Source of the DNA: Dyadobacter sp. MSC1_007
GTDB taxonomy: Bacteria; Bacteroidota; Bacteroidia; Cytophagales; Spirosomataceae
Direction: 5' to 3'
Length of the DNA: 64,000 nucleotides
NCBI RefSeq assembly: GCF_023667495.1
Contig: NZ_JAMOZL010000017.1
Location: forward strand, 1-64,000
In this document: in pieces, positions 1-64,000 of the stretch
Numbering within the stretch: the first letter of the stretch is position 1
Layout: each line of letters starts with the position of its first letter
The notes under the pieces: model-generated
The model's input: only the letters and a program-made list of their open reading frames with translations
Database searches by the model: none
What the model was told of the DNA's origin: nothing
Position numbers and translations under genes: made by a program

Positions 1-46
1 CTCCCCCCTTCCTCCCTCCTCCCTTCATCCCCTTACTCCCTTTTAT

Positions 47-949
47 ATGAACTTCGAAAACATCAAACTTGGCGTTGCTCCTATTAACTGGACCAACGAC
101 GATATGCCCGAGCTCGGGGGCGAAAACACATTCGAGCAATGTATCAGCGAAATGGCACTGGCTGGATTTACAGGTTGTGAAGTAGGCAACAAGTTCCCAC
201 GCGACATCAATGTTCTGAAAAAAGCATTGGACCTGAGAGGCTTGCAGATCTGCAATCAGTGGAACAGCTATGAACTCACCACGAAATCTTTTGCCGAAAA
301 CCGTAAAAACTTCACAGAACTCCTTGATTTCCTGGAAGTCATGGGCGCCAAAGTAATCGGTGGTGGTGAAACTGGGAACAGCTGTCAAGGACAAATGAAT
401 GTGCCTGTTTTTGAAGGCAAAGGGATGCTCAATAGCAAAGAAGAGTGGGATAGCTTCACTTTCGGCCTGAACGAGTTGGGCAAGATCGCCCGTGACCGCG
501 GTATGAAACTGGCATTCCACCATCACATGGGCACTTGCATTCAGACCATGGAGGAAACCGACCGCCTGCTGCATGAAACCGACCCGGATTATGTATTCCT
601 CAACTACGATTGCGGGCACTTCCATTTCGCAGGCGAAGATCCGGTTGCCGCGCTAAGCAAATACATCGGCCGCACCGCCCATATTCACTTGAAAGACGTC
701 AGGCCTAATGTGCTCCAACGTGTGCACGACGAGCGGCTCAGCTTTCTGACGGCCGTTAAAAATGGTGTATTTACTGTCCCTGGTGACCTGGAAGGCTGTA
801 TTGATTTCCCTTCGCTGTTCTCCATCATTAAAGAAAGCGATTACCACGGCTGGATCGTGCTGGAAGCGGAACAGGATCCCGCCAAAGCGAACCCGCTCGA
901 ATACGCAATCATCGCCCGTAACTTCTTCAGAGGCTTAACAGGTATTTAA
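47..949 (+). CDS. iolE: IolE-like 2-keto-myo-inositol dehydratase (sugar phosphate isomerase/epimerase fold)
   Basis: This is a 300-residue cytoplasmic TIM-barrel protein with no signal peptide. The N-terminus (APINWTNDDMPELGGENTFE, residues 11-30) matches the signature of IolE. IolE dehydrates 2-keto-myo-inositol (scyllo-inosose) to a trihydroxycyclohexane-dione in inositol catabolism. Likely metal and substrate residues are visible: HHH at 158-160, DCGHFHFAG at 188-196, HIHLKDV at 212-218, and a late LEAEQD containing the usual C-terminal glutamate. Length is typical of the family. The ATG at 47 follows a pyrimidine-rich leader without a Shine-Dalgarno sequence. No other iol gene is visible downstream; the next gene is convergent, so any operon partners lie upstream of the window. 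A generic xylose-isomerase-like epimerase is the alternative, but the signature favours IolE. Confidence 0.85.
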   Translation: MNFENIKLGVAPINWTNDDMPELGGENTFEQCISEMALAGFTGCEVGNKFPRDINVLKKALDLRGLQICNQWNSYELTTKSFAENRKNFTELLDFLEVMGAKVIGGGETGNSCQGQMNVPVFEGKGMLNSKEEWDSFTFGLNELGKIARDRGMKLAFHHHMGTCIQTMEETDRLLHETDPDYVFLNYDCGHFHFAGEDPVAALSKYIGRTAHIHLKDVRPNVLQRVHDERLSFLTAVKNGVFTVPGDLEGCIDFPSLFSIIKESDYHGWIVLEAEQDPAKANPLEYAIIARNFFRGLTGI

Positions 950-961
950 AAGGACATTCCT

Positions 962-1207
962 TCATATATCGCCACTGGCCCGGATCTGAGTTTTTGACCA
1001 TTCAAAACCCTCCGGACCAGTGGCGATAGCTTTTAACGCTACCGCTTGTTCCCTTGTAACAGTGGGAAAGTCTTCCAGATATTCGTCAAGCGATATCCCT
1101 GCTTCAAGATGATCAAACAGGGAGTTAATAGGAACGCGTGTTCCATTGAATACCGGCTGCCCGTTCATGATCTCAGGGTCTATTTTAATGATCTGATTAA
1201 TTCCCAT
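962..1207 (-). CDS. DUF433 family protein (antitoxin-like)
   Basis: This is a small cytoplasmic protein of 81 residues. The core IIKIDPEIMNGQPVFNGTRV (6-25), followed by PINSLFDHLEAG and EDFPTVTREQ, is the DUF433 winged-helix-like signature. In many genomes such genes precede a PIN-like DUF5615 toxin and are regarded as antitoxins. No such partner is adjacent here: the neighbours are convergent iolE, 12 nt away stop to stop, and a divergent peptidase. The last ~20 residues (from about ATGPEG to the end) extend beyond where the family usually stops. They are encoded by an 18-bp inverted repeat, so the C-terminus may be a later addition. The family call is firm; the biological role is unknown. 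Confidence 0.8.
   Translation of the reverse strand: MGINQIIKIDPEIMNGQPVFNGTRVPINSLFDHLEAGISLDEYLEDFPTVTREQAVALKAIATGPEGFEWSKTQIRASGDI
967..1028. repeat. Near-perfect inverted repeat in the 3' end of the DUF433 gene
   Basis: The left arm TATCGCCACTGGCCCGGA (967-984) and the right arm TCCGGACCAGTGGCGATA (1011-1028) are complementary at 17 of 18 positions, with a 26-nt spacer. The whole repeat lies inside the reading frame and encodes the C-terminal tail. It could fold in mRNA from either strand and may act as a terminator or stability hairpin between two convergent genes. Confidence 0.85.
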
Positions 1208-1367
1208 GTTCTTTTGACGCTTGATAGCAAAGAAAGTAACGGTAAGTCATAACAAATTACCAATTTTTTTCCGGTTTATCTCCGCATTGCCACATTTGAG
1301 TCGATACATACGTAAGTGGAGTATGATTCGTTAATCAAAATCATTTGAAATACAGCCTATGCACAAG

Positions 1368-1392
1368 CAGTTTACTTACATTCAATAAACTG
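1368..1392 (+). promoter_or_regulatory. Leader inverted repeat before the S41 peptidase
   Basis: CAGTTTA (1368-1374) and TAAACTG (1386-1392) form a perfect 7-bp inverted repeat with an 11-nt loop. It ends 7 nt before the ATG at 1400. It could be an operator or an mRNA hairpin covering the start site; the sequence alone does not decide. Confidence 0.4.
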
Positions 1393-1399
1393 ACTAATT

Positions 1400-2848
1400 A
1401 TGTTAACTTTTAAAAAGCTGCGTCTGCTTTATATTCTGGTTTTTGCTGCGCTGGTGGTGAGTTGCAAGGACAAGAAAGTCGATCCGGTAGTCGATACAAC
1501 CTTAGATTCAACGAAGCTTTCTGATTACCAGACCATCAATGCCTGGCTGTATGAGGTCATGAACGATGCTTATTTCTGGTATAAGGACCTTCCCGCACAA
1601 TCCCGCCTCGATGCAAAAATCGATCCTCATCAATATTTTGAAAAACTAATTTACCAACGGGCCACGGTCGACCGGTTTTCTATGGTGACTGACGATATCG
1701 ACGCATTGAAGGACGAATTCAATGGAATCAGCACGGTATTCGGGATCAGCTATTCACTTTCTTATATCGACGACGGCAAATCGAACATTGCAGCTTTCCT
1801 CAATTACGTCGTGAAAGGCAGCCCCGCCGAAGCAGCCGGGCTCAAAAGGGGCGACATTCTGCTCAAAGTAAACGGCACGCAGCTAACCGCAGCTAACTAT
1901 ACATCGCTGCTGGGCAATAATGATACTGCGACATTCACACTCGGAGAATTGTCGGGTACAGCGATCGTCGCGAGTTCCAAAACAGTGACCATAACCAAAG
2001 CACAGGTAAGTGAAGACCCGGTCCTTTTCTCAACCGTCATATCGAAGCCGACGGTCGGCAAAACGATCGGTTATCTCGTTTACACGCAGTTTGTGCCTGG
2101 TACAGCAGCGGATGAAGTTAAATATGACAATGAATTGCGCCAGGTTTTTGCCGAATTCAAAAGTAAGGGCGTGAATGAGCTTGTGCTGGACCTGCGTTTC
2201 AATGGAGGCGGCTACATCAGCTCGGCCAAAACACTGGCATCATTGATCGGAAAAAGCGCTTCCAGCTCGAAAATTTTCTATAAAGAGCAATGGAATGATA
2301 AATACATCACCTATTGGCAGAAAACAAAAGGTCCGAATGCATTGAACTACACATTTCAGGATGAAGCCAACAACATCGGTGGAAACCTGTCGCGGGTATT
2401 TGTGCTTACTTCAAACGGCACAGCTTCCGCGAGTGAACTGGTTATTAATGGTCTCACACCATATATGGATGTAGTCACGATCGGCGAGCACACTGCCGGC
2501 AAAAACCTTTTCGGTTCGCTTATCGACGACGATCGCTGGAAATGGGGCGTTTATGTTATGCTTGGACAGACAGCTAATGCGAACAGCCAATCGGATTATG
2601 GAACGGTAAACGGGATGACTCCCGACTATATTGTGGAAGATTCGAAAGTCCCTTACCTGCCATTTGGGGACGAAAACGAGACCTTATTGCGGAAAGCGCT
2701 GGATGTAATGGGCATCCCGGCACCAGGAGGCACGCGCATTGCGGCAACAAAAACCGTCGATACCTTCCGCAAAATGCTTCGCGACGATCTCAGAACGCCC
2801 GAAAACCGGATGATCCGGAAAGGTATTCTCCCACCGGTCAACCCGTAA
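1400..2848 (+). CDS. S41 family (C-terminal processing) peptidase lipoprotein
   Basis: This is a 482-residue protease exported as a lipoprotein. Residues 1-21 are hydrophobic and end in a lipobox (VVSC, Cys22). A PDZ-like segment covers about 113-200 (VKGSPAEAAGLKRGDILLKV at 138-157). The S41 core covers about 222-430. The catalytic serine is in GTASASE (Ser343) and the general base lysine in TAGKN (Lys368). The 25-residue spacing agrees with the family's Ser/Lys dyad. Members cleave exported proteins near unstructured C-termini; the substrate is unknown. It stands alone, with a terminator immediately downstream. The ATG at 1400 is directly followed by the signal sequence. Confidence 0.88.
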   Translation: MLTFKKLRLLYILVFAALVVSCKDKKVDPVVDTTLDSTKLSDYQTINAWLYEVMNDAYFWYKDLPAQSRLDAKIDPHQYFEKLIYQRATVDRFSMVTDDIDALKDEFNGISTVFGISYSLSYIDDGKSNIAAFLNYVVKGSPAEAAGLKRGDILLKVNGTQLTAANYTSLLGNNDTATFTLGELSGTAIVASSKTVTITKAQVSEDPVLFSTVISKPTVGKTIGYLVYTQFVPGTAADEVKYDNELRQVFAEFKSKGVNELVLDLRFNGGGYISSAKTLASLIGKSASSSKIFYKEQWNDKYITYWQKTKGPNALNYTFQDEANNIGGNLSRVFVLTSNGTASASELVINGLTPYMDVVTIGEHTAGKNLFGSLIDDDRWKWGVYVMLGQTANANSQSDYGTVNGMTPDYIVEDSKVPYLPFGDENETLLRKALDVMGIPAPGGTRIAATKTVDTFRKMLRDDLRTPENRMIRKGILPPVNP

Positions 2849-2872
2849 ATTCCTTGCATAATCAGTTCCTGG

Positions 2873-2901
2873 GAGGCCTGCTGCTGCGGGCCTCTTTTTT
2901 T
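2873..2901 (+). terminator. Rho-independent terminator after the S41 peptidase
   Basis: The stem GAGGCC (2873-2878) pairs with GGCCTC (2889-2894) across a 10-nt GC-rich loop, followed by seven T. It lies 24 nt after the peptidase stop. Confidence 0.85.
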
Positions 2902-2960
2902 GTATCTGGCCAAACACTCAAAATTGTAACCAGCGCTCAGCTAATTCCGTGGAATTGACG

Positions 2961-2968
2961 TAATTTTG
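2961..2968 (+). promoter_or_regulatory. Bacteroidota -7 promoter element (TAATTTTG)
   Basis: TAATTTTG matches the TAnnTTTG consensus of the Bacteroidota housekeeping sigma factor and lies 40 nt before the ATG at 3008. A TTG inside it could be misread as a start codon. A convincing -33 element is not visible. Confidence 0.5.
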
Positions 2969-3007
2969 AAACCCATTTTACTCACGTTGGACAGGCAGAG
3001 GTGCTAT

Positions 3008-4999
3008 ATGAAATCAAAGGCTTTACATATTCTTCTGATTTTCTTTTTCTGTCTGCCAACGGTCTTTGGTCAGTCCGTCAAACACACTTACCGTTTTTAC
3101 AAAGACTTCAATGTAGCGCAACCCGAATGCGGGCCCAGCCTCACACAAGCAAAGGCGCCAGGCCAATGCGCTGCGTCCAATACAGCCGGGACATTCATTG
3201 AGGAGCTTCTTCCATGCGGTTCCAGGCGCCTGGTGTACCATACCAACCGGAACTGGGGGCTCATGTATCCCAATTCGGACGGTGCCATTACCGGCACTTA
3301 CACGATCCAGATGTACATCAAGGCCACCGACTGGGGCACCGGGTGGGCAAGGATCATCGATTTTTCAAATGGCAGCTCAGATAATGGCATCTATTTCAAA
3401 AACAAGCCCGGTTCCGCAGAGCGCTGCATCGACCTGTATCCCTCCGGTATTATAGGTGCCTGCCCGTTTTTCAATACCTCCACTTATTACCTGCTCACCT
3501 TTACCCGCAATGGGCAAACGGATATGCTGGATGTTTATGTGGACAATGTGCTTTTCGCTTCCTATCATGATGTTGAAAAAAGATACACAGGAACAGCAGG
3601 TGTACCCATTTATATTTTTAGGGACGATAGTAAGGTCACATGCGAATCAGGAGAGGCCAATTTTGCATATCTGGCATTTCAAAGCCGGTATTTTACCAAA
3701 ACAGATGTGGACAAGATATTTTCGGAAGTCTGTTCCGAGGCCAGCATCAATCCTTTCGCAGATTTTTCTATTTCGCCGAATCCAAGCTGCGGCTTTCCGA
3801 AAAACATCGATGTAAAATATACCGGCCCAATTCCTGTCGGAAGTACAGAATACACTTTTCAATGGGACTGGGATGGCGGAAAGGTTATCTCGGGCTCTGG
3901 AATGGGACCATATGTCATTAATTGGGAAAGCGGCGGCACCAAAAATGTGACGCTCATAGTTACAAGCAAAGCCTGCGGCAACTCGCTTTTTAACCGTAAG
4001 CAGGCCATTATCAGCAATCTCAATCTGGCAACAGACGTGAAAGCAGGGAGTTGCGACACAGGCACCGACGGTACTGTGACGCTTACCGGCTCCGATGGTC
4101 TGCCCCCCTACCAATACTCGATCGATTCGGTTAATTTTTGGGACAACAATGTGTTTAAGGTCCCGGCCGCTAGTTATAGGGTTTACGTCAAAGACGGTAA
4201 CAATTGTACGGTTGCCAAAGGGGTCAAGGTGCTTTTCAATAGCGATATCAATGTGAAGACTATGCCGGACACGATTATTTGCGAAGGTCAGTCGGTGCAG
4301 TTACTGACCGAAAGCAATGCACAAACCTTTGCATGGTTGCCGCAGGAGGGGCTCGATAATGCATCCACCAGGGAACCAATTGCAACACCCGGCTCGTCGA
4401 CCCATTACATTATCACCGCCACCAAAGGTTTTTGCACTCAAACTGATACGGTATTGGTGAATGTCGCACCTAAAATAGACGTCTATGTGACGCCCGATGC
4501 CGTGATTGAATACAATGTCCCGTTTCAGCTCATCGCATCGTCCCCGCAAATCCACGATTTTACCAAAGCTACGTTCGAATGGTCGCCGGCAATCGGACTA
4601 AATAATCCTTTCAGTCCAAGCCCCATTGCCGTATTGCAGGAAGATCAGTCCTATACCGTAGAAGTCAAATCCGAAATGGGTTGCGTGGGGACAGGTCAGG
4701 TCAGGCTTGCCATTAAGCGACAAGAAAACATCATTGTCCCGGCGGTTTTTTCACCCAATGGAGATGGGAAAAACGAAGTACTCGTACCCATTTTGAATGA
4801 AATTGAATCGATCGGCTATTTCCGCATTTACAACCGCTGGGGGCAGGTCGTATTCTTTACGGATCAGTTAAATATCGGCTGGAACGGCTATTTCAAAGGC
4901 GGCGAACCTATGACCGGCACCTACGTGTGGGAAATACAAGGAAAGTCAACCAGAGGAAAGGTAATCTCCAAAAGCGGGTCGGTACTTTTGTTGAGATAA
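3008..4999 (+). CDS. T9SS type B sorting domain protein with LamG-like and PKD-like domains
   Basis: This is a surface or secreted protein of 663 residues. The start is the ATG at 3008, which opens a classical signal peptide (MKSKALHILLIFFFCLPTVFG). The first ~250 residues look like a concanavalin/LamG beta-sandwich (IIDFSNGSSDNGIYF, LDVYVDNVLFASY). PKD-like material follows (YTFQWDWDGG, IVTSKACG), then SprB-like repeat motifs (GLPPYQYSIDSVNF, YRVYVKDGNNC). The C-terminus is a gliding-motility-associated (CHU_C, type B) sorting domain with VFSPNGDGKNEV, IYNRWGQVVF and GTYVWEIQGKS. Such domains route proteins through the type IX secretion system. It is likely an adhesin or matrix protein; its ligand is unknown. 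It is monocistronic between two terminators. Confidence 0.85.
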   Translation: MKSKALHILLIFFFCLPTVFGQSVKHTYRFYKDFNVAQPECGPSLTQAKAPGQCAASNTAGTFIEELLPCGSRRLVYHTNRNWGLMYPNSDGAITGTYTIQMYIKATDWGTGWARIIDFSNGSSDNGIYFKNKPGSAERCIDLYPSGIIGACPFFNTSTYYLLTFTRNGQTDMLDVYVDNVLFASYHDVEKRYTGTAGVPIYIFRDDSKVTCESGEANFAYLAFQSRYFTKTDVDKIFSEVCSEASINPFADFSISPNPSCGFPKNIDVKYTGPIPVGSTEYTFQWDWDGGKVISGSGMGPYVINWESGGTKNVTLIVTSKACGNSLFNRKQAIISNLNLATDVKAGSCDTGTDGTVTLTGSDGLPPYQYSIDSVNFWDNNVFKVPAASYRVYVKDGNNCTVAKGVKVLFNSDINVKTMPDTIICEGQSVQLLTESNAQTFAWLPQEGLDNASTREPIATPGSSTHYIITATKGFCTQTDTVLVNVAPKIDVYVTPDAVIEYNVPFQLIASSPQIHDFTKATFEWSPAIGLNNPFSPSPIAVLQEDQSYTVEVKSEMGCVGTGQVRLAIKRQENIIVPAVFSPNGDGKNEVLVPILNEIESIGYFRIYNRWGQVVFFTDQLNIGWNGYFKGGEPMTGTYVWEIQGKSTRGKVISKSGSVLLLR

Positions 5000-5005
5000 C
5001 AAAAA

Positions 5006-5039
5006 ACGCCCTTCACAAGCAAAGGGCGTCGTTTCTTTT
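5006..5039. terminator. Bidirectional terminator between convergent genes
   Basis: ACGCCCTT (5006-5013) and AAGGGCGT (5022-5029) form a perfect 8-bp stem with an 8-nt loop. A-rich sequence lies on the left and T-rich sequence on the right. It serves the T9SS protein and the desaturase, which converge here. Confidence 0.85.
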
Positions 5040-5055
5040 ATATCTGAAAATGCGA

Positions 5056-6042
5056 TTAGCTGATCCAGCTAAATTCGTAGCTCAGTTCGGGTATCCGTGT
5101 ACGTTCGGCAATGCGTCTCAACCTGGCCGGTAATGCCATCAGATAATCTCTTGCTTTTTCTGCTTTTTCGTTGATACCTCTTACTGCTCCAATCTCCCAT
5201 TCGGCCAGCAGGTCTTCCAGGATTTCGATATAATCGTTGGTGGTATAAACGCCCAAACGCTGGGCAGCGTCCGAAAAGTGGGAGAATGTCTCGCCCATCT
5301 TCATACCGGTTTCCCGCATGAAATGCGCAGGCATCACAATTTTCTTACGCATCATATCTTCCAGTGCAAGTACTAACTCAGACGCATCTACTTCCAGAAT
5401 GCGCGTTACAAATGCCTTGTAGGCTTTTGCATGGCGCATTTCGTCGGAAGCAATCACGCCGCATATTTTAGATAAATGCGGGTTGCCAAATTTCTTGGCA
5501 AGTGTGGCAGTACGGCGGTGAGATACGTTCGTCGCCAGTTCCTGGAATGAGGTGTAAATGAAGTTACGGTAAGGGTCACGGTCGGTGCCGATATCGAAGC
5601 CGTCAGCGATCAGGAACTGGGTTGACACTTCCATGGCACGCATATTCACACGGCCGGAAAGGTAAAGGTATTTATTCAGCAAGTCTCCGTGGCGGTTCTC
5701 TTCTGCGGTCCATGCGCGGACCCATTTCACCCAACCAGACTCCGGTTCTCCAACCTGGTTCACGCCGATGACATCCATCAGCCATGATTCGTAGGTAGGC
5801 AACGCTTCTTCGGTGATCGTATCGCCGATCAGCACAGCAATGTAATCATAAGGCAACTCGCGGCAGCTTTCCTGCAATAGCTTAATCTCCCCCACAAAAT
5901 TTTCGTTACGGGAATCGGGCAGAAAATCAGCAGGTTGCCAGTTTTCCTCGATCGGTTTGAGATATTCTGCAATCAGCTGATCGAGGTCTTTGCCTATATG
6001 TTTCATTACTTCTAGCCTTTCAGCTGAAAGTGTGATATCCAT
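5056..6042 (-). CDS. Acyl-ACP desaturase (di-iron, soluble)
   Basis: This 328-residue cytoplasmic enzyme belongs to the soluble stearoyl-ACP desaturase family (fatty acid desaturase type 2). That family uses a di-iron centre to put a cis double bond into acyl-ACP chains. The ferritin-like iron-binding motifs are present: EENRH at 114-118 and DEMRH at 200-204. Further candidate ligands are Glu79 and Glu168. No membrane helices are seen. Length matches the bacterial and plant forms (about 330-360). The ATG at 6042 is the first start and no extension is needed. It is transcribed alone, divergently from the acyltransferase gene at 6184, so both neighbours act on membrane lipid acyl chains. Confidence 0.9.
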   Translation of the reverse strand: MDITLSAERLEVMKHIGKDLDQLIAEYLKPIEENWQPADFLPDSRNENFVGEIKLLQESCRELPYDYIAVLIGDTITEEALPTYESWLMDVIGVNQVGEPESGWVKWVRAWTAEENRHGDLLNKYLYLSGRVNMRAMEVSTQFLIADGFDIGTDRDPYRNFIYTSFQELATNVSHRRTATLAKKFGNPHLSKICGVIASDEMRHAKAYKAFVTRILEVDASELVLALEDMMRKKIVMPAHFMRETGMKMGETFSHFSDAAQRLGVYTTNDYIEILEDLLAEWEIGAVRGINEKAEKARDYLMALPARLRRIAERTRIPELSYEFSWIS

Positions 6043-6161
6043 TTTTATTTCGATTTAAACACCATTGACTATTTTACAAATAACGTGAATTATACGTAAG
6101 TTTTGCATGACAAATATCATTTCGAACACTAGAAATTAGATTAAAGAGACTAGTTTTGGAT

Positions 6162-6170
6162 TATTTTTGC
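6162..6170 (+). promoter_or_regulatory. Bacteroidota -7 promoter element (TATTTTTGC)
   Basis: TATTTTTGC fits TAnnTTTG followed by a pyrimidine and lies 14 nt before the acyltransferase ATG, which would give a very short leader. A second fit, TAGTTTTG, occurs at 6151-6158. No clear -33 element is seen. Confidence 0.45.
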
Positions 6171-6183
6171 AGAAAAAATAAGA

Positions 6184-6921
6184 ATGAAAAAAATCCTCGA
6201 TTACTTCTTAAGTACCCTCTATCTCATCCATTTCGGCTTAACCCTGTTGGTTTTCCACGTTATACAGTTCATTGCTTACAATGTCTTCGGGAAAAGGGCC
6301 CATGAAGTTTCCGTCGATGGCCTCAATTTCAGCCTCGCCTTCGGGCTCTTGCTGACAGGGGCAAAAATCACCTTGAAGAAAGTAGCCGAGCCGCCTATCG
6401 ACCGGCCCATTATATTCATAGCCAACCACCAGAGCAGTTTTGATATTGCCGCCATTTACTGGTATCTCCGGAAACACCGCCCCCGCTTCGTGTCCAAAAT
6501 CGAACTTGCAAAAGGTGTTCCAAGCATTTCATATAATCTTAGAAAAAGCGGTGCCGCACTGATCAATCGCAAGGACGGCAAACAGGCGATTAGCGAAATT
6601 GCCAGACTGGGAAAATTGATCCACGATGAAAAGTCGTCCGCCATCATTTTCCCGGAAGGCACACGCACGGCTAACGGCAAAATGAAGGCATTTCAGCCCG
6701 GCGGCGTTGCGACCTTGCTGAAAAGGGCCCCGGATGCCCTCATCGTTCCGGTGGCCATCGACGGCACCGGCGCCTTCAACCCGAAAGGGATTTTCCCTCT
6801 TAAATCATTCTCCCATCTCAAATGGACCGTCCTCGAAGGCATTGAACCTGCGGGAAGAAAAGCCGAGGAAATACTGGCAGAAGCACAAGAGGCGATCCGC
6901 AAAGTGATCGAACCGGTGTAA
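6184..6921 (+). CDS. 1-acyl-sn-glycerol-3-phosphate acyltransferase family protein
   Basis: This 245-residue, PlsC-type acyltransferase sits in the inner membrane. A hydrophobic N-terminal segment (about 8-33) anchors it. The catalytic HX4D motif is NHQSSFD at 81-87 (His82, Asp87), and the phosphate-binding motif is FPEGTR at 156-161. Members acylate the sn-2 position of lysophosphatidate in phospholipid synthesis. The divergent acyl-ACP desaturase supports a lipid role. Paralogues acting on ornithine or other lysolipids share these motifs, so the exact acceptor is not settled. Confidence 0.85.
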   Translation: MKKILDYFLSTLYLIHFGLTLLVFHVIQFIAYNVFGKRAHEVSVDGLNFSLAFGLLLTGAKITLKKVAEPPIDRPIIFIANHQSSFDIAAIYWYLRKHRPRFVSKIELAKGVPSISYNLRKSGAALINRKDGKQAISEIARLGKLIHDEKSSAIIFPEGTRTANGKMKAFQPGGVATLLKRAPDALIVPVAIDGTGAFNPKGIFPLKSFSHLKWTVLEGIEPAGRKAEEILAEAQEAIRKVIEPV

Positions 6922-7019
6922 ATCAGCGACTTCCGTTGCCTTAACAATCATTAACAACCGCCATTTAAACCTCTCTCCCCTGCGGCCCTCTAACCCATGA
7001 ACTTTAAAACTTTTGGGTT

Positions 7020-7415
7020 ATGAAAAAGATACTTTTTGCCGCAGTGGTTCTCGCATTAGGATTCACAAATGCCTCCGCCCAATACGGTCCCCACTATAAC
7101 GACCGCGACGATTATCGCGACGGCCGTAACCACCACAGGGGCTCAGACATTAATTACCTGCAAAGAGAAGCACGGCAACATATAGCCGACGGCGTGCAAT
7201 GGGGAACACTTACTTCCCGCGAGGCAAACGCCCTGATGAACCAGTACGAACGTATTGAAGCGAAAGAAAGAAGATTCAGCCACCGCGGCCGTCTTTCGCC
7301 AAGAGAAGAAAGAATATTACGCGAGGATTTGCGGCAACTGATGTCGGACACCCGCAGACTGAGCAATCATAAAGATCGCTGGGCCCGCGACCGCAGATAC
7401 AGAGGCAGATACTAA
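7020..7415 (+). CDS. Small secreted charged protein, function unknown
   Basis: This 131-residue protein has a clear Sec signal peptide (MKKILFAAVVLALGFTNASA, cleaved before QYGPHY). The mature part is very rich in Arg, Asp, His and Tyr. It begins with a repetitive DRDDYRDGRNHHRG stretch, followed by predicted helices (HIADGVQWGTLTSREANALM, ERRFSHRGRLSPREERILRE) resembling periplasmic charged-helix proteins. No catalytic motif is recognised. It is monocistronic and ends in a shared terminator with the convergent GNAT gene. Coding potential is strong; the role is unknown. Confidence 0.75.
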   Translation: MKKILFAAVVLALGFTNASAQYGPHYNDRDDYRDGRNHHRGSDINYLQREARQHIADGVQWGTLTSREANALMNQYERIEAKERRFSHRGRLSPREERILREDLRQLMSDTRRLSNHKDRWARDRRYRGRY

Positions 7416-7450
7416 TCGCTCATGGCATAGTTGAAGGTTTAGGGTAATGC

Positions 7451-7484
7451 AAAAAGCATCGGGCTTATAGTCCGGTGCTTTTTT
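7451..7484. terminator. Bidirectional terminator
   Basis: AAGCATCGG (7454-7462) pairs with CCGGTGCTT (7472-7480), with one G-T wobble and a 9-nt loop, flanked by A5 on the left and T6 on the right. It overlaps the end of the GNAT gene and serves both convergent genes. Confidence 0.8.
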
Positions 7485-7929
7485 ATGTGTTACGGAAATA
7501 CCTCACCAGTTTCACATGCGATTTTTCGAACCCTTCGCGCTCATAGAATCTGTGCGCCGCCTCGCGTGTGGCGCGCGAGGTGACTTCTATTTGAATCGCT
7601 CCCTCACTTTCTGCAAAATCGACAACGTGCTCCATTAATGCATTGCCGATATGCCGCGACCTGTAATCCGATTGGACATACATCTCCTGAATTTCGGCTA
7701 CCAATGCAGCATGGTGCAACAATGGCTGGATATGGCAGCTCACCATTCCAACTGGTTTGCTGTCGAGTTCAGCGAGGAAATAATTGATATTCGGGCTCCC
7801 GATGTTCCGGTTGAACGCAATATCGAAAGCCGGGCGGTCCAGGATCATGTTTTCCAGGCCGCAGATCATGTCATAAATGATTTCGAGGTCGGCCACAGTA
7901 GCGCGACGAATGTTGACTGGTGCCTGCAT
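7483..7929 (-). CDS. GNAT family N-acetyltransferase
   Basis: This cytoplasmic protein of 148 residues has the GCN5-related acetyltransferase fold. Motif A, which binds the pyrophosphate of acetyl-CoA, reads MYVQSDYRSRHIGNALMEHV, with R/HIGNAL replacing the textbook Q/RxxGxG/A. The C-terminal segment AAHRFYEREGFEKS is the usual motif B. The substrate is unknown. It is a single gene, divergent from the thioredoxin-like pair that starts at 8094. Confidence 0.85.
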   Translation of the reverse strand: MQAPVNIRRATVADLEIIYDMICGLENMILDRPAFDIAFNRNIGSPNINYFLAELDSKPVGMVSCHIQPLLHHAALVAEIQEMYVQSDYRSRHIGNALMEHVVDFAESEGAIQIEVTSRATREAAHRFYEREGFEKSHVKLVRYFRNT

Positions 7930-8061
7930 ATGGAATTAAAAATGGGTTTAAGAAGCACAAATTAATCCGAAGGTTACTGAAAGACAAGAAGCCGCTACTT
8001 TCATTAGTGTGGGCTAAATATTAATTCATTCAGAATTAACAAACAGTTACAAAATTTGATT

Positions 8062-8069
8062 TACTTTTG
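8062..8069 (+). promoter_or_regulatory. Bacteroidota -7 promoter element (TACTTTTG)
   Basis: TACTTTTG fits TAnnTTTG and ends 24 nt before the ATG at 8094. It contains an in-frame TTG that should not be taken as the start codon. The -33 element is not convincing. Confidence 0.5.
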
Positions 8070-8093
8070 AAAAACCTCATCAGTCCTACAAAT

Positions 8094-9467
8094 ATGAAGC
8101 AAATTCTATTGACACTTACGCTGATCATTTCATTTCAGTGCCGCGGTCAAATTACATTCATCAACGAAACAACACCCTGGGAAACGCTGTCAAAAACAGC
8201 TGCAAAAGAAAAGAAACTCATTTTTATTCATTTGGAAGGCAACGAGTGCGAACAATGCAATGAAGTCGCTTCCAAGGGTTTCAGCGGCCCTGATCTCAAA
8301 GATGTTTATCAAAAGAGTTTCATTTCCATCCGCAGTAATGTAACGTCGGAAAATGGCCGGAAGCTGGCTGAAAAGTTTCAGATCAAAGGTGCATTAGTGT
8401 CGCTTTATATTGATGCTGAGGGAAACATTCTAAACCAATTCAGGGGCTCCACAACCAATTCCAAAACTTATCTCGAACACGCCCAGGCGGCGCTTAGTCG
8501 TAAAGGAGGCAAACAACTCAGCGATTTTGAAAAAGAATATAAAAACGGGGAAAGATCGGCCAAGTTCTTAAAAGCATATATTCAAAAACGCCGCGAAGTT
8601 AATTTACCTGCCAACGATTTACTCGACGAATATGTAGGTAAACTGCCTGTCGATTCCCTGATGAATTTCCAGCTGGTCAAATTTATTTATCAAAATGGAC
8701 CGACACTGGATAGCCGAGCTTACAAGGTGGTGCAGGTGCTCGTACCTTATTCAATGATCGACAGTTTGTATAAATCCGTTCCGCCGCATGAGGCCTCTGC
8801 ATTTAACGGAGGCATTATTGGCAATACGATGCGGAAGGCGATTGAAACAAAGAATCAAAACCTTGCATATCAGAGTGCTTCATTTCTCCAAAATACCTAT
8901 CAGAAGGATTTTCGAAATGCCAGATTAGCCTTCGAACGGACCATGATCCAGTATCATTTCGGCGTGAAAGACACGATGGCCTATTTTAGTCAAACGCGCA
9001 ATTTCATCGATCATAACCATTTGCTGCTGAGTATCGATTCTCTGAAAAGAATGGATGATGATATGATGAAAAAAAGTCTGGCCAGCCAGACGCCGCTAGG
9101 CCCTGCCGGTGAGAAGCAAGCGATTCGATTTGCGCCGCCTTCCCAACGTTTTCATATTGAACTCAATGAGCACGCCTGGCACTTCTACGAGTTGAACAAC
9201 AATCCCCGCGACCTGGAACGTGCATTAATGTGGTCGAAACGGTCGATGGAGTGGCATGAGGAACTTCGCAAGGACAAGCATCACCTACCGCTGGGCAATC
9301 CGGCTTATATCGATACTTACGCACATTTGCTTTATAAATTGGGGCGAAAAGATGAGGCGATCGAATGGCAAACGAAAGCCGTAGAGGCGCAAAAGGTGAG
9401 CGGTATGTCGTGGGTGTCGATGGAAAAGGACCTTAACGAAATGAAGGCTGGCACACTTAAATGGTAA
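8094..9467 (+). CDS. Exported thioredoxin-fold protein with C-terminal TPR-like region (copy 1)
   Basis: This 457-residue protein starts at the ATG at 8094, which opens a signal peptide (MKQILLTLTLIISFQCRG). Residues about 20-150 look like a thioredoxin fold. They contain a CEQC active-site-like motif (Cys52, Cys55) and the strand SLYIDAEGNIL. The remaining ~300 residues are helical and end in a TPR-like unit (DTYAHLLYKLGRKDEAIEWQ). It is probably a periplasmic redox or chaperone-like protein, but no partner is evident. The next gene is a diverged copy with the cysteines at identical positions. The start here replaces an upstream TTG that belongs to the promoter. Confidence 0.75.
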   Translation: MKQILLTLTLIISFQCRGQITFINETTPWETLSKTAAKEKKLIFIHLEGNECEQCNEVASKGFSGPDLKDVYQKSFISIRSNVTSENGRKLAEKFQIKGALVSLYIDAEGNILNQFRGSTTNSKTYLEHAQAALSRKGGKQLSDFEKEYKNGERSAKFLKAYIQKRREVNLPANDLLDEYVGKLPVDSLMNFQLVKFIYQNGPTLDSRAYKVVQVLVPYSMIDSLYKSVPPHEASAFNGGIIGNTMRKAIETKNQNLAYQSASFLQNTYQKDFRNARLAFERTMIQYHFGVKDTMAYFSQTRNFIDHNHLLLSIDSLKRMDDDMMKKSLASQTPLGPAGEKQAIRFAPPSQRFHIELNEHAWHFYELNNNPRDLERALMWSKRSMEWHEELRKDKHHLPLGNPAYIDTYAHLLYKLGRKDEAIEWQTKAVEAQKVSGMSWVSMEKDLNEMKAGTLKW

Positions 9468-9496
9468 CAGATAACAATCGGCTCAAAATAGTATCC

Positions 9497-10885
9497 ATGA
9501 AACCCGTCCTACTCCTCGTCTGCATTCTGACTTCCTTTCCGGCACTGTCACAAATCGTGTTTATCGACGCCGCTACGCCATGGGAAAAACTTTCGGCCAG
9601 GGCCAAAGAGGAAGACAAGCTGATCTTTATCCACCTCGAAAACACCGAATGCGTGCAATGTAACGAGGTCGCATCGATGGCCTTCAATCACCCGGATGTG
9701 ACTGAAAAGTTCGCGAAAAACTTTGTATCAATACGTTGTAATGTAGCAACTGAGAACGGACGGGCACTGGCCCGGAAATTCGGAGCCATAACTTCCCTGA
9801 TGTCGATTTACGCGGATCCGGCGGGCAATATCCTGCATGTCAATAATGGGTCAACGAGCAGTGTCGACACTTACCTCTCCGGGGCCGACCTGGCTCTCAG
9901 CAGAAAAGGACAGAAACAGGTCGCTGATTATGCCAGAGAATACCAGGCAGGCGAGCGATCAGCAGATTTTATGAGGGCCTATATGGTTAAAAAACGTGAG
10001 ACGTCCATGGTGATCGACGATCTGCTTGACGAATATGTGGAAGGTTTGCCGGAAGACTCGCTCCGAAACTTCAACACCGTCAAATTCATTTATCAGATGT
10101 CCCCGTCGCTGGATAGCCGGGCATTCGACAGGGTGCGACAGAAAACCCCGACACAGGTTGTCGACAGTATTTACCGTGTTACCCCGCCCGAAGAACGGAA
10201 AGCGCTTAACGACGGTATCATCGAAAATTCATTCCGAAATGCCGTTATGCGCAGGGATGAAAAACTGGCCCTCTCCATTGCGGAGTTTACCAAAAATACT
10301 TACGAGGAAAACCGCGTGAAGGGAATCATAGCCTATCAAAAATCGATGATCCGCTATTACCAGACCGTCTCCGACACAGCCAAATACTTTGAAGCGACGC
10401 AGCGCTTACTCGATGAGCACCATATGCGCATGACCGTTGATTCATTGAATGCTATGGATGACGCTGAAATGAGGGCAGCAATGCCCCGGCAGCACCGCTT
10501 TAACCCCATGGTTCCCGCTGGTCAACGGGTTTCAAGAGTTATGATCGGTGTGATGCCGCCGTCGCAGTTCATCCATGGTGAGCTGAACAACCATGCGTTT
10601 CACTATTATAAAATAACCAATAACAAGGCATTGCTGGAAAAAGCGCTTACCTGGTCCAAAAGGTCGATGGAACTTCTCGAAAACCCGAAAAGACAGAGCC
10701 ATCCTCCATACAAAACTGGGTATCCTGCCTATTTTGACACTTATGCTCACATTCTTTACAAACTCAACAGGCGCGACGAGGCCATTGAATGGCAGACCAA
10801 AGCTGTTGAAGCGCAAAAAGTGGCAGGTATCCCTTCCGGCTCATTTGAAATAACACTGACCAAGATGAAAGCCGGTACATTATAA
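9497..10885 (+). CDS. Exported thioredoxin-fold protein with C-terminal TPR-like region (copy 2)
   Basis: This 462-residue paralogue of the preceding gene begins 29 nt after its stop. The ATG at 9497 opens a signal peptide ending PALSQ; an upstream ATG at 9461 overlaps copy 1 but would give a non-signal N-terminus. The CxxC is CVQC (Cys52, Cys55), followed by NEVAS as in copy 1. Shared blocks include LLDEYV, IKFIYQ-like segments, WSKRSME and DEAIEWQTKAVEAQKV. An insertion around residues 330-345 distinguishes this copy. The genes are co-transcribed and probably arose by tandem duplication. Function is unknown beyond an exported thiol-active fold. Confidence 0.75.
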   Translation: MKPVLLLVCILTSFPALSQIVFIDAATPWEKLSARAKEEDKLIFIHLENTECVQCNEVASMAFNHPDVTEKFAKNFVSIRCNVATENGRALARKFGAITSLMSIYADPAGNILHVNNGSTSSVDTYLSGADLALSRKGQKQVADYAREYQAGERSADFMRAYMVKKRETSMVIDDLLDEYVEGLPEDSLRNFNTVKFIYQMSPSLDSRAFDRVRQKTPTQVVDSIYRVTPPEERKALNDGIIENSFRNAVMRRDEKLALSIAEFTKNTYEENRVKGIIAYQKSMIRYYQTVSDTAKYFEATQRLLDEHHMRMTVDSLNAMDDAEMRAAMPRQHRFNPMVPAGQRVSRVMIGVMPPSQFIHGELNNHAFHYYKITNNKALLEKALTWSKRSMELLENPKRQSHPPYKTGYPAYFDTYAHILYKLNRRDEAIEWQTKAVEAQKVAGIPSGSFEITLTKMKAGTL

Positions 10886-10894
10886 ACCGGCTGC

Positions 10895-12253
10895 TCACAC
10901 GAATGCACTCTCACCGGTAATCGCCCGCCCGACGATGAGCGAATTGATTTCCTTGGTGCCTTCGTAGGAATAAATGGCTTCCGCATCGGCCACAAACCGG
11001 GCGATATCGTATTCCAGCAAAATGCCATTGCCACCAAAAAGCTCACGCGCATGGTCTACAATGGAACGCATTCGAAGTGTGCAAAAAACTTTGGCTAGCG
11101 ATGCATGCTCGTCTTTCAGCTCGCCTTGGTCCTGCAACTGCGACAGCCGGTATACCATCGTTTGCATGGCCGTGAGATCGCCGAGCATGGTTACCAGCAG
11201 ATCCTGTACAAGCTGAAAACCGGCTATCGGGCGCCCAAACTGCTTTCTTTCCATTGTGTATTTCAATGCAAGCTCATACGCGCCGCGCCCGCATCCGACC
11301 GCCTGCCAGGCAACGCCCGCCCGCGTCATCCGCAGCACATTGGCAGTATCCTTGAATGAATTGGCATTCTGAAGACGGTCCGATTCCGGCACGCGACATT
11401 CTGTAAGCGTGATCAATGCATTCTGAACGGTACGCAGTGCCATTTTATCCTCCATTTTCTCCGCCTTGAAGCCCGGGTTCTCTTTTCTGACGATAAACCC
11501 TTTCACCTGATTATCGTCCAGGTCCCGCGCCCAGATGATCGTAATGTCTGAAAACGTCGCATTGCCGATCCATTTCTTTTGCCCGTTGATCACCCATTCG
11601 TCTCCTTCCCGTTTGCAGGTTGTCGTCTGCCCGCCCGCTACCCCCGATCCTACCTCGGGTTCTGTCAGCCCAAAGGCTCCTATCAGCTCCATACGCTGCA
11701 TGACAGGCAGCCAATGTTGTTTTTGTTCTTCTGATCCGCAGAGGTAAATGGAACCCATAGCGAGTCCGCTATGAACGCCAAAAAATGTCGAAATCGATGA
11801 ATCGACGCGGGCCATTTCCATTGCAATAAAGCCTTCCAGCAATGCGGAATGGCCTGCACAACCATAACCTTTGTAGGTAAGCCCGCAGATATTCAGTTTG
11901 GCCATCAATGGAATGATGTGCATTGGAAATTGTGCGTGGTTCCAGTAATGGTTCGCGATCGGCCGGATCTCCGTTTCCATGAATTCGCGGACTTTCAGCT
12001 GTATTTCGCGCTCCTCAGGATTTAATGTGGAAGTAAGCTCATAAAAATCGCCATTGACGACTGGCGGCGCTTTCTTTTTGCCTGATCCGGCCTGCATGAA
12101 TTTGAGCATCTTTCCCAAATCTTCCTCACTCATTTTAGAGACTGTTCCCATGAGCTGGTTCAGGTCGACTTTTTGAGACAATTTAGCGACAGCTTCAATG
12201 TCAATCGTTTTAAGAAGATTACGTATCTGGGAAATCGATTTGAACAAATTCAT
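10895..12253 (-). CDS. Acyl-CoA dehydrogenase family protein (glutaryl-CoA dehydrogenase-like)
   Basis: This 452-residue flavoenzyme oxidises an acyl-CoA thioester at alpha-beta. The chosen start is the ATG at 12253 (MNLFKSISQIRNLL); an upstream TTG would add nine residues. About 75 N-terminal residues of charged helix precede the normal family domain, so it is longer than the usual ~390. Visible features are the FAD-binding block GAFGLTEPEVGSG, KKWIGNATFSD, the dimer region RKQFGRPIAGFQLVQ, and the catalytic-base region AIYSYEGTKEINSLIVGRAI, with Glu in YEG. The last two resemble glutaryl-CoA dehydrogenase. It converges with the duplicated thioredoxin genes. Confidence 0.87.
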   Translation of the reverse strand: MNLFKSISQIRNLLKTIDIEAVAKLSQKVDLNQLMGTVSKMSEEDLGKMLKFMQAGSGKKKAPPVVNGDFYELTSTLNPEEREIQLKVREFMETEIRPIANHYWNHAQFPMHIIPLMAKLNICGLTYKGYGCAGHSALLEGFIAMEMARVDSSISTFFGVHSGLAMGSIYLCGSEEQKQHWLPVMQRMELIGAFGLTEPEVGSGVAGGQTTTCKREGDEWVINGQKKWIGNATFSDITIIWARDLDDNQVKGFIVRKENPGFKAEKMEDKMALRTVQNALITLTECRVPESDRLQNANSFKDTANVLRMTRAGVAWQAVGCGRGAYELALKYTMERKQFGRPIAGFQLVQDLLVTMLGDLTAMQTMVYRLSQLQDQGELKDEHASLAKVFCTLRMRSIVDHARELFGGNGILLEYDIARFVADAEAIYSYEGTKEINSLIVGRAITGESAFV

Positions 12254-12374
12254 ACCTGATGTCGAATATGGTTTATACAAAGAGGCGCCCGTCGAGGGCT
12301 ATCTACTAAGTTATCCGGAAGTAAAGCAAACCGGGAATGGAAATTGCATTGGTATTTAAATAACCTATAAAATC

Positions 12375-12587
12375 ATGGCAAAGCAAGCACAAACCAAAAA
12401 CGTCGAAGGCGGCTCACCAAGCCACGGCGGCCCGAAAGGCAAACAAAAGCAGCAAGACGACACTCAAAAGCCTTCAAAACTGCTGGAAAAAGAAGCGATA
12501 CAGAAGTCCGAAAAAGTGAATATGACCAAGAAAAAGGGTTACAACGAAACTCCTGCGACGGTCCCTGTAAAAGGAAAAAAGGCCTGA
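12375..12587 (+). CDS. Small lysine-rich hydrophilic protein, unknown
   Basis: This 70-residue protein is almost entirely polar, rich in Lys, Gln, Gly and Pro, and has no hydrophobic core. It is probably disordered or nucleic-acid associated. It starts at ATG 12375 and stops one nucleotide before the stop of the convergent GH9 gene. No family is recognised. The composition is unlikely for a random antisense frame because nothing is encoded opposite, so I consider it real but unproven. Confidence 0.55.
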   Translation: MAKQAQTKNVEGGSPSHGGPKGKQKQQDDTQKPSKLLEKEAIQKSEKVNMTKKKGYNETPATVPVKGKKA

Positions 12588-12588
12588 A

Positions 12589-14352
12589 TCATTTTTCCTG
12601 TCCCATAATCGCTTCTATTGCTGCAGAAAGATATACCATCGGCGCATTCCAGTTGATCGCGATCTCATTGGATGCGTAAGAACAGTCATTGTCGGTAAAA
12701 GACTCGTCGGCAAACTTGTTGGGATAACCCGCACATTTATCCTGCTGTGCCGGATTAGGCCCGCCCGACAATAATCCGGGAACTGGTTCTTCGATACCAT
12801 CCGCAATGGAAGGCCGGTGGTGCGGATGCATGACCCTTTTTGAGCCAAAGCCGGTCAGAAAGCAATAGCCGGTTGCATTACGGCCGAGCAGGTAGTCGAG
12901 GTTGCCAAGCGACGCGTCGCGGTATTTACGGTCTTTGGTGATACGATAGGCATATAGTAACGCAATACCCTGGTTGGCGGCGACAGAACTGCTGCCCCAG
13001 GCATAGTCCTTTGCTTCTTTGCCCATTACCGTGTTGTAGGGCTGTTTTTCAAGATCAGTAAGCAATGTCCCGGCATAATTCGTAACGGCCTGTTTCAGTG
13101 GATTCGTCAATTGTCCTTCTGATTTCAAATCCTCGCTAAACCGGAGCAGCGTGTAATATCCAAGCGTTTTAACTTGGCTCCATGTTGGCAAAACCATCGT
13201 TTGGGGAGATTCCAGGCCAAGGCCTTCGAGGTAGTCCTTTTTGCGGGTAAGCGCATACATTTCAGCTCCCGCCCATATCCATTCATCGCTGGCATCCCGG
13301 TCACCATAAGCACCGGTGACTATGTCCGGATCAAATTGTTTGTTGACCTCATTCTGGTTGTATAATATCTTCGGATTTTTCTTCGCCCATTCCCAACCCT
13401 TCACAGCAGCCGTCGTGCAGGAGTCGGCCAGACCGGGGAACTTGTTATCGAAACTTTTGAATATCCGCGCCGACTGCGCCATTACAGCCACAAAGTCGAG
13501 CGTTGCCGGCGTATTTTTCTGCACGACATAACGGGGATTTTTCGCCGCACCTGGCATGATCATCCCGTCGAAGCGCGGATTAGTCAGTTTGTGATAAACC
13601 CCGCCATCAGCCGGGTCCTGCATCGTTAGCATCCACCTTAAATTCCAGATTACTTCGTCGAGCAGATCGGGGACGCCATTATTGCTTTCGGGAATATTGG
13701 TATTGAAATTTTCAAAATATGCGGGGTAATCCTCATACAACGACAACAGTGTGCCCATTGTAATTCCGGAATTGACAATGTACTTATTATAATCCCCGGC
13801 ATCGTACCAGCCTTTTGGAGAGCTGATCACGGCATTCTCAGCGCGATTTTGAGAAACTGCCGAAGCGTGTATCAGGACTTTATCATCAGGGTGCCCAGCT
13901 GGCCTGGCCCATTTGCCTGCAAATTTTTCTGGTAGTTCAATGGAGGCCCGCTGGTAATAAAAGCCTTTCAGAGATGCTTCCGCCACTTCCCGATGTACTT
14001 GTGATGCTATCCGGAACGGGGCCGACCTGCCCAATCCCGGCACTTCAATAATGTAGTTACCAGCCTTTTTCACCCCTGAAAAATCCGCGATCTTCGTTAC
14101 CTTGCCCGAATGCTGACTGGTCCGCGAAGAACCCAGTTTTCCTTTGAAAACAATTTTGCCGGATTTAGCGTCCCTGACCTCGAAGGAGCTATGTTCATCA
14201 CCCGAAATTGCCGCTATTTTGGTGCCGCCGGGGTAAAATCCAATTTGATTAAGGTGTATTGCGCCGGATGGCGCCTGTGCGAAAGAAAGATTTGAACTGG
14301 CAGCGGCGAAAAGCCCCGCCAGTAGGAAGATGTTATTCAGGAGTGACTTCAT
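12589..14352 (-). CDS. GH9 family endoglucanase with N-terminal Ig-like domain
   Basis: This 587-residue secreted or periplasmic glycoside hydrolase is expected to cut beta-1,4-glucans by inversion. It has a signal peptide (1-25), an N-terminal cellulase Ig-like domain (about 28-116, ending EVPGLGRSAPFRIA) and a GH9 (alpha/alpha)6 barrel (about 120-585). The catalytic aspartates are in YDAGDYNKY (184-187), the substrate-binding HHRPS is at about 511-515, and the acid glutamate is in SNEIAINWNAP (Glu563). All key motifs are intact. There is no carbohydrate-binding module or T9SS tail, so it may stay periplasmic and act on imported oligosaccharides. Its exact specificity (cellulose, mixed-linkage glucan or xyloglucan) cannot be read from sequence. 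Confidence 0.9.
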   Translation of the reverse strand: MKSLLNNIFLLAGLFAAASSNLSFAQAPSGAIHLNQIGFYPGGTKIAAISGDEHSSFEVRDAKSGKIVFKGKLGSSRTSQHSGKVTKIADFSGVKKAGNYIIEVPGLGRSAPFRIASQVHREVAEASLKGFYYQRASIELPEKFAGKWARPAGHPDDKVLIHASAVSQNRAENAVISSPKGWYDAGDYNKYIVNSGITMGTLLSLYEDYPAYFENFNTNIPESNNGVPDLLDEVIWNLRWMLTMQDPADGGVYHKLTNPRFDGMIMPGAAKNPRYVVQKNTPATLDFVAVMAQSARIFKSFDNKFPGLADSCTTAAVKGWEWAKKNPKILYNQNEVNKQFDPDIVTGAYGDRDASDEWIWAGAEMYALTRKKDYLEGLGLESPQTMVLPTWSQVKTLGYYTLLRFSEDLKSEGQLTNPLKQAVTNYAGTLLTDLEKQPYNTVMGKEAKDYAWGSSSVAANQGIALLYAYRITKDRKYRDASLGNLDYLLGRNATGYCFLTGFGSKRVMHPHHRPSIADGIEEPVPGLLSGGPNPAQQDKCAGYPNKFADESFTDNDCSYASNEIAINWNAPMVYLSAAIEAIMGQEK

Positions 14353-14408
14353 TTGGTCCTTGTGAGGTGATCAATAAGTCACAAAGGCAAATAGTGGCTT
14401 TCTTTACC

Positions 14409-14795
14409 TCAATCCTGCATTTCTTTTACGGGATGGTCAATATTGGTACCCGTAATGATCAGACGGTGATATTCACCCCATTTGCGGAGCTCTTCAACAA
14501 GCGGGTCCAGCGACTTGCCATGTGGGGTAAGTTCATATTCTATTGTCACCGGGAATGAATCCAACACTTTCCGCTCCACCAACAGGTTCATTTCCAACTC
14601 TTTCAATTCTTTGGAAAGCATTCTGGGCGTGATATTCGGGACCGCATTTTGTAATTCCATGAAACGCTTGTTACCCAGCCCGATAGCAATCAGGATAGCT
14701 ATTTTCCATTTGCCGCTGATTACATCCAGTGCGTCCCTGACAGGGAGTATCAACTCTCTGCATTCGGGATGTGTGTCTTTGAAATTTGCATTCAT
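14409..14795 (-). CDS. HxlR family transcriptional regulator
   Basis: This cytoplasmic winged-helix DNA-binding protein has 128 residues. The HxlR pattern is clear: a cysteine near the N-terminus (Cys12, in HPECRELI), then VISGKWKIAILIAIG, NKRFMELQNAVPNITPRMLS and YELTPHGKSLDPLV. HxlR proteins often sense reactive electrophiles or oxidants through the N-terminal cysteine. It starts 13 nt after the Dabb gene and is read in the same direction, so the two probably form a small autoregulated operon. Confidence 0.9.
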   Translation of the reverse strand: MNANFKDTHPECRELILPVRDALDVISGKWKIAILIAIGLGNKRFMELQNAVPNITPRMLSKELKELEMNLLVERKVLDSFPVTIEYELTPHGKSLDPLVEELRKWGEYHRLIITGTNIDHPVKEMQD

Positions 14796-14808
14796 CGTTT
14801 GTTCTTCC

Positions 14809-15222
14809 TTAGCTTACCTTTTTAGGGCCTACTGAATCGTATACGACTACTTTCTCCCACAAATGCGAATATTCCTTGATGAAATCCAGATGGATCGGAT
14901 GCGTCTGGTAAATCTCTTCTTCGATGATATTTTTAAAGAAACACATCCAGGAATAAGAATAATCCCGCACGATCACCGATCGGCTGGTTGGCGCAGGTTT
15001 CCCAATGTGAACATAATCGATAGTGGGGACTTTTGCCAGCTTATGCAACCCTTCGAGCAATTTCGCTTCATCCTGAGCATTGTTCGGGTCTTTCAGGTAG
15101 AAAAAGACGTGATGGATGAAAAGCTCTTTTTCCCTTTCAGGCTCCGCTGCCAGCGGCGATACGGATGCCAGGGAAGCTAACCCGGCATTTTGTAAAAACT
15201 TCCTTCTCGATTGGTCTTCCAT
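14809..15222 (-). CDS. Dabb (stress-responsive A/B barrel) family protein with twin-arginine leader
   Basis: The protein has 137 residues. It opens with a twin-arginine leader (SRRKFLQNAGLASLASVSPL), followed by a Dabb ferredoxin-like domain (about 32-128) containing IHHVFFYLKDPNN, AQDEAKLLEGL and the C-terminal THPIHLDFIKEYSHLWEKVV. Dabb proteins form dimeric alpha/beta barrels; some are enzymes, others only stress-induced. The Tat-type leader suggests it is folded before export. It is the first gene of a likely two-gene unit with the HxlR regulator and is divergent from a cupin gene. Confidence 0.8.
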   Translation of the reverse strand: MEDQSRRKFLQNAGLASLASVSPLAAEPEREKELFIHHVFFYLKDPNNAQDEAKLLEGLHKLAKVPTIDYVHIGKPAPTSRSVIVRDYSYSWMCFFKNIIEEEIYQTHPIHLDFIKEYSHLWEKVVVYDSVGPKKVS

Positions 15223-15474
15223 AAGATTACAAAGCGTGAATGCGATACACGACGGGCCTTCAGGTCGACCTGTCGGAACTTCAAGAATACGGCTTATTTG
15301 CCCATTATCAAAAATATATTCCCGGCTGAAATCGATCTTTATCGGAACATGAATTCTTTCTACATTATTTTATATCAACAAAAAATTAAAAAATGAAACT
15401 ATTTCATGATTTTTGTAAAGGTAAACATCGCCTTTTGAAGTCTTTCTTTATAAACCCTACTCAATCCGCCCTCT

Positions 15475-15918
15475 ATGAAAATTACTAAAAGAGACTTGAT
15501 AGTCGCCTCTGTCACCGCCTGCTTTACATTGACCTGTATTTTCGCGAACCCAAAAATCAGTATCCTCGAATCGTCCATTTTTGACTGGAACACCATTGCC
15601 GTAAAAAATACTAAGATTGGTTCTGTAAAAACGTTTTTCCGGTCGCAAACCGCGACGCTGGACGAACTGGAATGCCACGTTACAACGCTCAATCCCGGCG
15701 AAGATTCCCATCCGCCTCATAAGCATGCGGAGGAAGAAGTAATCATCATCAAGGACGGGACTGTGGAAGCGCTTGTGAATGGTGAAAAGAAGAAAGTGGG
15801 GCCCGGATCGGTCATTTTCCAGGCATCTAATCAAATGCATTCGCTCCGCAACGTTGGCAAAACGCCTGCTACTTACCACGTTTTAAGCTGGCATTCACCA
15901 GGAACGCTGGAACGTTGA
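15475..15918 (+). CDS. Exported cupin domain protein
   Basis: This 147-residue protein has an N-terminal hydrophobic segment (about 9-24) and a single cupin domain. Cupin motif 1 reads PPHKHAEEEVIIIKDGTVEA (His, His and Glu metal ligands), and motif 2 includes PGSVIFQASNQMHSLRNVG with the fourth His ligand. A metal site is therefore complete. The substrate is unknown; such proteins include sugar isomerases and dioxygenases. It is divergent from Dabb/HxlR, and its stop lies one base from the convergent 50-residue gene. Confidence 0.8.
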   Translation: MKITKRDLIVASVTACFTLTCIFANPKISILESSIFDWNTIAVKNTKIGSVKTFFRSQTATLDELECHVTTLNPGEDSHPPHKHAEEEVIIIKDGTVEALVNGEKKKVGPGSVIFQASNQMHSLRNVGKTPATYHVLSWHSPGTLER

Positions 15919-15919
15919 T

Positions 15920-16072
15920 TTACTTTTTGTTGAATAATTCTGCGGGAACAGGATTTCTTTTAAGAAGTGCCCTCATGTCCGCCGCTTTCTTTTCAAAAAA
16001 CTCATCATAGTTTGGCGGATAAGTTGCAGCCGTAGGGCTTCGCCTGGTTTTATTGATTTTGGTAACTGACAT
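15920..16072 (-). CDS. Small 50-residue protein downstream of a DUF6934 gene
   Basis: An ATG at 16072 starts an open frame of 50 codons. It is basic at the N-terminus (MSVTKINKTRRSPTAATYPP) and then has a likely helix (DEFFEKKAADMRALLKR) and the ending NPVPAELFNKK. It sits 37 nt after the DUF6934 gene on the same strand and stops one nucleotide short of the cupin stop. No family is recognised. Amphipathic composition, tight packing and co-direction support a real gene, possibly the small partner of a two-gene module. Confidence 0.6.
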   Translation of the reverse strand: MSVTKINKTRRSPTAATYPPNYDEFFEKKAADMRALLKRNPVPAELFNKK

Positions 16073-16109
16073 AGCTATATGTGTTTAGAAATCTCTCTAA
16101 TTTAGTTAT

Positions 16110-16589
16110 TCAACGCTTAAAAATCAAAAACGCATCGTAAGAAATGCCCTTGCGGAATTCCTGCCATTCGCCCTTCCATTTGGGATAACTGCCCCATATG
16201 CCTCCCTGTCGATCTGGTTCGACAAGGAGGCCGGCTATTTTATAATCTGTCAATTGCGGCAGGATTCGGTTGATCCCCATTTGATATAACCGGGTTCGTG
16301 AAGCGGTGCTACCAGCTGCGTAAATTCGAATTGAAGGGTGCACTTCCATAAACAAACATGAAATGTTTGCTACCGTGGCGAGTATTTTTTGACTGTCGCC
16401 ATTGCGGAGCTCAATCAGATCATCTAACCAACCAGATGTTGGATCCACCGCCCCGAAACCGAGATTACAGGAATTTGCTCCCGTACTGGTGAAACGGACA
16501 TGCATTTCAAATGTTCCCTTTGATCCGTTACTAAAAAAGCGATAGTCAAACTCGCCTAACTGTTCAAATTCATAATGTTCAAGATTCAT
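16110..16589 (-). CDS. DUF6934 family protein
   Basis: This 159-residue cytoplasmic protein matches, from memory, the Bacteroidota-restricted DUF6934 family. The hallmarks are YEFEQLGEFDYRFFSNGSKG at the N-terminus, NSCNLGFGAVD, DSQKILATVANISCLF, and AAGSTASRTRLYQMGINRIL in the middle. Function is not established. The GSTxxRTRLY block is the most conserved-looking part and could bind a nucleotide or nucleic acid, but this is speculation. The gene is followed by a 50-residue gene on the same strand and is insulated upstream by a strong terminator. Confidence 0.7.
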   Translation of the reverse strand: MNLEHYEFEQLGEFDYRFFSNGSKGTFEMHVRFTSTGANSCNLGFGAVDPTSGWLDDLIELRNGDSQKILATVANISCLFMEVHPSIRIYAAGSTASRTRLYQMGINRILPQLTDYKIAGLLVEPDRQGGIWGSYPKWKGEWQEFRKGISYDAFLIFKR

Positions 16590-16611
16590 AGAGGCAGATT
16601 TCCGGATGGCA

Positions 16612-16644
16612 AAAAAATAGCCAGCGGAAAGCTGGCTATTTTTT
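16612..16644. terminator. Strong bidirectional terminator
   Basis: AAAAATAGCCAGC (16613-16625) and GCTGGCTATTTTT (16631-16643) form a 13-bp perfect stem with a 5-nt loop (GGAAA), flanked by A and T runs. It ends the minus-strand sugar operon just after the DUF6807 gene (stop at 16664). Confidence 0.9.
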
Positions 16645-16663
16645 CAATCTGCTATATTACAAA

Positions 16664-17710
16664 CTATTCCGTCTTCGCATATGCCGCGGCCAGATCATTG
16701 AGCGTAGCATCTTTCAAATGCTCGGAAGCAATTACCAGGCGGTAACGGAAGGTCGTCGATTCGCCTTTTTTGAGTTTAAAATTCAGCGTCTCTTTGCCGT
16801 CGCTCAGCGCTTTCATACCTAATGGGTTCACAGCAAACAATCCGTAACCGCGTGCATGCCAGTAAGCAGGATAGCCGACATTCTTCGGATGGTCGATCAT
16901 CGCTACACTGATATTCTCATCTTTGATCTTGCCAGTCAGGTTGCACCAAATGGCACGTTTACCCCAAACCGTTTCGCCTTCCACTCCATTGCTGTTGCGG
17001 TAGTTACCGGTAATGCCTTCATTGTTCATCACCGGAACCTTTGTAGCAATACCAGCGGCATCTGTAAAAATTTCGGGCTTATTCGAAGGAAGTTCCAGCT
17101 CGCGTGCCACACGGATCGCGAACATTCCGTCCTTTACATCGGGCATTGCAACTTCGTCGAGCATCGCAGTAAGCGTCGTCGAGCGATCGATAATGCGGGT
17201 GTCGCCTTTTCCGCTGAAAGTATACGTGGTCGTTTCCTTCATGGTAAGCGTCCCATTCTTATCAACCCAATCCGCTGTCACTTTCAATTCGCCTTTATCC
17301 TTTCCGCTTTTTACAGAAGTAATACCGGTGTGAATAATAGTACCGTAAGCACGCTTTTCGTGGTTTACTGCGTCCGAATTATTCCAGTAGTCGTTGCCAT
17401 TGACATCCTCATAGTTCAGCCAGACGCCCACGTGGTGCGGATGATCTACACGTTCGCCCGCACGCGGGTCCAGAGGCCAGCCGCGGGTGATGAGGGTACC
17501 TTTCGCAGTCATGACCGGGTAAAGCACCGCCTTCTTCAACGTCTTTTCCCCCGGATAATAGTAGGACGTAAAAGGTTTTCCGTCGATTTTGACTTCCACC
17601 TTCTTATCCTTGTCATTCTTAATGAGGTCTACTTTTTGCGCGTTTGCTGTTCCTGTCCATGCGGCCAGGGATATTGCAGCGAACGCTAAGCCTGTGTTTT
17701 TTAGATTCAC
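16664..17710 (-). CDS. DUF6807 (PmoA-like) exported protein
   Basis: This 348-residue protein carries a signal peptide (LAFAAISLAAWTGTANA) and the fold annotated as 'PmoA family' or DUF6807. The motif DHPHHVGVWLNYEDVNGNDY is characteristic. The name is misleading: no methane oxygenase activity is implied. These genes recur next to Gfo/Idh/MocA and DUF1080 genes in sugar loci of Bacteroidota and Planctomycetes, and their catalytic role is unsettled. The start codon is GTG (17710); no ATG fits the signal peptide. It is the last gene before a strong terminator and lies 30 nt after the oxidoreductase. Confidence 0.8.
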   Translation of the reverse strand: MNLKNTGLAFAAISLAAWTGTANAQKVDLIKNDKDKKVEVKIDGKPFTSYYYPGEKTLKKAVLYPVMTAKGTLITRGWPLDPRAGERVDHPHHVGVWLNYEDVNGNDYWNNSDAVNHEKRAYGTIIHTGITSVKSGKDKGELKVTADWVDKNGTLTMKETTTYTFSGKGDTRIIDRSTTLTAMLDEVAMPDVKDGMFAIRVARELELPSNKPEIFTDAAGIATKVPVMNNEGITGNYRNSNGVEGETVWGKRAIWCNLTGKIKDENISVAMIDHPKNVGYPAYWHARGYGLFAVNPLGMKALSDGKETLNFKLKKGESTTFRYRLVIASEHLKDATLNDLAAAYAKTE

Positions 17711-17740
17711 CTTGATCGTTCTTTAAAATGAATGCATGAT

Positions 17741-19081
17741 TTAACTCAGGACTATTTCCTTTTTCTTAGACTCCCAGCTCACCCGCTTACCTGTATGCAG
17801 CGCCTGCGTAGCCATGATGTTGGCCACCGAGTGGTTGAACCCAACCCGTGCCGGGGCATTCGTTTCCTTCCGGCTGCGGATACACTCCATCCAGTTGCGC
17901 ATGTGCAGTGAAGTCATCGGATCGGCACCGGTGTTGGCGTCGGTCGCGATTTTATCACCTGTTTTCAGCGACATTTCAGGCAGCAGATTAGCCTGCAATC
18001 CCATCGATTTAGCATCTTTTGCCTGCAATCCGCCTTCGGGAGTGATCTTGTTGGTATCCAGGTTGATCATCCCGCCATTCGAGTAATAGTATTCCTTCAC
18101 ACCGCCTGCTTCATTGTTGAAACGTGATGAGTAAATCACCTGGAAGCCTTTGCTCTTGTCGTCCGCAGGTCCGTATTCGAATGCAGCGCTGAAAGTATCG
18201 ACATTCGTACGACCATCTTTCCAGGTATAAATTCCACCATTGGCTACCACGTTACGCGGGGCATCCAGGCCGGAGAACCAGTGAACCGTGTCGATCTGGT
18301 GGGCCATCCATTGTCCCGGGATACCGGAAGAATATGGATAGAACAAACGGAATTCCAGGTAATAACGCGGGTTCCAATCTACTTTCGGACGGTTCATCAG
18401 GAAGCGGTCCCAGTCGGTATCTTCTTTGCGGATCTGAGAAACGAGTTCTTTACGTCTCCACCGGCCCGGTTGGTTTACATTCCAGGTCATTTCAACCGTG
18501 GTAATGTCTCCAAACTTGCCTGATTTGATATATTCATAAGCCGCCCAGTAATTGGGGGCGCTGCGGCGCTGCGAACCAACCTGTACAATTTGCTTAGAGC
18601 TTTCCACTGCTTTCAATGCGATTTTTGCATCTTCCAGCGTTTCTGCGAAAGGCTTTTCGACATACACGTCGCGACCGCTTTTTACCGCTTCCGCGCAATG
18701 CAGTGCGTGTTGAAAATCTGCCGTAGATATGATCACCGCATCAACGTCCTTGCGTGCCAGCAATTCCTCGTTGTTGCGCGCTTTAATGAATTCACTTGCG
18801 GCGTAGCTTTTCCCTTTCATGAAAGCTTCCGCCTCGTCACGGCGTCGGTTCCAGAGATCCGAAACACCCATGAACTCAAAGTTCAATTCTTTGGCGTGAT
18901 CTGAAAAAGAAGGTGCCAGCGAGCTGCGGAAACGATCTGAAAAACCAATGATACCTACTCTGACGCGGTCATTTGCGCCTAAGATGCGACGGTAGCTGGC
19001 GGCCCCGAAAGCATTGGCACCTACTGCGATACCGGCGGAAGCCAGTGTTGCATTTTTAAGAAAATCCCTTCTACTGGTCAT
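17741..19081 (-). CDS. Gfo/Idh/MocA family oxidoreductase with twin-arginine leader
   Basis: This 446-residue NAD(P)-dependent sugar dehydrogenase-like enzyme has a Tat-type leader (TSRRDFLKNATLASAGIAVG). The Rossmann domain contains VRVGIIGFSDR, where the usual third glycine of GxGxxG is replaced. The family signature VYVEKPFAETLEDAK holds the conserved EKP lysine. The C-terminal domain includes PGQWMAHQIDTVHWFSGLD, resembling other exported family members. Tat export allows the cofactor to be loaded before transport, as in glucose-fructose oxidoreductase. In this operon it may oxidise a glycoside at C3 or reduce a keto-sugar; the substrate is inference. Confidence 0.85.
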   Translation of the reverse strand: MTSRRDFLKNATLASAGIAVGANAFGAASYRRILGANDRVRVGIIGFSDRFRSSLAPSFSDHAKELNFEFMGVSDLWNRRRDEAEAFMKGKSYAASEFIKARNNEELLARKDVDAVIISTADFQHALHCAEAVKSGRDVYVEKPFAETLEDAKIALKAVESSKQIVQVGSQRRSAPNYWAAYEYIKSGKFGDITTVEMTWNVNQPGRWRRKELVSQIRKEDTDWDRFLMNRPKVDWNPRYYLEFRLFYPYSSGIPGQWMAHQIDTVHWFSGLDAPRNVVANGGIYTWKDGRTNVDTFSAAFEYGPADDKSKGFQVIYSSRFNNEAGGVKEYYYSNGGMINLDTNKITPEGGLQAKDAKSMGLQANLLPEMSLKTGDKIATDANTGADPMTSLHMRNWMECIRSRKETNAPARVGFNHSVANIMATQALHTGKRVSWESKKKEIVLS

Positions 19082-19206
19082 GATATTGGATTGTATAAAA
19101 GTTGATTTTTGATTGATTTAAACCGGACTCTGATCGGCAATCAGTTGTAAATAACCGATGCCCGTTTATCTACTGTATTTTTTGACCTTTTTTCGGCAAG
19201 GCACTT

Positions 19207-20574
19207 CTATTTGATCTCCTTCACTTTCAAACTGCGGTAAAACACATTATCGCCGTGATCCTGCAAAAGAAGATAACCCTGGGGAGACATTCCGAAGCCT
19301 TCGAACTTAGCGAATTTGGAAGCTGCCACAAACTCCTTAAACTGAGGCGAGCCCCGCACATATTCGACCACTTTATAGCCGTTCAGGAAATGCTGAACGG
19401 TACCGTCTTTCTGCACCACAATGCGTCCCTGGTTCCATTCACCGATTTTCTTAACAGCATTCCTTGGCCTGTCGGCAGGTATCACATCATAAAAAGATGC
19501 GATAGTACGGTTACCGTTTTTGCCCATTTTAGCATCCGGATGCTTCTCATCGTCGAGTACCTGGTATTCACAACCAATACCCGATTTACCACTGGAATTG
19601 AATTTCTGATCTACAAAATACTTCACGCCACTGTTTGCGCCCTCGGTCAATTTGAAATCGAATTCAAACTCGAATGCAGGGCCGTACAGCTTGCGCGTTA
19701 TGATATCGTTGCCCGTTTCGGAACCGTCCGATTTAGAGATCATGATCGTGCCGTCCTGGTAGCTCCATCTTTTTGAAGGGAAATCCGATCCGCCATAAGA
19801 ACGCCACTGATCGGCTGATTTGCCATCATATAACAATGACCAGCCCTGAGATTTTTCAGCGGCATCCAGCGAGTTAGGGATCAGGTTCACGATCCGGATA
19901 TTGCTTGCCGGGCTTGGTTTGAGATTAGTAGTCTTAATGCGTACGTTCTTCCAGCTCACCTGCGTGCCTTCCAAATCTTTGTTGTTACCAATGGCGTGGA
20001 CCTGCAAGCAGATGAACCCGCTTGGCGTCATGTCGTCGATCACATGCGCTACCGGCACACCGTTCAGGAAAGTGCGTATAGAACTGCCGATCGCCTCGAT
20101 GCGGTATTTATTCCAGGCTTCGCGTTTGAATGCTTTCTTACCTTCGGGATTCAGGTCCAGCGGGTAAAGCCAGCCTCTACGCGCCTCGTCGTAGATACCG
20201 GCAGAATATGCGCGGTCGCTGGGGTCGATCTCTACCTGATAGCCATGAACACGGCCGTTCTGATAGTCAGGCTTGGACAAGCTGCGGATCTGGATCCCTG
20301 AATTGAGCTTGTTATCAACTTTTACTTCGCATTCGAAGATAAAATCTCCATAGTCTTTTTCTGTCGTCAGGAACGAATTGGGCGTCCCTGTCACGGAAGT
20401 TCCGACGATCGCGCCGTCTTTCACTTCATATTTAGCCTGACCGTTGAGCTGCTTCCAGCCAGACAGGTCCTTTCCGTTGAACAGGTCCTGCCATCCGTCT
20501 TTGGATCGCTGGGCATGGGCACCAATGGCGGTAACCAGAAATAGACAAAAGAGCGGTAATCTGAGAATTTTCAT
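19207..20574 (-). CDS. Tandem DUF1080 (3-keto-glycoside hydrolase/lyase-like) protein
   Basis: This 455-residue exported protein has two DUF1080 concanavalin-like domains in a row. The first spans about 25-210 (WQDLFNGKDLSGWKQLNG, SGIQIRSLSKPDYQNGRVHG, YQVEIDPSD). The second spans about 240-455 (WSLLYDGKSADQWRSYGG, SGVKYFVDQKFN, GCEYQVLDDEKHPDAKM). The start is the ATG at 20574, which opens the signal peptide (RLPLFCLFLVTAIGAHA); an upstream frame extension lacks one. DUF1080 members in Bacteroides cleave 3-keto-glycosides made by Gfo/Idh/MocA oxidoreductases. Most are single-domain, so the fusion is notable. The neighbouring oxidoreductase fits that pathway. Confidence 0.85.
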   Translation of the reverse strand: MKILRLPLFCLFLVTAIGAHAQRSKDGWQDLFNGKDLSGWKQLNGQAKYEVKDGAIVGTSVTGTPNSFLTTEKDYGDFIFECEVKVDNKLNSGIQIRSLSKPDYQNGRVHGYQVEIDPSDRAYSAGIYDEARRGWLYPLDLNPEGKKAFKREAWNKYRIEAIGSSIRTFLNGVPVAHVIDDMTPSGFICLQVHAIGNNKDLEGTQVSWKNVRIKTTNLKPSPASNIRIVNLIPNSLDAAEKSQGWSLLYDGKSADQWRSYGGSDFPSKRWSYQDGTIMISKSDGSETGNDIITRKLYGPAFEFEFDFKLTEGANSGVKYFVDQKFNSSGKSGIGCEYQVLDDEKHPDAKMGKNGNRTIASFYDVIPADRPRNAVKKIGEWNQGRIVVQKDGTVQHFLNGYKVVEYVRGSPQFKEFVAASKFAKFEGFGMSPQGYLLLQDHGDNVFYRSLKVKEIK

Positions 20575-20611
20575 TGCGTTGAATACTGAATTTATGAATG
20601 ACCGAAGTAAA

Positions 20612-20680
20612 TGTAAGGGTTTCGCATCCGACATCGACTTATTACTAACATAACGATGTATTAATACAAATACCCTTACA
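20612..20680. promoter_or_regulatory. Palindromic operator-like cluster upstream of the DUF1080 gene
   Basis: TGTATTAATACA (20657-20668) is a perfect 12-bp palindrome. It lies within an outer 9-bp inverted repeat, TGTAAGGGT (20612-20620) and ACCCTTACA (20672-20680). The cluster is 38-106 bp upstream of the DUF1080 ATG, in a 161-bp gap inside the operon. It may mark an internal regulated promoter for the last three genes. No regulator is encoded nearby. Confidence 0.4.
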
Positions 20681-20735
20681 AATCCAATTAAGGCCACTCA
20701 CAAATTCTGCATTCGCAGATTAGACGTTGTTTCTT

Positions 20736-21632
20736 CTAAATGGGGTATTTCAAAGTCTCCGTAATGTATTTTTTATTGATCTCAGCGCAGATCAGCGGCG
20801 ATTTGTCCGGATCGGGCACGCCATCCAGTTCCACAACTGCCCAGCCTTTAAACTTGATCTTGCTTAACGAACTGAATACTGCCGGCACGTCCACACGTCC
20901 CTGTCCCAGCTCTACGAATTTGTAGCCGTTTTTGGTTTCAGCCGGTTTAGTATCCTTTAAATGCAGCGAATGGATGATATCCTTGTATTTAACAACAGCA
21001 TCCTGCGGTTCGCCCCCACCCTGCTTGTAATGGGCAATATCAAGCAATAACTTAATATAACGAGGGTCCATTGCCTGTACAATCACGTCCACTTCTTCGG
21101 GTGTTTCGCCCAACTGGTTCATATGGTTGTGGTATACCGCCTGCACGCCATGATCAGCCGTTTGCTTCCCGATTTCGTTCATTACCTGCGCCAGTTTTTT
21201 CAATTCCTCGACGGACGGAGCGCGGTCTTTCGGGCGAAGGCTGTTCGTCAATTGCAATGCACTACCGCCCAGCGCTTTTACGAAACTTGCATGCGCCACG
21301 TGCGTATCCACCGTGCTCTCGAATTTCGCCGGGTCGATTTCCACATTGCCGCTCGAAAACATGGCAAGTGTGAGATTGTGCTTTGTTAATGCGTCCTTCA
21401 ATTCGGACACCTTGTTACGGTAAGGGCCAAATGTATTGGCACGAAGCTGTATTCCTTTGAATCCCAGGCCTGCGAGATCCGCAATGGCTTGTTCGTCTTT
21501 TCCGGCCCAGGTAATGGCCGAATAGCCGATTTTGATATCTCCTTTTTTAATCGCGGCTTCGAGTAAGCCACCTCCCATTAGCGTCGCGGCAACTGCCATT
21601 GACGAGTTCTGCAAAAAGTTGCGTCTGTTCAT
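20736..21632 (-). CDS. Exported sugar phosphate isomerase/epimerase-like TIM barrel
   Basis: This 298-residue xylose-isomerase-like TIM barrel has a Tat-type leader (MNRRNFLQNSSMAVAATLMG). Likely metal ligands sit in AVYHNHMNQLGETPEEVD, KLLLDIAHYKQGGGEP, IHSLHLKDTKP and AVVELDGVPDPDKSP. Members of this family act on free or keto-sugars despite the 'phosphate' in the family name. Related proteins occur beside DUF1080 and Gfo/Idh/MocA genes, where they are proposed to isomerise keto-sugar products. It is separated from the upstream SusD by a terminator-like hairpin. Confidence 0.85.
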   Translation of the reverse strand: MNRRNFLQNSSMAVAATLMGGGLLEAAIKKGDIKIGYSAITWAGKDEQAIADLAGLGFKGIQLRANTFGPYRNKVSELKDALTKHNLTLAMFSSGNVEIDPAKFESTVDTHVAHASFVKALGGSALQLTNSLRPKDRAPSVEELKKLAQVMNEIGKQTADHGVQAVYHNHMNQLGETPEEVDVIVQAMDPRYIKLLLDIAHYKQGGGEPQDAVVKYKDIIHSLHLKDTKPAETKNGYKFVELGQGRVDVPAVFSSLSKIKFKGWAVVELDGVPDPDKSPLICAEINKKYITETLKYPI

Positions 21633-21679
21633 TTCAGGTTTGGATTTAGTAATGAAGAACCATTGAGTTGTAGACGAAG

Positions 21680-21714
21680 TAAAACAACAATGACCCGCTA
21701 TCCACGGGTCATTG
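21680..21714 (-). terminator. Terminator or attenuator after SusD
   Basis: CAATGACCCG (21688-21697) and CGGGTCATTG (21705-21714) form a perfect 10-bp stem with a 7-nt loop. On the minus strand it is followed by a T-rich run. It lies 9 nt after the SusD stop, so partial read-through may set the ratio of transporter to downstream enzymes. Confidence 0.75.
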
Positions 21715-21722
21715 CCTTCAAA

Positions 21723-23552
21723 TTATTTAGGGATCTCTGTTAATGGAGGCACATTTTTATCATACCCCGCATATCCTTTATTCTGATTGATCCTTGCCTG
21801 CGTATTCCCATCGATCGCGGACTGCGGAATGGGCCACAACACGTGATAAGGGCTCATGGTATACTCGTCCGCATGTCGGGTTTGTACGCCTTTATTGTAA
21901 AAGTCGTTTTTCTCCATCACCCGGTCATAAAAGTAATTTTCATCCGAAAACTTGGCCAGGCTATATGTTTTTCCATTTGGCGCAGGTTTACCGGTTTGCG
22001 CGAAAATATAGGCAATCCGTGTCAGCTCGGTTTTACGTGGCTCTTCGAAATAAAGTTCTCTTGCCCGCTCATCGAGAATGGTCCCGATATTGATCTTACC
22101 CGCCGCGAGTGGTGCGCAATTAGCGCGGGCGCGGACTACATTCACATCCTCGGCAGCTTTGGCGAGGTTACCTTTCCAGGCGTACGCTTCCGCACGCAAG
22201 AGGTAAGTTTCAGCCAGGCGGAAAACATACCAGTCGGTATTACCTCCCTGAGGTTGTACACGCAACGGATCTTCGATGAAGAATTTATAGTTCGGCCAGT
22301 CAAACCAGCAGCGGATGGTATCTATCGTGAGTACGACACCTTCTGCATTTTTAAGTTGAAGGTTTTTCCCATAATAGGTGTCCGTTTCCTTGATCGCCGG
22401 ATTGTTGTAAAGAATATCCTCCATGCGCGTCCAGTTGCCTGGTGCGTGCCGCAGGTCGTTCTTGTCGTCCCAGATCTGGTTCTGTGAATAATCGGTCGGG
22501 CGCAAACGGCCGATCCCGCGACCGTATTTCACCACCTGATCGATCTCAATGCCATACGTATCGATCGTTCCCCGGTTCCCGTTCGGCGTGTTGATATTGT
22601 TAAACCAAAGCGGCACACCATTTCGCATCGTAAGTATACCACCCTCCACATTCCCTTCGATATTCAGCCGGTCGATCACCATCATCAGGCCTTCGGTATT
22701 CACGGGCAGCGATTTGTTTTGCGGGCGGTGCAAATCCCAGATCACATTTCGTGCCGGGTCGTTGGCATTTACCCCGAAACGTGACGTCATCAGCTTGTGC
22801 GTTCCACCGTCGATAACATTCGTAGCCGACTTGATAGCGTCATCAAACAGACCCAACGCAAGGTTCACTTTGGTAAGCAAATGGCTCACCGATCCTTTAT
22901 TAACAGTTCCTTTGTCAGTCACGGCGGGCACCCATTGTTCCGCAAATTCGAGGTCTTGCTTCATTTTTTTCAGGATAACCTCTCTTTTCGTCGTCTGAAA
23001 ATCCAGCTTCGGACCATTTACCTCCTCCAACAACAAAGGAACATCCCCAAACTGCTGGGTAAGGCGGTAGTAACGTGCCGCCCGGTGAAAATAAGCCGCC
23101 CCGAGTAACTCGTTCTTTTCCTGTTCATTTTTATAGGTGGGTAAATCGATCCGCGATATCGCCGTATTCGCGTACTTGATCCCCTTGTAACCTTCAAGCC
23201 AGTACCAGCCGATCTTGTTGTAATCGGTATGGTTCAATTGAGCGTCCGGGGTAATGAGGAGGTTCAAATTCTGCGCCGGGCCGGATTTGTCGGTCGTACC
23301 TTCCACTGCGATATCCGAAAAAATGGATTCGGTGATCATCGGCATGGCGTCGCCGTACCACTCCATACGCAAACTGCGCTCACAGGCAACCAGTGTCGCT
23401 TTCAGCCCAGCGATATCCTTGAAAGTGAGATCAGGTTCGTAAAAAGACAATGGCTCAGGTTTCAGCCAGGTTTCCTTACAACTGACCAGGGTTATGCCCG
23501 CCGCCAGAAAAGCCAGGGGGAGTATTTTGGTAAATCTATGAATAGTAGTCAT
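21723..23552 (-). CDS. RagB/SusD family outer-membrane lipoprotein
   Basis: This 609-residue surface glycan- or nutrient-binding lipoprotein is the partner of the SusC gene 18 nt upstream. It has a signal sequence ending in a lipobox (LVSC, Cys26) and the SusD TPR-like alpha-helical domain. The family C-terminal pattern is [10 protein letters not shown] then [21 protein letters not shown] and [13 protein letters not shown]. It forms the lid of the SusC/SusD importer. No substrate can be named from sequence; the linked enzymes suggest a glycoside processed by oxidation. Confidence 0.93.
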
Positions 23553-23570
23553 TGCTTCGGGTTTTGAAGG

Positions 23571-26500
23571 TTATAGTGTGATATCAAGGCCCAATGTGTA
23601 GATCCGAGGACTTGGGACAGAGGTGGCTATGCTTGCATTAGTAGTGCCATTGGTGCCATTTTCAGGATCCCAGAAGTCCCATTTAGGAGCCCAGAAGCCG
23701 ATATTTCTCACATTAGCGTAAATCCTGAGATTCCGGATGGCTGCTTTTTCAGTCATTGTCTTCGGTAAGGTGTAGGCAACCGACACGTTTTCGAAGCGGA
23801 CAAACGATTTGCTTCTGTAAACGCTGTAACCAGTTGCCGATCCTTCGCTCGAATACAGCCGTGCCCATTCATTGGAGCGGTTTCCCTCGGTCCAGTAGGG
23901 CAAAACATAGGAACTTGTGCGGTCCACGAAGCCGTCACGGTTTTTCATCTGGTTGAATGTTCCTTTTTGTCCCCAATAGGAATAGATCATGCACGAAATG
24001 TCAAAGCTTTTGAAAAGCTTGAACTCGTTGCGGAACGTCCATCTGAAACGCGGTGAAGTATAGCCCAGAAATTCTTTATCGTCATTTGTAAACTTCCCAT
24101 CGTTATTGACATCCTTCAATTTAAAGTCTCCGGGCTTCACGCCGTATTTCGCAGCTTCTGCCTCTTCCTCCTTTTGCCAAACACCCAGTATGCGGTAGTT
24201 CCATATTTCATCCAGCGCATGACCGATAAACCAGCGGTTTGTAATGTCATTGGCCTCTTTCCGGCCTGTTACGTTTCCTGCACCATCTTTGATATCCACG
24301 TAGTTGCCATACAAATGCACGATCTTGTTTCTGTTCAGCTGAAAGTTGAATGTGCTGCGCCAGGAAAAGTTCTCGCGCCGCATATTGTTGGAGTTAATGC
24401 TGATCTCCAACCCCTTGTTCTGAACTTCACCCAGATTGTCCCACACATTATCGAAACCAAGCACATTAGGCAGTGCCCGTTTTACAAGCAGGTCTTTGGT
24501 AGTTGATTTGTAAAATTCGATACTTCCGTCTATCACATTATTAAAGAGAGCGAAGTCTAACCCGACATTCAATGCATTGGTTTTCTCCCATTTGAGGTTT
24601 GGATTAGCCATGCGGCTTGCATATAGCTGGCTGACCTGATACACGGTACCATCCGGCTTTACGTGCAGATATTTACCACTTGCCAGATCGGCCAGGGCGT
24701 CATAACGGGGAATATCCCGGTTGCCATTGTTGCCATACGAAACCCTGAGCTTGCCGTAGCTTAGCCATTTATTGTTCATAAAAGGCTCATCCGTAAACAC
24801 CCAGCCAATGGCTGCCGAGGAGAACAAAGCACGCGGGTTTTTCTGGCCAAATGCCGAATAGCCATCCCGGCGACTCGAAAGTGTTAGCATATATTTCTCT
24901 TTGAACGAATAGAAAAGCCTCGCCATTAGAGCGTCAGCGGTGCTGGTTTGATCGTCGGTATAGACGATTGGAAGCCCGCCGGCCTGAATGTTATGGTAGC
25001 CTAGGACATCGGTTGGTGCAAAGCCTTTGTTCGAAATGGTATCACGCCAGCTTCTGAACCGCTCCGCATTAGCCAGGAATGTCAGATCGATATTGTGTTT
25101 TTGATTGATGGTTTTACTCCATTTGAGAATATTATCGACCTGCCAGTTGAATACTGTCGAGTCTTTCCGTGACGCCCGTCCGCCCTCGGCTGCCCATTCC
25201 GCGTGTTTCGACGATTCTGCATTGTAGCGGTGCGTATAATCGAAGCGCGGTGTGAAATTGAGCTGGTAGGTGATCCCCAGCGGCAGGCTGACTTTGGCGA
25301 AAATCACAGAGTTCAGTGTCATTGCACCCTGGTCGCGGCTTATAAAGCTAGGGGCATAATAAGGATGGTTTCCCCCGCTTGCTTCACCATTGGGCCGCCA
25401 TGAGTATTTGCCATTGGCATCAAATTCCGATCCCCAGGGCGACAGGACGCGGGCGAGGTCATAGTTGACCGGCACCTGGCTTTCGTCCCTTTTGGCGAAT
25501 TGCGTATTCATCCCGACGCTCAGGAAGTTGTTTACTTTTCCTTCCAGGTTCAGACGGGCCCTTACGGTGCTATATTGATCTCCGACCACAATCCCTTCAT
25601 TCTTGAGATAACCCAGCGACATATAATAGGAAATACGGTCGTTCCGCCCCGACAGGCTTACTGTGTGGTCTTGCCGGAAGCCCTTCTGGAAAACCTTGCT
25701 ATACCAGTCCACGCTTTTGCCGTCCTTGTAATTCTGGATTTCTGCAGGTTGCATTCCCAGGCGTTGCAGCCACACTGTCGTCGGATCGCCTTTTGAGCCG
25801 TCGTAGGAAAGCCACTCATCGAGGGTAACACCCGAGGGGAGTTTCGAAGGATCGGTAAATCGCGCGGGCTGGGCGGTTGCATTGATATTCCGCATAACCT
25901 CCTGCCGCCAGGTAATGAAGCCTTCCGGACTCAGCACCGGCTGGTTTCTGGCTACTTCGGCAAATCCAAAGTTGCTGTTGATATTGATGGTCGGCTTGCC
26001 TTCCTTACCCTTTTTAGTGGTGATCAGGATGACCCCACTCGCAGCTTTGGCCCCGAAAACGGCAGACGAGCTCGCGTCTTTCAGCACATCGATGGTTTCG
26101 ATATCATTGGGATTGATGTCTTCCAGGCCGCCGTAATAGATCGTCCCGTCCAGCACGATCAGCGGGCTCGATCCTGCGTTAATGGAGTTTTGGCCGCGAA
26201 CCGACACATTTCCTCCTCCCTTCGCGGAAGTAGAAAAACCAACGTTCATACCCGGAACATTCCCTCTCAGGACGTCCTGTACGGATTGCGGGTTTTCGTT
26301 TTCGAGCCGGGTTGCATTGACTTGCGAAACGGCGCCTGTCAGGTCGCGCTTTTTGAGCGTACCATAGCCAATCACGACCACTTCGTTCAGGGTTTTCTGG
26401 TCGGAAACGAGTACAATATCGAGCATCGATGCATTGCCCGCGTCGCGTTCCTGGGTCACATAACCCACCGCCGAAAACACGATGGTAGCGACATTGCCCG

Positions 26501-26759
26501 GGATTGCGAGAGTGTACTTCCCGTTGGCGTCGGTGGTTGTCCCGTGGGCACTTCCTTTAATAACTACGGTAACACCCGGAAGCGGGGCATTTCCTTCTGC
26601 GGATAACACTGTGCCTGTGATGATCCTGTCGGTCACGGCTGCATAACCCGGCCCGTTCAAATGGCTTGCCATGGCCGGTGGCGGATACAGCAATGCGCAT
26701 AGCGTACAGGCCCGTGTCACGTGCAGCAAAGAGGTGGTAAATCCTTTGGCGATGTGCAT
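23571..26759 (-). CDS. SusC/RagA family TonB-linked outer-membrane transporter
   Basis: This 1062-residue TonB-dependent porin has an exported N-terminus and a carboxypeptidase-regulatory-like domain (about 45-115, ITGTVLSAEGNAPLPGVTVV). The SusC TonB-box-like stretch is NEVVVIGYGTLKKRDLTGAV, followed by a plug (RGQNSINAGSSPLIVLDG) and a 22-strand barrel ending in RIYTLGLDITL. There is no STN domain and no linked ECF sigma/FecR, so regulation differs from that of the two modules further right. It heads the operon running down to 16664. Confidence 0.94.
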   Translation of the reverse strand: MHIAKGFTTSLLHVTRACTLCALLYPPPAMASHLNGPGYAAVTDRIITGTVLSAEGNAPLPGVTVVIKGSAHGTTTDANGKYTLAIPGNVATIVFSAVGYVTQERDAGNASMLDIVLVSDQKTLNEVVVIGYGTLKKRDLTGAVSQVNATRLENENPQSVQDVLRGNVPGMNVGFSTSAKGGGNVSVRGQNSINAGSSPLIVLDGTIYYGGLEDINPNDIETIDVLKDASSSAVFGAKAASGVILITTKKGKEGKPTININSNFGFAEVARNQPVLSPEGFITWRQEVMRNINATAQPARFTDPSKLPSGVTLDEWLSYDGSKGDPTTVWLQRLGMQPAEIQNYKDGKSVDWYSKVFQKGFRQDHTVSLSGRNDRISYYMSLGYLKNEGIVVGDQYSTVRARLNLEGKVNNFLSVGMNTQFAKRDESQVPVNYDLARVLSPWGSEFDANGKYSWRPNGEASGGNHPYYAPSFISRDQGAMTLNSVIFAKVSLPLGITYQLNFTPRFDYTHRYNAESSKHAEWAAEGGRASRKDSTVFNWQVDNILKWSKTINQKHNIDLTFLANAERFRSWRDTISNKGFAPTDVLGYHNIQAGGLPIVYTDDQTSTADALMARLFYSFKEKYMLTLSSRRDGYSAFGQKNPRALFSSAAIGWVFTDEPFMNNKWLSYGKLRVSYGNNGNRDIPRYDALADLASGKYLHVKPDGTVYQVSQLYASRMANPNLKWEKTNALNVGLDFALFNNVIDGSIEFYKSTTKDLLVKRALPNVLGFDNVWDNLGEVQNKGLEISINSNNMRRENFSWRSTFNFQLNRNKIVHLYGNYVDIKDGAGNVTGRKEANDITNRWFIGHALDEIWNYRILGVWQKEEEAEAAKYGVKPGDFKLKDVNNDGKFTNDDKEFLGYTSPRFRWTFRNEFKLFKSFDISCMIYSYWGQKGTFNQMKNRDGFVDRTSSYVLPYWTEGNRSNEWARLYSSEGSATGYSVYRSKSFVRFENVSVAYTLPKTMTEKAAIRNLRIYANVRNIGFWAPKWDFWDPENGTNGTTNASIATSVPSPRIYTLGLDITL

Positions 26760-26814
26760 AGGTAAGGTGGTTTAAAATGATGTTTAGATGAAAGATAGCA
26801 TCCTGATATCATCG

Positions 26815-26840
26815 AATCCAGCCCCTTACCTGTCTGGATT
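26815..26840. promoter_or_regulatory. Inverted repeat upstream of SusC
   Basis: AATCCAG (26815-26821) and CTGGATT (26834-26840) form a 7-bp perfect dyad with a 12-nt spacer, 56-81 nt upstream of the SusC start. It lies between that start and the terminator of the preceding operon, so it is a plausible operator. Confidence 0.35.
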
Positions 26841-26924
26841 AACCCTAGTTTTTATACGGAGAATCTCACTGATTTAACGGTATCTTTTTGTTTTTCCGCT
26901 TTTTGTCGGTAGCTCTGTTGGACG

Positions 26925-26965
26925 AAAAAAAGCCGGTCGGATGCTCGCGCATCCGACCGGCTTTC
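26925..26965 (-). terminator. Strong terminator after the second SusC/SusD operon
   Basis: AGCCGGTCGGATGC (26931-26944) and GCATCCGACCGGCT (26949-26962) form a perfect 14-bp stem with a TCGC loop. On the minus strand it is followed by a run of T (A6 at 26925-26930 on plus). It cleanly separates the two SusC/SusD operons. Confidence 0.92.
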
Positions 26966-26990
26966 TCAACTAAACTATACTTTCTTCGGA

Positions 26991-28658
26991 TCAGTACCCA
27001 GTGTTCTGAGGGAAAACCGATTTGCCGTCCGTCGTCTTCGCACTTCTGTCGATCTGTGTCTGAGGAATAGGTCTCACAGCGTGGAATGCCTGGATGCTAG
27101 CGGCCTGAGGGTTGTATTTTTTCACCCTGTCGACCAATACTCCCCAACGTTTCAAATCCACCCAGCGGGTTTGCTCACCGGCAAGCTCCCGGGCGCGCTC
27201 CTCCATGATCGTTTCCATAGTCACATCCTTCACAGGAAGCACCATGGCTTCTTTTTTGCCTGGCCATCCGGCACGGAACCTGACCGCATTCAATGCGGCA
27301 GCAGCATCCACTTTATTTCCCGATTGGAACAAAGCTTCGGCAAGCATCAGGTACACATCTGCCAGACGTACCGCGAAATAATCACGGCTACCTGCTTCAT
27401 AGGTCATATCAGGGCGCTTTGTATCAAAGAACTTCTGCAAAGTCGGGAACAATGCTTCCGAATATTTGCTTGGTACGAGCACCTGGTATTTCTTTTTGGC
27501 ACGCTCCTCTTTGGTCATCTCGAAACCGGGGATAAATATCGCCGTGTCACCTGCCGCAAATGTTACCTTGGTTTTCGAATCGTCGAATGATGCCGCATTG
27601 TAAGTTCCGGGGTTATTGGAAAGCCAGGTATCACGGAAGGTCTTTTTGTAGCGAGAGTCGTTCGTACGATCAGCAAAAACCGTTTTAATCAGGTATTCGG
27701 TAGGTCTAAGCCTTTTGAATGGCCGACCCCAATAGGTATCCCTTTTCATACCAGGCTGCACATCATATTGCATCCCGAAATAAAGGTGAAGGCTGTTTCC
27801 GGTACCATTAGTCAATGCATCGGTCGTATACTGTACGGCAAACACCACCTCGCTGTTGATCTGGTTGTTCTCGTCGAACACACTTGCGAAATCGTCCAGC
27901 AGCTTGTAGCCATATTTGGTAGTTACGTTCGTGCAAAGTTCTGCCGCTTTTGTAAAGTCGTCCGCTGCTTTTTCGCTGGAATATGCTTTGGCAAGATAAA
28001 CCTTTGCAAGCATTGCTTCCGCTGCCGGCTTAGTTGCCCGTCCATAATCGTTCGACTGTGCTTTTGCTTCCAGATCGGCAACCGCCTCGCTCAAATCCTT
28101 GATAATGGCTGCATACATTTCAGCATCGGTAGCGCGCTTTGTTTCCTTCGTTGGAAGCACCGTTTCAGTCAATCGCAGGTCGACACCGCCATATTGCTGA
28201 TGCAGCAGGTAGTAGTAATGTCCACGCAGGAACTTAACCTCTGCGATTCGCAACTTCTTGGTCGCATCGGTCACACCCACCACATTGGGAGCCCTGTCGA
28301 TCACCGCATTACAAGTATTGATCCCCCTGTAAAGTTCGTCCCAAGTAGTCGCCAGATAGTCCACTGTCGGGTTCAACTGACCGTCATAGTAATGAAATCC
28401 TTTGTAACCTCCATCGGCACCAGTCGCATAAATGTCGGTCCCGTACTCGGTCAAGGTCAACCCCTGCTGGGTACCATAATAGAACCGCAGCGGCGTATAG
28501 GCAGCTTTAACGGCATCCTCAAAGCCCTTCGGCGTATTAAGATAATCGTTACCAACCCCTGAAATGATTTCCTCATCGAGGGCGTCCTTACACCCCTGCC
28601 CGGCCAGCATCATCGCTGCCATTCCGCATAATACTATCGATTTTCTTATATTCTTCAT
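26991..28658 (-). CDS. RagB/SusD family outer-membrane lipoprotein
   Basis: This 555-residue SusD homologue is co-transcribed with the SusC gene 36 nt upstream. The signal sequence ends at Cys23 (AGQGC), an imperfect lipobox. Typical blocks are NTPKGFEDAVKAAYTPLRFY near the N-terminus, LRIAEVKFLRGHYYYLLHQQ, the C-terminal ALNAVRFRAGWPG, EERARELAGEQTRWVDLKRW and VRPIPQTQIDRS. It should be a cell-surface substrate-binding subunit. No enzyme is linked in this operon, so the substrate is unknown. Confidence 0.93.
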   Translation of the reverse strand: MKNIRKSIVLCGMAAMMLAGQGCKDALDEEIISGVGNDYLNTPKGFEDAVKAAYTPLRFYYGTQQGLTLTEYGTDIYATGADGGYKGFHYYDGQLNPTVDYLATTWDELYRGINTCNAVIDRAPNVVGVTDATKKLRIAEVKFLRGHYYYLLHQQYGGVDLRLTETVLPTKETKRATDAEMYAAIIKDLSEAVADLEAKAQSNDYGRATKPAAEAMLAKVYLAKAYSSEKAADDFTKAAELCTNVTTKYGYKLLDDFASVFDENNQINSEVVFAVQYTTDALTNGTGNSLHLYFGMQYDVQPGMKRDTYWGRPFKRLRPTEYLIKTVFADRTNDSRYKKTFRDTWLSNNPGTYNAASFDDSKTKVTFAAGDTAIFIPGFEMTKEERAKKKYQVLVPSKYSEALFPTLQKFFDTKRPDMTYEAGSRDYFAVRLADVYLMLAEALFQSGNKVDAAAALNAVRFRAGWPGKKEAMVLPVKDVTMETIMEERARELAGEQTRWVDLKRWGVLVDRVKKYNPQAASIQAFHAVRPIPQTQIDRSAKTTDGKSVFPQNTGY

Positions 28659-28694
28659 TGTTAAATATCTTTTATAGGTATTAAACCTGGGCTT

Positions 28695-31600
28695 TTAGAA
28701 TTTTGCGTTCAATCCGAATGTGATCACCATCGTAGCAGGAGTTACACCCGTTCCACCAGCTGCAAGACCGGTACTTTCAGGGTCAACGCCGTTGTATTTG
28801 GTACGATACTTCGCCCAGATAACTGGCTGCTGAATGCTGGAATACAATCTGAGCGACTCCATTCCAAGTCTTTTGGACAACTCGGGTGTAAATGTATAAC
28901 CAACGTTGATGTTTCTCAACTTCACGAATGTTCCGTCGAAATAAGTCAATGTGCTTCCGTAAACAGGGAATTCCTGGTTGCTTTTCGGACGCGGGAATTC
29001 GTTGGTCGGATTGTTCGGTGTCCAGTAATCCACCTTCATTTGCTGATAGCGACCTGCCAGTGCATTGTTGTTTCTGTGGAACTCGCTGCGGATCAGGTTA
29101 CCTACGCGGGCAAAGAAGAAGAACGACAGGTCAAAACCCTTGAAACTGAAACGGTTGGTGATACCACCACTGAAGTCAGGAACATCAGAACCGATGATTT
29201 CGCGGTCGGATGCATTGATCTTGCCATCACCATTCACATCTTTAAGTTTGATCTGACCAACTTCGCTGGCAAAGGATTTCGCGGCGTCCGCTTCATTGGT
29301 TTGCCAGATACCCACTTTTCTATAATCGTAAACTGTGCTGAGTGCACGGCCGATGAACCAGCCATTACCTACGTCATCCACTTTTCCGTTGTACAGCGAC
29401 AGGATCGCCTCTGTGTTCTTGGTAAATGTAAAGTCAGTCGTCCATTTAAAGCTACTCGGAGAATCGACATTGGTAGTAGTAAAGCCTAACTCGATACCAC
29501 GGTTGCGGGTTTCACCGACGTTACGTGTAACAGCATTGAAGCCGATCGATCCGGGCAGCTGATCCGACAAAAGCAAATCAGTTGTATTGGTCTGATAAAA
29601 TTCGAGTGAACCTTGTACCCGTCCGCGAAGGAAGCTAAAATCCAAGCCGACGTTAGCCGTGGCGGATGATTCCCAGTGCAAATCCGCATTCCCGATCGTA
29701 CCGGGACGGTAACCATAGGCAGGTGATGCGTTCCAGGCGTAGGCCGTTCTTCCAAGGAAGGCTTGCGTTTGATAAGGCGCCAGACCTGTGTTACCCACTT
29801 TACCCCAGCCTGCACGAATCTTCAACAGGTCGACCCAGGAAACGCTTTTCAAAAAAGTCTCATTGCCAAGATTCCAACCTACTGCTACACCAGGGAAGTT
29901 ACCATATTTGTTGTTTTCCCCGAAACGGCTGGACCCGTCGCGACGCATCGTTAATGTCAAGAGATATTTGTCGTTGTAATCGTAGTTGATACGGCCCATA
30001 TAAGAATTAATAGCCCATTCAACCACTCCGCTGATCGGAGAAAATACCGTCGTTGCCGCACCGAGGTTATAGAATGATTGCGATTCAACCGGCACACCCT
30101 GCACCGACGCACCGAATCCCTCTGCACGGTCCCGCTGCATGGAGTGCAGCAAGGTCACATTCAGGTTATGTTTTCCACCGAACGTTTTAGTGTAATTGAC
30201 AATGTTTTCCAAAGTCCAGTTGAAGCCGAATGCGCTGGTAGCGCTCGCCTGTGCGTCACCGCCTTTCCGGGCGTTGGTTTGCGCTCCAATAAACCTTCCG
30301 TACCGGGTAATGGTAAAGTCCGGCCCGAAGTTGACACGGTATTTCAAACCCGGAAGAATGGTAAATTCTGTATAAAGACTATTGAAAATACGGTAGCGTT
30401 TCATCTCATCGACCTGGGCGCCTGGAACCAATTCCGCCAACGGATTAGTAAGCAAAGCATCGTTGGTAGGTGAGAAAATCAGCTTGCCGTTGTCATCGTA
30501 CGGTACAGCCAGAGGGTTCTGGTTGATAGTCATTCCGTAGGTATTCAGGTTCTCACCATTACGGGTGCTGGTCATCGAATAAGACGATAAACCGACCTTG
30601 AACCAACTGTTGACATTGTGATCGATGTTGGCACGCAGCGAAAGCCTTTTAAAATTGGCTTCCTTCACAATTCCCTTATCCTGGAAAAAGCCACCAGAGA
30701 TAAAAAATTGCGTCCTGTCGCTCCCGCCCTGGATACCGACCGAGTGGTTCTGCATTACCCCGCTTTTCAGAACGAGGTCCTGCCAGTCTGTGCTCGTGTT
30801 ATTGGCGAGGCCTTTGGCCACGTTAGGGTCACCGCCCAATACTGCTATCTTTCCATCGGCAACCGGGTCTACGGTTCCAGTTGGTACCACGTTACCTGCT
30901 GCATCTTTGTATCCACCAGTCGCCCGGTATGCTTCACGTACGTACTCGGCAAACTCTTGTCCGTTAAACAGCTCGACTTTATCTAATGCTTTCGAAACAC
31001 CTACATATCCGTCGTAGCTGACAGTTGTTTTACCTTTCTGCCCGCCTCTTTTTGTACTTACGATGATAACACCGTTCGCGCCGCGTGCACCGTAGATCGC
31101 GGTGGCAGTTGCGTCTTTCAGAACTTCCATCGACTGGATGTCGCTGGGGTTCATGTCTTCATAACCTCCTGCCAGCGGGATACCGTCCACTACATACAAT
31201 GGATCGTTACCGGCGTTGAATGAACGTCGTCCGCGGATCAGTATCCTGGGCACCGTGCCAGGTTTCGAACCCGATTGCGTCACATCCACCCCGGCGGCAC
31301 GTCCTTGCAATGCCTGGCCAAGGTTCGTAATAGGCATTTCATTGATTTCTTTTGCGCCAACAGACGAAATCGCACCTGTCAACTGGCTTTTCTTTTGCGT
31401 ACCATAACCCACCACGACCACCTCGGTCAGCGTTTTAAGGTCGCTGCTCAATGCTATATCAATAACACTTTTAGTCCCTACCGGAATTTCCTGCGTTACA
31501 AAACCCACCGCTGAAAACACCAGTACGGCGTTATCATCGGGAATGCTGATCTTGAAAACTCCGTCCACATCTGTGTTTGTACCGGTTTTGCTTCCTTTTA

Positions 31601-31820
31601 AAACTACGGAAACACCCGGTATCGGAAGATTGTCTTCCGAAGCTGTCACCTTACCGGAGACAGTTTTGTCAATTACTTTGACAGTCAGGTTTGTTGTTTT
31701 GACCATCGGATAGGCCTGCCCCGTAAAGCCCGTAACCACCACCCCAACCATTGCCCAACGTTTCATACAGTGGCCAACACTTGTAAATTTTCTTTTCATA
31801 CGCATTGATTGTTTAACCAT
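28695..31820 (-). CDS. SusC/RagA family TonB-linked outer-membrane transporter
   Basis: This 1041-residue TonB-dependent transporter starts at the ATG at 31820; other ATGs at 31805 and 31799 are possible, and a TTG at 31886 is less likely. An export signal (AMVGVVVTGFTGQAYPMV) is followed by a CarboxypepD-regulatory domain (SGKVTASEDNLPIPGVSVVL) and the TonB-box-like TEVVVVGYGTQKKSQLTGAI. The plug (GSKPGTVPRILIRGRRSFNA) and a barrel ending in TMVITFGLNAKF complete it. There is no STN domain or linked sigma factor. Expression may depend on the dyad in the 495-bp upstream gap. Confidence 0.92.
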   Translation of the reverse strand: MVKQSMRMKRKFTSVGHCMKRWAMVGVVVTGFTGQAYPMVKTTNLTVKVIDKTVSGKVTASEDNLPIPGVSVVLKGSKTGTNTDVDGVFKISIPDDNAVLVFSAVGFVTQEIPVGTKSVIDIALSSDLKTLTEVVVVGYGTQKKSQLTGAISSVGAKEINEMPITNLGQALQGRAAGVDVTQSGSKPGTVPRILIRGRRSFNAGNDPLYVVDGIPLAGGYEDMNPSDIQSMEVLKDATATAIYGARGANGVIIVSTKRGGQKGKTTVSYDGYVGVSKALDKVELFNGQEFAEYVREAYRATGGYKDAAGNVVPTGTVDPVADGKIAVLGGDPNVAKGLANNTSTDWQDLVLKSGVMQNHSVGIQGGSDRTQFFISGGFFQDKGIVKEANFKRLSLRANIDHNVNSWFKVGLSSYSMTSTRNGENLNTYGMTINQNPLAVPYDDNGKLIFSPTNDALLTNPLAELVPGAQVDEMKRYRIFNSLYTEFTILPGLKYRVNFGPDFTITRYGRFIGAQTNARKGGDAQASATSAFGFNWTLENIVNYTKTFGGKHNLNVTLLHSMQRDRAEGFGASVQGVPVESQSFYNLGAATTVFSPISGVVEWAINSYMGRINYDYNDKYLLTLTMRRDGSSRFGENNKYGNFPGVAVGWNLGNETFLKSVSWVDLLKIRAGWGKVGNTGLAPYQTQAFLGRTAYAWNASPAYGYRPGTIGNADLHWESSATANVGLDFSFLRGRVQGSLEFYQTNTTDLLLSDQLPGSIGFNAVTRNVGETRNRGIELGFTTTNVDSPSSFKWTTDFTFTKNTEAILSLYNGKVDDVGNGWFIGRALSTVYDYRKVGIWQTNEADAAKSFASEVGQIKLKDVNGDGKINASDREIIGSDVPDFSGGITNRFSFKGFDLSFFFFARVGNLIRSEFHRNNNALAGRYQQMKVDYWTPNNPTNEFPRPKSNQEFPVYGSTLTYFDGTFVKLRNINVGYTFTPELSKRLGMESLRLYSSIQQPVIWAKYRTKYNGVDPESTGLAAGGTGVTPATMVITFGLNAKF

Positions 31821-32009
31821 TAATAGTTCACCATAACTTACTTGACGAATACTGGATAGAGAGTCCCTTACAAAAAAGTCATACAAATTCTCGGTTAATT
31901 ACAAGACAACATACAGTTACTTAGCATCGAACTGTAACTATTCCGATGAAACTTATTATTTGAAAGGGGCTTAGGGCTGATGTAATTTTTTCGACTTCTG
32001 CAAATAGTA

Positions 32010-32069
32010 CTGATTTGAATAATTCCAATAAGTACATTATTTGTACTTATAGTACAATTTGAAAATCAG
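32010..32069. promoter_or_regulatory. Nested palindrome upstream of SusC, operator-like
   Basis: ATAAGTACA (32028-32036) and TGTACTTAT (32042-32050) form a perfect 9-bp inverted repeat with a 5-nt loop. Outer arms CTGATTT (32010-32016) and AAATCAG (32063-32069) pair as well. Four GTAC cores occur within about 50 bp. It lies 190-250 bp upstream of the SusC start on the minus strand. Confidence 0.45.
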
Positions 32070-32211
32070 TTTGAGAATAGAGATTCGGGGAGATATTTGA
32101 AAATTATCTGCAAAGTTTATTTATGCAATCGATATCGGGAACGTTGCCAAGATAGACCTCAACCAATATTTTATTATAAAATATTTACATAAATGCATAC
32201 AAAAATAGCAA

Positions 32212-32277
32212 TCCCGCGAGCCGTCTCTTAGATCAATATTGGATTAAACCAATATTAATTTAGAAATAGCCGCGGGA
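32212..32277 (-). terminator. Imperfect long hairpin, likely terminator of the 13-kb operon
   Basis: Outer arms TCCCGCG (32212-32218) and CGCGGGA (32271-32277) and inner arms AATATTGG (32235-32242) and CCAATATT (32249-32256) fold together, with weaker pairing between. On the minus strand a T-rich stretch (TTGCTATTTTTG) follows. It lies 39 nt after the DUF1735-type gene stop. Confidence 0.55.
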
Positions 32278-32315
32278 CCACGGTCTAAAAAAAAGCTAAT
32301 GAAGCGTAATCTGTC

Positions 32316-33287
32316 CTATTTGTAATGGTCTGGGTTTTCGTCCTGCCATTCATTGACACCGTCGCGGATACGGTTCCGGAATGTCAGCGTATCCTGTGCA
32401 AAAGAGGTGGTGCCATCCTCGTTTTCATATTTATAACTTAAAAATAGCTTCCTGTTTTGTAACAGTTTTGCACGGTTGAAAGTACTGGTGCCGTCGCCGG
32501 TGACATCAACGGAAGACCCGTCTGCTTTACTCACTGTAATCGTTTCTCCGTCGAGGGTGATCTTGAACTTGCCCTCTTTGTCACTAATCTTGTTCGTAAC
32601 GAGGGCGTTCGGAGCAATGGTTTTCAAGGCAAAAATCTTGGTCTCGGGTGAAGGTATCGTGGTGTAATACCGGGTGGTCTTCACAACCTTGCCCGAAGCG
32701 TCCTTCACCGTTGTAACTCCGCCATGCCAGTAGTTACCGAACAGCATGTTTTCGTATTTGAGCCCGACCACGGCATATCTCTTGGCACGATGGATCGAGT
32801 CCGCCTCGGCCGTCGTGATGTAGAACGGGATTGCATAAGTCGGTTTGAGTGTTGCCGCATCGGCGAGGAACCTGGCTGAATCCGCTTTGATAACCACCGA
32901 ACCCATATGGTTGCCAGCTTTGATGACCATTTTGCTATTGTCCGAGATTGTGAAGTAATCTGCAGGCATCGGCTTTAAGGTATCCACGCTGCTCACCGCT
33001 TCCCGGATGTAGTTGGCCCCGGCTTTCATTGCCGACAGGATATCTTTGGTGATCAGCGCATTATCCATCGAAAAATTAACGACCCTGTCCCTGCCGTTCT
33101 CGCGGACACCAGCCAGCGCCGCACCGACTTCTATCTTCATCCCCTCTCCCACCACGAAGGTCCGCACGTTGGTCTGGTACATAAAATAAACGGAGGTGTA
33201 ATCGAAATCCTCAATATAATCGTCGTAGCACGAACTCATTAATACCGACAGTAACAGGGCGATTGTGATCTTCTTTTTCATAATCAT
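32316..33287 (-). CDS. DUF1735-type (BT_3987-like) outer-membrane lipoprotein
   Basis: This 323-residue lipoprotein has a short signal sequence and lipobox (MSSC, Cys20). The N-terminal half resembles the DUF1735/BT_3987 N-terminal Ig-like domain (YTSVYFMYQTNVRTFVVGEG, PADYFTISDNSKMVI, ATLKPTYAIPFYIT). Such proteins often follow SusD and act as extra surface glycan-binding or SusE/SusF-like components. It starts 6 nt after the preceding SusD and ends the 13-kb operon. ATGs at 33287 and 33281 are both possible. The domain assignment is by memory of sequence patterns, not by search. Confidence 0.7.
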   Translation of the reverse strand: MIMKKKITIALLLSVLMSSCYDDYIEDFDYTSVYFMYQTNVRTFVVGEGMKIEVGAALAGVRENGRDRVVNFSMDNALITKDILSAMKAGANYIREAVSSVDTLKPMPADYFTISDNSKMVIKAGNHMGSVVIKADSARFLADAATLKPTYAIPFYITTAEADSIHRAKRYAVVGLKYENMLFGNYWHGGVTTVKDASGKVVKTTRYYTTIPSPETKIFALKTIAPNALVTNKISDKEGKFKITLDGETITVSKADGSSVDVTGDGTSTFNRAKLLQNRKLFLSYKYENEDGTTSFAQDTLTFRNRIRDGVNEWQDENPDHYK

Positions 33288-33293
33288 TAAGGT

Positions 33294-35090
33294 TTATTTC
33301 CAGGTTTCCCAGCCATCGTTTTGAACCAGGCTACTCATTCTTAAAATTTCGTCGTACGGAATAGGCAAAAAGGCAGATGTATACGAACGTGCTTCCACGA
33401 CCTCGTTGAGCTTGTAGGTAAATGTGCCATCCGAATTTCGGATGATCCTGGCCATATGCGTGGGCTTGTTGATATCTGTCAGGTTAGTGGTCCACCGGCG
33501 CTGATCGAAGAAACGCAACCCTTCAAAGCAAGTCTCGATGCGACGTTCGTTTTTGATGAACCCGTCGAATGCTGCTTTGCCTTGCGAAGAAATTTCGGTC
33601 AGATAAGGATCGGTTGTAAAGCCCTTTCCGCCGTCGGTGTTGTCCTTTTTGCGGAGATAGGCCATCGCGTCTTTCGCCGACATGCCATATTTAGCCCCAG
33701 ACGGCCCTTCTACCTGATTGGCCGCTTCGGCAAATGTGAGCAGCATGTGCTCCCACCGGATGAAGAACTTGGAATGCGGTTGCCGGTTAATCGAGTTATC
33801 CGACCAGTTAAGTCCCATAAATACCATTTTCTTAATGTGATAATTGGTACGGCTGTTAACCGCCGGCCCGGCTGCATCTTTGGCGTTCTGCCAGTTTTCG
33901 AAGGTGTACATCACCTTGGTAGAATTGATCTTCACCGCATCCGCATTGTTATGGAATATGGTCGCATAAAAGCGCGGATCGCGATCTGCATAGGGTTTTG
34001 CCGGGTCATATTTGCTTTTTGGGTCGGTGATCGGGTAGCCGTTTTTCATCGGAAAAGCATCGACAAGGTCCTGGGTTGCGCCTACCGAACCTGTTCCCTG
34101 AAACCCGCCGGGGTAAAACATGCGCTCCATGGCATCATTGGCATTGTTATAGCGGGAAGCAAATACGATCCCTCCGAAATTCGGGTCAAACCAGTTCACG
34201 GCCTTCACCGGATTGAAGCCATTCGTAACCGCATCGGTCTTCATTTTGAAATCGATGACTTCCTTAGCATGCTTTGCCGCCAGCTCCCAGCGGGTCACGT
34301 CATTGGTTGGATTGAACCGCGGACTCGCCCAGGTCAGGTACACCAGCGCCTTGATAGCGCGGGTAGTGATACCGTCGAACCGGCCCCAATATCTGCCGCC
34401 TGCATAAGCGCGGTCGTTGACGTTCTTAACGAGAAAATCACGATGGGCTATGGGTAGGTATTTGTAGGCTGAGTCGCAATCAGCGACGATCTGCTTTACG
34501 CATTCGTCATAGGTGTTACGCGCCAGATTGGTTTCCTTCTTCACATCGATGGGTTCCAACACGATTGGAAAACCAAGCAGTTGCCCGTTCGCCATTCCTC
34601 CAAACTTTTGAAGCAGGTCCCATTGAAACCAGGCACGTAACGCAAATGCTTCGCCCTGCAAACGGTTTTTAACAAGGCTATCCAAATGCGGATCGATCAG
34701 AAAGCGGGTGTTATAGCCCCGGCGGTCTTTCAAGAAAAGGTTAACCAGATAAATAGAACGGTAATCACGGTCCCAGTAAGTCCTGAAAGGATCCTGGTTG
34801 AAAGGTAAAGTCCCGGTGGCGAGACGACTCAGAGCGTGGGTGGTACTGGTGATCACCACGTCGTCCGATGCGCCGTCGAGATAGACGCCCTCGTTATCAT
34901 TATAGCCACGAGGCATGTTTTCGTAGCATTGTCCTACCAGCCCCTGCACCATATCCTGGTATTTCCAGATGTCATCCGTGGTGCGGTTGCCATTCGGATA
35001 AGGTTCGAGGTAGTTCACACAGGATGTCGCAATCCATGCGAGCGCCACTGTGCGGAGTATATTTTTGATATATATTGATTTCAAATTCAT
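33294..35090 (-). CDS. RagB/SusD family lipoprotein (second pair of the operon)
   Basis: This 598-residue SusD homologue has a lipobox (ATSC, Cys24). Recognisable SusD blocks are RLQGEAFALRAWFQWDLLQK, RWEHMLLTFAEAANQVEGP and the C-terminal ERRIETCFEGLRFFDQRRW with AFLPIPYDEILRMS. It lies 10 nt after its cognate SusC and 6 nt before the DUF1735-type gene, so the three are translated together. It should be the binding lid for the divergent SusC upstream. Ligand unknown. Confidence 0.92.
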   Translation of the reverse strand: MNLKSIYIKNILRTVALAWIATSCVNYLEPYPNGNRTTDDIWKYQDMVQGLVGQCYENMPRGYNDNEGVYLDGASDDVVITSTTHALSRLATGTLPFNQDPFRTYWDRDYRSIYLVNLFLKDRRGYNTRFLIDPHLDSLVKNRLQGEAFALRAWFQWDLLQKFGGMANGQLLGFPIVLEPIDVKKETNLARNTYDECVKQIVADCDSAYKYLPIAHRDFLVKNVNDRAYAGGRYWGRFDGITTRAIKALVYLTWASPRFNPTNDVTRWELAAKHAKEVIDFKMKTDAVTNGFNPVKAVNWFDPNFGGIVFASRYNNANDAMERMFYPGGFQGTGSVGATQDLVDAFPMKNGYPITDPKSKYDPAKPYADRDPRFYATIFHNNADAVKINSTKVMYTFENWQNAKDAAGPAVNSRTNYHIKKMVFMGLNWSDNSINRQPHSKFFIRWEHMLLTFAEAANQVEGPSGAKYGMSAKDAMAYLRKKDNTDGGKGFTTDPYLTEISSQGKAAFDGFIKNERRIETCFEGLRFFDQRRWTTNLTDINKPTHMARIIRNSDGTFTYKLNEVVEARSYTSAFLPIPYDEILRMSSLVQNDGWETWK

Positions 35091-35100
35091 AAGTCAAGCA

Positions 35101-38100
35101 TTAAAATGTCAGTTTAACCCCGCCGGAAAATGTCTTGAACAAAGGATAGGAAGTAATGCCGGAATTGATAGACTCAGGGTCAACATCCTTGATCTTCGAG
35201 AATGTGAACACGTTCGCGCCGCGCAGGTAAATGCGGATACCGCGCGCATTGACGATATTTCCAAGTCTTACCGGCACATTATAAGCCAGCTCCACGTTCT
35301 GGATCTTGAAGAAGCCGCCATCACGAAGCCAGAAATCCGAATTCACAAAGTTGTTGTTGACTTTGTAGTAGGTTAACCGCGGATATTGGCCATCCATATT
35401 GTTCTGCACGAAATTCGAGTAGTTATTGTCGCCCCAGCCGTTCCAGAAGTACTTGTTGGTAAGCGGGATATCGTAAAACGCCCGACCATTGCCAATAGCG
35501 GTCAATTCCAGGTTACGGAACGCCAGCCTGAGGTTTAATGCATATACCAGTCTCGGCGACGTGTGCCCGATCTGACTTTGATCGTTGTCGTCGACCACGC
35601 CATTGTTGTTCGTGTCCTGGTATTTCAGGTCCCCGGCCTGAAGAACGGCGTCGTAAATCTGAGGGACTGTCTTGGTTTCGGCATCGCTGGCGAATTTACC
35701 CATGTAAGTCAGGCCCCAGTAAGCATCGGTCGGTTTGCCGACGGGCCTCTGATAATCGTAGCGGTAGTTCGGTTCATCCCATTTGAGCACCTTGCTGTTC
35801 TGGATCGTCGCATTCCCGCCGAATGAGAACCGGAGCTCGCCAACACGGTCGGTGTACTGCAATGCCGTTTCCAGGCCCATGTTCTTAAGCCGGTTATAGT
35901 TGTACCACGGACGGGCCGTAGAAACACCCGCCACCATCGGGAGCGTATTGACAAGCTGGGACACAATACCATCTCGCAGTTGATTGAAATAGTTGATTTC
36001 AACGGACAGCTTCCGTTTCAGGAACAGACCATCAATACCGATATTGAACTCTTTCCGCTTCTCCCAGGTAAGGTCCGGATTACCTACACGGCCCGGGGAA
36101 GTCCGGTACACAGAGTTGTCGGTATTGCTTCCGAACCACTGGCCGGTCGAGTACGGACCGAATGCGGAACCAGTTGAATTGACGCCCCAACGATCGAGAT
36201 AATAGAACGGCGGCAGAAAGCTCTCGTAACCCAGCACGCCCGCCTCGGCCCTGATCTTGAGATAATCTATCCCTTTTAAACCGGAGAAAAACCCTTCTTC
36301 CGAGATGACCCAGCCCAATCCAGCCGATGGAAACATCGCATAGCGTTTTCCTTTATCGAAACTATAAGTACCCGCGTAATTGAGCACACCCTGCAAGACA
36401 TACTTTTCTTTAAAGGAATACACCCCGGTGAAAACGGCATTCTGTTGCCGCTGAGGCTCCTCCACGCCATTGCGGGACGATTTGGCAATGTAGTAGGTCA
36501 ATCCGGCCTGTACGCTGTGGGCGTCCCAGTTCCGTTCGTAACTCAGGTTTTCATAAACCACAAACCGTTGCGAATAGTAGTCGTGCAGCTTGGCCTGACC
36601 TGCCATGTCCACACCGTCGTGCACTTTCGAAAGGGTGACCGTATCCTGGCCTGACTGCGTTTTAGCCGGGTTCACAATGTATGCGATATAATCTTCCGCT
36701 TTCCCGATGCGAAGGCTGTTAAAGAGGTTGAAACCTGCATAGGTCCTGGATTTCAAACCCGGCACGAGCTCCTTCATATCATATTCAAATGTGATGTTGG
36801 AAGCGCCCGTGCGGCCGGTTTCGGTGTAGTACCCGTTGTGCATCAGGTTGCCGATCGGGTTGGATTTGTAGTTGGAAGATACCCCGTACCACGGCGCTAC
36901 CGGATTGTCCCCGAACGCGGCGTAAACCGGAAATGCGATGGGAGGCGTATTGGTAATGTCGGCGATGGCGGTATTGAATTCCACAAGATCGAGGGCGGTA
37001 TTGGTATTGCCATCCTCGTTCGTAAAATTGGCATTGTAACCGTAGTTTGGCGACCGCCGCAAAGTTAACCCTCCAAAAAAATCAAACTTGACCTTGATAA
37101 GCGGATTGATCTTGATATCCACATTCGAGCGGACGTTGATCCGGTTGTAGTCCGATTTCGCACCTATTTTGTAAATATCCCCCTCTCCATTGTAGCCCAG
37201 ATATGCATTGTACTGTACGGTCTCATTCCCTCCGGTCGACGACAAATTGACCCTCGTGAATGGCTTGGAGTTTTTAAGCATCAGCTGCCGAAAATCCACG
37301 CTGGGCCGGTATAAATTGTACGGATCGTTTTTGGCATATTGCGCAATATCGTTTTCATTATAAAGCGGGGAAAGGCCGCTGTTGGCCCTGGCGGTATTGT
37401 TCAACTGCGCATAGCCTGCACCCGATGCCCAGCCCGGAAAGCGGTCGATCACGCTCACGCCCTGTTCCGCGTTCACATTCATCACGCGTTCGTGTACTTT
37501 CCCTCTTTTTGTTTTAATATAAATAATGCCGTCAGCACCCCGTGGGCCGAGCATCGCCTTTCCGACAATGTCCTTAATGATTGTCACTGTTTCAATTTCC
37601 TGCGGATCGATGGGCATTTCGGTGATGTCGGTCGGGATATCGTCGATAATGAAAATGGGACTGCGGCCGCGCATCGCGATACCGATCTTCTCCGTGATCC
37701 TGAAATTCCCGAGTTCTTCCTCTGCTGTAAGTCCCGGCGAGCCGTCGCGCTCCAATACTTCCAGGCCATTAACAATCCCGGCAAATGCATTGCGGAGGTC
37801 GTTGGTAGGATATTTTTCAAGATCGGCGGTTTTCAGGGTCACATAACTGCCCGTCGCGAGGCGTTTGGGAATACTCATGAAAGGCATAGGCACCGCGTCG
37901 TCGGGCGTAGAGAAGAGTTTGGCTTTCTTCAATTCCACCACGCTATTTTTCGCGATATCACCCACAAGCGAAACCGATTTACTGTAACCATAAGACGAAA
38001 CCGTCACGAAATCTTCCGGCAACGCCTTAAATTCAAAATCGCCGCTTTCGTTGGTTTCAGCATGAATTTGTCCCTCCCCAACCACAATGGAAGCATTGGG

Positions 38101-38259
38101 AATAGGGTTTCCTTCCTCGTCAGTCACTTTTACAGTCACATTGACCGGCTTTTGTTTCTTGGCTGTCTGGGCAAAAGCGCTCCCGCCAACCAGCAAGCAT
38201 GCAATGATCAGACTGACCACCCCCTGCCCGATATAATGCATTTTTATCTTCATAATCAT
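35101..38259 (-). CDS. Divergent SusC-like TonB-dependent transporter without canonical TonB-box stretch
   Basis: This 1052-residue protein starts at the ATG at 38259 (ATG ATT ATG), with signal peptide VVSLIIACLLVGGSAFAQ. An Ig/carboxypeptidase-regulatory-like domain follows (VKVTDEEGNPIPNASIVVGE). The usual VVVGYGTQ-type stretch is absent; in its place is LFSTPDDAVPMPFMSIPKRL. The plug is recognisable but altered (AMRGRSPIFIIDDIPTDITE, IKDIVGKAMLGPRGADGIIY), and the barrel ends in SGGVKLTF. The pairing with SusD at 33294 shows it is a SusC-type transporter. How TonB engages it is open. Confidence 0.88.
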   Translation of the reverse strand: MIMKIKMHYIGQGVVSLIIACLLVGGSAFAQTAKKQKPVNVTVKVTDEEGNPIPNASIVVGEGQIHAETNESGDFEFKALPEDFVTVSSYGYSKSVSLVGDIAKNSVVELKKAKLFSTPDDAVPMPFMSIPKRLATGSYVTLKTADLEKYPTNDLRNAFAGIVNGLEVLERDGSPGLTAEEELGNFRITEKIGIAMRGRSPIFIIDDIPTDITEMPIDPQEIETVTIIKDIVGKAMLGPRGADGIIYIKTKRGKVHERVMNVNAEQGVSVIDRFPGWASGAGYAQLNNTARANSGLSPLYNENDIAQYAKNDPYNLYRPSVDFRQLMLKNSKPFTRVNLSSTGGNETVQYNAYLGYNGEGDIYKIGAKSDYNRINVRSNVDIKINPLIKVKFDFFGGLTLRRSPNYGYNANFTNEDGNTNTALDLVEFNTAIADITNTPPIAFPVYAAFGDNPVAPWYGVSSNYKSNPIGNLMHNGYYTETGRTGASNITFEYDMKELVPGLKSRTYAGFNLFNSLRIGKAEDYIAYIVNPAKTQSGQDTVTLSKVHDGVDMAGQAKLHDYYSQRFVVYENLSYERNWDAHSVQAGLTYYIAKSSRNGVEEPQRQQNAVFTGVYSFKEKYVLQGVLNYAGTYSFDKGKRYAMFPSAGLGWVISEEGFFSGLKGIDYLKIRAEAGVLGYESFLPPFYYLDRWGVNSTGSAFGPYSTGQWFGSNTDNSVYRTSPGRVGNPDLTWEKRKEFNIGIDGLFLKRKLSVEINYFNQLRDGIVSQLVNTLPMVAGVSTARPWYNYNRLKNMGLETALQYTDRVGELRFSFGGNATIQNSKVLKWDEPNYRYDYQRPVGKPTDAYWGLTYMGKFASDAETKTVPQIYDAVLQAGDLKYQDTNNNGVVDDNDQSQIGHTSPRLVYALNLRLAFRNLELTAIGNGRAFYDIPLTNKYFWNGWGDNNYSNFVQNNMDGQYPRLTYYKVNNNFVNSDFWLRDGGFFKIQNVELAYNVPVRLGNIVNARGIRIYLRGANVFTFSKIKDVDPESINSGITSYPLFKTFSGGVKLTF

Positions 38260-38276
38260 CAGTTGAAAGAGTGAGG

Positions 38277-40124
38277 TTACCAAACTTCGTTGGCGACGAA
38301 ATTTTTCATCTTGTACATATCCTCCGTATTGAAAGGCAGGTAGTACATGGCTTCTTTCCAGCGCGTCTGGCGGTCGGCCGACATCGGCATCCGGGTGTAT
38401 TTAAAACCCGTCGGGTAAGCACTGCTCACAGGCACCTTCTCCACATCCATCCGGAAAAGTGTGCCGCCCATGGCTTTGGGAGCATCTTTCCAGCGGCGGA
38501 TGTCGTGGTAGTAATGTCCTCCTTCAAAGCACAGTTCGATGGTCCGCTCATTTTTGATCCTCTCCCGAAGCTTGTCCTTGGAGTTTGCAAACGCCTGCAA
38601 CACATTAGGCATACCTGCCCGTGTACGGATGCGGTTGAGCGCCTGCAAGGCAGTCATGGAAGCGCCCGGCGCCGATCCGTTGGGTCCATACGCCTCGTTG
38701 GCCGCTTCGGCATAATTGAGATACAGTTCCCCAAGTCTGATTAATGGGTCGGTATACTGAGGCGTTGTTTTGTTATTGACACTCTGCTCGCCCCAGGTTT
38801 TGCGCTCGTAGTAGCCTGTGCGCGTGATACCTGCATAGGATTGGTCCAGCAGCTGGCCGTAGACTGCGGCACCATCTTTGGTTTCGTAGTAAATCTTGGC
38901 ATTACCATAACCCGGCACCGGTGCGGTATTATAGATGATATCGATGTAAAAACGCGGGTCGCGGTCCTTGTACGGATCCTGCTCGTTATAATGTCCGGCT
39001 GCTGCCGCTGCCTGGCGATCAGCAAGCGTGCTCAGCGGCTCGCCCCATTTGGTTTCAAATTTGTCGACCGTATTCTGGGTGGGGCATTCACCGGACCAGC
39101 CCGTTTTGCCGCCACCGAACACTCCGTTCATCTGTCCGTTCAAATCGCCATTGTTGTAGGCTTTGGTACCTGCATACCAGGCCCATAACTGCTCGTTGGA
39201 ATAGGTGGTGCCTATGTAGTTCTTTTTGTAATCGTCCAGTGAAAGCAAATCGTAACCGTGCTTTTCCGCGATCTGAATTGCTTCCCAGTTGGCCTGTGCG
39301 GCTGCCTGCCAGTCGGCATTACCGAGCTCGTTATTCAGCGGACTTGCTGCATAGAGCAAAGCCCTTGCCTTAAATGCCTTCGCTGCTACGCCGGTCGGGC
39401 GCTTTTGTTCCGGGTTGTTCAAATGCCCTGTCACCCCAGGGCCGGGATCGCGGCGCATTAAGTCGGCTTGCTCGAAATAGGCAGCCGCGCTGTCCATATC
39501 CATCGCAATGCGGATCAGCGTTTCATGTTTCGATAGTCTCGCAATATCCCATTCATCATCCACACCGATCACCTTGGTGATGTATGGCATGGGGCCCCAT
39601 AAGCGAAAAAGTTCGAAATGCGCGAACGCCCGGATGAAATGGGCTTGTCCTTTGAAATCATTGATATCCACCGGACTGGCGTCTTTCAGCATGCCGATAT
39701 TTTTCAGCGACATGTTACAAATCCGGATGATCGAAAACATCGACCCCAGAATCGGGCGTCGGGACGGATCGTAGGTCATTTTGTTGATAATGGCTGAAAT
39801 CTGACCGCTTTTAATCACCTGGGCATCCATCACACGCCCCATATCGCTCATGTCTGTGAGCGCTTCCATGGTGTATTTCTGGTCCCAAAAATCAAAATAG
39901 AGCGAATAGGCATTCTTGATATTGTAAGCGCGCCAGGTAGTGCCGTCCAGCTTATTACCCTCGTAAATGGAGTCAAAGAATTTTTTAAAGTTTTCGTATT
40001 TCGAGAAAACATCAGCATCTGTGAGTCCCGATTCCGGCGCTTTGTTCAGATAATCCTCTACACAGGAAGTCAAAAGCAAAATGAGCAGCAGCGGTACGGA
40101 CAGTATCGTAGTAAATCTTTTCAT
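38277..40124 (-). CDS. RagB/SusD family lipoprotein (first pair of the operon)
   Basis: This 615-residue lipoprotein has a lipobox (LTSC, Cys21) and SusD-type organisation. Visible blocks are FKGQAHFIRAFAHFELFRLW, the mid-region RLGELYLNYAEAANEAYGPN, ALNRIRTRAGMPNVL and ERTIELCFEGGHYYHDIRRW with MYYLPFNTEDMYKMKNFV. It lies 15 nt after the STN-bearing SusC and 17 nt before the next SusC, so two SusC/SusD pairs are joined in one transcript. Confidence 0.93.
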   Translation of the reverse strand: MKRFTTILSVPLLLILLLTSCVEDYLNKAPESGLTDADVFSKYENFKKFFDSIYEGNKLDGTTWRAYNIKNAYSLYFDFWDQKYTMEALTDMSDMGRVMDAQVIKSGQISAIINKMTYDPSRRPILGSMFSIIRICNMSLKNIGMLKDASPVDINDFKGQAHFIRAFAHFELFRLWGPMPYITKVIGVDDEWDIARLSKHETLIRIAMDMDSAAAYFEQADLMRRDPGPGVTGHLNNPEQKRPTGVAAKAFKARALLYAASPLNNELGNADWQAAAQANWEAIQIAEKHGYDLLSLDDYKKNYIGTTYSNEQLWAWYAGTKAYNNGDLNGQMNGVFGGGKTGWSGECPTQNTVDKFETKWGEPLSTLADRQAAAAAGHYNEQDPYKDRDPRFYIDIIYNTAPVPGYGNAKIYYETKDGAAVYGQLLDQSYAGITRTGYYERKTWGEQSVNNKTTPQYTDPLIRLGELYLNYAEAANEAYGPNGSAPGASMTALQALNRIRTRAGMPNVLQAFANSKDKLRERIKNERTIELCFEGGHYYHDIRRWKDAPKAMGGTLFRMDVEKVPVSSAYPTGFKYTRMPMSADRQTRWKEAMYYLPFNTEDMYKMKNFVANEVW

Positions 40125-40139
40125 CGTCTTTTGTTTGGA

Positions 40140-43100
40140 TTAAAATGCAGCTTTGATGGCAAACTTGACACTCGACATCTGAGGATAAAATCCCTGGTTA
40201 AAGTCCTTCCGCTCCGGGTCGCCCTCGATGAGCTTGGTGAAAGTCCAGAGGTTGTTGCCGGTTACGAAAAACACCAGATTGGAAGTACCGATAATGCGTC
40301 GCAACAACTTGGAATTGAATGTATAAGCGACATAAACCTCCCTCAATCTCAGGTAGTTCGAATTCCGCCAGAAACGATCTTTTACCATGATGTCAAAACC
40401 CCTGTCGGCTTCTCCGCCACCCCAGAAGAGGTTGTCGGTGCTTCCGCCACCCGAGTAATGCAGCGTCGCGTGCTTGGCGCCGGGATTGGTAGGTGTCCAG
40501 TAGTCGAGCTGGGAGGCGTGTACCCGCCAGTCGCCTTTGATAAACTCAACTTCATATGGCTGATTGAACTCGACATATTTGCCGACATTTCCCTGGAACA
40601 TGAAATTGAAATCGAACTTTTTGAATGAGAACCCGGCAGAGAAGGAATAGGTAATGGGTGGGTAATCGGAACCCGGGATGGGGTATTTGTCGAGATTTGA
40701 AATCTTGCCATCGGCATTATAATCGAGGTATTTATAATCCCCTACATTCAATTTATAGAGATCGATCGCCGATACATTGTTGTGAATGTCGTCCACCGAA
40801 GTATAATAACCTGTGCCGGTAAGCTCTACACCGCTCAGCTGAGCGCCCAGCGGTTTGCCGGCTGCCTTTTGATAGTCGTATGCATAAGGAAGGTCATCTT
40901 TAAAAATGATCCGGTTTTCGTTAAACCCGAATATCCCCTTTACAAAATAATTAAGCCCTGCGGCAGTGTTGTTGCGGTATTCCAATTCCAGCTCGATCCC
41001 GTGCTTTTTCAGGCTGCCCAGGTTCAGCTCTTTGAACGAGTTACCCACCATCATGGTCACACTTTGCGGTTTCAGGAGCATTTTCTGGCGGTGCTCATCG
41101 AAGAAATCGACACCAAAAGTGAATGTGTCGTTCCAAAGTCCGAGTTCGATACCGAAATCGCGCTTACGCGCTTCCTCCCATTGCGAAACCAGGTTCGGGC
41201 CAAGATCTTCTCGGATATAGCCCAGGTTGTCCTTGAAATATTCGCTCAAATAAAGCCAACGGTTGTCGGCAATATCGCTACCCACTTTCCCATCAGAATA
41301 GCGCAGTTTCAACTTACTGATCCAGGGTACTTTATTTTTCATGAACTTCTCTTCTGAAACCAGCCAGCCGACGGCACCTGATGGGAAGAACCCATATCGC
41401 TTGCCTGGCGCGAAACGTTCGGAACCCGTATAGCCTACATTGACCTCCAACATATATTTCCCTGCATAGTCGTACGTACCCCTACCTACGAGACCCTGGT
41501 TATAGTAAGGAAATTCGATCGTTTTGTCTTTTTGCTGACGGTTTGCGAGCACCAGCCCGGTTACATTATGCTTGCCGAAAGACCGGTTGTAGCTGGCCGA
41601 TAATTCGTAGTAAAAGTCTTTGTAATAATCATTTTCCAACTCACCTACATTGATATCCAGCGGCCCCTGTTGAAAAACTTCATTGCCCTGCCCGGAACGG
41701 AACCAGGGATTTTCCTCGGTGCCAATCTTGTCATAATTCAGCTGGTATTGCGGAAAAGTGTAGGTCGCGGTGAGGGAGCGGTTCCTGTAATAAGTACTTA
41801 CCGAAACCTTTCCCTTCACCGAAAGCCCTTTTGTAATAAAATCCAGGTTCTGGGCAAGGATCAGATCCGTAAAAAGCTTCGAATCCAGGTACCTGTTAAA
41901 TGATCCCTGGTTCATCGAGGTGTAAGGATTTCCGGTAAACTCACCGAAATTCATAGCCAATCGGTCGCCGCTGTCATTCGGGTAGTCCGGATCGGGCACC
42001 TGTTCGAGCACCCAGGCAGGGAAGTAAGCAGGGTACCGCGAAGGTCCTGTCGAATACAGGTTCCGCCAGGGATTATCGGTCGGCTGGTTCTTGATCCCGG
42101 TCTCCCCTCCCACGTTCAGTGACAATATAGTATTTTGGGTCAGGTTAAAATCGATGTTTGTCCGGTAATTGAAGCGATTGTACCAGTAGCGCGTATCATC
42201 ATAGCCTTTGTGGTAAGCCTTAAAAAAATCGCCCTGATAGGCATAACCCAGCGATGCAAAATACTTGATGAAATTAGTGCCTCCCGATACATTGAAATTC
42301 GCATTTGCATTGGTAGCAAATGGTTTGGTCATCGTATCGAACCAGTCCACGTCCGGATAACGCAGGCCATTCAGCGGCGTAGACGGGCTTTTGTATTCGT
42401 TTAATGCATTTTGTGGAATGAGGTCGGTGAATTGCTGGCCGTTCATCAAAGCCATATTGTACATCGTCATCGTTTTGTATGAACTGATATGATCGGGAAT
42501 GCGCGTGGCTTTCGACAGACCATACGAGGCCGTAAAATCCAGCTTTGGCTTTCCGATCGTTCCCCGCTTGGTGGTCACAATAATCACCCCGTTGGCACCT
42601 TTGGCACCGAAAACAGCCGTCGCGGAAGCGTCCTTCAAGACCGAGATCGTCGCGATCTCGTTGGGGTCCATATCCCGGAAATCCCTTTCGACACCATCCA
42701 CCATGACCAGTGGCTGCGAACCGTTCCAGCTCGACAAGCCCCGGATGATGATCTCGGAATGGTCGCTTCCGGGCTCCCCGCTTTGCTGCATCGTAAGCAC
42801 ACCCGAAAGCTTGCCTGCAAGGGCATTCGTAACGTTGGAAGTTCCCGACCGCATCAGGGCCTTATTGTCTACCTGGGCAATCGCCCCCACGACACTTTCC
42901 TTGCGCTGGGTGCCATAGCCTACCACCATTACTTCCTCCAATGCCTTGCTCTCAGGCACCAACTTCACGTCCAGCGACTTGCGGCCTGCCACCTGGATTT
43001 CCTGCGAAACATATCCTATATAACTGAATACCAACACAGAAGCATTGTTGGTAACCGTAATTTTGTATTTACCATCCGTGTCGGTCGAAAGCCCGTTGAG

Positions 43101-43712
43101 GGTGCCTTTCTCGACCACATTCACACCAGGCAATCCAGCCCCGTTTTCATCTTTCACTACGCCCGTTACCGTAACCGCGAGCGCCGACAGGCTGTTATCC
43201 ATCACCTGTTTGAGCCTGTTGGCGTGGTAGGCTTCGGCATCGCCCGACCATATTTCGGGTTTCCCTCCGGCCGAAGTTTTAAATACGGCACTACCATTGA
43301 GTATTTCGGTTACCGCATGCTTTTTCGCATTAGAAACATAAATAGTCTCGTTTACGCGGCTGAAACTCAGGCTCGTTTCCCTGGAAATGTGCCTGAGCAA
43401 TTTGCCGACGCTGGCCTGAGGGAAATTCAGGTCTATCTTTTTGTTTTTGACGAGCTTCTGGTCGTACTGGAAATTGAAATTGGTTTTGTCATTGATCACC
43501 ACAAAGGCATCTTCCAGCGGCACATTGCGCAGATCGATGGAAATGAAGATCTTCTCAATGCTTTGATCCTGGGCAATACCGTCGGAGGCCGTCAGTATCC
43601 CAGCAAAAATGCATTGCAAAATCGTCCCGATTACGGCATACCTTGACATCGCTACAATTTGTCGTAGTAGTTTATATTGCATATTTTTGATCGTTTTGAA
43701 TTTCACGTTCAT
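40140..43712 (-). CDS. SusC family transporter with STN signalling domain
   Basis: This 1190-residue TonB-dependent transporter carries an N-terminal secretin/TonB short domain (STN, about 55-127: FISIDLRNVPLEDAF, FQYDQKLVKNKKIDLNF). That domain contacts a FecR-type anti-sigma protein. It is followed by a regulatory Ig-like domain (VTGVVKDENGAGLPGVNVVE), the TonB-box-like EVMVVGYGTQRKESVVGAIA, a plug (GEPGSDHSEIIIRGLSSWNG) and a barrel ending in FYPQMSSVKFAIKAAF. The FecR and ECF sigma genes lie directly upstream on the same strand, so it is both importer and sensor. Confidence 0.93.
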   Translation of the reverse strand: MNVKFKTIKNMQYKLLRQIVAMSRYAVIGTILQCIFAGILTASDGIAQDQSIEKIFISIDLRNVPLEDAFVVINDKTNFNFQYDQKLVKNKKIDLNFPQASVGKLLRHISRETSLSFSRVNETIYVSNAKKHAVTEILNGSAVFKTSAGGKPEIWSGDAEAYHANRLKQVMDNSLSALAVTVTGVVKDENGAGLPGVNVVEKGTLNGLSTDTDGKYKITVTNNASVLVFSYIGYVSQEIQVAGRKSLDVKLVPESKALEEVMVVGYGTQRKESVVGAIAQVDNKALMRSGTSNVTNALAGKLSGVLTMQQSGEPGSDHSEIIIRGLSSWNGSQPLVMVDGVERDFRDMDPNEIATISVLKDASATAVFGAKGANGVIIVTTKRGTIGKPKLDFTASYGLSKATRIPDHISSYKTMTMYNMALMNGQQFTDLIPQNALNEYKSPSTPLNGLRYPDVDWFDTMTKPFATNANANFNVSGGTNFIKYFASLGYAYQGDFFKAYHKGYDDTRYWYNRFNYRTNIDFNLTQNTILSLNVGGETGIKNQPTDNPWRNLYSTGPSRYPAYFPAWVLEQVPDPDYPNDSGDRLAMNFGEFTGNPYTSMNQGSFNRYLDSKLFTDLILAQNLDFITKGLSVKGKVSVSTYYRNRSLTATYTFPQYQLNYDKIGTEENPWFRSGQGNEVFQQGPLDINVGELENDYYKDFYYELSASYNRSFGKHNVTGLVLANRQQKDKTIEFPYYNQGLVGRGTYDYAGKYMLEVNVGYTGSERFAPGKRYGFFPSGAVGWLVSEEKFMKNKVPWISKLKLRYSDGKVGSDIADNRWLYLSEYFKDNLGYIREDLGPNLVSQWEEARKRDFGIELGLWNDTFTFGVDFFDEHRQKMLLKPQSVTMMVGNSFKELNLGSLKKHGIELELEYRNNTAAGLNYFVKGIFGFNENRIIFKDDLPYAYDYQKAAGKPLGAQLSGVELTGTGYYTSVDDIHNNVSAIDLYKLNVGDYKYLDYNADGKISNLDKYPIPGSDYPPITYSFSAGFSFKKFDFNFMFQGNVGKYVEFNQPYEVEFIKGDWRVHASQLDYWTPTNPGAKHATLHYSGGGSTDNLFWGGGEADRGFDIMVKDRFWRNSNYLRLREVYVAYTFNSKLLRRIIGTSNLVFFVTGNNLWTFTKLIEGDPERKDFNQGFYPQMSSVKFAIKAAF

Positions 43713-43774
43713 AACTCGTGACTTTCTCCGTTACCTGATTGAGCGCCAACTCTTAGCACGGAAAGTCACATCGG

Positions 43775-43800
43775 ACCGGTAAGCAGCAATGGTTACCGGT
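43775..43800. promoter_or_regulatory. Inverted repeat in the FecR-SusC gap
   Basis: ACCGGTAA (43775-43782) and TTACCGGT (43793-43800) form a perfect 8-bp stem with a 10-nt loop. A T-run (TCTTTTTT) follows on the plus strand, opposite to the direction of transcription here. It therefore does not look like a terminator for this operon, but it could be a leader hairpin or binding site 63-88 nt before SusC. Confidence 0.45.
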
Positions 43801-43840
43801 TCTTTTTTAGCTGGTATTGGAATGCATAGGCTGCTTCTGA

Positions 43841-44896
43841 TTAATGAAGGTTTACAATATCGTTGTTGACTTTATAGGAAAACCGGCCGGGGTAGCTCAT
43901 CACGCCGAGAATATATTCTAATGGTTTGTTCTGGAATTTGCCGCTGAAACGCCAGTCTGCGTCCATTCTGACGTTACCCGCGATCTTGAATTTCACGCCG
44001 TACCATCTTTCCAGCTTGACAATCGTGGAGGCGAAGTCCGATTTCTGAAAATAGAGCATGCCGTCCTTCCAGCCGATCTGATCTTTTTCGTCATAAGTAC
44101 TCACCGTCAGCTCGCCAGCTTCCTTCTCGAAAGTAGCCATTTCACTTTTTGTGAGGCATACGCTCGTTTTTTCAGTTTCGGAGCCGATTGATGCATTCAC
44201 TTTGACCTTTCCCTCCACCACCGCGATCTGCACAGCCCCATTTTCGGGATATGCGCGAACATTGAATGACGTCCCGAGCACTTTTGTGGTTACTTCGCCG
44301 GTACGGATTACAAACGGGGCCTTTTCATTGCGCACTACATCAAAAAAAGCTTCTCCGGTGAGGCTAACCTCGCGGATGTCCTTTTCAAATTCTTTTGGAT
44401 AAGAAATGACGGAACCTGCATTCAGCATGACTTTGGTACCATCCGGGAGGACGAGCTTGCGTTGCTGCCCGTTGGCCGTTTTCTGCTCTACCGCCGACGC
44501 TGCAATAGTCTTGTCCTGCTTCGCGGCAAAATAGCGGTTGGCAAAGAAAATCGCTCCGAGTACCAGGCAGGCCGCAGCCAGCAATTTGAATATCCTGGCA
44601 AAACCAGACAGCTTTCTGCCTTCCTCAGTTTGAATGGATGGTGAAGAGGCCATGGAGGATTCCAGGCGTTTCCATTGCTGCTCAATATCGTAGGCAGGCA
44701 CGGATTGCCCTTGAAAACTGATCGCGAGAACAATTTTCCTGGCTTTTTCAATTTCAGGATGGCGGGATGGGTTGGCTAGCAGCCAGCTTTCCCATAGATG
44801 GTCATTTTCGGGGGCGGTGCCGTTCAGCCAGGCACGAAAATCGTCGTCGAGGACAAAGTCCTTGTAGCCAAACCGGTCGTATTTGTGCGCTTCCAA
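43841..44896 (-). CDS. FecR family anti-sigma factor
   Basis: This 351-residue inner-membrane regulator has a cytoplasmic sigma-binding segment (about 1-105), a membrane helix (LLAAACLVLGAIFFANRYF, ~109-127) and a periplasmic FecR domain (RKLVLPDGTKVMLNAGSVIS, FVIRTGEVTTKVLGTSFNV). A C-terminal DUF4974/STN-like part closes it (TIVKLERWYGVKFKIAGN, YILGVMSYPGRFSYKVN). It binds the ECF sigma encoded just upstream and receives the signal from the STN domain of the SusC downstream. The only start before the conserved N-terminus is TTG at 44896. Confidence 0.92.
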   Translation of the reverse strand: MEAHKYDRFGYKDFVLDDDFRAWLNGTAPENDHLWESWLLANPSRHPEIEKARKIVLAISFQGQSVPAYDIEQQWKRLESSMASSPSIQTEEGRKLSGFARIFKLLAAACLVLGAIFFANRYFAAKQDKTIAASAVEQKTANGQQRKLVLPDGTKVMLNAGSVISYPKEFEKDIREVSLTGEAFFDVVRNEKAPFVIRTGEVTTKVLGTSFNVRAYPENGAVQIAVVEGKVKVNASIGSETEKTSVCLTKSEMATFEKEAGELTVSTYDEKDQIGWKDGMLYFQKSDFASTIVKLERWYGVKFKIAGNVRMDADWRFSGKFQNKPLEYILGVMSYPGRFSYKVNNDIVNLH

Positions 44897-45012
44897 TAGG
44901 ATAATATTTATTCTTTACTTTAATAAAGCCAGAACAAATACGGAGTGACCCTCGACCGATGAATTTTTTTCTAAAAATTTTTACATTCTATTCAAACAAC
45001 TTCTTACCTACC

Positions 45013-45708
45013 TCAAATAAAGCCATTAACAAATTCGACACTGTCTTCGAAATTGCCTGAAAAAGACAAGAGAGAAAGGTAAAATCCCAGTACGAACGGA
45101 ACGTCACGGCCTTGTGGCGCGAGTTCCTCGTTCAGGGCATCCAGGGCTTTGTAAATGAGTTTATAAACGGCGCGCGTCGAAATGTTCATGATCAGCGCTA
45201 TTTCCCCGAAAGACTGGTTATCGTAAAAACGGAGATATAATGCCTCTTTCTGACGGGCCGGCAAACTTTGAATGGCATTTTGCAGCGACATCACATTTTC
45301 ACGCAAAGTCTGGTCGTGGATCATCTTGGTTTCTACCGAAAGCTCCACATTAAACAGCATATCTTCCTGATCCAGCTCCACCATTGCCGGGTTCGTCTTC
45401 GCTCTTTTCAGGATCAGCCGGCGGAGCGACGCCAGCAGGTAATTGCGGATCGAATCAGAATTGCCGAGGAATGCCCTGCGCTCCCAAATGTTCATAAAAA
45501 GGATTTGAATGCAATCTTTGACCTCCTCATCATCCTTGTTGAAACGAAGGCCGTAATGCAGCAGCGACGGGTAATAAAGTTTGAATATCTGCTCGAATGC
45601 CTGCCCGCTTCCCGCCCGCAGTGAATTCCACAAGGGTGTTTCGCCCGACGGTGGATCGGTCGGTTGAAATTCATGGTGGTCGTTGGTCAGGTTGATGCTA
45701 GCTCTCAT
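45013..45708 (-). CDS. ECF subfamily RNA polymerase sigma-70 factor
   Basis: This 231-residue ECF sigma factor drives the downstream FecR/SusC/SusD genes. The start is taken as the ATG at 45708; a GTG two codons upstream is possible. The sigma-2 region includes FEQIFKLYYPSLLHYGLRF and FMNIWERRAFL. The sigma-4 region includes LPARQKEALYLRFYDNQSFG and NISTRAVYKLIYKALDALNE, a clear helix-turn-helix. A hydrophobic C-terminal tail (FVLGFYLSLLSFSGNFED) extends beyond sigma-4. It is the first gene of the 13-kb operon. Confidence 0.92.
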   Translation of the reverse strand: MRASINLTNDHHEFQPTDPPSGETPLWNSLRAGSGQAFEQIFKLYYPSLLHYGLRFNKDDEEVKDCIQILFMNIWERRAFLGNSDSIRNYLLASLRRLILKRAKTNPAMVELDQEDMLFNVELSVETKMIHDQTLRENVMSLQNAIQSLPARQKEALYLRFYDNQSFGEIALIMNISTRAVYKLIYKALDALNEELAPQGRDVPFVLGFYLSLLSFSGNFEDSVEFVNGFI

Positions 45709-45807
45709 ATTCACTGATTTTCAGAGTGTCCGGCCGATAAAATCACCGAACGATTTGTAACCAATAAGATATTTTCATGGTGACGCGGATTTACCCTGGC
45801 ACCCTTA

Positions 45808-45823
45808 AAAAATCTAGATTTTT
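45808..45823. promoter_or_regulatory. 16-bp perfect palindrome upstream of the ECF sigma gene
   Basis: AAAAATCTAGATTTTT is fully self-complementary. It lies 100 bp upstream of the sigma start, in the 161-bp gap after the FecR-like short gene, and could be an operator. Confidence 0.4.
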
Positions 45824-45869
45824 CAGGAAATAATAAAAATTAAAGAAGACGGGGGCGTAAATGTAATGC

Positions 45870-46256
45870 TCAGGAATTCCCGAGTATAAAGTAAAAAACA
45901 AAAAGCAAAACCGTTACTGACATAAGGATGAGAATGATCCCTCCGGCAGTCAGCCCAGGTGAATGCGGGCCTTGTACCCTCTTGTTCGGATCACGGTCGC
46001 CCATAATATCCAGCGAACTGATGATCCTCCCCCAGATCGAATTCACATCCTGGTTGCTCAGCGAGTCGGGTTTCCAGTCGGAAGCGATGAGGACGAGCTC
46101 GCGGGCTTTGGCCACGGTGTCTTTCTGGGCGGGGTATTTAAGGATCCAATTCTCCCAAAAGGAGCGGATGGGTGGATCATCCGGAAACCGTACCCATCTT
46201 ATGAAGAGGTTTTCCATCGCCAACTCCTCAGCCGATAACTCTGAAAACGGTTTCAT
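45870..46256 (-). CDS. Short FecR-like membrane protein lacking the periplasmic FecR domain
   Basis: This 128-residue protein resembles only the cytoplasmic part of the FecR at 43841. A shared pattern runs FIRWVRFPDDPPIRSFWENW then ARELVLIASDW and VNSIWGRIISSLD, versus FRAWLNGTAPENDHLWESWL, ARKIVLAIS and EQQWKRLESS. It ends in one membrane helix (GGIILILMSVTVLLFVFYF), with only GNS after it. A FecR/FecA sensing domain is therefore missing. It lies upstream of, and in line with, the ECF sigma gene. It may be a constitutive anti-sigma or a decaying FecR; I could not see a frameshift, because the frame ends right after the helix. Confidence 0.7.
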   Translation of the reverse strand: MKPFSELSAEELAMENLFIRWVRFPDDPPIRSFWENWILKYPAQKDTVAKARELVLIASDWKPDSLSNQDVNSIWGRIISSLDIMGDRDPNKRVQGPHSPGLTAGGIILILMSVTVLLFVFYFILGNS

Positions 46257-46506
46257 TTTTTAGTAGATTGATTTTACAGCCTTTCCAAACAAATGCGGAT
46301 TTCAATTCATCCCAGTATTAATTGTTTGTTAAGCTTTACTCCTAAAAAAGAAAGCGGTTCAGGGTTTATACTCACAGAAACACTCCCTTAAAATCCCTGC
46401 AAACAGATTTAATCCGGACGATCAACCATTTTTTCCTAACATTTCCCGATTACCGGCATATGTCGCCGACCATTGATTTGTCTTGCCAGAAAACACACGG
46501 AATAAG

Positions 46507-49455
46507 ATGATGAAAAGGACACGATATATCGCAATGGCATTATGGTGCCTGTCCGCACCCTTGATGGCCCAGGACAAAATACTTTGGGATGGCGAAGTGC
46601 CGGATCCCGCCTCCTGCAACATTGCCTATGGGACCATAGTCTCCGGCGCCGACGCCCATAGCGGGAATTATTGCTTCCGCGCCGAACCGGACAATTCGCA
46701 TTCGCCCCGCATCGGCTTCAATTGCAGTGACATGTGGCGCGCGGACATTTCAGGGTTTGATGAACTGCGTTTTTTTATCAAATGCAACCAGGCCGGGCAA
46801 ACTACGTCCGTCCGCTTCACGACCTATTTCGCAAAAGGTAAATGGGTCAATATCGATCAGTACCTGACCGGTAGCAGCCCGCTTTCTACAACATATCAGG
46901 AAGTAAAAATCCCGCTGGATTCTTTAAAAACGGCCTCCTATGACCTCAGTTCAGTCGAGTATTTAGAGTTCGGCACTTCTTCCACACCCCAAGTCCAGTT
47001 TTTTGTGGACGATATCAGCGTGTCGGACCTCACTTCTCCGATTGTTTCCTTTAAGCCTGTTTCTGAAAAAATAGCGATGGTGAAAATTAGTGAGCGGTTT
47101 GATACGACTGGCTGTTATAAAACCGAAAACTATACGCTGACAAGCCTCACCGACGCAAATTACCAGGGTGGTGTACATCCGCAGCGCGTCGGTCGCCACC
47201 ATTATGTAACAGGGCTGAAGCCTGTTTCCGGTACTCCCGTAGTTGCATTCGAGCTCTTTTTGATTTTTGATAAACCATTGATCAATGGGCAATCTTATCA
47301 GCTTTCCGCAGAGGGAATTTCTGATATGTCCGGTAATAAAGTTTCGCTGGACACCGCATTTGCATTTTCAGACGAGGGAATATATGGTAATGTGAAGGTA
47401 AACCAGGTTGGTTACCTCCCTAATGCCCCGAAATTGGGGAAACTCGGCAATTTTCTGGGCGATCAATGGAGCATGGAGCTGGATACCCTCGATCCGCCTT
47501 CGTTTGAGGTGGTTACCACCGCCGGGCAGCCTGCATTTGCCGGCCAATGCAAGTATCTCAAAGCAGATTCTGCATTCAGTGGTGAATGGGTGTTTGACCT
47601 GGATTTTTCAAGTCTTACCAAGCCTGATGAGTACTATCTTCGGGTGCCGGGCTATGGACGGTCCGAGCCGTTTCGCATAGGCGATGATGTTTACAAAGAT
47701 GCCTATTTCCATTCCGCAAAGGCGTTGTATTACCAGCGAACCGGCGCGATTGACCCAGCGTACGGCGGTGCCTGGGTGCGGGAAGGATTGTCCGCAACGA
47801 CCGCCGAAATCCATTCTTCTCATTCGTCGTCCCCACTGTACGATCAGACCGACCCCGTTCCCGGGACTCAGATTCCGATGACCAAAGGCTGGCTGGATGC
47901 GGGCGATTACGGACGCTATGTCCCAACCGCCGCGAGCGCATTGTTTGTGCTGTTCACTGCATTTGAACTTTACCCGCAAAAATTCCCGGATAATCATTTA
48001 CAAATCCCGGAGAGCGGCAATGATATCCCGGACATTATCGACGAGCTGAAATACGAAACCGACTGGCTCAAACTCATGCAGGCCCCCGATGGCGGCGTAT
48101 ACTTCCGCGTAACTCCTGCTACCTGGTCCAGCGGCCTTCCGGAAGATGAAAAGAACACATTGTTTGTTTCCGAGAAAACGACGCAGGCGACCGCCTCATT
48201 TGCTGCTGCAATGGCGATGGCGCACCGAAATTTTAAGCCTTTCTTTCCCGCATATGCCGATACTTGTCTCGATATGGCTAAAAAGGCGTGGCAATTCCTC
48301 AAAATCCATCCGGAACCGTCGGCGCCGGTGAATGTGCAGGGCATTTCCGCCGGGCCTTACCCCGATCCGGAAGACGGCGATAACCGCGCCTGGGCGGCGG
48401 CAGAGCTCTTTAAAACCACCGGGGAAGATACTTACCACCAGGATTTCATCTATTGGTACGGCCAGATCCCTCATGAGTTTTATGCAACCATGAGCTGGCA
48501 ACAGCTTACGGTAAAAGCGATCTGGGCTTACAGTACCACAAAATTCCCGACGCTGCCGGTTTATTCGGACGAGTTCAAAACCAAACTGAATACGGAGATA
48601 TTGCCCGCTTACCACGACAGGACCATGCATGTCCACCCTTATCACGGCGCTTATCATCCATTCAAAGAATATGTCGGCTATGGCTCTTTCGGTATGGCCC
48701 AAAGCTATGCTTTTGACTACATTATGTTTAGCCATTTGCTTAACAAACCTGAGTTACTGGATTCCGCGCAAGTTCAGCTCGACATTCCATTAGGCAACAA
48801 TCCGCTTTCTATGACTTTCCTGACGGGGATCGGGAAGCATAGCCCGCAGTTCCCGCTTCATTGGTCGACGGTCCCCGGCAAGTTTGCTTCGCCGGTTCCG
48901 GGTGTTCCGGTTTTCGGCCCGGCGGCTTCGCTTGTCATGAACAGGCCTTCCAGTTTTGCGATCCAGGATTCAGCAAACCGTTATCCTTACGGCTTCAAAA
49001 AGTCGGACCCCTACCCTGTCCTGCGCCGGTATACAGATGCTCGTGAAGCGGTGGAAATGGCTGAGTTTACGGTTCAGGAAATCGCGGTAACGGCGGCAGT
49101 CTTTGCGTTTTTCAGTCCTGTTAATGCTGCGCCAGCGCCTACGTCCGAACAGGATGCGAGTGCGTCCGAACAGGATGTTCGAATGAGAGACGGGCGGACG
49201 CGTGCCTATCTCCGGGTACGCCATCCATCACGGGACCTGTATGATATCACACTCGTCACCGGCGACAGACATACACGCGATCAATTTTATGGCCAGTTAT
49301 TCAGCAGCAGCGGTATTCGCGTTAAACGAATGGATATCAGGCCAAATACAGCCACGCAGATTGATCTGACCACCTTCTCGAGAGGTATTTATATTTTAAA
49401 AATTACCAATAAAGCCGGTGATACGATAATGGCAAGGAAACTGCTCGCTTACTGA
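46507..49455 (+). CDS. Multidomain GH9 cellulase-like enzyme with T9SS type A tail
   Basis: This 982-residue secreted protein starts at the ATG at 46507 (signal peptide AMALWCLSAPLMAQ). In order it has a CBM11-like beta-sandwich (about 20-175, LWDGEVPDPASCN), an Ig-like bacterial domain (about 180-290), a cellulase Ig-like domain (about 297-395, VKVNQVGYLPNA to YGRSEPFRIG), a GH9 barrel (about 400-870) and a C-terminal T9SS type A sorting domain (YILKITNKAGDTIMARKLL). Catalytic aspartates are intact (WLDAGDYGRYV, Asp464/Asp467). The usual HHR motif is degenerate (KHSPQFPLHWS), and the acid Glu lies in VQEIAVTAAVFAFF. Activity may thus differ from cellulase. It lies between two sigma/FecR modules. 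Confidence 0.85.
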   Translation: MMKRTRYIAMALWCLSAPLMAQDKILWDGEVPDPASCNIAYGTIVSGADAHSGNYCFRAEPDNSHSPRIGFNCSDMWRADISGFDELRFFIKCNQAGQTTSVRFTTYFAKGKWVNIDQYLTGSSPLSTTYQEVKIPLDSLKTASYDLSSVEYLEFGTSSTPQVQFFVDDISVSDLTSPIVSFKPVSEKIAMVKISERFDTTGCYKTENYTLTSLTDANYQGGVHPQRVGRHHYVTGLKPVSGTPVVAFELFLIFDKPLINGQSYQLSAEGISDMSGNKVSLDTAFAFSDEGIYGNVKVNQVGYLPNAPKLGKLGNFLGDQWSMELDTLDPPSFEVVTTAGQPAFAGQCKYLKADSAFSGEWVFDLDFSSLTKPDEYYLRVPGYGRSEPFRIGDDVYKDAYFHSAKALYYQRTGAIDPAYGGAWVREGLSATTAEIHSSHSSSPLYDQTDPVPGTQIPMTKGWLDAGDYGRYVPTAASALFVLFTAFELYPQKFPDNHLQIPESGNDIPDIIDELKYETDWLKLMQAPDGGVYFRVTPATWSSGLPEDEKNTLFVSEKTTQATASFAAAMAMAHRNFKPFFPAYADTCLDMAKKAWQFLKIHPEPSAPVNVQGISAGPYPDPEDGDNRAWAAAELFKTTGEDTYHQDFIYWYGQIPHEFYATMSWQQLTVKAIWAYSTTKFPTLPVYSDEFKTKLNTEILPAYHDRTMHVHPYHGAYHPFKEYVGYGSFGMAQSYAFDYIMFSHLLNKPELLDSAQVQLDIPLGNNPLSMTFLTGIGKHSPQFPLHWSTVPGKFASPVPGVPVFGPAASLVMNRPSSFAIQDSANRYPYGFKKSDPYPVLRRYTDAREAVEMAEFTVQEIAVTAAVFAFFSPVNAAPAPTSEQDASASEQDVRMRDGRTRAYLRVRHPSRDLYDITLVTGDRHTRDQFYGQLFSSSGIRVKRMDIRPNTATQIDLTTFSRGIYILKITNKAGDTIMARKLLAY

Positions 49456-49487
49456 TGTTTACGCCGGAAGGAAAAAAGGCGCCACCA

Positions 49488-49519
49488 TTGAGAGAATTTT
49501 TAAATTTGAATACATTTGC
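49488..49519 (+). promoter_or_regulatory. Bacteroidota-type promoter of the second ECF sigma gene
   Basis: TACATTTGC (49511-49519) is an exact TAnnTTTG element followed by C. A TTG at 49488-49490 lies 20 nt upstream, which is the expected spacing of a -33 element. It precedes the sigma gene by 27 nt. Confidence 0.6.
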
Positions 49520-49546
49520 AAAAACACACTATATCAATCGTTCATT

Positions 49547-50140
49547 TTGCAAAAGTATTCCGATTGCTCCGACGGCGAACTCCTTTCGCTCTTGACTGAA
49601 AGCAACAGATTGGCTTTCAAACAATTGTACATCTCCCACTACCGTAGCATATTCGCTTACGCACTAAAATTCACGAAGTCAGCTGACCTCGCTGAGGACA
49701 TTACACAGGACGTTTTCCTGAAAATATGGGAAAGCCGGGAGACGCTTTCAGAGGTCCGGCATTTCAAAAGCTACCTTTTCGCGACTTGTAAGAACATGAC
49801 GCTCAACGTGCTGGCGCGCTCATCCAGGGAAACAAAGATCATGGAGCAGGTCATTTACGGAGCTCAAAAATTTAACCTGGATACGGAAAACGAATTGCAG
49901 CAGCAGGAATACGAGCGGTTGCTGCAAGAAGCGATCGAGCAGCTTCCTCCACAGCGAAAATTGATTTTCAAGCTTTGCAAGATCGAAGGCAAAAGCTATG
50001 ATGAGGTTGCGGCACAAATGGGTATTTCGGCAGGTACCATCAACGACCACATCGTAAAAGGCACAAAATCAGTCCGGGAGTATTTGCGCCGCTATAATAT
50101 CTCGCTCTGTCACCTCGTATTTTTTGCCCTTTTAAAATAA
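49547..50140 (+). CDS. ECF subfamily RNA polymerase sigma-70 factor
   Basis: This 197-residue ECF sigma factor begins at a TTG; no ATG fits before the conserved sigma-2 region. Sigma-2 covers FKQLYISHYRSIFAYALKFT and DITQDVFLKIWESRETL. Sigma-4 covers LPPQRKLIFKLCKIEGKSYD and MGISAGTINDHIVKGTKSV. A short hydrophobic C-terminus (LCHLVFFALLK) follows, as in many Bacteroidota PUL sigmas. It leads the plus-strand module FecR-SusC-SusD-PHP hydrolase. Confidence 0.92.
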   Translation: MQKYSDCSDGELLSLLTESNRLAFKQLYISHYRSIFAYALKFTKSADLAEDITQDVFLKIWESRETLSEVRHFKSYLFATCKNMTLNVLARSSRETKIMEQVIYGAQKFNLDTENELQQQEYERLLQEAIEQLPPQRKLIFKLCKIEGKSYDEVAAQMGISAGTINDHIVKGTKSVREYLRRYNISLCHLVFFALLK

Positions 50141-50200
50141 TTCTGCTTGTCAGCATATGGCGTGATTCTCTTGTTGGTCTAACTACCAAATAACAAAAAA

Positions 50201-51184
50201 ATGAAAAAGGCCGAAGCTGTTTCCCTGATGCGCCGGTTCATCGAAAACAGATGTACGAAAGACGAAATAACCGCAGCCGTTGCCCTTTTCGAGCGCGATC
50301 AATGCAGGGAATGGTATGGTGAGTTGATGGACAAAATGCATTCAAATGCAGCAATCGAGGTGGTCGACATTTCCGACGAACAAGTACTGAAAAGTTTCCA
50401 TGCACTGGAAAGCAGGCTTGGTGGTGAGGTGGTTAATGCCAGAATCAGGCGCCTGCGATGGACCCTGCTTTTTCGGAAAGCAGCCGTGCTGACAGGCATC
50501 TTAATAATTGCAGGCTTAGCAATATATTATATGAAAATGAACCAATACATACGCTATGAAACGGCATTCGGGGAGATCAGGAAATTTGTCCTGCCCGATG
50601 GTTCGATTGTAACGCTTAATGGGAACACAACGCTCAAATACTGGACCAAGGATGCCGCCACACGATCTATGGAATTGCTTGGAGAGGCTTATTTCAGCGT
50701 AAAGAAAATGCCCGACCAACGCAAATTTGTATTGATCATGCCGGAAACAGGCATAATTGAAGTGCTTGGAACGGAGTTCAATGTTAATCACCGGGAAACA
50801 GGGTCGCGTGTGATGCTGCGGTCGGGAAGCATCCGGCTCACTCCTGAAAATGGCCAGGGTAAGGAGATCATCATGAAGCCCGGCGAGCTGGTGGAAATGC
50901 ATCCCGGCATGCCGCAGGTGTTCAGCAAGAAGGTCGACCCGGAGCTGCATGATGCATGGCCTTCGCGCAAACTGGTTTTTGAAAATACTCCTCTTGGCGA
51001 GATCGCCCGAATGCTCACGGACGCCTACGGGCTCGATGTTACGATCGATCCACAGCTTCTTAATAAAAAACTTTCTGGTACGGCGCCCATTCAGGACGTT
51101 GACATGTTTTTAAATGCCCTCTCCGGTTCTTTTGACCTAAAAATAGAACGCCATAAGAACAAAGTAACCATTCAGGCGCGGTAA
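50201..51184 (+). CDS. FecR family anti-sigma factor
   Basis: This 327-residue inner-membrane protein has an N-terminal sigma-binding part (~1-90), a membrane helix (AAVLTGILIIAGLAIYYM, ~93-110), a periplasmic FecR domain (IRKFVLPDGSIVTLNGNTTL, MPETGIIEVLGTEFNVNHRE) and a C-terminal DUF4974/STN-interacting part (LTDAYGLDVTIDPQLLNKKL). It lies 60 nt after the ECF sigma and 87 nt before the STN-SusC. It is full-length, in contrast to the short homologue at 45870. Confidence 0.92.
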   Translation: MKKAEAVSLMRRFIENRCTKDEITAAVALFERDQCREWYGELMDKMHSNAAIEVVDISDEQVLKSFHALESRLGGEVVNARIRRLRWTLLFRKAAVLTGILIIAGLAIYYMKMNQYIRYETAFGEIRKFVLPDGSIVTLNGNTTLKYWTKDAATRSMELLGEAYFSVKKMPDQRKFVLIMPETGIIEVLGTEFNVNHRETGSRVMLRSGSIRLTPENGQGKEIIMKPGELVEMHPGMPQVFSKKVDPELHDAWPSRKLVFENTPLGEIARMLTDAYGLDVTIDPQLLNKKLSGTAPIQDVDMFLNALSGSFDLKIERHKNKVTIQAR

Positions 51185-51271
51185 CACTACTCAGCTTCCC
51201 CTACACTTCCCGGTTCAGTTTGAAAAGCCTTTTTGGCTTACAAATATGCTATTGACCAAATCTCAGCTCCT

Positions 51272-54200
51272 ATGAAAACAAGCTTACGAGATGTCGTGTG
51301 GATCATGTTATCCATTATAATTATTGAAATACAGCCACTTACAACTCGCCAGGGGATTTGTACGGCGCAGCCTCGTGACCACACTGTCGCAACTACTGTC
51401 CCGCGAAAACTCCTCCGCACCGCATTAACCGAGCTTGAAAAGCGGTTCAAAGTCTCAATTGTATACGACAGCGAGCTGGTGAATGGCAAGTACGTAAGCA
51501 ATGCCGCTTACGACGGTGAATCTGTCGAAACTTCACTCAGCAGGCTGCTAAAAGAACATGGCCTGTTTTTCCGAAAAGCGGGCGAAGGATTTTATTATAT
51601 CTCAGCAAAGAAACAGCAGCCGACGTCGGGCTTAGCCGATCCGGCAGCGCCCGGTCACGCCGGTTTGGAAGAAATACGCATTTTGGAGGCAGAAAAACAG
51701 GAAAAACAAATCACCGGAAAAATTACCGATGCTGCGACTGGCGAACCGTTACCCGGTGTCAGCGTAGTACTGAAAGGTACTTCCACGGGATCGGTAACGG
51801 ACAAGACGGGCACATTCAGCATCGCTGCCGAGCCCGTTGGAGGTACGTTAGTATGCTCCTACATCGGATATGCAACCCGCGAAATTCCGATCCAAAACCA
51901 GACATTTCTAACCATCGCATTACAACCCGATATTCAGGTACTTTCCGAAGCGGTGGTCGTAGGTTATGGCACTCAGGAACGGAAAGATATTACAGGCGCG
52001 GTCTCGGTGATCAAATCCGGTGACATCGAAAAAATGCCTGTTGCGGGCCTGGATCAGGCATTGCAGGGGCAGGCCGCCGGTGTGTTCGTGTCTGCGAATT
52101 CGGGCGCTCCGGGTTCTGATATTACGGTAAGAATCCGGGGAACCGGGACCATTGGCAATAATAATCCATTATATGTGATCGACGGAACTCCTACCGGCCC
52201 GGAAGCACTTAACCTCTTCAATCCCAGAGACATTGAATCCATTGTAGTATTAAAAGACGCCGCAGCCGCCACAATTTATGGATCGAGGGCAGCAAACGGC
52301 GTGGTGCTGGTGACGACCAAAAAAGGAAAAAGCGGCGAGCTGAAAGTGAACCTGGACAGTTATTATGGAATGCAAACGGCCTGGCATCTTCCCCGGCTGC
52401 TCAATGTGTCCCAATATGCGACGATCATCAATGAAGCCTACGTGAATGCGGGCAAGGCCCCAGCTTTCGGACAGCCCGATACGCTGGGGAGTAATCAATC
52501 CTGGCTCACACAAATGTTCCGGACGGCGCCAACTCAAAGCTATAATCTGTCCGTTTCTGGCGGAAATGAAACGTCCACATTCGCCTTGTCCGGTGCATAC
52601 CTCGATCAGCAGGGTATTTTGCCAAACAGTGATTTCAAACGCATTTCATTCCGGGTGAATACTTCCCACCGTATTAAAAAGAAGTGGCAGGCGGGGCAGA
52701 ACCTGAGCGCAAGTCATTCGACCGGCAACCAGGTACGGACCAATGAATTGGGCGGCATATTGGCCAATGCGGTATTCAAACGGCCTTTTGATGCGGTGTA
52801 TGATGATGAGGGCAAATATGCCGAATCAGCCATGGACCCAAACCCGATTGCGCAGGCCTACCGGACCGAGAACAGGCGCGGGCGGCTGCGGCTTTTTGGC
52901 AATGTCTTTGCTGAATACCAAATGCTTCCAGCTCTCAAATTCAGGACCAATGCAGGCATTGATTTCAATTATTCCAAAAACAAAAATTATGTTCCTGCAT
53001 TCGGCGCGACACCTAATTCGCTTGTCGAATACTCGGATGTATCGTATACCCCGCTATGGCAAAATTCGCTATCATTCGACAAAAAAATCCGCGGCCAGCA
53101 CGAACTGTCGGCCGTTTTAAGCGTCGACGCACAATCGAGCCGGTACGAATTCACGACGTTGAAAGTCGATAATTTTGTGACGGATGATCCCGACAACCGG
53201 TACATTTCGGCAGCCCAGAATGTGGATATCGGCCGGGTCGACGGCAATGCAACCGAATGGTCGCTGCTGTCGCTCGTCGGGCGCATCAACTACACTTTCC
53301 GCGGCCGCTACCTGCTTAGCGCGAGCTTCCGCCGCGACGGCACTTCAAGATTTGCCAGAGGGCACCGCTGGGGCAACTTCCCCTCCTTTTCCGCTGCCTG
53401 GCGCATTTCAGACGAGCCATTTATGCAGCAGCAATCGCTCATCTCGGACCTTAAAATCCGGGGCAGCTGGGGCAAATTGGGCAATCAGGAGGTGGGCGAC
53501 AATTATGCCACCTACAACACCGTCACCACCGGCCTGCAATACGCATTCGGCCCTGGTTCTCAGACGTATTACGACGGCCTCGGCATTCCGACCAATGGAA
53601 GAGGCGGCGCAAAACTTACGTCCGACAACCTCGTTTGGGAGGCCAGCACGCAAGCAGACCTGGGTATCGATATGGGCTTTTTTAATAACCAATTGCTGCT
53701 TACAGCCGACTATTTTTCCCGAAAAACATCGGATATGCTGTTGGATCAGCCGGTTTCATCGCTGTCCGGTGCTTCAACGATCAGTGTCAATGCAGGCTCG
53801 ATTTTGAACCATGGATTAGAATTGAGTATCAGTATGAATAAAAAAACGGGCGGTTTCAGGTATGGCGCCGGTTTCAATGTGACCCGTCTTGAAAACAAAG
53901 TCCTGGCGCTAAATCCCGGCATCAATTATATTCTTGGGCCGGTAAGCGGCACGCAAGGCTCGTTGCTCACACGCACCTCCATAGGCGAAGAAGTAGGCGC
54001 ATTCTATGGCTATGTTACCGACGGTGTGTTCCAGAATATGCAGGAAGTGGACGATCATGCCAAACAGGAACTCGGTACTGCGCCCGGCGACATCCGTTTC
54101 ACAGATTTGAACGGCGACCATGTGATCAACGCGAAAGACCAGACTAAAATCGGAAGCCCGGTCCCCGACTGGCTTTTTGGGATCAATGGAAGTGCCAGTT

Positions 54201-54682
54201 ATAAGGGCTTCGATCTTTCAGTGCTTTTTCAGGGAGTGCAGGGCAATGTTATTTATAACCAGCTTGCTATGCGGGCGCAAAGCGGAACCAACCTTTTCAA
54301 CAAGTTCGAGCCGGTTATCGGGAGATGGCATGGTGAAGGGACTAGCCATTCCGAGCCGCGGGTCCATTTATCAGATCCTAACAACAATGCCCGTGTTTCC
54401 GACCGGTGGATCGAGGATGGCTCCTATATCCGCATCAAAAACATACAGATCGGCTATTCCCTGCCCCTTTCAGCGATTCAAAAGATCGGGTTGTCGCATT
54501 TTCGCCTCTATATCACCGGCCAGAATTTGCTGACTTTCACAAAATATTCCGGCTTCGACCCGGAAATGGGGCCGTCTACCGAGTTCACCGACGGTCGGGG
54601 CGCGGACCTGGAAGTTGGTGCAGACAAAGGGCGTTATCCGCAACCGCGCACGCTTACATTCGGAATAGCCCTTGGTCTATAA
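51272..54682 (+). CDS. SusC family transporter with STN signalling domain
   Basis: This 1136-residue transporter starts at the ATG at 51272; an upstream TTG would add 13 residues ahead of the signal. The STN domain spans about 45-115 (KLLRTALTELEKRFKVSIVY, LSRLLKEHGLFFRKAGEGFY). A regulatory domain follows (ITGKITDAATGEPLPGVSVV), then the TonB-box-like SEAVVVGYGTQERKDITGAV, plug (NSGAPGSDITVRIRGTG) and barrel ending in QPRTLTFGIALGL. It is both importer and signal input for the upstream FecR. A long antisense frame overlaps but is not coding. Confidence 0.93.
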   Translation: MKTSLRDVVWIMLSIIIIEIQPLTTRQGICTAQPRDHTVATTVPRKLLRTALTELEKRFKVSIVYDSELVNGKYVSNAAYDGESVETSLSRLLKEHGLFFRKAGEGFYYISAKKQQPTSGLADPAAPGHAGLEEIRILEAEKQEKQITGKITDAATGEPLPGVSVVLKGTSTGSVTDKTGTFSIAAEPVGGTLVCSYIGYATREIPIQNQTFLTIALQPDIQVLSEAVVVGYGTQERKDITGAVSVIKSGDIEKMPVAGLDQALQGQAAGVFVSANSGAPGSDITVRIRGTGTIGNNNPLYVIDGTPTGPEALNLFNPRDIESIVVLKDAAAATIYGSRAANGVVLVTTKKGKSGELKVNLDSYYGMQTAWHLPRLLNVSQYATIINEAYVNAGKAPAFGQPDTLGSNQSWLTQMFRTAPTQSYNLSVSGGNETSTFALSGAYLDQQGILPNSDFKRISFRVNTSHRIKKKWQAGQNLSASHSTGNQVRTNELGGILANAVFKRPFDAVYDDEGKYAESAMDPNPIAQAYRTENRRGRLRLFGNVFAEYQMLPALKFRTNAGIDFNYSKNKNYVPAFGATPNSLVEYSDVSYTPLWQNSLSFDKKIRGQHELSAVLSVDAQSSRYEFTTLKVDNFVTDDPDNRYISAAQNVDIGRVDGNATEWSLLSLVGRINYTFRGRYLLSASFRRDGTSRFARGHRWGNFPSFSAAWRISDEPFMQQQSLISDLKIRGSWGKLGNQEVGDNYATYNTVTTGLQYAFGPGSQTYYDGLGIPTNGRGGAKLTSDNLVWEASTQADLGIDMGFFNNQLLLTADYFSRKTSDMLLDQPVSSLSGASTISVNAGSILNHGLELSISMNKKTGGFRYGAGFNVTRLENKVLALNPGINYILGPVSGTQGSLLTRTSIGEEVGAFYGYVTDGVFQNMQEVDDHAKQELGTAPGDIRFTDLNGDHVINAKDQTKIGSPVPDWLFGINGSASYKGFDLSVLFQGVQGNVIYNQLAMRAQSGTNLFNKFEPVIGRWHGEGTSHSEPRVHLSDPNNNARVSDRWIEDGSYIRIKNIQIGYSLPLSAIQKIGLSHFRLYITGQNLLTFTKYSGFDPEMGPSTEFTDGRGADLEVGADKGRYPQPRTLTFGIALGL

Positions 54683-54702
54683 CTTTTAAACCAGCAAAGA
54701 CC

Positions 54703-56190
54703 ATGAGAAAAATCGTTAGTATCTTTCTTTTCTTATCCGGATTATTACTGAATGTGGGTTGTAAGGACTTCCTGGAAAAACAACCGCTGGGCGAAACTGT
54801 TCTGGGAAGCATTACCACCGAGGAGCAGGCTGTTCTTTTCACTAATGCAGCTTATGAACCCTTGCTGTGGGGCCGGGGCGATCCGATGCAGGGACATTAT
54901 TTCAACGATATGTGGATTTTGGGCGATGCCATGTCCGACGACACCGAAACGCCGGTCGATCCTAACAATATCAATGAACGTGCTTTGCAGGATTTCAATG
55001 TATTTGCCGACAATCCCAATTTGCGCGACTGGTTCGGGAGTGCTTGTGCAGGCATTGCCAGGTGCAATCTGGTGATTACAGGCGTCAAAGATCTTCCTGA
55101 AAAAAACTTCAAGACCGCAGGCTTGAAACAGCGCTGTCTTGGCGAAGCATATTTCCTGAGAGGCTTGTATTATTTTGATCTCGTCAAAGTTTTTGGAGGC
55201 GTTCCGCTAATCGAAAAACCCATCACCACTATTGACGAAACCAAAGTACCGCGAGCGACCAAGGAAGAAACCTGGGCTTTTATTGAAAAGGACTTGCAGC
55301 AGGCTCATGAGCTCCTTCCGTCCGTTACAACTTACAGAAATACAGCCAATCTGGGCCGGGCGAGCAAAGGTGCCGCTACGGCATTGCTCGCGAAGGTATT
55401 TTTGTATCAACAAAAGTGGAAAGAAGCCGCCGCTGCGGCCGAAGAAGTGATTTCCTCTAACGATTATCAGCTTACTACTGATTATTTGGCGCAGTTCAAT
55501 AATCAGAACGATCAGAATACCATTGAATCGATCTTTGAAGTACAGGCTTACAAAACCAATGGCTGGGGCGGCGGTACTGAGATAAGTCTCGATTTTGGCA
55601 GATGGGGTTTTAATAATCCGACCAAAGAACTTGTAAAAGCTTACGAAAAAGGCGATCCCCGGCTTAAATATACCATTTTCAGTCCAGGCGATGACCGGTT
55701 TGGAGCGCCTTATGACCCGAAGAAGGGGCCGAACACAGTAACCGGTTATGTCGCGCGCAAATACGTTTTTGATCCTGCAACCATGGGCGAAGCGGTCAAT
55801 GGCTGGACTAATGGCGAAGGCATCAATTACATAGTGTTACGCTATGCGGAGATCCTGCTCATCCATGCCGAAGCGCTGATAGAACAGAATGCACGCTTGA
55901 ACGATGCCGTGGCCGACATTAATTCGGTGCGCGCCCGAAAAGGAGTTGAAATGCCTCCGATACCACCGGGTGACCAGGCGACTTTGCGACAACGGCTACG
56001 CCACGAGCGCAGGGTGGAACTGGCGCTTGAAGGACATCGTTATTTCGACCTGATCCGATGGGGAAAAGAATATGCGTCGCCTTTGCTCGCCGAGCAGGGT
56101 AAGGCCAATTTTCAATATGAAAAGCACAAACTTTTCCCGATCCCTCAGATTGAAATGGACCTGAACCCATTGTTAATCCAGAATCAATAA
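54703..56190 (+). CDS. RagB/SusD family outer-membrane lipoprotein
   Basis: This 495-residue SusD homologue starts at the ATG at 54703, which opens a lipoprotein signal (FLFLSGLLLNVGC, Cys22) and lies 20 nt after SusC. Longer upstream readings would overlap SusC. Family blocks are CLGEAYFLRGLYYFDLVKVF, FGGVPLIEKPIT, VLRYAEILLIHAEALIEQNA, INSVRARKGVEMPP and ERRVELALEGHRYFDLIRWG, ending LFPIPQIEMDLNP. The stop overlaps the next gene's ATG (TAATG), indicating translational coupling to the PHP hydrolase. Confidence 0.94.
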   Translation: MRKIVSIFLFLSGLLLNVGCKDFLEKQPLGETVLGSITTEEQAVLFTNAAYEPLLWGRGDPMQGHYFNDMWILGDAMSDDTETPVDPNNINERALQDFNVFADNPNLRDWFGSACAGIARCNLVITGVKDLPEKNFKTAGLKQRCLGEAYFLRGLYYFDLVKVFGGVPLIEKPITTIDETKVPRATKEETWAFIEKDLQQAHELLPSVTTYRNTANLGRASKGAATALLAKVFLYQQKWKEAAAAAEEVISSNDYQLTTDYLAQFNNQNDQNTIESIFEVQAYKTNGWGGGTEISLDFGRWGFNNPTKELVKAYEKGDPRLKYTIFSPGDDRFGAPYDPKKGPNTVTGYVARKYVFDPATMGEAVNGWTNGEGINYIVLRYAEILLIHAEALIEQNARLNDAVADINSVRARKGVEMPPIPPGDQATLRQRLRHERRVELALEGHRYFDLIRWGKEYASPLLAEQGKANFQYEKHKLFPIPQIEMDLNPLLIQNQ

Positions 56191-58223
56191 TGATCCATTC
56201 CAAATTCATCGTCTTTTGTGTCCTGATTTGTGCAATGCCATTATGCGTTATCGCGCAATCTCAAAAAACGGAATTAACAGCGTTGCCGGGTTTCGAAGGA
56301 ATCAAAGGGCGGATAACTGACGCCGCCTCGCACGAACCAATGTCGGCCCGGATCATTATAAAAGACACCACTGGCAAGTTACAGGCCACTTACTATGAAC
56401 ATTGTGAAGGCATTTTCACGGAGGAGGACGGTACATTTGAATTGCCCCTCAAACCTGGGACTTATACCGCCAAAGTTATACATGGCATCGATTATCTGGC
56501 TCAGGACTTCACATTTACCATTCGCGAAGGCATTGGAACAAACGCCCACATTGTACTCGAACCTTGGATCGATCTCAAAAAACGAGGTTGGATCAATGGC
56601 GATGGTCACGCGCACTTGTACTCCGACAAGCCGGATAATGACACCATGCTGCGGCAGGTCAGGAAGATTTGCCTGGCCCAGGGAGTCGATTTTATCAGTG
56701 CTTGCCAGGGATGGGCTGGCTATACCGACAGTACCTGGCAAAAGGCATATGCAAAGGTCAGCGATGGGCGGTTCAGGATGTTTTATGGCGCTGAAATGCC
56801 CAAATACCGCACAAGCCATGTGTGGTGGCTGGGTTTGAAAAGTACATTGAACAACTTCGGCAACCTCATTGATTCTACCTACGAAACACAATATTATCAG
56901 TCGGACCAAAATACGTCCTGGGACTATTCGTGGCTCAAATTCAAGTCTATTCCCGATCTGGAAGTCATTGCACGGTACTCAAAAACACAGAATGCATTAG
57001 CCATAATCCCTCATCCGACGTCATACTGGTGGCAGCAAAGGGGAAATATCAGCAAATACACAACCAATGTGGTCAGCAACCTTTCTTTCGGCCTTTTATC
57101 CGGCAATCCGTGGAGCGGCATGGCTGTTATGGGCTATATGTACGACAATTATTTTTACCAGGATATCTGGTTTCATATTCTGAATGAGGGATATATGATG
57201 TCCGCTTTTTCGGAGCTGGACGGCGGCTATCCACGTGATAATAAATTTTGGTACGGATCAATGCGTACTTATTTTCAGACTGATACAACCAAGAACCTTG
57301 AACCGGTGCAGCGTGACCCGGTCCAGCAGGTAACCGAAGCCGCGCAAAAAGGCAGGACTTTCGTAACCTCCGGGCCCATTGTTTTCGCCGATATCGATGG
57401 CCAATTCGGGCTTGGTGACATCGTCCGGGCCAATGCCCAAGGGCATGAACTAAACATCCAGGCCTACGCATCCGGTGACCCTGACGACTTCCTTACTTAT
57501 GTCGTTTTGTTCCGTAATGGCAGCATCGCACATCTCTGGGACCTCAGGAAATACAAATCGAGGCGTTTCAAAACAAGCCACAAAATATCCGAAGAAGACA
57601 ATGCCTGGTACGTCGTGAAGGTTTATGGCCGTAATACCTGGGAGAATCCGCGAGACCTTGATGTACTGGCTTTTTGCCGGCGCGCCGAGCGGAGTGACAG
57701 TCTTCTTCCCTTCGCCGGAGGCAAGCGCTCCGTCGCCTTTACCTCTCCTATCTATTTCCGCAAGACCAGTAAAAAACCGCCCCAGCCACTGATCGCCCGG
57801 ACGGATATTAAGGTTGTTTCCCCGTCAACTGGTAAAGGCGTAAAGAACTGCACTGTGGAAGTTTTTCTGGCCGGAGAGCAGATTGGAACGGTTAAACTAA
57901 ACCACGGCAAAGGCAGGCTCCATATCCCACCTAATGCTTTGCTCAAAATTAAAGCAGAAGGATTTGAACCCATTACAAGAAGCTTATATGCCGACTATGA
58001 ACCTTATCTAAAAATCCAGGAAGGCATAGCCAACGGACACTGGCTGGATCAGAAAGACTGGAAGCATACACTTAACAAAGGCCACGTCCCCTGGGAGGCA
58101 TTTCAATTTGAAAAAACAAAAAAGGTTTTATCAAGGATAAAGTGGAAAATCAGATTAGAACCAAATGAGCGGGATGGTTTATGGAAAGACTTCGACGCGC
58201 TTTTTAGCACAAAATCGAAATAA
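56190..58223 (+). CDS. CehA/McbA-type PHP domain metallohydrolase with carboxypeptidase-regulatory-like N-terminus
   Basis: This 677-residue exported protein has a signal peptide (FIVFCVLICAMPLCVIAQ). A carboxypeptidase-regulatory-like domain spans about 37-125 (IKGRITDAASHEPMSARIII). A PHP/CehA-McbA domain follows from about 132, with the metal motif GDGHAHLYSD (His140, His142) and a later IIPHPTSYWW. The start overlaps the SusD stop by one base. PHP members hydrolyse phosphoesters or, as in CehA, carbamate or aryl esters. As the only enzyme in this module it suggests the imported substrate is not a simple glycan, but that is inference. Confidence 0.8.
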   Translation: MIHSKFIVFCVLICAMPLCVIAQSQKTELTALPGFEGIKGRITDAASHEPMSARIIIKDTTGKLQATYYEHCEGIFTEEDGTFELPLKPGTYTAKVIHGIDYLAQDFTFTIREGIGTNAHIVLEPWIDLKKRGWINGDGHAHLYSDKPDNDTMLRQVRKICLAQGVDFISACQGWAGYTDSTWQKAYAKVSDGRFRMFYGAEMPKYRTSHVWWLGLKSTLNNFGNLIDSTYETQYYQSDQNTSWDYSWLKFKSIPDLEVIARYSKTQNALAIIPHPTSYWWQQRGNISKYTTNVVSNLSFGLLSGNPWSGMAVMGYMYDNYFYQDIWFHILNEGYMMSAFSELDGGYPRDNKFWYGSMRTYFQTDTTKNLEPVQRDPVQQVTEAAQKGRTFVTSGPIVFADIDGQFGLGDIVRANAQGHELNIQAYASGDPDDFLTYVVLFRNGSIAHLWDLRKYKSRRFKTSHKISEEDNAWYVVKVYGRNTWENPRDLDVLAFCRRAERSDSLLPFAGGKRSVAFTSPIYFRKTSKKPPQPLIARTDIKVVSPSTGKGVKNCTVEVFLAGEQIGTVKLNHGKGRLHIPPNALLKIKAEGFEPITRSLYADYEPYLKIQEGIANGHWLDQKDWKHTLNKGHVPWEAFQFEKTKKVLSRIKWKIRLEPNERDGLWKDFDALFSTKSK

Positions 58224-58240
58224 CGAACCCACAACCTTAC

Positions 58241-58420
58241 ATGGCCACTCAAAATTGCAAACTCAAACGCAAGGTCAAAGCCTATATCTGGAAGCCCAAA
58301 AAAGACATTAAGGTATTTGAACTTGCTAAATGCATTCATTTCGTCAGCAACCCCATCTGTCTGGACCCCTCGCTGATCGACGCGGACTGCATGCGGCATT
58401 TTATGGAGGTAGTTATTTGA
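58241..58420 (+). CDS. Possible small 59-residue protein
   Basis: An ATG at 58241 starts a frame of 59 codons beginning MATQNCKLKRKVKAYIW, then KPKKDIKVFELAKCIHFV and DPSLIDADCMRHFMEVVI. It has four cysteines and a Lys-rich N-terminus. It begins 17 nt after the PHP hydrolase and lies on the same strand. No family is recognised. It could be a genuine small gene or chance; a long antisense frame over part of the region is equally unsupported. Confidence 0.35.
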   Translation: MATQNCKLKRKVKAYIWKPKKDIKVFELAKCIHFVSNPICLDPSLIDADCMRHFMEVVI

Positions 58421-58524
58421 AGAATAAAAAAAATCAGATGTGCAGCATATGTAGCTGGCTATGAATATGTCTCAAATATATCCGTGCATTTATTATTTAT
58501 TCATCACTTAAAAACTACTTACCA

Positions 58525-58911
58525 ATGAAAACGAACCTTTTTTTGGCGCTAGCCACCGGATTGTCAATAGCGCTACTTGGTTGCGACGAAAAGAAAGTGG
58601 ATTCGCCTGAGATTACAGTATTCTCGCCAAAGTCACATCAGGTTCTTGATGACAACGATAGTATTCGCATAGAAGCCGTCATAAAACCTGCTCACGCCAA
58701 GGTAACCGATTACTCCCTGATTGTTAAGGACAAATATGAGAAAGTCCTTTTCTCCACACAAAAGAAATCTAACGAGACAAGCGAGGTAAAGATCAAAGAA
58801 TCATTTTTATATGACATCAATAAGACAACTAATGTCTTTCTCGACATCACAGCCTGGATGGACAATGAAGAGCTGGCGAGAGAGAGGGTACCTTTCGTCC
58901 TGCATGATTAG
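58525..58911 (+). CDS. Small Ig-like lipoprotein, unknown function
   Basis: This 128-residue lipoprotein has signal LALATGLSIALLGC (lipobox LLGC, Cys20). The mature part is beta-rich, with the start SPEITVFSPKSHQVLDDNDS and the pattern of an Ig-like fold, resembling DUF4625-like lipoproteins. It precedes the TonB receptor by 72 nt, with a hairpin in between, so it may be its small co-component. Function cannot be read. Confidence 0.65.
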   Translation: MKTNLFLALATGLSIALLGCDEKKVDSPEITVFSPKSHQVLDDNDSIRIEAVIKPAHAKVTDYSLIVKDKYEKVLFSTQKKSNETSEVKIKESFLYDINKTTNVFLDITAWMDNEELARERVPFVLHD

Positions 58912-58921
58912 TATTTAAGCC

Positions 58922-58951
58922 TTCGCAAGTCGCAGAGGCGCGGCTTGCGAA
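58922..58951 (+). terminator. Hairpin after the small lipoprotein
   Basis: TTCGCAAGTCGC (58922-58933) pairs with GCGGCTTGCGAA (58940-58951), with one T-G wobble and a 6-nt loop. The T-tract is weak (TCTTC), so it may be an inefficient terminator or attenuator for the TonB receptor. Confidence 0.5.
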
Positions 58952-58983
58952 TCTTCAATTCATCAACATAATATCTTATAGCC

Positions 58984-61374
58984 ATGAGAATACATTTAAT
59001 AGCAGCGCTGTTCCTATACAGCATCGGCTCCTTTGCGGAGCAACGTATAACCATTAGCGGTTTTGTTCGGGAGGAGAAAAGCAGGGAACAGCTTCCTGGC
59101 GTGAACGTGTATATTGGCGGCACCTCTTATGCAACTGCCACCAATAGTTATGGTTTTTATTCCCTCACTGTTCCGGCTTCGGATTCTGCCGTTTTATCTT
59201 TTTCACTTGTAGGTTATGAAAAGCAGGACCGCAAGGTCGGTTTGCAGAAAAACACTGAATTGGATGTGTTTCTTACTTCTGCCAACCAGTTGGAAGAGGT
59301 AGTGGTGAAAGCCAATCGTGACGACAATGTAAGCCAACGTGCTCAAATGAGTCAGATCGAGGTTCCCGTCGGCCAAATCAAGAAGATCCCGGCGCTCTTC
59401 GGGGAGAAAGATGTATTGAAAGTGCTGCAACTGATGCCCGGGGTGCAAAAGGGCACCGAAGGACAGACGGGGCTCTATGTTCGCGGTGGCGGGCCCGATC
59501 AGAATTTGATTATCCTCGACGATGCTGTGGTTTACAATGCGAACCACTTGTTCGGTTTCTTTTCAGTCTTCAACAGCGATGCGATTAAGGGCGTCGAACT
59601 CACAAAAGGAGGATTTCCGGCCCGGTATGGCGGCCGGTTATCTTCCGTGGTCGAAATGAATATGAAGGAAGGAAGCAAGGATAAGCTGCATGGCCAGGGC
59701 GGAATCGGGCTGATCTCCTCACGTTTGACGCTGGAAGGGCCAATCAAAAAAGAGAAATCCTCATTCCTGGTTTCCGGTCGCCGGACTTACCTGGATGTGA
59801 TCGCTTCACCATTCATCGCACGACAACAAAGAGGAAATGAGGATCAGGTCAGGCCCGGGTACTATTTCTATGATCTGAATGCAAAAATGAATTACGGTCT
59901 TGGCAAAAAAGATAAACTATACCTAAGCGGATATTTTGGAAAGGATAAACTGTATGTCAATGAAAAGAGTAAGACTTATGAGGGAAAAACACGGCTTGAC
60001 TGGGGCAATGCAACGGCTACTGTGCGATGGAACCATTTGCTGACCCAGAAACTCTTTGTAAACACTTCACTGATATTCAGCGATTTCGATTTCGGCATAT
60101 CCGATTATTTCAAAGATATAGGCCCGGATGGGAGTAAATCCAGCGAATATAGCATGCAATACCATTCCAGGATCAGGGACCTGGGTATCAAAACTGATCT
60201 AGATTTTTATCCGTCTTCCAGCCATGTCGTTAAGTTCGGTTTACAGGCTACTTTTCACAAATCCGTTCCTTCCGCCCTTGCCATCACGGGTACTGACATC
60301 GTCACACAGGATCAGCGCACCAATCAATCTTATAAATCATTGGAAGGCGGTATTTACCTGGAAGACACCTGGCGGGTGTTCGATCCTCTAAAGATAAATG
60401 CAGGATTGAGAATCAGTATTTATCAAACCAAAACAGGAAAATATTTGAGGCCTGAACCACGATTTTCAGCTGCGTGGAGGTTAGCGCATGACCTTTCATT
60501 TAAGGCTTCTTATGCGCAGATGAACCAATATATGCATTTGCTTTCCAATACAGGCCTTGGCCTGCCTACCGACTTGTGGGTTCCCGCCACAGGCAGGATC
60601 GCCCCGCAACGGTCTGAACAGTTTGCAGCCGGCTTTGCTAAAGACATAGAGAAGCCCGCGCTGACAATTACTCTCGAAGGATACTACAAAAAAATGAACC
60701 ATATTATCAGCTACAAGGAAGGGGCATCCTTCCTGGATATTACTGGAGGAAATGCGAATGAGTTGAGTTGGGAAGACAATGTTACCAGTGGAAAAGGATG
60801 GTCCTATGGAGGGGAATTTCTGATCCAGAGAAAGACAGGCAGACTCTCTGGCTGGATTGGCTATACCTTATCATGGACTTATTGGAATTTCCCTGAATTG
60901 AATTTCGGAAAGACATTCTTTCCTCGCTATGACCGCAGACATGACTTATCGCTGGTTGGGATTTACGAAATCAACAAAAAGATCACATTATCGGCAAACT
61001 GGGTCTATGGAACCGGCAATGCGCTAACATTGCCGGTAGCCAAGTTCAACGGTGTCAGGGAATATTTCTTTGGGCAGGCAAGTTCCAATGACGACCATTT
61101 GCTGGTCACCGAACTGACCGAATACCAGGAGCGAAGCAATTTCCGCGCGGAACCCTATCATAGAATGGACGCCGCTATACAGTTTCACAAGAAAAAGAAA
61201 CGACATGAAAGGACCTGGGAGATTAGCATATATAATGTGTACAACAGGAAAAACCCCTTTTTCTACGATATGGGGAAAGACATGGAGCACTACGGAAATG
61301 CCTCAAAATACACATTGAAAAAATACTCCCTGTTTCCCATACTACCTTCATTTAGTTATAATTTCAAATTCTAA
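58984..61374 (+). CDS. TonB-dependent receptor with carboxypeptidase-regulatory-like domain
   Basis: This 796-residue outer-membrane receptor is shorter than SusC and lacks the SusC signatures. A signal peptide (LIAALFLYSIGSFA) leads into a CarboxypepD-regulatory domain (ISGFVREEKSREQLPGVNVY). A TonB-box region (LEEVVVKANRDDNV), a plug with VLKVLQLMPGVQKGTEGQTG and GGGPDQNLIILDDAVVYN, and a barrel ending SLFPILPSFSYNFKF follow. The DUF4249 gene begins 7 nt later, a common pairing in Bacteroidota. The ligand is unknown. Confidence 0.9.
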   Translation: MRIHLIAALFLYSIGSFAEQRITISGFVREEKSREQLPGVNVYIGGTSYATATNSYGFYSLTVPASDSAVLSFSLVGYEKQDRKVGLQKNTELDVFLTSANQLEEVVVKANRDDNVSQRAQMSQIEVPVGQIKKIPALFGEKDVLKVLQLMPGVQKGTEGQTGLYVRGGGPDQNLIILDDAVVYNANHLFGFFSVFNSDAIKGVELTKGGFPARYGGRLSSVVEMNMKEGSKDKLHGQGGIGLISSRLTLEGPIKKEKSSFLVSGRRTYLDVIASPFIARQQRGNEDQVRPGYYFYDLNAKMNYGLGKKDKLYLSGYFGKDKLYVNEKSKTYEGKTRLDWGNATATVRWNHLLTQKLFVNTSLIFSDFDFGISDYFKDIGPDGSKSSEYSMQYHSRIRDLGIKTDLDFYPSSSHVVKFGLQATFHKSVPSALAITGTDIVTQDQRTNQSYKSLEGGIYLEDTWRVFDPLKINAGLRISIYQTKTGKYLRPEPRFSAAWRLAHDLSFKASYAQMNQYMHLLSNTGLGLPTDLWVPATGRIAPQRSEQFAAGFAKDIEKPALTITLEGYYKKMNHIISYKEGASFLDITGGNANELSWEDNVTSGKGWSYGGEFLIQRKTGRLSGWIGYTLSWTYWNFPELNFGKTFFPRYDRRHDLSLVGIYEINKKITLSANWVYGTGNALTLPVAKFNGVREYFFGQASSNDDHLLVTELTEYQERSNFRAEPYHRMDAAIQFHKKKKRHERTWEISIYNVYNRKNPFFYDMGKDMEHYGNASKYTLKKYSLFPILPSFSYNFKF

Positions 61375-61381
61375 TTGTACA

Positions 61382-62329
61382 ATGAAACCGCTATACATTA
61401 TTTTTTTGATCACGACCGGACTTACATCGTGCGAAACGCCCGTTACGGATATTCCGGAATCCAGACTTCCAAAAACTACATCCAAACTTGTCGTTCAGTC
61501 ATTTATATCACCGCAAGCGCCACGGATCAATGTGGCAGTTTCTGAATCCGTTCCATTGTTTACAGAGTCAGAGGCCACCGGGGATGTCATTAGCAACGCA
61601 TTGGTTAAGATTTCGGATGGCACACTTGAGGTAACCATTCCATTTGACGGCACAACACGGATGTACAGCATAGAACAGAGTAAATTTCCCATCCTGGCTT
61701 CGAAAACATATACACTTTATATCTCGGATGGTCAAAGGAATGTAAAAGCAAAGTGCACGGTACCGGCGGAGGCACCAGTCATTCAATCGTACTTTTTGGA
61801 CACCCTGATAGCCAGTAATCCTTTTTCTCTCCGGGACACAACTATTACATTGAAAATGAACTGGCGCGATATCCCCGCCAAGGCAAATTACTATAGGGTA
61901 AGGGCCGCTATGGAGTTGGAATACAGTGTCCCTGACCCGAAAAACCCCAAATCCGGTGAACAAAGGATCAAAAATGAGTTTAGCTTTAACTGGGATGAAG
62001 CCGGGGGGCGAAATGAATTTCAGAGCGATCAAAACCTGGATGGAAGTCTCTTTTCCTCGCCCTTAGGAAAGGCCAATATGCCTAATTTTGTTACTGGCCA
62101 GGGGAATAATGTGCAGCCAATTTTTCACTCAAAAAGTAAAATCCTCTCGGTCACCATGGCAGTTTATAACACGGATATAAATTATTTCAAATATCACCGC
62201 TCGATCGAATCGCGGCAAAACACTGACGATCCTTTTACGGAACCCTCATTGATCTACACCAACATCGAGGACGGACTCGGATGTTTCGGCGCTTACAACC
62301 TCGGAAAGCTCACCTACCACCCTCACTAA
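61382..62329 (+). CDS. DUF4249 lipoprotein
   Basis: This 315-residue lipoprotein has a lipobox (TSC, Cys17) and the DUF4249 pattern of repeated beta-strands: [34 protein letters not shown], and the ending [20 protein letters not shown] with [12 protein letters not shown]4249 proteins form a partner for a TonB-dependent receptor, as here with the gene 7 nt upstream. A role as surface-binding subunit is inferred by analogy with SusD. Confidence 0.87.
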
Positions 62330-62343
62330 ATGAGATTTTTCGT

Positions 62344-62352
62344 TACCTTTGC
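62344..62352 (+). promoter_or_regulatory. Bacteroidota -7 promoter element for alaS (TACCTTTGC)
   Basis: TACCTTTGC is an exact TAnnTTTG element followed by C, 39 nt before the alaS ATG. A -33 element is not clear. Confidence 0.55.
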
Positions 62353-62391
62353 GGCAATTTTAAGGATGATATTAGTACCAAAACAGATACA

Positions 62392-64000
62392 ATGACCTCG
62401 CATCAAATACGTCAGGCTTTTCTTGATTTTTTCCGTAGTAAAGAACACCTAATAGTACCGTCCGCTCCGTTGGTGGCCAAAAACGACCCTACCCTGATGT
62501 TCAATAACTCGGGAATGGCGCAGTTCAAGGACTTCTTCCTCGGGAATGGCACGCCTCCTTCCCGCCGGATTGCCGACACACAGAAATGCCTGCGCGTGTC
62601 AGGAAAGCATAACGACCTTGAAGATGTGGGTTTCGACACCTATCACCATACCATGTTCGAAATGCTTGGTAACTGGTCGTTTGGTGATTATTTCAAAAAA
62701 GAAGCGATTGCCTGGGCGTGGGAACTGCTGACGGAGGTTTATAAGCTTCCGAAAGACCGTTTATATGTATCTGTTTTTGAAGGTGATAGTAAAGATGGCG
62801 TTCCGTTTGACCAGGAGGCCTGGGACCTTTGGAAAGGCATTGTAGGCGAAGACCGGATTATTCTTGGTAACAAAAAAGATAACTTCTGGGAAATGGGCGA
62901 TACAGGTCCTTGCGGGCCTTGTTCGGAAATCCACGTCGATTTGCGCACACCGGCCGAAGTGGCGGAAGTTTCGGGCAAATCGCTGGTTAACAACGATCAC
63001 CCACAGGTGGTGGAAATCTGGAACCTGGTATTCATGCAATTCGAGCGGAAAGCCGACGGTTCGCTCATTCCGTTACCTTCCACGCACGTCGATACCGGCA
63101 TGGGCTTCGAGCGCCTTTGCATGGCCATTCAGCAAAAAACTTCAAACTACGACACTGACGTTTTCCAAAATACCATTCAGGTTTTGGAAACATTATCAGG
63201 CAAAAAATACGGCCAGAACGACGAGCCATTTGCCGATATCGCCATGCGTGTGATTTCCGATCACATCCGCGCTGTTTCATTTGCTATTACCGATGGTCAG
63301 CTGCCTTCGAATGTGAAGGCGGGATACGTGATCCGTCGCATTCTGCGCCGCGCAGTCCGTTACGGATATTCGTACCTGGGCTTCCAGGAGCCGTTTTTCC
63401 ATAAACTGGTTCCGGTTTTGGCCGAGCAGTTCAAGGATGTTTTCACGGAATTGAAAGATCAGGAAGAATTCGTAACACGGGTGATCCTGGAAGAGGAAAA
63501 AAGCTTCCTGCGTACACTCGAATCCGGTTTGAAAAGACTTGATGTCGTTATGTCGGGTCTGAAAGAAAATGGTATCAACACGATCCCAGGCGATGAAGTT
63601 TTCGAACTCAGCGACACTTTCGGATTCCCGGTTGACCTTACCGCATTGATTGCACGCGAGAAAAGCTTCCAAATCGACGAAACCGGCTTCCAGGATGCAT
63701 TGGCAGAGCAGAAAAAACGCTCGCGCCAGGATGCCGCCAAAGAAGCAACCGACTGGATCGAACTACGCGAATACGACGGTGTGGAGTTCCTTGGCTACGA
63801 TTTTGAAGAAACACACAGCCATATCGTGAAGTACCGGAAGGTGAAAACGAAAACAGGCGAAGAATACCATATTGTGCTCGACCGCACGCCGTTTTATGCT
63901 GAAATGGGGGGACAAGTGGGGGATACAGGGGAATTGGTTTTGGGGACGAAGGAAGAAGGAGGAAGGAGGATTGCTATTGTTGATACTAAGAAGGAAAACG
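62392..64000 (+). CDS. alaS: Alanyl-tRNA synthetase (partial, runs off the window)
   Basis: The frame from ATG 62392 is open to the window end, giving about 536 of the expected ~870 residues. It is a class II aminoacyl-tRNA synthetase that charges tRNA-Ala. The start [16 protein letters not shown] and [17 protein letters not shown] are family signatures. Motif 2 includes [20 protein letters not shown] and [15 protein letters not shown], motif 3 includes GMGFERL, and the tRNA-recognition region has [16 protein letters not shown]. The editing domain begins but its HxxxH lies beyond the window. A purine-rich stretch near 63948-63970 encodes KEEGGRR. Confidence 0.95.

Follow-up and report, generated by a model that had tools for sequence, protein, structure and literature searches.

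The window, that is, the whole stretch of 64,000 nucleotides analysed here of DNA from Dyadobacter, a soil-type bacterium, carries two SusC/SusD pairs followed on the same strand by four further genes (Table 1). A domain scan confirmed the gene content given in the first-pass annotation, namely SusC, SusD, a TIM barrel, two PF06439 domains, a Gfo/Idh/MocA oxidoreductase and DUF6807, all on the minus strand. The adjacent SusC (TIGR04056) and SusD (PF07980) of the inner pair identify a SusC/SusD utilisation locus. The boundary and cognate importer assigned by that annotation (16664-26759) had to be revised, as a second pair lies at 31886-26991 on the same strand. The best explanation is that a two-importer, polysaccharide-utilisation-type locus spans 16664-31886. 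The statement that the locus lacks a glycoside hydrolase holds for 16664-26759, where none is named, but it passes over a GH9 gene 2.3 kb downstream. The window contains two GH9 genes, and a GH9 gene is in view downstream in 22 of the 36 Dyadobacter loci compared. A long antisense frame (16856-17689, plus strand) was judged to be spurious, and there are no direct repeats of at least 40 bases in 16000-32500.

Table 1. Features of the locus and its flanks
Feature	Coordinates	Strand	Basis
Outer SusC	28695-31886	-	Plug and CarbopepD domains
Outer SusD	26991-28658	-	PF07980
Hairpin between outer and inner SusC/SusD pairs	26926-26967	-	Fold, z -7.5
Inner SusC-like transporter	23571-26759	-	TIGR04056, 744.5 bits, above cut-off
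Inner SusD-like lipoprotein	21723-23552	-	PF07980, 153.7 bits, above cut-off
Hairpin between SusD and enzyme genes, possible attenuator or terminator	21686-21716	-	z -5.8
AP_endonuc_2 TIM barrel, RRxF leader	20736-21632	-	PF01261
Tandem DUF1080 protein	19207-20697 (real start probably ~20574)	-	Two PF06439 stretches, 274.8 bits
Gfo/Idh/MocA oxidoreductase, Tat-type, candidate glycoside dehydrogenase	17741-19081	-	PF01408, 61.8 bits; TIGR01409
DUF6807 protein (PF14100)	16664-17710	-	Pfam, 279.1 bits; signal-like leader by eye
Closing terminator-like hairpin	16611-16645	-	Fold -20.6 kcal/mol, z -6.2
GH9 with CelD_N, conserved downstream neighbour, putative pathway link	12589-14352	-	PF00759, 286.5 bits

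Conservation, importers and hairpins

Conservation in relatives, which the first-pass annotation had named as a test able to refute its reading, was examined and the gene set proved to be conserved, leaving that reading standing. Of the 36 Dyadobacter loci, 35 have the order DUF1080-oxidoreductase-DUF6807, and the one exception is cut by a contig end. In other genera of the family this core order is found in 10 of 25 loci and is missing in 15; these come from 23 genera, each genome giving a single place, and were selected by hand rather than at random, with L152 picked for its long frame. The inner SusC/SusD pair is present in 14 of the 36 Dyadobacter loci, and in 13 of the 25 loci from other genera the enzyme core, or a DUF6807 gene by itself, has a pair of the outer type next to it. 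By these comparisons, the outer pair (26991-31886) is the more widespread importer type. In addition, the inner pair type adjoins another DUF6807-oxidoreductase cluster in two loci, L114 and L117.

The terminator previously noted at 16612-16644 is real. The folded span, 16645-16611, forms 15 pairs and none of 200 shuffles folded equally well, although the hairpin is absent from the listing of the consensus terminator scan. A further hairpin, 21716-21686, which had been missed, separates the importer genes from the enzyme genes, so that a single transcript running from SusC through to DUF6807 should not be taken for granted; the hairpin is predicted to allow uneven expression of importer and enzymes. 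Stems of at least 10 pairs lie 3' of SusD in 25 of 31 Dyadobacter loci (counts made without a shuffle control). The hairpin between the two SusC/SusD pairs has 19 base pairs and -35.5 kcal/mol in the fold of 26925-26990. A pattern search of the minus strand of 12001-32000 gave no match to the strict Bacteroidetes-type promoter TTTG-TANNTTTG and two loose matches, at 16127 and 19331, the latter inside DUF1080, some 220 bases ahead of where the oxidoreductase gene starts.

These hairpins break up the block and were counted against a common oxidative pathway, as was the lack of a strict promoter match. The hairpins between SusD and the enzyme genes, together with the variable presence of the inner pair and the two GH9 genes, are what favours a separation in which importers and enzymes are mere neighbours, the SusC/SusD pairs feeding the GH9 genes of the window and the enzyme block standing alone. 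This separation is considered very unlikely, given the recurrence of the outer pair type beside the core or a lone DUF6807 in other genera and of the inner type beside a second cluster in L114 and L117.

Families and predicted export of the core proteins

The oxidoreductase belongs to the Gfo/Idh/MocA family by its Rossmann domain (PF01408; cut-off 24 bits). It scores 87.5 bits over residues 2-300 against the model of the BT_2158-type glycoside 3-dehydrogenase (NF058561), far below the 750-bit cut-off; by sequence, it is a distant relative of BT_2158 that lies outside its NCBIfam family. Closer relatives of BT_2158 are encoded elsewhere in the same genome.

The tandem DUF1080 protein is a member of PF06439 (cut-off 26.8 bits), a family named "3-keto-disaccharide hydrolase" in Pfam. 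It matches a solved tandem homologue, 4jqt, over 429 residues (E 3e-153) with the same two-domain layout; 4jqt is titled only as a putative glycosyl hydrolase. The DUF1080 frame opens with GTG at 20697. Judged by eye, the first start to precede a signal-like leader lies at residue 42, an ATG near 20574, which is probably the real start.

Export of the enzymes, and twin-arginine leaders on two of them, had been claimed. By sequence, the oxidoreductase bears both out: it scores 20.9 bits with TIGR01409, the twin-arginine model (cut-off 16.7), and has RRxF near its start in 35 of 36 Dyadobacter frames, the remaining frame being truncated by a contig end. The TIM barrel has RRxF in 25 of 25 frames, but no TIGR01409 match is listed for it. 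The motif is found in none of 40 DUF1080 and none of 36 DUF6807 frames; export of these two proteins is putative, from leaders judged by eye. A TatC gene is present in the genome.

The label "isomerase" given to the TIM barrel could not be kept. No isomerase model reached its cut-off, and in the fold comparison only a few Z units separate isomerases from epimerases, lyases and dehydratases. Alignment with 8bvk, whose numbering fits the O-glycoside eliminase AtOGE as described in the available excerpts of PMC10628242, showed that the metal ligands H132, D163, H189 and E233 and the catalytic H134 are all conserved. In the full TIM-barrel protein, H132, H134, D163, H189 and E233 correspond to H168, H170, D198, H224 and E268, counted by hand on the alignment. 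This site occurs outside eliminases too and therefore does not single out an eliminase. By sequence, the protein is as likely to be a 3-keto-glycoside lyase, a hydratase or an epimerase as an isomerase. Its fold matches the 3-keto-beta-glucopyranoside-1,2-lyases AL1 and BT1 with Z 22.5-22.8 (rmsd 2.6-2.7, 236-237 residues aligned), and other TIM barrels reach Z 24.2. Since the model is of middling quality (mean pLDDT 73.0; five models from 73.0 to 40.8), this ranking is weak evidence.

The same matches bear on the possibility that the locus serves the breakdown of a cyclitol such as inositol, in which case the oxidoreductase would be an inositol dehydrogenase like IolG and the TIM barrel an inosose dehydratase like IolE, perhaps releasing and breaking an inositol glycoside. 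The myo-inosose dehydratase IolE (TIGR04379) is the best NCBIfam match of the TIM barrel at 104.1 bits, IolG is the second-best match of the oxidoreductase at 70 bits, and the IolE structure 3cny is the best solved sequence match of the TIM barrel (fold Z 23.9, rmsd 2.7, 249 aligned). Both scores fall far under their cut-offs, 290 and 355 bits, which places the TIM barrel outside TIGR04379. Moreover, the TIM barrel is found in 25 of the 36 Dyadobacter loci (24 in strict order) and is out of view in 11, one of which is cut short, whereas DUF1080, oxidoreductase and DUF6807 are together in 35. Neither DUF1080 nor DUF6807 is known to take part in inositol breakdown. A cyclitol pathway is thus regarded as improbable.

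Linkage, fusions and fold of DUF6807

The DUF6807 protein is a member of PF14100 (gathering cut-off 27 bits). Of 47 DUF6807 places in a Bacteroidota sample, which are not independent (G311 holds 7 and G320 holds 9), 19 have an oxidoreductase gene next to them, against 1 of 51 control frames taken from 28 loci of the sample at least 4 kb from DUF6807. Oxidoreductase, DUF1080 and TIM-barrel labels in these counts come from profiles built on the window proteins, not from Pfam. No oxidoreductase lies within 400 bp of 28 of the 47 DUF6807 genes, and 15 lack both this and a DUF1080 within 3.5 kb. In an acidobacterium the oxidoreductase also adjoins DUF6807 and the two genes overlap. Elsewhere, DUF6807 is fused with DUF1080, with ThuA and with DUF7133-HEAT-cytochrome c. 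Because long frames of either strand overlap it, the 754-residue DUF6807 frame of G284 was left out of the fusion count, and the domain scan found DUF6807 alone, without a fused domain, in a 692-residue frame of G328 (L150).

Within the family, DUF6807 is present in 142 of 150 sampled genomes. Among the genomes of the hand-picked loci, 13 lack an oxidoreductase as immediate neighbour of DUF6807, and each of these has one orthologue of the window's oxidoreductase (E limit 1e-100); in G004 and G018 the distance is about 6 kb. Two of the 8 genomes without DUF6807 still have the oxidoreductase (E limit 1e-40), and both are incomplete (63% and 86%). The orthologue is absent from the 4 such genomes with a completeness of 90% or more and a contamination of 5% or less, G007 having only a relative of 32% identity. 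The linkage and fusions of DUF6807, as read from the sequences, are what is new here and tie it to keto-sugar genes.

No solved sequence relative of DUF6807 was found at E up to 1. Its model (pLDDT 89.5) is a mutarotase-like supersandwich, which scores Z 18.4 with the PL26 lyase 5xqg (rmsd 3.0, 240 aligned) and Z 16.3 with GalM 4bze (rmsd 4.0, 242 aligned); glycosidases score in between. Many glycosidases also contain the supersandwich as a domain without catalytic function, and glycosidases with this fold fill much of the list, as would be expected if DUF6807 were no catalyst but bound sugar or played an accessory part in the oxidative pathway. Such a role is unlikely, since DUF6807 is a whole, stand-alone protein in the window and has near-invariant residues: H91 (99%), H89 (92%), D106 (90%) and R199, W254 and N276 (100% each), as shares of those aligned among 105 non-independent sequences. 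Because the start Met was left out (for example, 16664-17707), one must be added to these numbers to obtain those of the full protein.

A proposed route and its relatives

The sequences show the gene content and its conservation, the export motifs, the families of the proteins, the conserved residues, and the linkage and fusions of DUF6807. What we infer is the chemistry throughout, with C3 as its site, the cycling of the cofactor and the nature of the substrate. Uptake of a glycoside through a two-importer locus followed by oxidation-first cleavage in the periplasm is the best reading, with a probability of roughly two in three. It is preferred because of the PF06439 name, a TIM-barrel kind that includes 3-keto-glycoside lyases and the conserved gene set. 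The oxidative cleavage suggested by the first-pass annotation thus survives, while its oxidoreductase falls outside the BT_2158 family. Here, a small glycoside would enter via SusC/SusD, and the Tat-exported oxidoreductase, carrying its own bound NAD(P), would turn a ring hydroxyl into a ketone, at C3 by analogy. The ketone would acidify the C2 hydrogen, allowing the metal-dependent TIM barrel and/or DUF1080 to eliminate the aglycone and add water, which would yield a free 3-keto sugar. The oxidoreductase may then re-reduce this sugar and close the redox cycle. DUF6807 would act on a keto intermediate, and the likeliest role for this supersandwich protein is that of mutarotase, hydratase or eliminase.

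The pathway itself is of a known kind, one recognised only recently. According to the available excerpts, the disaccharide and glucosinolate 3-keto pathway of Bacteroides thetaiotaomicron (BT2156-BT2160) likewise has a periplasmic glycoside 3-dehydrogenase, BT2158, and a DUF1080 protein, BT2157 (PMC11300592, PMC9007349, PMC11501099), and PDB titles add a TIM-barrel 3-keto-beta-glucopyranoside-1,2-lyase from this organism. Unlike BT2156-BT2160 as excerpted, the Dyadobacter locus has a distant oxidoreductase, a tandem DUF1080, a DUF6807 gene and two SusC/SusD pairs. Deletion of BT2157 and BT2158 left growth on raffinose-family sugars unimpaired, as stated in the excerpt of PMC11501099. The Agrobacterium tumefaciens operon of AtOGE and AtHYD likewise has a TIM barrel, whose His/Asp/His/Glu site and catalytic His agree with those found here, and a Gfo-type oxidoreductase that is proposed there to be a 3-keto-glucose reductase; it differs in that a flavoenzyme oxidises, and DUF1080, DUF6807 and SusC/SusD are not mentioned in the excerpted text (PMC10628242). 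In the Caulobacter lactose pathway, as far as excerpted, periplasmic oxidation precedes a DUF1080 step proposed by its authors, but the oxidation is by membrane-bound LacABC and not by a Tat-exported Gfo/Idh/MocA enzyme (PMC9007349).

A bolder view, held tentatively and as rather doubtful, makes DUF6807 a new class of carbohydrate enzyme with keto-glycosides as its direct substrates. Together with a dehydrogenase, of Gfo/Idh/MocA or heme type, it would then amount to a minimal glycosidase of two parts that first oxidises and then cleaves. If this were true, the operon of the verrucomicrobial Lac161 cosmid, in which PF14100 stands next to a dehydrogenase of heme type, would represent another version of this machine. 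This putative operon combines, in the available excerpt, a PF14100 gene with a lactose-hydrolysing TIGR02604/HEAT/cytochrome c protein, (PMC5342196); in the genome from which the window comes, these two protein types occur fused. Its ORF10 (DUF377) hydrolysed lactose alone, and DUF6807 is therefore not needed to explain lactose use by Lac161 (PMC5342196, same excerpt).

Oxidation-first cleavage evades the usual searches for glycoside hydrolases, and such loci can be missed in genome-based prediction of sugar use. The tie between DUF6807 and keto sugars, should it hold, gives DUF6807 a testable job. In the available excerpts of literature naming DUF6807, PF14100 or the PmoA family, no assay of DUF6807 was found; DUF6807 appears there as an example of DUF numbering, and PF14100 has been taken as a model of the methane oxygenase PmoA. 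No literature joining "PmoA family protein" with "oxidoreductase" was found. The same tie would speak against PF14100 as a marker of methane oxidation; a Granulicella record names its DUF6807 protein "PmoA family protein".

Extent of the locus and its two importers

On sequence grounds, the locus is a candidate for oxidative glycoside cleavage, with chemistry that would be of a known kind. What sets it apart is its own branch of oxidoreductase, a tandem-domain DUF1080 protein, importers that vary between loci and the conserved partner DUF6807. Its main worth lies in DUF6807, which is put beside keto-sugar chemistry by gene linkage and by fusions. The six genes that the first-pass annotation had placed at 16664–26759 were all recovered there on one strand: SusC, SusD, an AP_endonuc_2 TIM barrel, a double-PF06439 (DUF1080) protein, a Gfo/Idh/MocA oxidoreductase and DUF6807. 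The hairpin proposed to close them was also upheld by folding (-20.6 kcal/mol, z -6.2). Two further hairpins and a neighbouring GH9 gene, absent from that annotation, are listed with other features in the table.

Features of the window and of a related own-genome locus
Feature	Position	Strand	Details
GH9 gene	12589-14352		past the DUF6934 gene and a Dabb-domain gene
DUF6934 gene	16110-16589		between DUF6807 and GH9; seen in some but not all Dyadobacter loci
Hairpin, SusD/TIM barrel	21716-21686	-	13 pairs, T-rich tail, z -5.8
Inner SusC/SusD pair	21723-26759
Hairpin, upstream SusD/inner SusC	26967-26926	-	19 pairs, z -7.5
Outer SusC/SusD pair	26991-31886		in tandem with the inner pair
Further SusD region	32316-45714		two more SusD genes, each adjoining a large SusC-like gene; BT_3987-like protein and FecR/sigma factor pair on the same strand
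Second GH9 gene	46483-49455
DUF6807 fusion (L146)	own genome, C13, L146:1621-5538	-	1306 aa: DUF6807, TIGR02604 (DUF7133), HEAT_2, TIGR02603 heme domain

A stem of at least 10 pairs (G-T pairs allowed) lies within 160 bases after SusD in 25 of 31 Dyadobacter loci, a raw count without shuffle control, taken over loci in which SusD is the match preceding the TIM barrel or DUF1080.

Either importer can stand next to the enzymes, whose core is DUF1080-oxidoreductase-DUF6807. Among 36 Dyadobacter loci, an outer-type pair is immediately upstream of them in 17. The inner pair is upstream in 14, of which 11 show the outer SusD farther out; neither arrangement is in view in the other five. The comparison with other genera of the family Spirosomataceae covered 25 fetched loci from 23 genera. 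In 13 of these, an outer-type pair (52–77% identical) adjoins the core or DUF6807 alone, and no SusC was found in the remaining 12 fetched loci. Inner-type pairs (47–58% identical) adjoin a different DUF6807-oxidoreductase cluster, with a second DUF6807 subfamily, in two loci, L114 and L117. Both pair types are thus linked to this chemistry, and the locus is better taken as 16664–31886. The L114 cluster has a PF16490 oxidoreductase; SDR and UxuA genes lie downstream of it, and LacI and ThuA genes upstream on the opposite strand. The L117 cluster has a TRAP transporter gene. This gene content suggests a uronate-linked variant.

Conservation of the enzyme core

The closest named DUF6807 loci are all from Dyadobacter, with DUF6807 identity of up to 91–93%. 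The core order is retained in 35 of 36 Dyadobacter loci, the remaining one ending at a contig end, and in 10 of the 25 fetched from the other genera. Of the 36 Dyadobacter loci, 25 show the TIM barrel, 24 of them in strict order ahead of the core. In Dyadobacter soli (L073), the DUF1080 gene is spread over two open frames, which may reflect a frameshift or an assembly error. A tandem DUF6807 pair, followed by GH9, closes an otherwise unchanged gene order in two loci (L132, L152).

Thirteen genomes among the other-genera set have no oxidoreductase directly adjoining DUF6807, and all 13 carry a match elsewhere (1e-100, one per genome, 58–77% identical), with a DUF1080 gene within its 1.5 kb flanks in seven. 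DUF6807 itself is present in 142 of 150 genomes of the family. An oxidoreductase orthologue was found in two of the eight genomes that lack it, both incomplete, and in none of the four among these eight that are of good quality.

Assignment of the oxidoreductase, DUF1080 and TIM barrel

Among solved structures, the oxidoreductase is closest to two dehydrogenases, 8tdh and 8tdf (E 3e-15). Its top NCBIfam model, the BT_2158 glycoside 3-dehydrogenase, scores 87.5 bits against a cut-off of 750, and three other own-genome genes reach 460–496 bits with this model, none above the cut-off. As judged by these scores, the protein is related to the BT_2158 family but falls outside it. Both domains of the DUF1080 protein have their likeness in 4jqt, a solved protein that is also tandem; the second half is similar to single-domain proteins as well, among them 8tda and 8rr2. 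With 25 PF06439 and 44 PF01408 matches, the genome has, by domain content, a large stock of keto-sugar-type genes.

When the TIM barrel is aligned to 8bvk, each of the four metal ligands is matched, and so is the catalytic His; the 8bvk residue numbers agree with those printed for AtOGE in PMC10628242. In the fold comparison, the TIM barrel stands on a par with the 3-keto-beta-glucopyranoside-1,2-lyases AL1 and BT1, in a group (Z 21.3–23.9) that also includes IolE, allulose 3-epimerases and the 3-keto-glucoside 4-epimerase YcjR. Of two comparable putative isomerases of Agrobacterium described in the same paper, one is an eliminase and the other, going by preliminary data, a hydratase. A predicted keto-sugar role is well supported, within a fold group that spans several reactions.

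Linkage, fold and fusions of DUF6807

DUF6807 was found in 23 of 198 sampled Bacteroidota genomes, the own genome included. With the latter left out, an oxidoreductase of the window type lies within 400 bp of DUF6807 at 19 of 47 places and within 3.5 kb at 29; either it or DUF1080 lies within 3.5 kb at 32, and neither was found in that range at 15. At least one adjacent case occurs in 15 of 22 genomes. Among control frames lying 4 kb or more from DUF6807, 1 of 51 was oxidoreductase-adjacent (Fisher p 1.3e-6, the places not being independent). Granulicella (Acidobacteriota) has an 8-base overlap between its oxidoreductase and DUF6807 genes, and the pair comes after a gene annotated as a carboxypeptidase-like regulatory domain protein.

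A DUF6807 model built from a 29-sequence alignment (mean pLDDT 89.5) has supersandwich proteins as its best solved fold matches, including the PL26 exo-rhamnogalacturonan lyase (Z 18.4, rmsd 3.0, 240 aligned) and galactose mutarotase (Z 16.3, rmsd 4.0, 242 aligned); many glycosidases are also among the matches. The modelled fold would fit a mutarotase, a lyase or a binding domain alike and does not tell them apart. Across 105 sequences, which are not independent, H91, R199, W254 and N276 (numbered without the start Met) are 99–100% conserved where aligned, followed by H89 (92%), D106 (90%), H273 (89%) and H92 (87%). These near-invariant residues look like a putative active site.

Single-frame fusions join DUF6807 to DUF1080 (L109), to ThuA (L120, adjoining an alpha-L-rhamnosidase gene) and to DUF7133-HEAT-cytochrome c (L149, and L146 in the own genome). 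For L146 there is a parallel in a verrucomicrobial cosmid that restored lactose use to Sinorhizobium meliloti, as described in PMC5342196. Lactose was hydrolysed there by purified ORF7 (TIGR02604/HEAT/cytochrome c), a protein unlike the known glycoside hydrolases, and likewise by the DUF377 protein ORF10; a PF14100 (DUF6807) protein, ORF9, belongs to the same putative operon. The L146 fusion unites the ORF9 and ORF7 types. Since the active ORF7 and ORF10 alone account for the lactose result, the resemblance offers a parallel for a putative DUF6807 role, not proof of it. DUF6807 frames close in size to that of L146 occur in four sampled genomes (G031, G268, G316 and G342), the domain check covering G316 only.
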